Source: a virus
Length of the DNA: 25,678 nt
Strand: one strand, 5' to 3'
Virus record (IMG/VR): IMGVR_UViG_3300045010_000557
Coordinates: 1 to 25,678 of that record
The position numbers and the translations under genes were made by a program. A model generated the notes under the pieces. The model had not been told where the DNA came from and did no database searches. It was given only the letters and a program-made list of their open reading frames with translations. How positions within the stretch are numbered: position 1 is the stretch's first letter; each line of letters starts with the position of its first letter. Shown one piece after another: positions 1 to 25,678 of this stretch.

Positions 1-389
1 TAACTTTTGGCGATGCAAACGTGGCAAACTTTAGAATTCCTGGCATTGGTTTGGACGCAACCGACAACCGTTTCAAAACGACTGGCCACTATGCGGGTTC
101 GGCACCGGTAACTATAACGGCAGACCACACGGTTGCCGACTCTGACTATTGGATTATCAACAACAAGTCCGGTTCTACTTGTGTATTGACTTTGCCGGCA
201 CCAGCATCTTGGACCGGTAGAATATTGAACGTGAAAACAATCCAGGCACAGACCGTGGTTTCTGCGTCTTCGAACGTCAAACCGATTGACACCGACACCG
301 CTGGAACTGCGATTCTTGCGGCAACCGCAGGCAACTGGGCCACGCTGGTTTCCGACGGAACCGACTGGGTTATAATGGCACAGAGTTAA
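1..389 (+). CDS. Fibre/appendage-type structural protein, 5' end outside window
   Basis: The reading frame is open to the left edge (first full codon at 3). A GTG at 21 could start a 122-residue protein, but no ribosome binding site precedes it and the residues before it (TFGDAN) read like coding sequence, so I treat this as the C-terminal part of a longer gene. The visible part is rich in Thr, Ser, Ala and Val with alternating beta-strand patterns. It ends in GNWATLVSDGTDWVIMAQS, an ending typical of small beta-rich domains at the ends of phage fibre and baseplate proteins. The 199-residue protein at 11663 has a comparable C-terminal region (SSNNWIALGDLSA), which suggests the same fold class. 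Likely role: virion appendage or receptor contact. The coding call is firm; the function is inferred. Confidence 0.7.
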   Translation, partial: TFGDANVANFRIPGIGLDATDNRFKTTGHYAGSAPVTITADHTVADSDYWIINNKSGSTCVLTLPAPASWTGRILNVKTIQAQTVVSASSNVKPIDTDTAGTAILAATAGNWATLVSDGTDWVIMAQS

Positions 390-400
390 AGAACACTTAG

Positions 401-469
401 ATGGCAATAAAATTTCCTTCATCGCCAGTTGATGGTCAAGTATTTTCTGACGACGACCAATGCAGCTAA
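401..469 (+). pseudogene. Remnant N-terminus of a tail-fibre gene
   Basis: A 22-codon ORF starts ATG at 401 and reads MAIKFPSSPVDGQVFSDDDQ before a stop at 467-469. The first 15 or so residues match the stereotyped opening of many phage tail-fibre proteins (MAIKFPSSP.xGQ.F), which normally continue into a Trp-rich segment and a long fibre. Here it ends at once and overlaps the terminase start at 460 in another frame. It is most simply the stump left by a deletion or recombination that joined a fibre gene to the terminase. It could instead be a translated leader peptide for terL. No clear ribosome binding site is visible upstream. Confidence 0.5.
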
Positions 470-2061
470 ACGACCTCGTAAACGAGTACCACTTCAGAAA
501 ATGCCGCGGCAAAGAAGGGGCCACGGTGGACGAGCTGGTGGAAGCATTCAGCTTTTTTTGCGAGAACTACGTCTACATCAAGCATCCGAACAGGGGCAAA
601 ATAAGGTTCATTTTGCGCGATGCACAAAAACAAGCGGTGAGGGCATGGATAGAAAACAGATACTCGATAGTGTTAAAAGCGCGCCAGATAGGATTCTCGA
701 CTCTCGCCGCGGCATATTCTTTCTGGCTTGCTTTCTTCTGGTCAGACCGTTTCATCGTTATGTTGTCAAAGACGGAGAGAGAAGCAACCAAGCTTCTGGC
801 CAAAGCCAAATACATCTACAAGTTCCTGCCCGATTGGTTGAGGTTGTCTGGTCCAGAGTTGACACAAAACAACGTGCTGAAGATGACGTTCAACAACGAC
901 TCGGTGATTGAATCGTTGCCGTCGGCGAACGAACCAGCCCGTGGTGAATCGGTGTATCTGGCCATCATCGACGAAATGGCGTTCTTGCCGAACCCAGAAG
1001 AAGCCTGGGCGTCGATAGAACCGATTGCCGACGTGGGCGGTAGAGTCATCTGTCTGTCGACCGCAAAAGGCGAAGGCAACATATTCTTCAACTTGTGGCA
1101 AGGCTCACAGAACGCCACCAACAGGTTCAAGGGCATCTTTTTTCCGTGGTCAGCCGCAGAACGCGACCAAGCCTGGTACGATGCACAAGCGGCAGAACTA
1201 CCGGTATGGCAGTTGCACCAAGAATATCCGAGCAACCCAGAGGAAGCATTCATCCGTTCTGGTCGACCGGTGTTCGACATCGACTCTTTGAAGAAGCTGG
1301 AGATTTATATTCCGAGAAAAGGTCGCAACAAAAAACTTTCAGATTTAAGAAACTCATACATGTTTGACCCAGATGGCGGACCACTGTCATTGTGGCAAGT
1401 GCCACAGGCAGGAGCCAGATACGTCGTAGGTGCAGACGTAGCCGAAGGTCTAGCAAGAGGTGACTACTCATCGGCCCATGTGATTGACGCGAAGTCTGGC
1501 GTAGTAGTTGCCCACTGGCACGGGCATGTCGACCCCGACAAGTTCGGCGAAGAAATATTGTACGCCCTTGGATATTTTTACAATGAGGCTTTGATTGGCG
1601 TGGAATCCAACAACCACGGTTTGACGACTTTGACCGCACTCAACAAAGCTGGTTATATCAACATCTACCGTCAACGCAGACTAAACCAACGCAATCCAGA
1701 GATATCAGACACGTTGGGTTGGCGCACAACGACATTGACCAAACCATTGGCCCTAGACGAGCTGAACGCCAATATAAGAGACTCAATCATTAATTTAAGA
1801 TGTGAGTTGACGATAGCAGAACTCAAGACTTTCGTGCGTGACGACAACGGCCAGACTCACGGCTCACCCCATGACGACCGTGTCATGAGCCTGGCCATAG
1901 CCAACCAAATGTTGAAATATGTGTGGTTGCCCGAGTACAAAGCCAAAACTGACGCCCCATTCGGAACTTTAAACTATTTTGCTTCTCGCATGCCAAAACC
2001 CAAAAAAGAACAAGAACGTTATTTTATAGGTGAGTTTAATTGGTATAGCGACAAAATGTAA
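460..2061 (+). CDS. terL: Terminase large subunit (DNA packaging ATPase/nuclease)
   Basis: The 533-residue protein has the order of a large terminase. An N-terminal ATPase carries a Walker A-like KARQIGFST (about 73-81), a Walker B VYLAIIDEMAF with acidic D171-E172, and a coupling motif LSTAKGEGN (about 199-207). A C-terminal RNase H-fold nuclease follows, with VVGADVAEG (D326), GVESNNHG (E382) and SPHDDRVMS (D472/D473) as the likely metal-binding acidic residues. It would cut concatemeric DNA and drive it through the portal into the prohead. The frame is closed by a stop at 448-450, so ATG 460 is the first possible ATG. It lacks a good Shine-Dalgarno and lies inside the fibre remnant at 401-469. 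No small terminase is recognisable in the window. Confidence 0.96.
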   Translation: MQLNDLVNEYHFRKCRGKEGATVDELVEAFSFFCENYVYIKHPNRGKIRFILRDAQKQAVRAWIENRYSIVLKARQIGFSTLAAAYSFWLAFFWSDRFIVMLSKTEREATKLLAKAKYIYKFLPDWLRLSGPELTQNNVLKMTFNNDSVIESLPSANEPARGESVYLAIIDEMAFLPNPEEAWASIEPIADVGGRVICLSTAKGEGNIFFNLWQGSQNATNRFKGIFFPWSAAERDQAWYDAQAAELPVWQLHQEYPSNPEEAFIRSGRPVFDIDSLKKLEIYIPRKGRNKKLSDLRNSYMFDPDGGPLSLWQVPQAGARYVVGADVAEGLARGDYSSAHVIDAKSGVVVAHWHGHVDPDKFGEEILYALGYFYNEALIGVESNNHGLTTLTALNKAGYINIYRQRRLNQRNPEISDTLGWRTTTLTKPLALDELNANIRDSIINLRCELTIAELKTFVRDDNGQTHGSPHDDRVMSLAIANQMLKYVWLPEYKAKTDAPFGTLNYFASRMPKPKKEQERYFIGEFNWYSDKM

Positions 2062-2069
2062 TGCTTTTA

Positions 2070-2090
2070 CCTTACTATTAGGAGACTATT
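2070..2090 (+). promoter_or_regulatory. Copy 1 of a recurring CCTT-N6-AGGAG element
   Basis: In the 31-base gap after terminase the sequence reads CCTTACTATTAGGAGACTAT. AGGAGA (2080-2085) is a well-placed ribosome binding site for the GTG at 2093. The CCTT six bases upstream, the A/T-rich middle and the pyrimidine/T-rich tail recur at 14910 and, with variation, at 6259 and on the minus strand at 25588. The element could be a promoter for a phage-type RNA polymerase (the 3' part resembles the TATAGGGAGA end of T7-type promoters) or a small hairpin (CCT with AGG) that masks the ribosome binding site. Confidence 0.4.
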
Positions 2091-2092
2091 GC

Positions 2093-2308
2093 GTGAATTG
2101 CTCGATTTGTGGCGCAGAACTCAAAACGGAACAAGACAAAAAGCGTGGAATCTGTTTTAAATGCCATATTAAAGAAATAAAGTTTGGTTTTAGGGCTGTT
2201 GAATACGGTCAAAAAGCTTGGAACAACTCGACCATCAGGGAGACTCAAAGAATGTATGAAGCAATACCTGGCGTCGAAAAAATGTCTACAAGGAAAGAAT
2301 TAATTTAA
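2093..2308 (+). CDS. Small zinc-ribbon-type protein (71 aa)
   Basis: I chose the GTG at 2093 because TAGGAGA lies 7 bases upstream. The longer frame to 2030 would overlap the terminase end and has no such signal. The protein opens with a CSICGAEL...GICFKCH pattern, two CxxC knuckles that should bind one zinc ion. A conserved-looking segment GFRAVEYGQKAWNNSTIRE follows. Small proteins of this layout (CxxC pair, then F/G-Y-G-x5-TIRE) are familiar in aquatic phage genomes next to terminase or structural genes, but I know no established function. Nucleic-acid or protein binding is a guess. It heads the small-gene cluster that runs to the portal. Confidence 0.75.
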   Translation: MNCSICGAELKTEQDKKRGICFKCHIKEIKFGFRAVEYGQKAWNNSTIRETQRMYEAIPGVEKMSTRKELI

Positions 2309-2310
2309 TA

Positions 2311-2529
2311 ATGGAGTGGTTGGTGCCCATCGTAGTTGCTGTAATCGGTGGGCCGCTTGTGGTTTTAATTCAAAAGCTCAGGGAAGAAAACACCAACCAG
2401 CATGCAGAAGCACGCGCCCTGCTGAACAAAGTTGTTTTTAAAGTTGACAAAGTTGACGAAAAGCTTGATGACCATATAACATGGCATTTGACCAAAAAGG
2501 GGAAAACAAGTGAAATTAAAAAAAGTTAA
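2311..2529 (+). CDS. Small membrane protein, holin/DUF2746-like
   Basis: The 72-residue protein starts at ATG 2311, two bases after the previous stop. It has one N-terminal hydrophobic segment (WLVPIVVAVIGGPLVVLI, about 3-20). A charged coiled-coil-like tail follows, with a repeated hydrophobic-Val-Asp-Lys-Val pattern (KVVFKVDKVDEKLDDHI) and a C-terminal Lys-rich end. This N-in single-span plus helical tail layout resembles DUF2746-type proteins of actinobacterial phages, which are often annotated as putative holins. A second membrane protein at 23417 is a competing holin candidate, so this one could also be an accessory lysis or membrane-anchoring protein. No endolysin is visible in the window. 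Confidence 0.7.
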   Translation: MEWLVPIVVAVIGGPLVVLIQKLREENTNQHAEARALLNKVVFKVDKVDEKLDDHITWHLTKKGKTSEIKKS

Positions 2530-2626
2530 AATAGATAAATATAATTTTTCTAAATTAAAAACAATAAAAAAACCTAAGAAAATTAAGACACTAAAAGTAT
2601 CTACAAAAAAAGGTAGGAAGAAATGA
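2510..2626 (+). CDS. Lysine-rich mini-protein (38 aa), unknown
   Basis: GTG at 2510 is preceded by AAAAAGGGGAAAACAA, a usable ribosome binding site. The product starts MKLKKVKIDKYNFSKLKTIK and ends KKGRKK; about 17 of 38 residues are Lys or Arg. It overlaps the 3' end of the membrane-protein gene by 20 bases, and its stop TGA overlaps the next ATG (ATGA at 2623-2626), so it fits the coupled pattern of this cluster. The stretch is clearly more A-rich than its neighbours. A role in binding DNA or RNA is suggested only by charge. The chance that it is non-coding is real. Confidence 0.5.
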   Translation: MKLKKVKIDKYNFSKLKTIKKPKKIKTLKVSTKKGRKK

Positions 2627-2967
2627 AACAAATATCAAGCACAACAGTTGATGCGTCAACCTCCTTGGTGATTGATGTTGCCGATTACACAGATGCAGCA
2701 ATTCGTGCTGTTGGAGTTTGGAATGGCACTTTGAGTTTTACCGGAAGCGTTCTTGGTTCAGAATATGTGGCTCTTGGCGTTCAGTCTTTCGGTGCCACAG
2801 ACTTAACCGCAGCAGTTACCTCATTGGCTAATTCAAGTTCGTTTTCTTCTAACGCTTTCAGGGTCAACGTTGCTGGTTTGAAAGAAATAAAATTTTCATT
2901 GGGTCCTTCGGACACCGGCAGCGTAGGTATAGCAGTAAACCTAATATCAACATCTAACGCCAGATAA
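2623..2967 (+). CDS. Small beta-rich structural protein candidate (114 aa)
   Basis: ATG 2623 follows AGGTAGGAAG at 2611-2620 and overlaps the previous stop. The sequence (MKQISSTTVDASTSLVIDVA...) is rich in Ser, Thr, Val and Ala, has no Cys or Trp-rich core, and shows repeated beta-strand-like alternation (NGTLSFTGSVLG, NAFRVNVAGLKEIKFSL, GSVGIAVNLIS). That composition is common in small virion surface proteins and resembles the 159-residue protein at 8214. A head-decoration or head-fibre role is possible but not shown. It is the only non-basic protein inside this cluster of basic mini-proteins. Confidence 0.75.
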   Translation: MKQISSTTVDASTSLVIDVADYTDAAIRAVGVWNGTLSFTGSVLGSEYVALGVQSFGATDLTAAVTSLANSSSFSSNAFRVNVAGLKEIKFSLGPSDTGSVGIAVNLISTSNAR

Positions 2968-2978
2968 AGGAGCACAAC

Positions 2979-3134
2979 ATGTACCCCAAGAAGAATATGT
3001 CAATGGCCGAGGCTTACGCCAAGGCTTCGGGCAAGAAAACGTCCAAGAAAAAGAGCAAGGCTCCGTCGATGAAAAAGATGGGAAAGCAAGAAGCCATGGA
3101 GCAACGCGGATACAAGGGTCGTGGTGGCCGCTAA
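2979..3134 (+). CDS. Basic mini-protein (51 aa)
   Basis: ATG 2979 has AAAGGAG at 2967-2973, good spacing. The product (MYPKKNMSMAEAYAKASG..., ending RGYKGRGGR) is rich in Lys, Met and Gly with no predicted membrane segment. The middle is a run of Lys/Ser (KKTSKKKSKAPSMKKMGK) and the end is a glycine/arginine tail. No known domain is recognised. It resembles the general type of short basic proteins that aquatic phages carry near packaging and head genes. Nucleic-acid contact in the head or DNA condensation is a guess from charge alone. Confidence 0.7.
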   Translation: MYPKKNMSMAEAYAKASGKKTSKKKSKAPSMKKMGKQEAMEQRGYKGRGGR

Positions 3135-3199
3135 TCCTCGTTATCCGACTCTTCCCGCAACGACAAAAAAGAAATATATAACAAGAAGGAAAAAGAACA

Positions 3200-3391
3200 A
3201 TGGCAGCAAAAAAAAGAAGTAAGTCAAAAGTAAACCAGGCCGGCAACTACACCAAGCCCGGCATGCGCAAAGCTTTGTTTGAAAAAATAAAGGCTGGCAC
3301 AAAAGGCGGAGACCCTGGCGAATGGAGCGCCCGCAAGGCACAGCTGCTCGCCAACGAATACAAGAAAAAGGGTGGCGGTTATCGTGGCTAG
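3200..3391 (+). CDS. Conserved basic small phage protein (63 aa)
   Basis: ATG 3200 follows AGAAGGAAAAAG. The core KVNQAGNYTKPGMRKALFEK and GDPGEWSARKAQLLANEYKK matches, from memory, a small protein often seen in aquatic phage genomes in the same neighbourhood as DUF6321-type proteins. It starts and ends with Lys/Gly-rich tails (AAKKRSKSK, KKKGGGYRG). No enzymatic motif is visible. The 65 bases before it (3135-3199) hold no ORF, only this binding site. Function is unknown; its basic character and position between terminase and portal suggest a virion or packaging accessory. Confidence 0.85.
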   Translation: MAAKKRSKSKVNQAGNYTKPGMRKALFEKIKAGTKGGDPGEWSARKAQLLANEYKKKGGGYRG

Positions 3392-3620
3392 GGCAAAATC
3401 GCAAGAGTCTCTCAAGCGTTGGGGCGACCAGAAGTGGCGCACCTCTGACGGCAAACCGTCCAAGGGCAAGAAACGCTACCTGCCTGATGCGGCGTGGAAC
3501 GCGTTGAGCCCCGCAGAAAAAGCCGCAACCAACAGAGCCAAAGCCAAAGGCAACAGGGCCGGCAAACAATTTGTCAAACAACCAAAGAAGATTGCACAAA
3601 AAACAAGGAGCTACAGATAA
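3384..3620 (+). CDS. Conserved basic small phage protein (78 aa)
   Basis: I chose GTG 3384 (MARAKSQESLKRWGDQKWRT...) over the GTG at 3372. The AAAGGGTGG sequence just upstream suits 3384, and the resulting N-terminus looks like relatives I remember. It overlaps the preceding gene by 8 bases. The sequence TSDGKPSKGKKRYLPDAAW followed by LSPAEKAATNRAKAKGN is distinctive and appears highly conserved in environmental phages. The protein is strongly basic, probably helical in the AEKAATNRAKAKGNRAGK part, and has no known enzymatic motif. Function unknown. Confidence 0.85.
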   Translation: MARAKSQESLKRWGDQKWRTSDGKPSKGKKRYLPDAAWNALSPAEKAATNRAKAKGNRAGKQFVKQPKKIAQKTRSYR

Positions 3621-3739
3621 TGCCATTTTCAAAATATTCACCCAAACAAAAGAAGCTTGCCCGTGTGGCCGAGCCGCGCGACAAGATAACCGGCGCAGAC
3701 TTTAAGGCCCTGAGAAAAAAACCGAAGAGGAGAAAATAA
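3620..3739 (+). CDS. Conserved mini-protein MPFSKYSPKQKKLARVAEP (39 aa)
   Basis: ATG 3620 shares its A with the upstream TAA (TAATG), and AAGGAG lies at 3605-3610. The product continues RDKITGADFKALRKKPKRRK. This short pattern (PF.KYSPKQKKLARVAEPRDKIT..DF) is one I recognise as recurrent in aquatic phage genomes, always unnamed. It is basic, lacks Cys and has no membrane segment. Overlapping stop/start on both sides indicates translational coupling with its neighbours. Confidence 0.8.
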   Translation: MPFSKYSPKQKKLARVAEPRDKITGADFKALRKKPKRRK

Positions 3740-3882
3740 TGGCCAAGGGAGTAAAACATTATTTGCCGAACGGCAAAGTGTACAAAGGACCTACGCATAA
3801 AATGAATGGTCAACTTCATACCGGGGCCAAGCACAGTGCATCAAGCAAAGTTTTGAAGCACGCCAAACCAAAGAAAAAATAA
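3739..3882 (+). CDS. Conserved mini-protein with KxYxGPTHKMNGQLHTGAKH (47 aa)
   Basis: ATG 3739 overlaps the upstream TAA, and GAAGAGGAGAAAA gives an AGGAG site 6 bases upstream. The sequence has a Gly/His repeat-like core (GPTHKMNGQLHTGAKHSASS) followed by a Lys-rich end (KHAKPKKK). The MNGQLHTG..H pattern is familiar from other phage mini-proteins next to head genes. With five histidines it might bind metal, but that is speculation. It is too short for standard ORF cut-offs and easily missed. Confidence 0.75.
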   Translation: MAKGVKHYLPNGKVYKGPTHKMNGQLHTGAKHSASSKVLKHAKPKKK

Positions 3883-4004
3883 TGGCCAAGCAAGGACCCT
3901 GCTGGGACGGCTATGTCATGAGGGGCATGAAGTACAAGGGCGGAAAAAAGGTGCCCAACTGCGTGCCCGCCAATGGCAAACCAAAAAGCAAGAGGAAAAA
4001 GTAA
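3882..4004 (+). CDS. Conserved mini-protein CW.GY...GMK.KGGKKVPNCVP (40 aa)
   Basis: ATG 3882 overlaps the preceding TAA (TAATG). The product MAKQGPCWDGYVMRGMKYKG then GGKKVPNCVPANGKPKSKRKK carries a motif (GY...GMK.KGGK.VPNCVP) that recurs in many phage proteins, either alone or as a tail of longer structural proteins. Two cysteines (residues 7 and 27) are conserved in that motif and may pair or bind metal. Its function is not established. The C-terminus is Lys-rich like those of its neighbours. Confidence 0.8.
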   Translation: MAKQGPCWDGYVMRGMKYKGGKKVPNCVPANGKPKSKRKK

Positions 4005-4135
4005 TGCCCAGAAAAAAACTAACAGTTGCCCAAAAATACAATCAATTAAAAAAACAAACTGAAAGAGCTGGGATGACTGTGAAAGAGAAAGACGGCAAAA
4101 TTGTCGTTTCTCGTAAAACTAAAAGGAAAAAATAA
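4004..4135 (+). CDS. Basic mini-protein (43 aa)
   Basis: ATG 4004 overlaps the upstream TAA, and AAGAGGAAAAAG lies just before. The product MPRKKLTVAQKYNQLKKQTE continues RAGMTVKEKDGKIVVSRKTKRKK. It looks like a helix (TVAQKYNQLKKQTERAG) followed by a beta-hairpin (MTVKEKDGKIVVSRK), a compact layout rather than a disordered tail. No named family is recognised. Stop and start overlap on both sides support expression as part of the coupled cassette. Confidence 0.7.
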   Translation: MPRKKLTVAQKYNQLKKQTERAGMTVKEKDGKIVVSRKTKRKK

Positions 4136-4398
4136 TGGCTAAGACAGCTGCGTGGCAACGCAAAGAAGGAAAGAATCCCAAGGGCGGATTGAACGCCAAG
4201 GGGCGTGCATCATACAAGGCCCAGACTGGTGGCACGTTGAAGCCGCCGGTGTCGGCCAAACAGGCGAAGAAATCACCCAAGGCGGCAGCCAGGCGCAAGT
4301 CTTTCTGCGCACGCATGGGGGGCATGCCGGGCCCGATGAAGGATTCAAAGGGCAGACCGACACGCAAGGCTTTGGCTTTGAGGAAATGGGACTGCTAA
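4135..4398 (+). CDS. DUF6321-like basic protein (87 aa)
   Basis: ATG 4135 overlaps the previous TAA, and TAAAAGGAAA supplies a binding site. The sequence TAAWQRKEGKNPKGGLNAKG and RASYKAQTGGTLKPPV matches my memory of the DUF6321 domain, a small basic family widespread in marine cyanophages, pelagiphages and related viruses. The C-terminal half (RRKSFCARMGGMPGPMKD then GRPTRKALALRKWDC) is also typical. The length is as expected. No function is established. It ends one base before the portal ATG, so it is likely co-translated with the portal. Confidence 0.9.
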   Translation: MAKTAAWQRKEGKNPKGGLNAKGRASYKAQTGGTLKPPVSAKQAKKSPKAAARRKSFCARMGGMPGPMKDSKGRPTRKALALRKWDC

Positions 4399-6240
4399 AT
4401 GGCGCGTGAGTCAAATGCCAACAGGCTCTCCAGCTACAGAAAACACGTAGATTACGCCAAGAAATGGCGTGCCGGCGAGAACTACGACCAAATGTGGCAG
4501 AGGCTCATCAACCTGTATCGTGGCCGCCATTATCGTGGCTACACCACGGGCGACAGGCTGTTGGTGAACATATCGTTTTCTACGATAAACACTCTCGCAC
4601 CCGCGGTGTCGATTGGCCGCCCGAAAATCAACGTCAATCCTCGCAAACCAGAAGATGGCGACAAAGCCATCGTCACAGAATCAATCATCAACTACTGGTG
4701 GCAGCATTATGGGTGTCAGAAAGAATTTCAACGAGCCGTTAAAGACTACCTGGTACTTGGGCATGGTTGGATTAAAACTGGGTATCGCTTTATTGAAGAG
4801 GCCAGACTTGATACCGTCGAATATTCAGCTGATGAAGCAGCTGACAACAAACCTGCTGACGACGTCGAAGCCGACACAATCATCAGGGAAGACAGGCCGT
4901 TCGTAGAGCGCGTCGACCCGTTCGAGATGTTCGTGGACCCCGATGCTTGCACGATGGAAGACGCACGCTGGATGGCCCAGCGCACCCGCCGTCCGTTGAA
5001 GGACGCAAAAGTAGACAGGCGCTATGATGCCGCCGCAAGAAAAGAACTCAGTCCGTCATCATACCAGAAGTACGCCAACATGGACAAGGGTTACATGACC
5101 GACGCCGGCGCCAATCCCGACGAGGCGTACTGCGACATCTACGAATACTACAACATAGAGACCGGCGAGTTGTCGGTGTTCTCCGATTCGGGCGGGGACA
5201 AGTTCTTGATTAGGCCGATAAAGATGCCGTATGCTTTCGGTCATCCGTTCTTCATGTTGCGCAACTACGACATACCGGGGTTCTTTTATCCGATGGGTGA
5301 GCTGGAGGCGATAGAGCCCCTGCAGTACGAGTTGAACGAGACCCGCACCCAGATGATGCTGCACAGGAAACGTTACAGCCGCAAGTGGTTGTTCCAGGAG
5401 TCGGCTTTCGATGACGATGGTCGCCAAGCTCTGGCTTCTGACGAAGACAACGTCATAGTGCCGGTCAAGTCAGGAGAGAATCTCAACAATGTCGTCGTTC
5501 CGATGCCAGCCCTCATCAACCCACCAGAATTCTACAATCAGTCGACACTCATCCAGAATGACATTGACAGAGTATCAGGCGTTTCTGAATACCAGCGTGG
5601 TGCAATCCCCGAGACTACAAGAACTGCTCGTGAGGCCGCCATCATCGCCGAAGCCGGGAATGCCAGGGTGGCAGAAAAGCTCATCGCAATCGAAAACGGA
5701 ATTGCCGCGTGTGCTTCTAATCTTATAATGCTTGCCCAACAGTTCATGACCGGTGAGCAGACGGTAAGAATAGTGGGCACAGAAGCAGCCCCGGTGTGGT
5801 TGACTTTTGACAAAGATTATATATCGGGCGAGTTCGATTTTACCGTCGAGGCTGGTTCTACGGCCCCAAGAAACGAGGCTTTCCGCAGGGACATGGCCCT
5901 CCAGATGGTTTCGGCCATGCAACCGTTTGCCCAGGCTGGGCTTGTAAACCTGCCAAGATTGGCGGAATACGTGCTGCAGCAGGGCTTTGGTGTCAAAGAC
6001 CCAGGTTCTTTCTTGCAGCAGCCGCCCCCACCACAACAGCAACCCCCGATGCCAGAGGCCATGCCCCCAGAGCTGGACGCAGTCCCGATGCCTCCAGAGC
6101 AGCCAGTTGAATTGCCGCCTGGTTTAATTTCAGGTGGCCCGATTCAAGGTACTGGTGGCCAGATAGGCCAAGGCGCCGTTCCTGGCTCGATTCAAAGTCT
6201 TCCCCCCGAGATAATTCAAGCATTGGTGGGCGCGCAGTAA
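4399..6240 (+). CDS. Portal protein (head-tail connector)
   Basis: This 613-residue protein is a portal of the podovirus type. It would form the dodecameric ring at one capsid vertex through which terminase packages DNA and to which the tail attaches. Supporting segments are the N-terminal helical part with WQRLINLYRGRHYRG, the stem/wing stretch LLVNISFSTINTLAPAVSIG and INVNPRKPEDGDKA, a central IPGFFYPMGELEAIEPLQYE then LNETRTQMMLHRKR, and a late helix with TTRTAREAAIIAEAGNARVA. The last ~80 residues are Pro/Gln/Gly-rich (QQPPPPQQQPPMPEAMPPEL), probably disordered. It directly follows the DUF6321-like gene and precedes the scaffold, the usual place for a portal. Confidence 0.93.
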   Translation: MARESNANRLSSYRKHVDYAKKWRAGENYDQMWQRLINLYRGRHYRGYTTGDRLLVNISFSTINTLAPAVSIGRPKINVNPRKPEDGDKAIVTESIINYWWQHYGCQKEFQRAVKDYLVLGHGWIKTGYRFIEEARLDTVEYSADEAADNKPADDVEADTIIREDRPFVERVDPFEMFVDPDACTMEDARWMAQRTRRPLKDAKVDRRYDAAARKELSPSSYQKYANMDKGYMTDAGANPDEAYCDIYEYYNIETGELSVFSDSGGDKFLIRPIKMPYAFGHPFFMLRNYDIPGFFYPMGELEAIEPLQYELNETRTQMMLHRKRYSRKWLFQESAFDDDGRQALASDEDNVIVPVKSGENLNNVVVPMPALINPPEFYNQSTLIQNDIDRVSGVSEYQRGAIPETTRTAREAAIIAEAGNARVAEKLIAIENGIAACASNLIMLAQQFMTGEQTVRIVGTEAAPVWLTFDKDYISGEFDFTVEAGSTAPRNEAFRRDMALQMVSAMQPFAQAGLVNLPRLAEYVLQQGFGVKDPGSFLQQPPPPQQQPPMPEAMPPELDAVPMPPEQPVELPPGLISGGPIQGTGGQIGQGAVPGSIQSLPPEIIQALVGAQ

Positions 6241-6258
6241 AACAATGTAATAAAAAGT

Positions 6259-6280
6259 CCCTTATATTAGAGGGCTTTAT
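6259..6280 (+). promoter_or_regulatory. Copy 3 of the CCTT/AGGAG-like element, with hairpin
   Basis: The 77-base gap between portal and scaffold contains CCCTTATATTAGAGGGCTTT. It resembles the elements at 2070 and 14910, but here it lies 38 bases before the ATG, so its AGAGGG is not the ribosome binding site. The flanks can pair (AAAG.CCCT with AGGGCTTT, 6253-6278) with one bulged T. No T-run follows, so a terminator is less likely than a promoter or processing hairpin at the head of the scaffold-capsid genes. The actual binding site region (6301-6315) is itself palindromic: TAGGACTCCTA. Confidence 0.35.
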
Positions 6281-6317
6281 ACCCGCGGAATAACCAAAGA
6301 AGGATAGGACTCCTATA

Positions 6318-7106
6318 ATGACGAATGAAAATAATAATATTGCTAACCCTGAAAACGTAGTTGACCCCGTTGCAAACGGACAAGTTGATAAAGTGACAGA
6401 GGTCACAGCAGAAACTCCGGTACAAGAACCAGAGCTTTTTGACTACACAGAGATTGCCGACAAAGTCGTCAAACTCCAAGTAGACGGTCAAGAAGTCATG
6501 GTTCCAGTTAAGGAGGCTTTAGCTGGATACCAGCGCCAGGCGGATTATACCCGCAAAACGCAGGAACTCAGCGAACAAAGAAAGCAAGTACAGTTTGCCG
6601 CAACCTTAGCAGAAGCTCTGCAAAGGGACCCGGCAGGCACCTTGCAGGCGCTTACTAGGCATTACGGCCTAGATGCTCCAATCCAAGACCAACAGGTCGA
6701 AGAAGAGTATCTTGACCCGGCTGAAAAGCAATTCCGTAGTCTGGAACAAAGAATCGCGGCATTCGAACAACAGAAAGCCATGGATGATTTGACCAGGACT
6801 ATTGATTCTTTGCAAAGCAAGTATGGTGACGACTTCAATGCAGACGAAGTGGTAGCCAAAGCACTGGCCACCGGTTCTACGGACCTGGAAGCAGTCTTCA
6901 AGCAGATATCCTTTGACAAGGTTTATTCCAAGGCGTCAGAGGCGCAGAAGAAGCTTACAGAAGAACAGGCCAGAGTTGAGGCGAAACGTTCTGCTGCAGT
7001 GGTGTCAGGTGGCTCTGCCAACAAGACTTCGGTCGCACCGAAAACTGTTAAACCAACGTCAGTCTTCGAGGCTTTTGAACAAGCCAAAAAGACACTCAAC
7101 ATCTAA
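6318..7106 (+). CDS. Capsid assembly scaffold protein
   Basis: This 262-residue protein lies between portal and major capsid, the standard scaffold position. It is acidic and low-complexity at the N-terminus (MTNENNNIANPENVVDPVAN...). It then has a short ordered motif LQVDGQEVMVPVKEALAGYQ and RQADYTRKTQELSEQRKQV, which I recognise as common in podovirus and siphovirus scaffolds. A long charged, Gln-rich coiled-coil region follows (about 85-220). The C-terminus KPTSVFEAFEQAKKTLNI is probably the capsid-interacting helix. It would direct prohead assembly and then leave. Start ATG 6318 follows AAGGATAGGA. Confidence 0.9.
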   Translation: MTNENNNIANPENVVDPVANGQVDKVTEVTAETPVQEPELFDYTEIADKVVKLQVDGQEVMVPVKEALAGYQRQADYTRKTQELSEQRKQVQFAATLAEALQRDPAGTLQALTRHYGLDAPIQDQQVEEEYLDPAEKQFRSLEQRIAAFEQQKAMDDLTRTIDSLQSKYGDDFNADEVVAKALATGSTDLEAVFKQISFDKVYSKASEAQKKLTEEQARVEAKRSAAVVSGGSANKTSVAPKTVKPTSVFEAFEQAKKTLNI

Positions 7107-7124
7107 CACAACAAGGAGAACAAC

Positions 7125-8075
7125 ATGGCCGGCAACCCGGACTTCAATTCACTGTTGTCAACTACGCTGCAAAACTACCAGCCAACATTGGTTGACAACA
7201 TCTTCAAGGACCTCGTCCTTTTGAACCACCTCAACGAACGCGGCAGAGTCCGTGTCGAAGAGGGCGGCACGCAAATCATCGAACCATTGATGTATGCTGC
7301 CAACGACACGGTTGCAACGTACTCTGGTTACGATGCAATCGACCTCACCCCACAAGAGGGCATCTCGGCTGCCGAGTACGACTGGAAGCAGATGGCTGCT
7401 TCTATCGCAATCAGCGGTATCGAGGAAGCCAAGAACCGTGGCACCGAGGCAATCATCAAATTGCTGAACGCAAAAATCATGCAGGCTGAAATGTCGCTGA
7501 AGACCACGCTCAACGAGCAACTCTTCGGTTCGGCATCGGCTGCAACCGACTTCAATGGTCTGGGCAACATAATCGGAACCCAGAACAACACGGTCGGTGG
7601 CATCAATGCTACCAGCAACACTTGGTGGAACCCCACGCAAGCCACGACCATGGGCGCCACATTGGCGCTTACCACGATGGCCGACGTGTACAACCGTGCT
7701 TCAAAGGGAAGCGACGTTCCTGACCTCATCGTCACGAACACGAGCCTCTTCGAGAAGTACGAGTCACTGTTGACCAACAACGTGCGTTACCAAGACGTTG
7801 CCAAGGCCAACGCCGGCTTCACCAACCTCATGTTCAAGCAGACACCAATCGTGTTCGACCTTGAACTTGCCGTTGATGCAACCGATGCGCCGATGTACTT
7901 CCTCAACACGAAGTACTTGAAGCTCACCGGCTTGAACGGCTACTGGTTCAAGACGACCGAATTCATGAACGGCACCGTTGCTGGCGTTGACGCCCGCTAC
8001 GCGCTCGTACTTGCTTACGGTCAGCTCACCTGCAGCAACCGTTCACGTCAGGGCTTCCTCACGGCTGACGCCTGA
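7125..8075 (+). CDS. Major capsid protein (HK97-fold type)
   Basis: The 316-residue product, placed right after the scaffold with a strong AAGGAG site (7112-7117), is the likely shell protein. Features fit capsid families of podoviruses: an N-terminal helical arm (FNSLLSTTLQNYQPTLVDNI), an E-loop-like stretch (GRVRVEEGGTQIIEPLMYAA), a long spine-helix-like segment (GTEAIIKLLNAKIMQAEMSL), P-domain strands (DVPDLIVTNTSLFEKYESLL), and a C-terminal motif ARYALVLAYGQLTCSNRSRQ that I associate with a widespread phage capsid family. Codon choice is visibly more biased (GGC, AAC, CTC) than in its neighbours, as for highly expressed genes. A strong hairpin follows the stop. Confidence 0.93.
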   Translation: MAGNPDFNSLLSTTLQNYQPTLVDNIFKDLVLLNHLNERGRVRVEEGGTQIIEPLMYAANDTVATYSGYDAIDLTPQEGISAAEYDWKQMAASIAISGIEEAKNRGTEAIIKLLNAKIMQAEMSLKTTLNEQLFGSASAATDFNGLGNIIGTQNNTVGGINATSNTWWNPTQATTMGATLALTTMADVYNRASKGSDVPDLIVTNTSLFEKYESLLTNNVRYQDVAKANAGFTNLMFKQTPIVFDLELAVDATDAPMYFLNTKYLKLTGLNGYWFKTTEFMNGTVAGVDARYALVLAYGQLTCSNRSRQGFLTADA

Positions 8076-8089
8076 TAAAGTTTCGTTGG

Positions 8090-8135
8090 TGGGGGAAGTC
8101 TAAAGGCTGTCATCCTTCGGGCAGCCCTTCCCCCA
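8090..8135 (+). terminator. Two-tier hairpin after the major capsid gene
   Basis: Outer stem TGGGGGAAG (8090-8098) pairs with CTTCCCCCA (8127-8135). Inner stem GGCTGTC (8105-8111) pairs with GGCAGCC (8120-8126, one G-U pair), around an 8-base loop that contains CTTCG. A six-base bulge separates the tiers on the left. No T-run follows, so it may be a partial terminator or an mRNA 3' stabiliser rather than a classical intrinsic terminator. Its place just after the capsid gene matches that of the T7 late terminator after gene 10. The rest of the 138-base gap (8136-8213) holds no gene. Confidence 0.7.
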
Positions 8136-8213
8136 TCAGCGATTCCCCGCAATGAAACAATACCAACATAGTTAGGTATCTATCAAAACAAAGATAAGGA
8201 GAAAGAAACAACT

Positions 8214-8693
8214 ATGGCAACAAACAACAAATTCATCGTCGAAAGAACGAACGTTCTGGCAAGCGATGTGACACTGGACACCTCATACACGGTGCTTGAC
8301 TCAGACGACTTCGGCTTTTACGGCAAGGCTGGCGAAACATACGAGTTCGCTGCCCGCGTCGTATACACAGCCGTAGCCGCAACAGATGGCGCAGCATTCA
8401 GCATCAACGCTGGTGCGACACCAACTGACGTGCACTTCATCAGCGAGTACAACACCGATGCAACAACCGTCGTTCGTACGGCTTGCGTCGCTGTCGACAC
8501 TCCTGACCACGGTTCTGCTTCGGTTGCGCTTGCAACTGGCATGAACTCGGCGTTCGTGTACGGTGTCATCACTCCGTCTGCCGATGGTTTCATTGGTGTT
8601 TCCGGCATCGCCGAGAACGCATCAACAATCATCGCACAAGGCGGTTTGTCCACCCTGTCGTGGAGACGCATATTCGTAGGCGATAACGAATAA
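8214..8693 (+). CDS. Putative head decoration/surface protein (159 aa)
   Basis: ATG 8214 follows GATAAGGAGAAAG. The sequence is Ala/Thr/Ser/Val-rich with regular beta alternation (YTVLDSDDFGFYGKAGETYE, EFAARVVYTAVAATDGAAFS, FIGVSGIAENAS, LSTLSWRRIFVG), no Cys-rich core and no coiled coil. Being directly after the capsid gene and bracketed by two hairpins suggests a high-copy virion surface protein whose dosage is set separately. It has the same general character as the 114-residue protein at 2623. No specific family is recognised, so the function is inferred from position and composition. Confidence 0.75.
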   Translation: MATNNKFIVERTNVLASDVTLDTSYTVLDSDDFGFYGKAGETYEFAARVVYTAVAATDGAAFSINAGATPTDVHFISEYNTDATTVVRTACVAVDTPDHGSASVALATGMNSAFVYGVITPSADGFIGVSGIAENASTIIAQGGLSTLSWRRIFVGDNE

Positions 8694-8708
8694 TCAATAA
8701 CACGCGTT

Positions 8709-8744
8709 CATGCCGCCAGGGGAGAAGGAGCCTCTGGCGGCATG
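8709..8744 (+). terminator. Perfect 11-bp hairpin after the decoration gene
   Basis: CATGCCGCCAG (8709-8719) pairs perfectly with CTGGCGGCATG (8734-8744) around a purine-rich 14-base loop (GGGAGAAGGAGCCT). It lies 16 bases after the stop of the 159-residue gene. Only a weak T-rich tail follows (TTCTACATTT). It probably acts as a terminator or attenuator, or protects the mRNA end. The loop contains GGAGAAGGAG, which looks like a ribosome binding site, but no start codon follows within range in the loop. Confidence 0.75.
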
Positions 8745-8774
8745 TTCTACATTTAGCACAAAGAAGGAACACAC

Positions 8775-9083
8775 ATGAACAAACAAACACAAGGCCAAGG
8801 CCAGGGACTGGCGGGCACACAGCCTTACGGCACCGTTGCCGGGGCAAGACACGTCGGCAATGGGCGCGCAGACTACCACGGTCAAGGCGTGGAGCTTGCA
8901 CCACCGTCGGGCGTTGCTTACGGCGGAGTGCACTACGGCAGAGGGCTGTGCCAGGCGATGAACTCAAAAGAAGAAGAATGCAAGGCGCCGAAAGCCAAAG
9001 GCACGGATTACTGCATCGGACACCTGCGTTCGATGAACAAGATTGCGGAGAACCAGGACGCTGCTTTAGACCCCAAAGAGTAG
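8775..9083 (+). CDS. Small Cys/His zinc-motif protein (102 aa)
   Basis: ATG 8775 follows AAGAAGGAACACAC. The first 55 residues are Gly/Gln-rich and low in complexity (NKQTQGQGQGLAGTQPYGTV...). Then comes CQAMNSKEEECKAPKAKGTD followed by YCIGH, a C-x9-C-x10-C-x3-H pattern. Such CK.P..KGT..C.GH motifs occur in small phage proteins and are likely zinc knuckles. It sits between the decoration and adaptor genes, a spot where head completion proteins are often found, but no homology to one is evident. The function is unknown. Confidence 0.8.
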   Translation: MNKQTQGQGQGLAGTQPYGTVAGARHVGNGRADYHGQGVELAPPSGVAYGGVHYGRGLCQAMNSKEEECKAPKAKGTDYCIGHLRSMNKIAENQDAALDPKE

Positions 9084-9092
9084 GAGTTTTAA

Positions 9093-9887
9093 ATGCCGAT
9101 ATCATTTGCAAACGCCAACCTGACTTTGTCGCAGATGCGCACGTTCGTCGAGGAACTGTCGGACCTGGATATTGGTTTTTCCGAGAACGACGACATATCA
9201 ACCGACCTCGTGAATGGTTTCATCAAAGAAGGTTTTCAAAAGATTGTTGCATTGAGCCAAAGATATCCTTATTATCAGGCAACGTACGGTGTTTCGACGG
9301 TTTCTGGCACGAGAGGATACGCTTCGTTCGGCAGAATTCTTCCGTCGATAGTAACGGTGAGCATCACCGACATTCAACAAATAATCTCCGTGGTGAACAA
9401 CACCAGTGGCGGCAACGCGCTCGTCTACATAGACCAGGCCAGGGCAGAATCCATATGGGTCGGTACTTCGGACCAGCCTTCGATACCCGCATATTTTTCC
9501 GTATGGGCCAACAGACTCAATCTTTGGCCTTTACCAGACGGAATCTATTCGTTGACCATACGCGGTTTCAGGGTGCCGAGCCTGACTTGGTTCACCGACG
9601 AGAACACTTCGATAGACATCGACCCGCAAATGCAACTGCCGTTGGTGAACTACGTGATGGCGCGCATCTTCCAATTCCAGGAAGACCCGGAAATGGCAAG
9701 AGAATACATGTTGAGCTTCGAAAAAGCAGTGGCAATCATACAAGGCCAGCTCACCGCACCGTCGAGCAACAGACAGCTGATTATGTCTGGCGGCTTGCGA
9801 TTGACGCCGTACGACTGGTGGTGGATGGACTCGCCTAGTCTGCGCGTGCTGCCCGGCTCGCCGTATCCCAGCGGGATTGCACTCTAA
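9093..9887 (+). CDS. Head-tail adaptor (tail tubular A / gp4-like)
   Basis: The 264-residue product has the N-terminal helical pattern of phage adaptor proteins that bind under the portal: LTLSQMRTFVEELSDLD, then DISTDLVNGFIKEGFQKIVA and LSQRYPYYQATYG. A beta-rich middle (IPAYFSVWANRLNLWPLPDG) and a C-terminal helix pair with FQFQEDPEMAREYMLSFEKA follow. This shape and the position just before the large nozzle gene match podovirus tail tubular A/adaptor proteins. ATG 9093 is preceded by TAGGAGTTTTAA. It would make the ring that joins portal and nozzle. Confidence 0.8.
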   Translation: MPISFANANLTLSQMRTFVEELSDLDIGFSENDDISTDLVNGFIKEGFQKIVALSQRYPYYQATYGVSTVSGTRGYASFGRILPSIVTVSITDIQQIISVVNNTSGGNALVYIDQARAESIWVGTSDQPSIPAYFSVWANRLNLWPLPDGIYSLTIRGFRVPSLTWFTDENTSIDIDPQMQLPLVNYVMARIFQFQEDPEMAREYMLSFEKAVAIIQGQLTAPSSNRQLIMSGGLRLTPYDWWWMDSPSLRVLPGSPYPSGIAL

Positions 9888-11663
9888 ATGGCGCAGATTC
9901 TTTTCAATCAGAAAAGAGATTTTACTGGCGGCATAAACTTTCGTGCCGACCAATTCCAGTTGAGGGACAACGAAACGCCGTTCATTCTCAACATGGACGT
10001 GGACCCCCGCGGTGGCGTGTTCACCCGCGCCGCATACAACAAAAAGCACGAGACACAAGTCAGCGGCAACTGGAAACCAAAAGGGTTGTTCAACTACAAG
10101 GACGCCAGCTCACCAAGAATAATATTGAACACCGGCAAAGACGGTGCCACCGACGGAAAACTTTACCAATCGACCGGCTCCGACTTCTCGACGATAGAAT
10201 ATTCTTCTGGTGACGACGTTGCGGTCGAGTCCACCAACGGGGCCAGCGTGACACAGTGGCTCGACACCCTGTATTTTGCGGTCGGCAAAGACGCAAGCCA
10301 GATGTATTACTGGAACCAGGACGACACGTACGCCACTGCGCTTTCGGCTTCTGGTCCGACCTGGCAGCCGTATCAAGCGCCCACCGGCGGCTACATGCCA
10401 AGGGCAGAACTCGTCAGGGCGCACGCAAACAAACTGTTCTGCGCCAACACGAAAGAACTGAATGACGACGCCACGCCGGTGCTTGTCGACCATCCAAACA
10501 GGATTCGTTGGTCGCACGAAAACAGACCGCAAGACTGGTACCAAGACGACTATATTGATATCGTGGCCGGAGGAGAGGGCATCACCGGTTTGGCCGTGGT
10601 CGACGGACAGCTGCTGATATTCAAACCCAAGGCGGTGTACCTGTTGATGGGTTACGATGCCGACAGTTTCCAGTTGGTGGAATTGTCCACGACAGTGGGA
10701 ATAAAATATCCTCAGCATGTCGTGGAAGGCGGCGGTGGTGCGTTCTTTTTCGACTATCCAGGAGGGCTGTTGTTCTTCAACCGCAACGGCATACAGGACA
10801 TCTTCTCAAGGTTGAAGCCCACGATTGACACCAACAGAATCAACGCACAAAAACTCGACCAACTCACCCTGTCCTATGTGAACGACAGGGTGTGGATGTC
10901 TGCCCCGTTCGATTTTGACCCGAGCACCACCTCTTCCACGAGCAATCCGACCGGCACCGCGGTGGATTACGCCAACATGAATTTTGTCTTCGACCCGTCG
11001 ATTGGACAAAGCGGTTCGTTCACCATGTACCAGTCCGCCACCTTTCAGCAGGCCGCCACACCCGTGCCGATAACAGGGTACGGTTTGTTGTCCGGTGTCG
11101 ACTGGAACGACAGCAATGGCGAGATTTGGCATTTGATGATTCATCCAAATTCAAGCTTCAAGTACGTGATGTACGTGGACGAGTTCGAGTATTCTGACGA
11201 CATTCCGCAGAACGCGATGGACGACGTGCCTGGCGGCGATGCACTGGGGAACTACAATACGATATTCGTCACACCATGGTTTTATGACGACCGTTACGTG
11301 CAGGACAAGACGTTCGTGAGAAGCCTGTACGTGGTTCGTCCGGTGGACCTGGAGACAGAAATTGATGTCAGTGTCTATCACGATTTCAACACCGAAAACG
11401 CCGTGACAAGCCACACGATTAGCTTGGACCCGGTCGTGAACGGTGCGTTGTGGGGAGCGGGAGTGTTCGGTGTCGGAGTGTTCGGCGAAAGCGACCTCAA
11501 AGAGGGCATACAAAGAGGCGGCAGGTTGAAGAGAGCCAAGTGTGTGCAGCTGAAGTTCGCTGGCCCCAGTGCGGTCACCGATGACAGTTTCGATGGTAGA
11601 CAATGGGGTATCAATTCGGTCGCCTACAAATACAAAAGGAGAAAGGTAAGGAGCCAAAACTAA
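9888..11663 (+). CDS. Tail nozzle / tubular B-like protein
   Basis: At 591 residues this is the size of podovirus nozzle (T7 gp12) or tail stabilisation (P22 gp10) proteins. The start NQKRDFTGGINFRADQFQLR with DNETPFILNMDVDPRGGVFT is characteristic: a Gly-Gly-x-N stretch, acidic D/E-x-P, then an L.N.D....G...R pattern. Beta-propeller-like repeats follow (EGITGLAVVDGQLLIFKPKA, VYLLMGYDADSFQLVELS, GGLLFFNRNGIQDIFSRLKP, YVNDRVWMSAPFDFD). It starts one base after the adaptor stop, and its TAA overlaps the next ATG. Likely a hexameric tube at the tail tip that carries fibres. The choice between the gp12 and gp10 lineages cannot be settled by eye. Confidence 0.82.
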   Translation: MAQILFNQKRDFTGGINFRADQFQLRDNETPFILNMDVDPRGGVFTRAAYNKKHETQVSGNWKPKGLFNYKDASSPRIILNTGKDGATDGKLYQSTGSDFSTIEYSSGDDVAVESTNGASVTQWLDTLYFAVGKDASQMYYWNQDDTYATALSASGPTWQPYQAPTGGYMPRAELVRAHANKLFCANTKELNDDATPVLVDHPNRIRWSHENRPQDWYQDDYIDIVAGGEGITGLAVVDGQLLIFKPKAVYLLMGYDADSFQLVELSTTVGIKYPQHVVEGGGGAFFFDYPGGLLFFNRNGIQDIFSRLKPTIDTNRINAQKLDQLTLSYVNDRVWMSAPFDFDPSTTSSTSNPTGTAVDYANMNFVFDPSIGQSGSFTMYQSATFQQAATPVPITGYGLLSGVDWNDSNGEIWHLMIHPNSSFKYVMYVDEFEYSDDIPQNAMDDVPGGDALGNYNTIFVTPWFYDDRYVQDKTFVRSLYVVRPVDLETEIDVSVYHDFNTENAVTSHTISLDPVVNGALWGAGVFGVGVFGESDLKEGIQRGGRLKRAKCVQLKFAGPSAVTDDSFDGRQWGINSVAYKYKRRKVRSQN

Positions 11664-12262
11664 TGACAACACTAACTATTCCGAACTCATTCAACAACGG
11701 TGATGTCATTGACGCACCAGAGATGAACGCAAACTTTACCGCAGTCAAGAACTTCGTGGAAGACCTGTCGGCGGGCGACAACTTTGATGCTGGCGCAATC
11801 AACACCTCTGACATCGCAGATTCTGCTATAACGGCAGCAAAGATTGGAACTGGAGCGGTAACCAGTGCCAAGATTCAAACCAGCGTATCGTTGACCACGC
11901 CAGTCATCGGTGCTGCAACGGGCACGTCGTTGAACGTCACCGGTGCGCTTATCGCGCATATCGTTCCTTCTCCGATTGTCGGTTCTTATACGCTTCAGTT
12001 GACAGACGACGGTACGATAATAGAAAAGAACGATGCTGCCGGAGTCAACGTGACCATTCCACCGGAATCTTCGGTCGCATTCGCCAACGGGACACAGATA
12101 CTGGTGATACAGACGGGTGCAGGACAAACGACGTTCGTCGCCGGTGCCGGTGTCACGTTGAACGGAACGCCCGGAGTCAAGCTTCGTGCACAGTTTTCTT
12201 CGGCTGTGTTGATAAAAAGGTCGTCCAACAACTGGATAGCCCTGGGAGATTTATCGGCATAA
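11663..12262 (+). CDS. Tail-fibre-type protein (199 aa)
   Basis: ATG 11663 overlaps the nozzle TAA and has AAGGAG 10 bases upstream; the longer frame from 11603 would run inside the nozzle gene. The N-terminus MTTLTIPNSFNNGDVIDAPE with MNANFTAVKNFV is a classical fibre opening. Next comes a repeating triple-strand-like stretch (INTSDIADSAITAAKIGTGA, VTSAKIQTSV), typical of trimeric fibre shafts. The C-terminal beta domain (YTLQLTDDGTIIEKNDAAGV through SSNNWIALGDLSA) is of the same class as the gene at the left edge. It lies between nozzle and adhesin-like genes, as expected for a fibre attached to the tail. Confidence 0.85.
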   Translation: MTTLTIPNSFNNGDVIDAPEMNANFTAVKNFVEDLSAGDNFDAGAINTSDIADSAITAAKIGTGAVTSAKIQTSVSLTTPVIGAATGTSLNVTGALIAHIVPSPIVGSYTLQLTDDGTIIEKNDAAGVNVTIPPESSVAFANGTQILVIQTGAGQTTFVAGAGVTLNGTPGVKLRAQFSSAVLIKRSSNNWIALGDLSA

Positions 12263-13083
12263 TGTTGGCGACGGCAGCTGTAGCAGGTGGCGGTTCGCAG
12301 CCCGGCACACCAACGATTGGTAGTGCCACGGCTGGCAACGCCCAAGCTGACGTTGCTTTTACGGTACCGTCTTACACCGGTAAGGGTGGTGCTGTGACTT
12401 ATCGTGCGTTGTCCACTCCAGACAGCGTGACTGCCACTGGTTCTTCTTCTCCGATAACCGTCACTGGTTTGACCAACGGTGTTTCTTACACCTTCCAGGT
12501 CAGGACAGAAACATCGTATGGTGTAAACAGCGATTATTCTTCTGCATCAAACTCGGTAACTCCGGTCGTTCCACCAGTCGTTCCACCAGTCGTACCACCC
12601 GTAACTCCGCCAGTTACACCGCCAGTTACTCCTCCTGTTACACCGCCCGTCACGCCACCTGTAACACCACCTGTAACACCACCAGTTACTCCGCCCGTCA
12701 CGCCACCTGTTACACCGCCAGTTACGCCACCTGTAACACCACCTGTAACGCCACCTGTTACGCCACCTGTTACACCACCTGTAACACCACCTGTAACACC
12801 ACCTGTAACACCACCTGTAACGCCACCTGTAACGCCACCTGTAACGCCCCCGGTTACGCCTCCTGTTACACCGCCGGTGGACCCCTGTGCAGGATTCAAC
12901 TGTGGTTCGTTGGGCGACCCAGTCCACAATCCTGGAAACTGGGTGTTCCAATATACATATGAAGCGTGCATTCCCGAAATTTGCGGAGGACAAATGGGTC
13001 TTTGGGAATCGTACATTTCAACCAACGGTTGTTGCGCTTTTGGTTTGTTCTTTGGCTGCCTAGAGGGCGACCCAGTCTGTTAA
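12262..13083 (+). CDS. FnIII + VTPP-repeat + Cys-rich adhesin-like protein
   Basis: The 273-residue protein starts at ATG 12262 overlapping the fibre stop. Its three parts are clear. Residues ~15-100 form a fibronectin type III-like domain (GTPTIGSATAGNAQADVAFT, SPITVTGLTNGVSYTFQVRT). Residues 102-205 are 3 VVPP plus 23 VTPP tetrapeptides. Residues 206-273 contain eight cysteines (DPCAGFNCGS, EACIPEICGG, NGCCAFGLFFGC, DPVC) with several aromatic residues. The Pro/Thr stalk should be extended, and the Cys-rich tip would be disulphide-bonded outside the cell, so a stalked adhesin at the tail is the simplest reading. No signal peptide is needed for a virion protein. The stalk length is probably variable. 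Confidence 0.85.
   Translation: MLATAAVAGGGSQPGTPTIGSATAGNAQADVAFTVPSYTGKGGAVTYRALSTPDSVTATGSSSPITVTGLTNGVSYTFQVRTETSYGVNSDYSSASNSVTPVVPPVVPPVVPPVTPPVTPPVTPPVTPPVTPPVTPPVTPPVTPPVTPPVTPPVTPPVTPPVTPPVTPPVTPPVTPPVTPPVTPPVTPPVTPPVTPPVTPPVTPPVDPCAGFNCGSLGDPVHNPGNWVFQYTYEACIPEICGGQMGLWESYISTNGCCAFGLFFGCLEGDPVC
12565..12876 (+). repeat. 12-bp coding minisatellite, 26 VVPP/VTPP units
   Basis: Three GTCGTTCCACCA-type units (12565-12600) are followed by 23 twelve-base units of the GTAACACCACCT type (12601-12876), all in frame. Third positions vary in the 5' half, but runs of identical units occur around 12780-12840, as expected for recent slippage or unequal exchange. The unit number may vary between virions and is prone to assembly collapse. 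Confidence 0.97.
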
Positions 13084-13097
13084 GTATGATATACTTA
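13081..13097 (+). promoter_or_regulatory. Inverted repeat TAAGTAT-GAT-ATACTTA
   Basis: A perfect 7-bp inverted repeat with a 3-base centre includes the stop codon of the adhesin gene and lies 14 bases before the next ATG, just ahead of AAAGGAG. It could be a small operator, a weak hairpin, or part of a promoter (TATGATATACTTAAAT is -10-like). The following ACTTAAATAAAGGAG loosely resembles the recurring element seen at 2070 and 14910. Confidence 0.35.
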
Positions 13098-13111
13098 AAT
13101 AAAGGAGTAAT

Positions 13112-13339
13112 ATGAGCAACATATCAAATCAAATACCCGCAAACATAAAAGACACGACACAATACAAATGGTATGCTTTTGTTTGTGATGGCGAAGTCGC
13201 AAACATTGAAGTAGTTTCAGTATTGAACGAACGCAAAGTTGCGGTACTTTCTTCAAACCCAACGATTGTTCCGATTGAACCAGACCAAGCAAAAATAGGT
13301 GACTTGTACACAAACGGAAAGTTCACTCAACAGAGCTAA
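13112..13339 (+). CDS. Unknown small protein (75 aa)
   Basis: ATG 13112 follows AAAGGAGTAAT. The product (MSNISNQIPANIKDTTQYKW...) has a beta-rich core YAFVCDGEVANIEVVSVL then ERKVAVLSSNPTIVPIEP, ending IGDLYTNGKFTQQS. The pattern (W.aFV.DGeV...., final W/Y-T-NGKF) resembles small phage proteins of unknown function found near fibre genes or oxygenases. No catalytic motif is visible. It is followed after 3 bases by the Cys-rich gene and then the oxygenase, so these three probably form one transcript. Confidence 0.75.
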   Translation: MSNISNQIPANIKDTTQYKWYAFVCDGEVANIEVVSVLNERKVAVLSSNPTIVPIEPDQAKIGDLYTNGKFTQQS

Positions 13340-13342
13340 TCA

Positions 13343-13573
13343 ATGACATCGGCTTGGCAAGAATACAAAAAGAAACTTGGCGACACAAGACCTTGGGACA
13401 TATTGAACCCAAATGCCCCCAAGGTGTCGGATGAAATTGAAAGCACCCGTATGTCGCTGTGCATGGATTGCCCCGAATTGATAAACGCAACCAAACAATG
13501 CAAACAATGCGGATGTTTCATGAACATGAAAGTCAAACTAGAAAAAGCAACATGTCCAATCGGTCGTTGGTGA
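13343..13573 (+). CDS. Cys-rich zinc-ribbon-like protein (DUF6171-like, 76 aa)
   Basis: The product MTSAWQEYKKKLGDTRPWDI...ends RMSLCMDCPELINATKQCKQ then CGCFMNMKVKLEKATCPIGR. The layout C-x2-CP-x8-C-x2-CGC-x14-CP..W matches, from memory, a small phage family sometimes called DUF6171 that commonly sits beside 2-oxoglutarate oxygenase genes in aquatic phages. Six cysteines in this spacing suggest two zinc or iron knuckles. The stop TGA overlaps the oxygenase ATG (TGATG at 13571-13575), which implies tight coupling and perhaps a shared pathway. Its biochemical role is unknown. Confidence 0.8.
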   Translation: MTSAWQEYKKKLGDTRPWDILNPNAPKVSDEIESTRMSLCMDCPELINATKQCKQCGCFMNMKVKLEKATCPIGRW

Positions 13574-14901
13574 TGCTGACAAAGGAAATATTGTTCGAAC
13601 TACCAGAAGTTTTGTCTGAACCAAGGATAATAAAAAATTTCTTTCCTCAACACATGTTGGACCGTGTCAAAAAATCTGTGGCAGATACTGGAATGGGTAC
13701 GGACAAAGTCCAATTCCACACCATGCTCGCCAGGTGGGAGGCGCCGGTACAATTTGATTCTGATATTGAAGAGCACTGCACACAAAAGGCAAGAGAAATA
13801 TTCAACGATGATTCTTTGAAGAAAGCTTATTTCTTTGCCGTTAGATACCAAAGAAAAAATGGTTGCGTCCCGCACCTTTGGGAGCATACAGACCAGAACG
13901 GCACGCAAACAACGATAGATATAACGATAGAGAATACCGCAAACTGGGGATTGATAGTAGAGGGTCAGCACTTCGAGCAGAATCCCAATGATGCAATTGT
14001 TTTCTGCGGACAACAACACATGCATGCAAGGCCGCCGTATCCAACGAGTGACCCCGATGCACATACGACGGTTTTGTTTCTGCATTTTACGCAACCAAAC
14101 CATTGGATACAAAAAGACGCCAAGGATGGTTTTCATAAATACGGTGCGGACGGCGACGCAAGGTTTTTCAACCGCAATCGTTATTTCGCAATGCCAGACG
14201 GACCAGTGAATCAACCCGTTTGTTCATGCCATGATTATTCCGTAATATTGAGATTTTACAACGAATTCTTTGGTGATTCAATCAAATCAGAACCAGAGAC
14301 AGTAGACATGACGGTTTTGGACAAAATAGAATTGGCACCTGGTATCGTCAAATACAAGATTGCCAAAGAATCGGCCCGCACATTAAAAGGTTTGATTCAA
14401 AATGCAATGTTTAAACAATGGAAACCAGCCGAAGTTTTGGTCAAAGACGACAAGCCTGGTGTGGATTACTCCGCAAGAAATTGTTACAATTATTTTATAA
14501 CTGACAAAGAATTTACATGCCATCCACAAGACCCTGTACGCAGGGCTGCAGAATCGCTCCAGACGGGCCTGGATGCGATTATAGAGGACTTCAGGGGCAG
14601 ATACAGCATAATACCCCTGGTTAGCCATCACACCGTTTTATTGCGTTATGAAGAAGGAAATAAGTTTCATAACCACATAGATGACCATCCTCAGTTTCCA
14701 AGAGTAGTATCTTTATCTTTATTTTTAAATGATGATTTTGAGGGTGGCGAACTAGAGTTCAAAGAATTTAATCTTAAAATTAAACCAGAAGCGGGTGAGA
14801 TTGTGGTGTTTTCGTCAGGTTTTCCTTACATGCATCAGGTTCACCCAATAACAAAAGGCATTCGATATGCCGTTGTTAAATGGTACGACTACAAAAGGTA
14901 A
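13573..14901 (+). CDS. Tandem 2-oxoglutarate/Fe(II) oxygenase, prolyl-hydroxylase-like
   Basis: ATG 13573 (overlapping the previous TGA) gives 442 residues; an earlier ATG at 13459 would lie inside the Cys-rich gene. The C-terminal domain (~240-442) is a classic prolyl 4-hydroxylase-type fold. It has LLRYEEGNKFHNHIDDHP with HxD = H368/D370, SLSLFLNDDFEGGELEF, PEAGEIVVFSSG, distal H421 and R431 in HQVHPITKGIRY. The N-terminal half (~85-175) holds a second, more divergent double-stranded beta-helix. It has HLWEHTDQNGTQ with a second HxD (H105/D107), an Asn/Asp-Ala-Ile-Val-Phe strand and HMHARPP (H151 candidate). Both triads look intact. Such enzymes couple 2-oxoglutarate decarboxylation to hydroxylation; the substrate is not evident, but a Pro-rich repeat protein lies three genes upstream. 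Confidence 0.88.
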   Translation: MLTKEILFELPEVLSEPRIIKNFFPQHMLDRVKKSVADTGMGTDKVQFHTMLARWEAPVQFDSDIEEHCTQKAREIFNDDSLKKAYFFAVRYQRKNGCVPHLWEHTDQNGTQTTIDITIENTANWGLIVEGQHFEQNPNDAIVFCGQQHMHARPPYPTSDPDAHTTVLFLHFTQPNHWIQKDAKDGFHKYGADGDARFFNRNRYFAMPDGPVNQPVCSCHDYSVILRFYNEFFGDSIKSEPETVDMTVLDKIELAPGIVKYKIAKESARTLKGLIQNAMFKQWKPAEVLVKDDKPGVDYSARNCYNYFITDKEFTCHPQDPVRRAAESLQTGLDAIIEDFRGRYSIIPLVSHHTVLLRYEEGNKFHNHIDDHPQFPRVVSLSLFLNDDFEGGELEFKEFNLKIKPEAGEIVVFSSGFPYMHQVHPITKGIRYAVVKWYDYKR

Positions 14902-14909
14902 AGATTTAG

Positions 14910-14930
14910 CCTTTAATATAGGAGAGTTTT
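14910..14930 (+). promoter_or_regulatory. Copy 2 of the CCTT-N6-AGGAG element
   Basis: The 30-base gap before the internal-virion operon reads CCTTTAATATAGGAGAGTTT. CCTT, then six A/T bases, then AGGAGA and a T-run follow the same spacing as at 2070. AGGAGA (14920-14925) is the ribosome binding site for ATG 14932. TATAGGAGA also resembles the initiation end of T7-type promoters. It marks the start of a new gene block after the oxygenase. Confidence 0.45.
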
Positions 14931-14931
14931 C

Positions 14932-15378
14932 ATGGCATTCCAACCAGAAATATATGAAGCGGCCAGAAGAAACCTATTTGACCAGTATGCCCAACAGGCT
15001 GCCTTGAATGCCTACAATCGTTATTTGGCTGAGGTGCGCGGTCAACGCCCTATTTTGCAATTGGAAGAGGCAGCCTTTGGTAGGACCGCTGGCGGCGGTT
15101 TGGGCGAGGTTCCCAGACTTACCAGCGCTTATGGTCGCAGGGGCCTGCAAGGCATGGGGGTTCGTTCCGGTATTTATAAGCAGGCTTTGGAGAACTATGC
15201 CAAGCAAAGAGAACGCCAGCTGGGTTATGCCAGAGAAGATTTGGCCACTGGTTTGAGGGGTTATGACCTTACGGCTACGCAGCTGCAGCAGGGGCTGGAG
15301 TCGGGTTTGGCTGACCTGGAGAGAACCAAAGCAAGACAAATAGCAGAAGACGCGCAAGCGTTGATGAACTTAAGGTAG
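14932..15378 (+). CDS. Putative small internal virion protein (148 aa)
   Basis: This protein is helical and rich in Ala, Gln, Arg, Leu and Tyr. It has heptad-like stretches (QYAQQAALNAYNRYLAEVRG, QALENYAKQRERQLGYARED, LQQGLESGLADLERTKARQI) around a glycine-rich linker (GRTAGGGLGEVPRLTSAYGR). The composition resembles podovirus internal core proteins ejected with the DNA. Together with the next four genes it occupies the place of the T7 gp14-gp16 block. No Cys and no enzymatic motif. The N-terminal pattern (alanine-rich, NAYNRYLAE) is echoed in the next protein (NAAINAYKAQTG), hinting at a shared origin. Confidence 0.75.
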   Translation: MAFQPEIYEAARRNLFDQYAQQAALNAYNRYLAEVRGQRPILQLEEAAFGRTAGGGLGEVPRLTSAYGRRGLQGMGVRSGIYKQALENYAKQRERQLGYAREDLATGLRGYDLTATQLQQGLESGLADLERTKARQIAEDAQALMNLR

Positions 15379-15386
15379 GTTGAATA

Positions 15387-16943
15387 ATGGCTGTTATTTC
15401 AAGAAGACTTGGTCAAGTAGTTTCTAATAAACCACAATCAAATATATTTGACCCCACCGAAGGTTCAGAAATTCCGACCACCTCAACTGCCACCAGTGGC
15501 AGCAGCGGCAGCAGAGTTCCACGTACCTATTACGATGCTTTGGCCGACGCCGCCAGACAAAACGCTGCAATCAATGCATATAAAGCACAGACGGGTTATG
15601 AAACCGATATAGCAAAAATTCAATTTGATGCAAGAAAATTTGCGCAGGAACAAGAGCTTGATGCTCAAGCATTGGCGAGACAGCGAGCAGGTGCCGCTCA
15701 ATCGCTCAAATATCTGGAGGGTCAACTTGGTGCAGGCATACCATCTGTCATAACCGGAGAACTGGAATCCCAGCAAAGAATTGGTGAAGAATACATCCGA
15801 AACCAGGCCGCAAATTTGTTGTCGCAACTGCAGGCTCGTGAAACGGCATCGAGGGGTTTGACTCAGACTGGTTTTTCGAACTTGATGAATTATCTTGCGC
15901 GCAATCAACCGACTGCGTTTGCACAAGCTCAACGCGCCATGCCAGCCGTGACACAGTCGCAGCTCGGCCAGTACATGGCAGGCCAGGGAGTAAGCCCGGC
16001 TGCCGCACAGGAAGCAGCACGTCTGGCAAACATCCAGGCTGCTGGTGGCGCATCAAACTACAACCAGTTGCTGAACGTGCTTGCCGCACGTGAGGCAGCA
16101 GGCCAGGCTTCGCGTCAATCGGAAGCTCAGATGGGTTTGGCTACGCAGTTGGCGCAGCTGCAGAATATTTATGGTGCGGCCACTGGTGGATTGGAGCAGT
16201 CAAGACTGTCTGCTTTGGCTGACTTGGCCAGCAGAATCAGTGCAGCTAGACTACAGGCACAGCGTGAAGCAACAGCCCGTGAGCAGGCGATAAAGGATGC
16301 GATAGCCGAACTGTTGGCTACCGGTTTGATTCCTGGTGCAGGAGCTGGTGCAGGAGCTGGTGCAGGAGCTGGTGCAGGGGCTGGTGCAACTCGACCGCCA
16401 GAATCAACTGGAGCAACGACTGGTTCAATTGATTTCGTCAAAGGCGGACAATTGCCACCAGAGGCAGCCAATTATCCGACACCTGCAACCAGCAACATCA
16501 GAGCCAATCAAGGTGATTTGTCTGGTCCAGACACTGGTTATCGCCCTGGCACTCCTTCCCGCAACTTGGTAGGCGTGCGTTACGAGGGTAGTGGCGCCAA
16601 TCGTGTGAGGTTTGATGTGTATTCGGACAACACGCAGGAAGGTCCGTTTGACGACCCAGAACCAGGGTTCTTGCAACCACCGCCAGACACCGGTTATCGC
16701 CCTGGTACTCCTTCTCGCTATTTGATTACTTCTCGCTATGAGGGTTCGGGTCCAAATCGTGTCAAATATGATATTTTTTCTGATGGTTCGCAAGAAGGAC
16801 CATTTGAAGACCCAGAACCAGGGTTCTTGCAACCACCGCCAGACTATATTCCAAACATAGGACCGAATCCAGGGTTTAGCAGAGGCGTAACTTTGGAAGA
16901 CCAACTTAGGGCACTTGCCGCACTTGGATTGGGTATAGAATAA
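15387..16943 (+). CDS. Putative internal virion protein with GA linker and duplicated 52-aa module
   Basis: The 518-residue protein has a long Ala/Gln-rich helical region (about 45-310, e.g. FAQEQELDAQALARQRAGAA, LADLASRISAARLQAQREAT), a pure Gly-Ala stretch at 317-334, and two tandem copies of a 52-residue module (382-433 and 434-485). Each module begins DTGYRPGTPSR, has RYEGSG.NRV..D..SD in the middle and ends EPGFLQPPP. The module is Tyr/Pro/Gly-rich and may be a small beta fold. It lacks any known catalytic motif. The helical part suits a DNA-ejection protein, while the repeats look like a surface-binding or linker part. The function is inferred from position. Confidence 0.75.
   Translation: MAVISRRLGQVVSNKPQSNIFDPTEGSEIPTTSTATSGSSGSRVPRTYYDALADAARQNAAINAYKAQTGYETDIAKIQFDARKFAQEQELDAQALARQRAGAAQSLKYLEGQLGAGIPSVITGELESQQRIGEEYIRNQAANLLSQLQARETASRGLTQTGFSNLMNYLARNQPTAFAQAQRAMPAVTQSQLGQYMAGQGVSPAAAQEAARLANIQAAGGASNYNQLLNVLAAREAAGQASRQSEAQMGLATQLAQLQNIYGAATGGLEQSRLSALADLASRISAARLQAQREATAREQAIKDAIAELLATGLIPGAGAGAGAGAGAGAGAGATRPPESTGATTGSIDFVKGGQLPPEAANYPTPATSNIRANQGDLSGPDTGYRPGTPSRNLVGVRYEGSGANRVRFDVYSDNTQEGPFDDPEPGFLQPPPDTGYRPGTPSRYLITSRYEGSGPNRVKYDIFSDGSQEGPFEDPEPGFLQPPPDYIPNIGPNPGFSRGVTLEDQLRALAALGLGIE
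16335..16388 (+). repeat. 12-bp repeat coding Gly-Ala linker
   Basis: Four units of GGTGCAGGAGCT (the last with GGGGCT) plus a half unit encode a (GA)9 stretch. It separates the helical half of the 518-residue protein from the C-terminal modules and is likely a flexible spacer generated by slippage. Confidence 0.95.
16530..16841 (+). repeat. Tandem 156-bp duplication (52-aa modules)
   Basis: Copy 1 spans 16530-16685 and copy 2 spans 16686-16841, directly abutting. The ends are nearly identical in DNA (for example the segment coding EPGFLQPPP), while the middles differ mostly by conservative changes (V/I, R/K, F/Y, D/E). This suggests a duplication followed by selection to keep the fold. Confidence 0.95.
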
Positions 16944-17902
16944 TGGCAAAGATAGCACAAAGACTCGTAGCCGCAGGCGCATCACCCGAGCGTGCACGCG
17001 CATTCGAACAACAGTTCACGCAAAGAGTGCAGACAGCACAACCCGGTCTTGGCAAACCGAAAGACATCGAAGACGCGTTCGACGCAGAGATTGCAGCATT
17101 TGCCGCAGCAGCATACCCTAATGTGTTCAGACCACCGACGATTGATGACCCACGCATAGATGCTTATATTAATGGTGCATACGGAGAAAATGTGTTGTTA
17201 AACATAAGAAGAAAATCCCTTGCGTTCAAAGCACCAGACTTGTACAAAATCTTTGCAGCATATACGAATACTACAACGAAGGAAAATGAGCTTGAAAACA
17301 CACCAGATAATAAGCTTGGTCTTGACGCATTGATTGTAAAAAAGCTTTACATTGAGAAACAACCAATCGGTCAACTCAAGAACGCCCTTGCAAGTGGTGA
17401 CTACAAAATTGTACCTGACCCCAAAAAACCCAATGTAGAAAAATCAATAACTGGTGCATTGTTCCCATCTGAATATGGTGCCTTGGTTGACAAATACGCC
17501 GCACAACAAGCAGCCGCAGAAGAGGAATATTCAAATCTGAAAAAAAGCTTTTTAGACAGTGACAAATATTATAAGGTTGGATTGCCAACACCCAATCTTA
17601 AGTATGGTTTGATAGAAGATTTGTCGAAAGGTACCGTATCGTGGACGACTCATCCAAGCGTAGCCAGAATATTAAAGACGCAAGGTGTGCGCGCAAAACA
17701 GCTGGCACAAACTGCACCAGCTGGTTACATAGGTGCCGCTGGTCCTGGTTCTGCATCAACTTTGGGCAGGATGAAAAATGAAGCATTAAACTTTGAAAAC
17801 AACTTGTTCAAAGAATTCCAGCAAAGCGGTGCAACACCGTTCGGTGACGAAGTCAAAAGAAGAGAAAAGCTGAAAAAGTCAACAACACTACCGGGTAAAT
17901 AA
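16943..17902 (+). CDS. Unknown, putative internal virion protein (319 aa)
   Basis: ATG 16943 overlaps the previous TAA, and the stop overlaps the next ATG (TAATG), so it is coupled on both sides. The N-terminal part is helical (AKIAQRLVAAGASPERARAF, EQQFTQRVQTAQPGLGKPKD), the middle mixes Lys-rich helices and short strands, and the C-terminus is basic (EVKRREKLKKSTTLPGK). No Cys-rich, membrane or catalytic motif is visible. The order within the block suggests an ejection or core protein. I do not recognise a family. Confidence 0.75.
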   Translation: MAKIAQRLVAAGASPERARAFEQQFTQRVQTAQPGLGKPKDIEDAFDAEIAAFAAAAYPNVFRPPTIDDPRIDAYINGAYGENVLLNIRRKSLAFKAPDLYKIFAAYTNTTTKENELENTPDNKLGLDALIVKKLYIEKQPIGQLKNALASGDYKIVPDPKKPNVEKSITGALFPSEYGALVDKYAAQQAAAEEEYSNLKKSFLDSDKYYKVGLPTPNLKYGLIEDLSKGTVSWTTHPSVARILKTQGVRAKQLAQTAPAGYIGAAGPGSASTLGRMKNEALNFENNLFKEFQQSGATPFGDEVKRREKLKKSTTLPGK

Positions 17903-20900
17903 TGGCACCAAGGCCTAGAGAAGTTAATCCACCAATTCCTCCGCTCGGTGGTAGCGGGACTACGCCGGAGCCTATAATTCCTCCGCTCGGTGGTAGCGGG
18001 ACTACGCCAGAGCCTATAATTCCTCCGCTCGGTGGTAGCGGGACTACGCCAGAGCCTATAATTCCTCCGCTCGGTGGTAGTGGAGCAGTAACAACCGTAA
18101 AGCCGCAAGGTTTCATTGGCCCAATGCCTGGAGAGCAGCCAAAGCCGCCAACACCAACCACGGTGCCTGCAACGACGAGCCGTTCAATCGGTCCACAGTT
18201 GATTGAAGCACAGCGCAATTTACAGGTTGCACAAGCACAGGCGACCAGAGCTGGCGTGCCAGAAACCACCATCCAACAAATTGTGTCTGGAGAAAAGAAA
18301 CCCAACAAGGGTTTGGTGGTGTTGGGCAAGGTGATTGGCTTTGATATTGTTCCTGGCAAGGGGTCATTCAAGCCGATAGAAACACTGGTTCTTGGTCCAG
18401 CAACAAGACTTGACGTAGGTCGTCGTGCTGTCATATCAACTTTCAAAGAAGTTGGTGACGAATTTGCCGCAATCAATGCAGCAACCGAGGGCAGTATAAT
18501 CGGTGATATTTTGCCGGGCAAAGGACGTATCCGCGGCAGAGAAGGCTACAAGCTCGGCAAGAGCGGATTCAGCGCCAGCGATTGGTTGAGACAAACCAAC
18601 GACCTGGCAACGGGTTATGGTTCGACAATCCTGCCATCGCCGACTGGAAACAAGTGGATTGACCGCGGCATTGGATTCGTCGGGGACGTCGTATTTGACC
18701 CGATATCTTGGGTGGCTGGTCCTGCTGGCATTGCAAAAAAACCACTAATAGAAGCCGTAGAAGCTGGTGGCAAGAGAGCCGCAGTGGAAGCAACCATTGC
18801 AGCAGCAAGGTCAGCTGGTGCAAAAAAGGTCACGCTCGACCTTGTTGATGCCGCGGGCACGACCGTATCTAGAACGGTGCCACTAGAAGAGGCTTCAAGA
18901 ATAGCTGCGCAATTAGAACAACCAGCAGTAAAAGCGTTAGAACAAGCAGCCAAAGAAGGCCCACGCAGGGTTCTTGGTGCAAGAAGCCGCGAAGAACTTG
19001 CGCAAGTCGCAAGAGAAGCAAGAGCAGTAGCCGTTGCCACCGGCAACACAAAAGTGGCCAGTGTTCTCACGGACGATGTCATTAGAGACCTTGCTACTCG
19101 TGGCTATAGCGCCGCACGCGGTGAAGTTGCCGACGTGCTTGGTATTCGTGGCGGTCTTCGTGCAATCAATCCGTTGTCTGCGGTTGGTATTGGTCCGGAC
19201 AAATTCCGTATTCTTCCTCAAATCACCGAGCCGTTCACCAACGTGATTGGTTCTGGTCTGACTGGTATACGCGTGGGTTTTCCGACAAAGAATCTTCCCA
19301 GAGTTCTCAGTGTCATAAACAAAGGTTTCGTCAACACTCGTTTGGGCAACGAGATATTAAGGGCCACTACTCCAATCGGAGAAGGCGGGTTGTTCGGTCC
19401 GGAACAGATACAAAGCATGCGCGTTGCCCTGCGTTCTGGCAGCATTGCAGACAATATTACTGGTGTCACGAGAAAGCTGACTGGCGCAGAGGGAAATGAT
19501 TTTGTTCGTCTGCTCGCAGAAGACAGGGCATTCAGATTGATTGCGGCACAAGCAAACGGCGACGTTATCCGCGTGCTTGCACCAACTTTGGCCAACAGAA
19601 GATTCTTTAGTTATTCCAATACCATAGTGGATTTGCTCGACAGAAAGATTGCACAAGAACTTCCGGATGGCACCAAGCTCTTGGTGCCTGCAGTTGATTT
19701 AACTGACAGAACATTGACTGCCGCCGACGCAACGGCAGCATTGGGCAGAACGGTGACAGAAGAAGAGTTCTTGTTTGCCCAACAAATCCGCGGACAACTC
19801 GACGAAATTTACGCCAACAACAATTTCTTGTATCAAAGACAACAGCTAGCTGCTGGTATAGAAGAAGATGCGCTGAGACAACTTCCGAAGAACTCGTCGT
19901 ACTTTCCCCACGTTCTCAGCCCTGACGCAAGAAGGGCGGTACAGCAGAGGCGTCTTCCTCAAGAAGCGCTTGATGCCATGGAGATTGACAGAACCTTTGC
20001 GTTGGCCGGTGCAAACCCGCGTGAGTTGAAGGTCGGCTCCAGATGGTTTGGTGTCATCCTTGAACCCGAGGATATTGCGGGTGGAGTGAAAAGACTGAAT
20101 CAAATCGCCAGAGAAAATGGCGGCTTGAAGTATGACGTGTTTGAAACTAACGCAGAGAGTGCGCTGACCAGGTACGGTCAAGCCACGGCAAGAGACAACG
20201 CCTACACCGAGTTCTTGTACAGAATGGCACAGGCAACCGACGGAACCGGCCCGTTAGGAACAGGCAGCGGTCCGTATCGCGCCAAAGCTTTTGATGACAT
20301 CATACAAACTCCGGCACAAGTGCAGGAGGTGGGTCGTGCACCGTCGGCTTTGGCTGGTTTCGAGTCGGCAATCGAGGCGGTCATAACGCCGGAGCGTGTC
20401 GCCTATCTTTCCACGAACGAAGGGCGCAGGCGCGTTCTGCAGCAACTTGTTGAAGACATGCGTGATTTCAACAAAGAGGCCTTGAAACGCACCGGTAAAA
20501 AACAATTTTATGATGAAGTAAACCAGGTTGTCAATAATTTTCAAACACGAATAAGAGACCTGGAAAGAATGTCCCCGCCAGTCGGCTATCCTTCCGCCCT
20601 TGACAGCGAGGCCAGCGCCCTGCTTGAGTCTTTGGTGAATGAATCCAAAGGATTGGTTCTCAACGTGAACAACGTCAAGGCTGATAACTGGATAAGAATC
20701 CTTCCGATGTACAACGACTTGTTCGGCAGGTTCGTTTCAATAAACTCCGCCAGATATCCTGGTCTTGCTGGTTCCCAACAAGTTACAGAATTGTTACAAA
20801 ACTTCCGCAGATTGGAAGACCCGCTGATAGCACAAGCACTGCCCAAAGCACTGCAGGACACAACCCAAATGTTCAAGGCGTGGGTGACTGCGACACCCGG

Positions 20901-22539
20901 ATTCCATACTCGCAACGCAATATCGAACATATTCTTCATGCTATCCGCTGGTGCAGCACCAGGCAACATGAGCGAAGGCGCAAGATATTATGCTGCCTAC
21001 AACGCGTTCTTGAAGAGGACAGAAAAAGAAGCCATCAAGGGCGGAAAATCGCTGGTGTTCTCGGAAGCTGACGAAATAATTGCAAGCGACATTCTTGGAA
21101 GCAAGATGTTCGACGCATTGGTTGACGTTGACCCAGCTTTGTTCAACAGGTTGTTTGATAGAGAGATAAGAAGAAGAACAGCGGCTTTGGGTCCTGGTGG
21201 AAAGACGTTGTTCGATTTTTATTTGAGTCCAGAATACATGCGTTTTGCTGGTTTTCCGAAAGGATTCAACCCCTACAGGGCATCGCCCGCGGACGCACTA
21301 AGATGGTTTGATAAAGTCAAAGAAACATACGATGCAGTTCTTGTCAACGCAACTGGTGGTTACGGACTCTTGGGTGACGTGTTCGAAGGTGGTGGACGCC
21401 GCGGAATCAGCGGTACAACAAACATAAGGACGCTGCGTGGTGCAGAAACAGCGGGAGAAAAAGCGGCGGGTGCTGCAGCAGGAGTGTCGCGCATCTTGGC
21501 CAAACCATTGTCTTGGTCCAAACAGGCTGGAGGCAAGATTGAGGATTATACCCGCTTTGTTTTGACTTATGATGGTTTGAAGCAGGGTCTCAGTCCCGAA
21601 CAAGCAGCAGCCCGTACCGCAAAATATCTCATCGACTACCAGGACTTGTCGCAAGCAGACAAGGTAATCAAGCAGTTCATTCCGTTCTGGACCTGGACCA
21701 GCCGTTCGTTCCCGCTCATCGTAGAGTCTGCGTGGCTGAATCCGAAGGCTTACGCAATCTACAACAGCCTTGAGCGCAACTTGCGTGACACCGAGGGCGA
21801 AGAGGGTCAGTTCACACCAAGCTATTTCAGTGGTGCTTTCAAGCTACCGGTTGGTGAAAACATCTATGCAGTACCGGACTTTGGTTTCCAACGTCAAGAA
21901 GAAGGATTGGCCAGACTAACCGACCCGTCCAGCATACTTGCATCGATAGCACCGGTGTATCGTGCACCGATGGAGGCTGCAATCAACCAGAGGTTCCAGA
22001 CTGGTGAACAAGTTTACAATCCATATTATGAAGAAGCGGCACAGGCTCAACTTCAATATCTGCTTCAGCAAATTACACCGCAATTCTCGACCGTTGGTCG
22101 TCTGGGTAACGTTGCCGCAGCTGGTGCACAGGACCCATTGACGGCTGCATTGGCATTGATTGGTGCAGGTGCGGGAGGTTACGTCGGTGGACCGGCAGGT
22201 GCCGTTCTTGGTGGTGCAGCTGGCACAGGCGCAGGAATAGCAGGTCAAGGGATTCGCGGCGAGGTAGCCACACCAGATGCTCTCGAAAGACTGGCTCAAG
22301 CTTTGCAGGGAACCCTCAACATTCCAGGCACACAAATACCGTTGGTTCAAACGGGCAAGCCATCGTACATAGAAGAAGAACAGGGACCGTTCACTCGTGA
22401 AGAGTCGCGCCAAAAACTATTGAGCTACTTCGGTCTGCCAGTGCAGCAACTACAAGACTACCAACAGGCACAGAGAATAAAACAAATCATAGAACAACTG
22501 GAACAAGAAGCGGTGAGGACAAAGGAGAAAAATAAGTGA
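17902..22539 (+). CDS. Very large internal/ejection-type virion protein (1545 aa)
   Basis: This is the largest gene in the window. It opens with an IPPLGGSGTTPEPI repeat (residues 12-61), then a long mixed alpha/beta body. A segment TPGFHTRNAISNIFFML (about 996-1012) and a later DYQDLSQADKVIKQFIPFWT with WTSRSFPLIVESAWLNPKAY (about 1244-1283) resemble motifs of large polyvalent proteins (LPD38-like) that phages inject with their DNA. A glycine-zipper stretch (ALIGAGAGGYVGGPAGAVLG, about 1418-1437, continuing Gly-rich) could insert into a membrane. The C-terminus is a charged coiled coil (QRIKQIIEQLEQEAVRTKEK). No lytic transglycosylase or polymerase motif is obvious. A role in genome ejection is inferred from size, position and these motifs. 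Confidence 0.8.
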   Translation: MAPRPREVNPPIPPLGGSGTTPEPIIPPLGGSGTTPEPIIPPLGGSGTTPEPIIPPLGGSGAVTTVKPQGFIGPMPGEQPKPPTPTTVPATTSRSIGPQLIEAQRNLQVAQAQATRAGVPETTIQQIVSGEKKPNKGLVVLGKVIGFDIVPGKGSFKPIETLVLGPATRLDVGRRAVISTFKEVGDEFAAINAATEGSIIGDILPGKGRIRGREGYKLGKSGFSASDWLRQTNDLATGYGSTILPSPTGNKWIDRGIGFVGDVVFDPISWVAGPAGIAKKPLIEAVEAGGKRAAVEATIAAARSAGAKKVTLDLVDAAGTTVSRTVPLEEASRIAAQLEQPAVKALEQAAKEGPRRVLGARSREELAQVAREARAVAVATGNTKVASVLTDDVIRDLATRGYSAARGEVADVLGIRGGLRAINPLSAVGIGPDKFRILPQITEPFTNVIGSGLTGIRVGFPTKNLPRVLSVINKGFVNTRLGNEILRATTPIGEGGLFGPEQIQSMRVALRSGSIADNITGVTRKLTGAEGNDFVRLLAEDRAFRLIAAQANGDVIRVLAPTLANRRFFSYSNTIVDLLDRKIAQELPDGTKLLVPAVDLTDRTLTAADATAALGRTVTEEEFLFAQQIRGQLDEIYANNNFLYQRQQLAAGIEEDALRQLPKNSSYFPHVLSPDARRAVQQRRLPQEALDAMEIDRTFALAGANPRELKVGSRWFGVILEPEDIAGGVKRLNQIARENGGLKYDVFETNAESALTRYGQATARDNAYTEFLYRMAQATDGTGPLGTGSGPYRAKAFDDIIQTPAQVQEVGRAPSALAGFESAIEAVITPERVAYLSTNEGRRRVLQQLVEDMRDFNKEALKRTGKKQFYDEVNQVVNNFQTRIRDLERMSPPVGYPSALDSEASALLESLVNESKGLVLNVNNVKADNWIRILPMYNDLFGRFVSINSARYPGLAGSQQVTELLQNFRRLEDPLIAQALPKALQDTTQMFKAWVTATPGFHTRNAISNIFFMLSAGAAPGNMSEGARYYAAYNAFLKRTEKEAIKGGKSLVFSEADEIIASDILGSKMFDALVDVDPALFNRLFDREIRRRTAALGPGGKTLFDFYLSPEYMRFAGFPKGFNPYRASPADALRWFDKVKETYDAVLVNATGGYGLLGDVFEGGGRRGISGTTNIRTLRGAETAGEKAAGAAAGVSRILAKPLSWSKQAGGKIEDYTRFVLTYDGLKQGLSPEQAAARTAKYLIDYQDLSQADKVIKQFIPFWTWTSRSFPLIVESAWLNPKAYAIYNSLERNLRDTEGEEGQFTPSYFSGAFKLPVGENIYAVPDFGFQRQEEGLARLTDPSSILASIAPVYRAPMEAAINQRFQTGEQVYNPYYEEAAQAQLQYLLQQITPQFSTVGRLGNVAAAGAQDPLTAALALIGAGAGGYVGGPAGAVLGGAAGTGAGIAGQGIRGEVATPDALERLAQALQGTLNIPGTQIPLVQTGKPSYIEEEQGPFTREESRQKLLSYFGLPVQQLQDYQQAQRIKQIIEQLEQEAVRTKEKNK
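17935..18084 (+). repeat. 42-bp tandem repeat coding IPPLGGSGTTPEPI
   Basis: Three full 42-base units (17935, 17977, 18019) and a 24-base partial unit are almost identical in DNA, differing mainly at one CCGG/CCAG site. They encode a Pro/Gly/Thr tail at the very N-terminus of the 1545-residue protein. The near identity indicates recent expansion. Confidence 0.97.
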
Positions 22540-23411
22540 ATCCTCTTGACGATTTGCTGGATAAACTGCCGGATTCCGTCAAGTTCAGTCTTGGTTTGGG
22601 CAACATCCCGTCACAAACCGCCATGGGGATGGGTGGTTTCGTGAACAAAGCCAGAGATGTCACCGCTGGTGCGATTGGCAAGGGCGCACAGATAGCAGAT
22701 GCTTTTGCAACTGGTGGATTATTTTCTCCGCTGGTTCAACTCGCCGCACAAGAAGGTGTTGGCGAAACATCAAATAGACAAGCACTACAAAAAGAATTTG
22801 TTCGTAACGCACTACTTGCGTTGGCTGTCTCGGGTGCAGCAAGAGGTATTGGTGCAGTGGCCCCTCGTATAGCAAAAGGTTTGCTTGGTAGAACTACCGA
22901 AATCGGTTTGCATCACTCGCCAAATCCGAACATAACCGGCATGATAAAACCATCCGTTGCCAAAGGCGGCATCACTGCAATGGACCAAGCACCTGGATAT
23001 TCTTACTTCTGGAATGTTGATGACCCGGCCAGGGCTGCTTTTGAAGCAGCACAACAAAACGAAATGATATTTGAAAGATTCATACCCGAAGATGCTTGGC
23101 GCAAAAGCGCGTACATAACACGCATGTTAAAGAATCTGATTGAAGAAGACCCCAACATCCCGAACACGATTGGTCGCAGAGTTTTTGGGGGACAAACGGT
23201 GATGGACAAAGTGGTTGAACCAACCGGTGAGTTTGCTACACGACTGGACGAACAAGAGGTTTTAAGAAAATTGTTGCCAATACTGGCACAAAACGCAAGA
23301 AGGAATCAAGCAATAGAAGCAGCCGCCAAAGCAGTGACAACTGGTGGCAGGGCTCTCAGCGCAGCACAACAAGCCGCATTGAGAGCGTTCATAGCCAACA
23401 ACCAAAGGTAG
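22536..23411 (+). CDS. Putative virion protein with ART-like domain (291 aa)
   Basis: GTG 22536 overlaps the previous TGA (GTGA) and has AAAGGAG at 22521-22527. The N-terminal ~110 residues are Gly/Ala-rich with a helix pair (ALLALAVSGAARGIGAVAPR), possibly membrane-active. Then comes IGLHHSPNPNITGMIKPSVA, GYSYFWNVDDPARAAFEAAQ and FERFIPEDAW. The LHHSPNPNI....PS..G...PGYSYFW..DP pattern loosely resembles the opening of ADP-ribosyltransferase-type folds (H, then Y/F strand, then a late acidic residue), but I cannot confirm the catalytic Glu. The C-terminal quarter is Ala/Arg-rich. If the ART reading is right it could be an injected host-modifying enzyme; otherwise a plain internal protein. Confidence 0.7.
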   Translation: MNPLDDLLDKLPDSVKFSLGLGNIPSQTAMGMGGFVNKARDVTAGAIGKGAQIADAFATGGLFSPLVQLAAQEGVGETSNRQALQKEFVRNALLALAVSGAARGIGAVAPRIAKGLLGRTTEIGLHHSPNPNITGMIKPSVAKGGITAMDQAPGYSYFWNVDDPARAAFEAAQQNEMIFERFIPEDAWRKSAYITRMLKNLIEEDPNIPNTIGRRVFGGQTVMDKVVEPTGEFATRLDEQEVLRKLLPILAQNARRNQAIEAAAKAVTTGGRALSAAQQAALRAFIANNQR

Positions 23412-23416
23412 GAGAC

Positions 23417-23677
23417 ATGAACCAACTACGAAACATATCATTGAGAATCCTTGCGACCTTCGCAGCCTCGGGGCTTTCGGTCGTCGGTGCTGGTGCGATA
23501 GCGGGCGTACCGTTGTGGAAGTCCGCCATTATGGCCGGCATCGGCGGTGTGGCGGTGGTGATAGAGGGCTTGTCGCGTGCGTTCTTGGACGACGGTGAAC
23601 TCACCAACGCCGAGATAAACGAAGTGTTCGGTGCAGTCGACGAGAAGTCGAAGAAAGCTGCGCCAGACGGAAACTAG
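23417..23677 (+). CDS. Putative holin (two-span membrane protein, 86 aa)
   Basis: ATG 23417 follows GTAGGAGACATG-type spacing (AGGAG at 23408-23412). The protein has two hydrophobic segments (ILATFAASGLSVVGAGAIAG, about 9-30, and SAIMAGIGGVAVVIEGLSRA, about 36-55) joined by PLWK. A hydrophilic acidic/Lys C-tail follows (FLDDGELTNAEINEVFGAVD...). This layout is typical of class II phage holins, and similar proteins are common in environmental phages. It would permeabilise the inner membrane at lysis, but no endolysin is seen in the window. Its stop overlaps the stop of the convergent minus-strand gene by 4 bases (23674-23677). Confidence 0.75.
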   Translation: MNQLRNISLRILATFAASGLSVVGAGAIAGVPLWKSAIMAGIGGVAVVIEGLSRAFLDDGELTNAEINEVFGAVDEKSKKAAPDGN

Positions 23678-23946
23678 TCGTCGAACGGAATGCCTTCTTG
23701 CTCCAGGTAACCCCTGAGATAGTCCACGAAACCTTCTATGAACTGCAGCATGTGCATCTGCGACGCCAAGTCGCCCTCCTGGCTTTTGTACCACGCCTGA
23801 ATCAAATCCACGCACATGTCGTTCGACATGCCTACGTTCAGCACGATGCCGTGCTCCGAATCGTACACTATCTTCTCCGACGACAGCACCAACTCCTCCA
23901 TTTCCTGCTCGGAAAATATTCGTTTTGCCCAAAAATCATTCCCCAT
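23674..23946 (-). CDS. Unknown acidic small protein (90 aa)
   Basis: The last gene of the minus-strand operon starts at ATG 23946, overlapping the HTH gene by 11 bases, with AGGGAG upstream. The product MGNDFWAKRIFSEQEMEELV...MCVDLIQAWYKSQEGDLASQ...FVDYLRGYLEQEGIPFDD is acidic and mostly helical, with no Cys cluster and no catalytic motif I recognise. It may be a regulator or a small inhibitor. It ends tail to tail with the holin-like gene with no terminator between. Confidence 0.75.
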   Translation of the reverse strand: MGNDFWAKRIFSEQEMEELVLSSEKIVYDSEHGIVLNVGMSNDMCVDLIQAWYKSQEGDLASQMHMLQFIEGFVDYLRGYLEQEGIPFDD

Positions 23947-24334
23947 TTATGACGTACTCCCTCAGGGTAGAGTGCATGAACAACAATTGTTTCAGGTTCG
24001 CAAAGGCCGTCTGCGTGAGGCGCCATGCGTGCGGTGTGGACACCCCCAACCTTCGCGCCAACTCGGAGTAGCCCGTCTGCTCCCATATTATTGCGTCGAT
24101 TACGTAACGGTCCTCGTCGGTCAGCATCTCCATGCAGTCCAGCAGCGCCTCCCTGATGACGTAGGGCTCGTCCGCGGGTATCTTCAACTGGTCGCCCGGG
24201 GCGGCCTGCATCAACGCCTGCCAGATGTTGCGCGGTTGAGACTGGTCCACGAGCTTTTGTATCTCGTGGTCGCTCAGCGAAAGTTCCTTTTTTCTTATGA
24301 CGAAGTCTTCCTTACTTTTCAGGAACCATATCAT
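23936..24334 (-). CDS. Sigma-70 region 4-like HTH protein (132 aa)
   Basis: Residues ~71-118 read LTDEDRYVIDAIIWEQTGYS, ELARRLGVSTPHAWRLTQTA, FANLKQLL. This is the layout of a sigma-70 region 4 helix-turn-helix: acidic-Arg start, hydrophobic helix, E..GYSELARRLGVS turn, recognition helix with W-R, then a C-terminal helix. It could recruit or redirect host RNA polymerase, or act as a plain regulator. No region 2 is present, so it is not a complete sigma factor. The N-terminal half is charged and probably helical. ATG 24334 lies inside the end of the upstream gene, and the ribosome binding site is weak, so translation probably depends on coupling. Confidence 0.8.
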   Translation of the reverse strand: MIWFLKSKEDFVIRKKELSLSDHEIQKLVDQSQPRNIWQALMQAAPGDQLKIPADEPYVIREALLDCMEMLTDEDRYVIDAIIWEQTGYSELARRLGVSTPHAWRLTQTAFANLKQLLFMHSTLREYVINGE

Positions 24335-24533
24335 AAAGTTCTGAACTCATAAGTTTGTTCACGTCCTCGGGGTACAGCAAGTATCCTTTGGTCGGGTTGT
24401 TCGAGTGCGGAACGAACTCTTTCAATTCAATCTTGTCGTTAATCTCAAGATATCTCCTCAACCTGTCGACTTCCACCGCGATGAACGCCTGCGGCGAGAA
24501 CACGTAAACAAACCATTTGGCTTGCGTCGTCAT
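24312..24533 (-). CDS. C-terminal half of a split PD-(D/E)XK-like protein
   Basis: This frame reads MTTQAKWFVYVFSPQAFIAV, EVDRLRRYLEINDKIELKEF, then a Lys/Pro-rich end. It is the natural continuation of the protein encoded at 24777-24445: removing one C at 24540 turns the junction into WKPSGLMTTQAKWFVYVF, a sequence typical of phage nuclease-like proteins (WKPSGL..T.A.WWVY.F). Possible independent starts are TTG 24536 and ATG 24533, but no ribosome binding site precedes them. It is either half of a frameshifted gene, part of a programmed +1 frameshift product, or affected by a sequencing error. It overlaps the next gene (HTH protein) by 23 bases. Confidence 0.65.
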   Translation of the reverse strand: MTTQAKWFVYVFSPQAFIAVEVDRLRRYLEINDKIELKEFVPHSNNPTKGYLLYPEDVNKLMSSELYDMVPEK

Positions 24534-24777
24534 CAAGCCGTGACGGTTTCCATCCCCTGCGCCCGGGGTTCTGCTGCACTTCCACGACCATGCGCCCGTT
24601 GCGATACTGGTCGAACTTCACCTCGAACTGCTTGTCGTCCAGGCACTTCAAGAAATCTTTCACGATGTCTTCGCCCTTGTGCCCGATGGCCAGGTCGTTC
24701 TTCCAGTTGACGCGCCTTCCGGGCTTGTACTCTATGTCGTGTGTGGGGTCGTAACCCTTGGTCTGCTTGCTGGGCAT
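24445..24777 (-). CDS. N-terminal half of a split PD-(D/E)XK-like nuclease
   Basis: ATG 24777 follows AAGAGGTG; a GTG at 24783 is also possible. Residues 1-79 look like a genuine domain: GHKGEDIVKDFLKCL (E36 in the first helix), FEVKFDQYRNGRMVVEVQQN (D56, E66-x-Q68), then GRRGWKPS. This fits a PD-(D/E)XK-type nuclease core of a kind common in phages. After residue 79 the frame leaves the expected sequence (RLDDDASQ... to a stop at 24445), and the sensible continuation is in the +1 frame from 24540. The gene follows RusA directly in the same operon, so a role in DNA replication or recombination is expected if the full protein is made. Confidence 0.7.
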   Translation of the reverse strand: MPSKQTKGYDPTHDIEYKPGRRVNWKNDLAIGHKGEDIVKDFLKCLDDKQFEVKFDQYRNGRMVVEVQQNPGRRGWKPSRLDDDASQMVCLRVLAAGVHRGGSRQVEEIS

Positions 24778-24786
24778 AATCACCTC

Positions 24787-25128
24787 TTATCGTTTATATG
24801 CCTTAACTATTAGAACCTGCCCGTCGTCTGCGTACGCCACACCGTTCAACCCGTCCATGATGCTCTTCAAATAATTGTCGATGTCGCCGCGCAAACAAGA
24901 CTCGCCTTCTATTTGTTTCAGGCTGATAGTAATCTTGTTTTTGGTGAAAGTAACGGACATGCTGACCGGTCCGTCGAACATCTGTCCGCCGGCAGCGACG
25001 TAGGCGTCTTTGACTGCTTTTTCGTATTCCCTGGTGGCTTTGTCGGTGTACACACCGTACTTGCCTGCCCTTGGCCTCCCTTTGGCCTTGGGTTTGATGT
25101 TTATTACAGTCGTGTTACTTTTTTTCAG
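24787..25128 (-). CDS. rusA: RusA-family Holliday-junction resolvase
   Basis: The catalytic block RGDIDNYLKSIMDGLNGVAY with ADDGQV gives D82, D84, K88 and D102, with the same spacing as the essential residues of E. coli RusA (D70, D72, K76, D90). It would be a dimeric nuclease that resolves four-way junctions or debranches DNA before packaging. The first ordinary start, GTG 25053, would remove the conserved N-terminal strand INIKPKAKGRPRAGKYGVYT, which is open upstream in the same frame. The only plausible start that keeps it is CTG 25128, overlapping the previous stop as CTGA. This gives 113 residues, a normal RusA length. There is no clear ribosome binding site, so coupling or reinitiation is likely. 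Confidence 0.85.
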   Translation of the reverse strand: MKKSNTTVINIKPKAKGRPRAGKYGVYTDKATREYEKAVKDAYVAAGGQMFDGPVSMSVTFTKNKITISLKQIEGESCLRGDIDNYLKSIMDGLNGVAYADDGQVLIVKAYKR

Positions 25129-25403
25129 AACTGTACGAGATTGCTCGTGACCGCAGTACCAGCCTGCAACTTGGCGTTCAGACGCATCTGAATCTCCTCT
25201 TGGCTGATTAACGGTATTTGGCGCCCGCCCTTGGTCTTCTTGGTTTCTTTGTTGTTGACAAAGTTGATGCTGTTCAACACGTGCATGAACGCCCTGTCGT
25301 ACGCCGCCAGGGCGTCTTCGATGTTGCGTGGTTGCGTTGCGGCAACCAATTCGGCAGCAACTTTGCTTGCTGACTGAGCCACTATTAGATTATCTGTTGT
25401 CAC
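25125..25403 (-). CDS. Unknown protein (92 aa)
   Basis: GTG 25403 has AAGGAAAAAAGAC just upstream and overlaps the previous gene by 14 bases. The product starts MTTDNLIVAQSASKVAAELV, contains TQPRNIEDALAAYDRAFMHV, a Lys-rich loop (NNKETKKTKGGRQIP) and ends ISQEEIQMRLNAKLQAGTAV... It is mostly helical. The QPRNI..AL segment is echoed in the HTH protein at 23936 (QSQPRNIWQALMQA), including its DNA, but the rest does not match. No known family is recognised. Its position before rusA suggests a small replication/recombination accessory or regulator. Confidence 0.75.
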   Translation of the reverse strand: MTTDNLIVAQSASKVAAELVAATQPRNIEDALAAYDRAFMHVLNSINFVNNKETKKTKGGRQIPLISQEEIQMRLNAKLQAGTAVTSNLVQF

Positions 25404-25566
25404 GTCTTTTTTCCTTTATTTGTTGCGGGATTGTTTCACCCAATTGTTTCAATGTTAATTCTATCATAAGATTGGTTATTTTACTAATCATCTTAATATT
25501 GATATCACGCCACTTTAAAATCTCTTCAATGGTTTTGTCTGTTTCTTCCAATCGTTCATAAAACAT
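25390..25566 (-). CDS. Unknown helical small protein (58 aa)
   Basis: ATG 25566 has AAAGGA 6 bases upstream (25578-25573). The product is MFYERLEETDKTIEEILKWR, DINIKMISKITNLMIELTLK, QLGETIPQQIKEKRRDNR: an amphipathic helical pair with acidic N-terminal and basic C-terminal parts. It is coupled to the next gene by a 14-base overlap. No domain is recognised. It is the first complete gene of the minus-strand operon. This stretch is more A/T-rich than the structural genes. Confidence 0.7.
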   Translation of the reverse strand: MFYERLEETDKTIEEILKWRDINIKMISKITNLMIELTLKQLGETIPQQIKEKRRDNR

Positions 25567-25569
25567 AAA

Positions 25570-25588
25570 AAGTCCTTTACTATAAGAG
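25570..25588 (-). promoter_or_regulatory. Minus-strand copy 4 of the CTT-N6-AGGA-like element
   Basis: Reading the minus strand from 25588, CTCTTATAGTAAAGGACTTT precedes ATG 25566. CTT, six A/T-rich bases, AAGGA and a T-run keep the spacing seen at 2070 and 14910. AAAGGA is the ribosome binding site. A GCAATT...AATTGC inverted repeat lies just upstream (about 25589-25610). The element heads the replication-type operon. Confidence 0.35.
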
Positions 25589-25621
25589 CAATTTCATTAC
25601 TTAATTGCAAAGCAACGAAGG

Positions 25622-25678
25622 TCAGTCTTCAAAACATTCACATCCGATACCTTGAACTGTTTCAATGCTTGTTTTAAT
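25622..25678 (-). CDS. C-terminal end of an upstream minus-strand gene (partial)
   Basis: The minus-strand frame open from the right edge reads IKTSIETVQGIGCECFED and stops at 25622-25624. Nothing else is visible of this gene. The 55 bases between it and the next ATG (25567-25621) contain no ORF, only the regulatory element. The coding call rests on strand continuity with the operon and on the plausible ending; it is too short to identify. Confidence 0.4.
   Translation of the reverse strand: MKTSIETVQGIGCECFED

Follow-up and report, generated by a model that had tools for sequence, protein, structure and literature searches.

Eleven tiny genes between terminase and portal of an aquatic bacterial virus encode mostly basic, modular proteins that may enter the phage head

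Results

Layout of the terminase-portal interval

The window, the whole 25,678-nt stretch of IMG/VR record IMGVR_UViG_3300045010_000557 that was analysed, belongs to an aquatic bacterial virus and holds eleven tiny genes between those for the terminase large subunit (TerL) and the portal protein, ten of which encode strongly positive proteins (Table 1). As the first-pass annotation had described, ten same-strand ORFs of 38–114 aa occupy positions 2510–4398, and nine of them are strongly basic, with a pI of 10.3–11.4 and a net charge of +11 to +21; the remaining one, p2, is acidic (pI 4.7). The eleventh ORF, absent from that earlier list, has a GTG start and a net charge of +12, and its overlap is 11 nt with p3 and 23 nt with p4. 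Together, the ten basic proteins span 518 aa and sum to a net charge of +142, whereas proteins elsewhere in the window are near neutral or acidic; per 100 aa, the figures are +20 to +45 for the basic cassette proteins and −7 to +7 for the remaining window genes. The five TAATG overlaps were also confirmed, at p5/p6, p6/p7, p7/p8, p8/p9 and p9/p10 with one base each, and in addition p4 and p5 overlap by 8 nt and p10 directly abuts the portal gene (TAA followed by ATG). Upstream of the cassette, AGGAG precedes the GTG start of the gene for the 71-aa protein. Judged by eye alone, p6 looks like a degenerate EF-hand.

Table 1 Features of the terminase-portal interval and its borders.
Feature	Coordinates	Strand	Evidence
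Terminase large subunit, left border	460..2061	+	PHROG phrog_2 1.2e-34; Pfam Terminase_6N/6C
71-aa small Cys-rich, zinc-ribbon-like protein, constant after TerL	2093..2308	+	47/47 complete intervals
72-aa protein, N-terminal segment hydrophobic; constant second gene	2311..2529	+	39/47 intervals; phrog_32850; pN/pS 0.25
p1, 38 aa, 45% Lys	2510..2626	+	pN/pS 0.47; similar Lys-rich proteins at the equivalent position in relatives
p2, 114 aa, acidic, probably beta-rich; outside the basic set	2623..2967	+	family in 39/47 intervals
p3, 51 aa, basic; scaffold-like N-terminal tag MSMAEAYAKAS (2997-3029), then conserved body KSKAPSMKKM..RGYKG	2979..3134	+	
Eleventh ORF, 32 aa, MAANPRYPTLPATTKKKYITRRKKNNGSKKKK	3124..3222	+	pN/pS 0.39; homologues in 25 distinct relatives
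p4, 63 aa, DUF5872-like N-terminal half (phrog_17747)	3200..3391	+	
p5, 78 aa, DUF5872-like C-terminal half (phrog_14910)	3384..3620	+	p4 upstream in 80/80 loci
p6, 39 aa (YSPKQKKLARVAEPRDKITGADFKAL)	3620..3739	+	pN/pS 0.23, 17 relatives
p7, 47 aa	3739..3882	+	pN/pS 0.20; Roseobacter phages CRP-207, CRP-902
p8, 40 aa, two-cysteine module CW-GY..GMK..VPNCVP	3882..4004	+	pN/pS 0.19; 251 phage records
p9, 43 aa	4004..4135	+	pN/pS 0.23
p10, 87 aa, DUF6321 domain	4135..4398	+	Pfam 2.3e-28; 45/47 intervals; pN/pS 0.126
Portal protein, right border	4399..6240	+	phrog_156; Pfam SU10_portal 2.1e-22
Head scaffold	6318..7106	+	phrog_3927; C-terminal motif PTSVFEAFEQAKK at about 7050-7091

The mini-genes are translated and form a mosaic slot

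The pN/pS values of p4–p10 (0.125–0.23) are like those of the portal (0.18) and the MCP (0.22), indicating that these are translated genes. p4–p10 are real genes under the same constraint as head genes, and the synonymous/non-synonymous ratio near 1 that the first-pass annotation had named as the mark of non-conserved frames was not found. The constraint is weaker for p1 (0.47), p3 (0.39), the 32-aa ORF (0.39) and p2 (0.73). That A-rich sequence simply gives Lys-rich open frames is next to impossible overall and is refuted for p4–p10: the frames are very short and their tails are of low complexity, but p4–p10 hold pN/pS at 0.13–0.23, the frames persist despite saturated synonymous divergence, Lys is encoded by both codons and cultured phages carry annotated homologues.

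We compared the TerL-portal interval over 46 complete relatives, with counts given per 47 complete intervals. The interval is a mosaic slot of 48 clusters with constant edges. Near constancy is limited to p2, p10 and the pair of genes that follows TerL, and 45 of the 47 intervals have p10 at their portal end; the others are gained, lost and reordered. Only L180, the nearest relative, shows the complete gene order; it is 98.2% identical at the nucleotide level over 1843 nt, the reach of its contig. Thus, the fixed order from which a joint function had been argued earlier does not hold. In MW202803, a cultured or catalogued phage with a 38% identical portal, the interval consists of one annotated 318-nt gene, without the cassette.

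Domain assignments of p10 and p4+p5

The likeness of p10 to DUF6321 noted at first can be upgraded to membership, because p10 scores 99.1 bits against a curated cut-off of 28.5 and covers profile positions 1–72 of 72 (PF19846; phrog_4689). DUF6321 is a family without known function, and our literature search on it returned nothing. Nor did a search for HMO-2011 virion proteomics, or the P-SSP7 and P-SCSP1u papers, yield evidence on the cassette proteins. Cys58 and Cys87 of p10 are kept or lost together (both in 45, neither in 9, one in 0). The predicted fold of p10 is confident (AF2 pLDDT 91.5) and has no PDB match; comparison of the p10 and p5 folds with solved structures gave nothing significant. 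Against PBCV_basic_adap (PF08789), p10 scored an insignificant 13.4 bits (cut-off 20.4).

When joined, p4 and p5 match DUF5872 (PF19197) across the joint with an E-value of 1.9e-4, at 22.4 bits under the curated cut-off of 27.5, while neither matches this profile singly and the single-ORF forms score 0–17 bits. p4 lies upstream of p5 at all 80 loci and abuts it at 66, with the DUF5872 halves in order. The two are a single ORF in L110, L116, L135 and S-CRES1 (gp97), and in CRP-207 a DUF5872-like family is split over two adjacent frames. DUF5872, on which the literature search gave one genome paper, is annotated as well in the haptophyte virus CpV-BQ1 (PMC12085832). Judged from these alignments, p4+p5 is a split DUF5872-like protein, carried in the window as two overlapping genes.

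The search for PDB sequence relatives gave none, apart from a stretch of RNase HI that p5 faintly resembles (E 0.3). NCBIfam gave nothing useful (p9 versus ribosomal L6, 14.7 bits, cut-off 184), and the virus-specific 2-cysteine adaptor PF08793 did not match p8 at E ≤ 1 or, at E ≤ 5, the p8 relative L005 and the p8-holding proteins.

Some cassette proteins carry scaffold-like N-terminal tags

The C-terminal motif of the head scaffold, PTSVFEAFEQAKK, is conserved in relatives and is the pattern that the cassette tags echo. We built a search profile with this C-terminus (KSVFEAFEQAK and variants) as the sole source and ran it on the non-redundant cassette proteins. Seven of them reached a score of at least 8 versus 0.83 expected (maximum 6 in 300 shuffles), and 15 reached at least 5 versus 3.8 expected (maximum 11 in 300 shuffles). 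Examples include KKPTVAEAYKAAK, KPTMEQAYEAAEK preceding a p6 body, KKPTVESAYKSAA preceding p10, and the tag of p3. Of 17 window proteins taken as controls, none but the scaffold (34) and the MCP (11) scored above 7. Within the window, a clear tag is present in p3 only; p4–p8 and p10 are without one. The tag was not clearly enriched in unrelated phage lineages, as expected if a tag follows the scaffold of its own lineage.

The modules recur in other phages and are fused in cyanophages

Counted over 50,697 phage records, the recurrence in aquatic phages that had been ascribed to several motifs was borne out for p10 (216), p8 (251) and p5 (19); p6 and p7 are very rare in cultured phages (1 and 2 records). 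The cultured Methylophilales phages MEP401 and MEP402 carry p4, p5 and p10. The p4+p5, p8 and p10 modules recur in unrelated aquatic phages, where p8, in the cases examined, sits inside larger proteins. The head maturation protease of HSTV-1 has the p8 module after its protease domain. In T4-like cyanophages, p8 and then p10 occur, in the order of the window, within one large protein encoded between gp16 and gp17; unlike the stand-alone p10 at the portal end of the window, DUF6321 forms the end of a 440–850 aa protein in cyanomyoviruses. In S-SM1 and Syn9, the motif [FLY]Qx[FL]QEK has two places, the N-terminus of gp23 (MCP) and the stretch of the fused protein immediately ahead of p8, and occurs elsewhere only in one odd ORF of Syn9.

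A hydrophobic-x-E sequence ends 1–5 residues before p10 in 13 of 16 fused proteins and before p8 in 9 of 11, compared with 12% in linkers; these full-set counts are partly post hoc, and in proteins outside the set from which the idea was formed the counts are 3 of 6 for p10 and 4 of 4 for p8. No enrichment was seen before two other cyanophage modules (C1 and C2). The comparison concerns the fused proteins and does not apply to the stand-alone proteins of the window. In T4, gp21 cleaves after L/I-x-E (PMC9026906).

Discussion

A virion-internal DNA-binding role had been proposed in the first-pass annotation from fixed gene order. That argument fails, and the proposal now has indirect support in the scaffold-like and capsid-protein-like tags, which suggest, as far as sequence can, that cassette proteins are loaded into the phage head, with putative contact to the packaged DNA. 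We tentatively favor, as quite possible, that the cassette encodes small internal head proteins that are similar in function to T4 IPI–IPIII and coupled to the portal by gene overlap. The overlapping start and stop codons would keep mini-protein production in step with the portal, and the short N-terminal tag on some proteins would imitate the scaffold's C-terminal tail; tagged proteins, perhaps together with untagged partners, could thereby go into the prohead during assembly. On this reading, the cassette proteins would probably touch DNA; the basic bodies may then lie against the packaged genome and condense or order it, or leave with it on ejection. In T4-like cyanophages, the fused protein would combine capsid-type targeting with prohead-protease-like sites, and the p8 and p10 modules may be cut out of it inside the prohead.

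The T4 internal proteins are small, basic and dispensable, number several per phage, vary among relatives, are present at ~300 copies each and enter the head via a short N-terminal targeting sequence (PMC9026906). The cassette resembles IPI, IPII and IPIII in being a variable set of small basic proteins encoded among late genes; the N-terminal tags of some of them, in the window clear in p3 alone, may play the part of the targeting sequence. However, the T4 proteins arise from propeptides through cleavage by gp21 while no prohead protease was recognised in the window phage, and the cassette tag, unlike theirs, resembles the scaffold C-terminus; we do not claim sequence kinship with T4. Ascovirus P64, a DNA-condensing protein with 2-cysteine modules (PMC6163548), is alike in concept, combining two-cysteine modules and basic stretches as do p8 and p10 in the cyanophage fused proteins, although it belongs to a eukaryote virus and p8 and p10 lack a Pfam match to the 2-cysteine adaptor. 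The chlorovirus PBCV-1 proteins A278L and A282L, which have a basic adaptor domain, are attached to the packaged DNA in the virion (PMC3281028); they share basic character with the cassette, while the p10 match to their domain is insignificant.

Several points speak against internal head proteins. The fused proteins SSM1_115 (T4-GC119), which is named hypothetical in the S-SM1 record though the virion proteome was measured, and Syn9 gp114 have no structural label, and the S-SM1 naming is mildly adverse. In two pelagiphages, HTVC033P and Lederberg, the portal is not the neighbour of the modules, which sit instead among tail, lysis or other genes. In the mainstream view, neutralisation of phage DNA owes little to basic proteins (PMC3281028).

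The mosaic of 48 clusters that are gained, lost and reordered would also fit a hypervariable accessory slot, in which host take-over or counter-defence proteins recombine among late genes and the basic charge serves binding to the host's nucleic acid or polymerase within the cell rather than packaging. Other phages hold the modules near tail, lysis and metabolic genes too, and in cyanomyoviruses the fused protein is encoded in the gp16–gp17 region, a recognised hot spot of genes (PMC3037559). We nevertheless consider this rather unlikely since nearly all intervals keep p10 and the edge genes, p4–p10 are constrained as capsid genes are, and a purely cytoplasmic role does not readily explain the scaffold-like and MCP-like tags; both roles can coexist, as in the T4 internal proteins.

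The position of the cassette could instead indicate that p10 and its partners are packaging accessories at the terminase-portal interface, acting in gating, motor regulation or as a small-terminase substitute. Here p10 directly abuts the portal in the TerL-portal interval, in Methylophilales phage MEP401 the position is directly upstream of TerL, and in cyanomyoviruses it is between gp16 and gp17. This is improbable, however, because p10 lies between scaffold and MCP in T7-like cyanophages and far from the terminase in several pelagiphages, and solved packaging proteins gave no match. It is likewise very unlikely that these are non-structural nucleoid- or RNA-binding proteins that order replicating phage DNA or serve late gene expression: the charge is high and p5 has its faint RNase HI likeness, but the neighbours are mostly late genes, the tags are in common with the scaffold, and no known nucleic-acid-binding family or fold was found.

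Beyond internal head proteins in this virus, we regard as unlikely a wider reading in which many aquatic tailed-phage lineages coat or condense the genome in the head, chromatin-like, with an exchangeable kit of tiny basic modules. If true, podophages would use coupled mini-genes, some bearing a copy of the scaffold tail, and T4-like cyanophages a polyprotein that bears a capsid propeptide copy as its tag and is processed by the prohead protease; the kit would be partly common to algal giant viruses. Phages are stated to neutralise packaged DNA by small cations and not by proteins (PMC3281028). If modular basic proteins tied to head assembly by sequence tags are widespread, protein-assisted DNA packing could be put to direct test in environmental phages. 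It would also be the first functional handle on DUF6321, the DUF5872-like proteins, phrog_17747 and phrog_14910, families that are common in water viruses.

The TerL–portal interval

The window is a virus record of 25,678 bases. Its left end carries the terminase, portal, scaffold and capsid genes, and the interval between TerL and portal holds two edge genes followed by the cassette, a run of small, mostly basic genes (p1–p10, 2510–4398). All ten ORFs and the five TAATG junctions described in the first-pass annotation are present, and an overlooked eleventh ORF, which overlaps both of its neighbours, has homologues in 25 distinct relatives.

Coordinates of the features in the window and in other phages
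Feature	Position	Remark
TerL	460–2061	left border of the cassette interval
Cys-rich zinc-ribbon-like protein, 71 aa	2093–2308	directly after TerL; 47/47 intervals
72-aa protein, hydrophobic N-terminus	2311–2529	second gene after TerL; 39/47 intervals
Eleventh ORF, 32 aa	3124–3222	
Portal	4399–6240	right border of the cassette interval
VTPPVTPP repeat protein	12262–13083	long repeat run between fibronectin-like start and Cys-containing end
2OG-Fe(II) oxygenase-like protein, 480 aa	13459–14901	Pfam 1.1e-15; among structural genes
1545-aa protein	17902–22539	tandem IPPLGGSGTTPEP repeats at N-terminus; candidate internal virion protein or ejection protein
132-aa protein	23936–24334, minus strand	weak sub-threshold match to sigma-70 region 4 (E 1.5e-4); may be a transcription regulator of the phage
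DUF5872 in two adjacent frames, Roseobacter phage CRP-207 (L093)	50033–50375	arranged like p4/p5; second half overlaps short annotated genes
RGLYANIHAKRKRI..GAPTAKNFKRAAK module, S-TIP37 (L087)	6207–6359	basic; adjoins DUF6321
RGLYANIHAKRKRI..GAPTAKNFKRAAK module, HTVC033P (L086)	6389–6520	basic; adjoins DUF6321

The fixed gene order that had been proposed for the cassette did not hold. From 80 IMG/VR relatives retrieved via the portal, we compared the 46 with a complete interval together with the window; a simple gene caller gave 411 proteins in 48 clusters, some possibly split or merged. Of the 47 intervals, 45 contain the DUF6321 protein p10 and 39 a member of the acidic p2 family, while p4/p5 occur in only five, p8 in three and p7 in two, indicating that the interval is a mosaic. 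One-base overlaps make up 173 of the 353 junctions in relatives, and p10 and portal are separated by an acidic ~130-aa protein in a few loci. Few parts of the interval are as constant as the two small genes after TerL.

Coding constraint and predicted structure

Pooled pN/pS against relatives was 0.125 for p5, 0.126 for p10, 0.15 for p4, 0.19 for p8, 0.20 for p7 and 0.23 for p6 and p9 (yardsticks: portal 0.18, MCP 0.22), values that are rough because selecting homologues on protein similarity pulls the ratio down somewhat and synonymous sites are near saturation. A ratio near 1 had been named beforehand as refuting the frames; at 0.125–0.23, and despite this roughness, p4–p10 are safely regarded as genuine genes. 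Between p10 and its counterpart in one compared locus, protein identity is 99%, though 79% of synonymous sites differ. The constraint on p1, p2, p3 and the 32-aa ORF is weaker than on p4–p10.

The p10 model is a compact helical domain (pLDDT 91.5, pTM 0.71) with no match in the PDB, and p10 is thus predicted to be a folded domain rather than a loose polycation; the p5 model has lower confidence (76.7). Both p10 cysteines are present in 45 of 54 sequences and neither in the other nine, never one alone, and this joint retention or loss suggests a disulphide. Significant viral matches of p10 are mostly DUF6321 proteins, and the matches include one protein annotated 'virion protein', one with a ferritin/Dps domain and one with an AAA domain.

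Cassette modules in other phages

In all 80 loci found with p5, p4 lies upstream, abutting it in 66. The joined p4+p5 matches DUF5872 across the joint with a score below the curated cut-off, single-ORF versions exist, and in CRP-207 the family is split in two frames, with one half above the cut-off. On these grounds, p4 and p5 are best regarded as the two halves of a single DUF5872-like protein.

In cyanomyoviruses, p8 (a two-cysteine module) and then p10 form the C-terminal modules of large fused proteins between gp16 and gp17. A further upstream module resembles p4 via the intermediate CRP-207 gp70, so that the module order, p4-like, p8, p10, is that of the window. Elsewhere, the p8 module follows the protease domain of the HSTV-1 head maturation protease, p10, p4 and p5 directly precede TerL in MEP401, p10 lies between scaffold and MCP in S-TIP37 and P-SCSP2, and in pelagiphages the cassette set lies among other genes. 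Record matches come solely from the named collections, and a virus contig may represent only part of a genome. The RGLYANIHAKRKRI..GAPTAKNFKRAAK module is found in 12 of 80 p10 loci and is absent from the window.

Scaffold-like tags and protease-like sites as possible signs of head targeting

The scaffold C-terminus of the window lineage reads P(K/T)(S/T)V(F/Y)EA(F/Y)ExAK. A profile made from this tail alone matches the N-termini of cassette proteins from several families: seven non-redundant proteins score at least 8 against 0.83 expected, and 15 score at least 5 against 3.8 expected. A few of the latter look accidental, being hits in the Cys-rich edge gene or in a single 35-aa protein. The test is not fully independent, since the idea came from reading the same proteins. 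Other phage lineages tested gave no clear enrichment, which would fit a lineage-specific tag, yet is no replication. In one relative a single protein consists of the tag, the p6 body and the p3 body, and in another the tag precedes p6 and also p10; such chimeric proteins joined p3 and p6 in one cluster. N-termini and bodies are recombined among relatives.

Among six-frame ORFs of at least 60 aa in S-SM1 and Syn9, [FLY]Qx[FL]QEK is confined to two places, the gp23 N-terminus and the stretch of the fused protein immediately preceding p8, apart from one extra ORF in Syn9. T4 gp21 cleaves after L/I-x-E (PMC9026906). In the fused proteins, a hydrophobic-x-E site lies ahead of p10 in 13/16 cases and of p8 in 9/11 (linker background 12%); for strict L/I-x-E the counts are 8/16 and 4/11, against a background of 5.4%; in held-out fused proteins, the site precedes p10 in 3/6 and p8 in 4/4.

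Possible function of the cassette proteins

We tentatively read the cassette proteins, at slightly less than an even chance, as internal head proteins. What weighs most against this reading is the S-SM1 fused protein, still named 'hypothetical' although the virion proteome of this phage was measured. The main rival is that the cassette proteins are host-takeover cargo, a role that could also hold for proteins carried in the head. As internal head proteins, they would work like IPI–IPIII of T4, and we infer that they would enter the head, contact the DNA and be cleaved.
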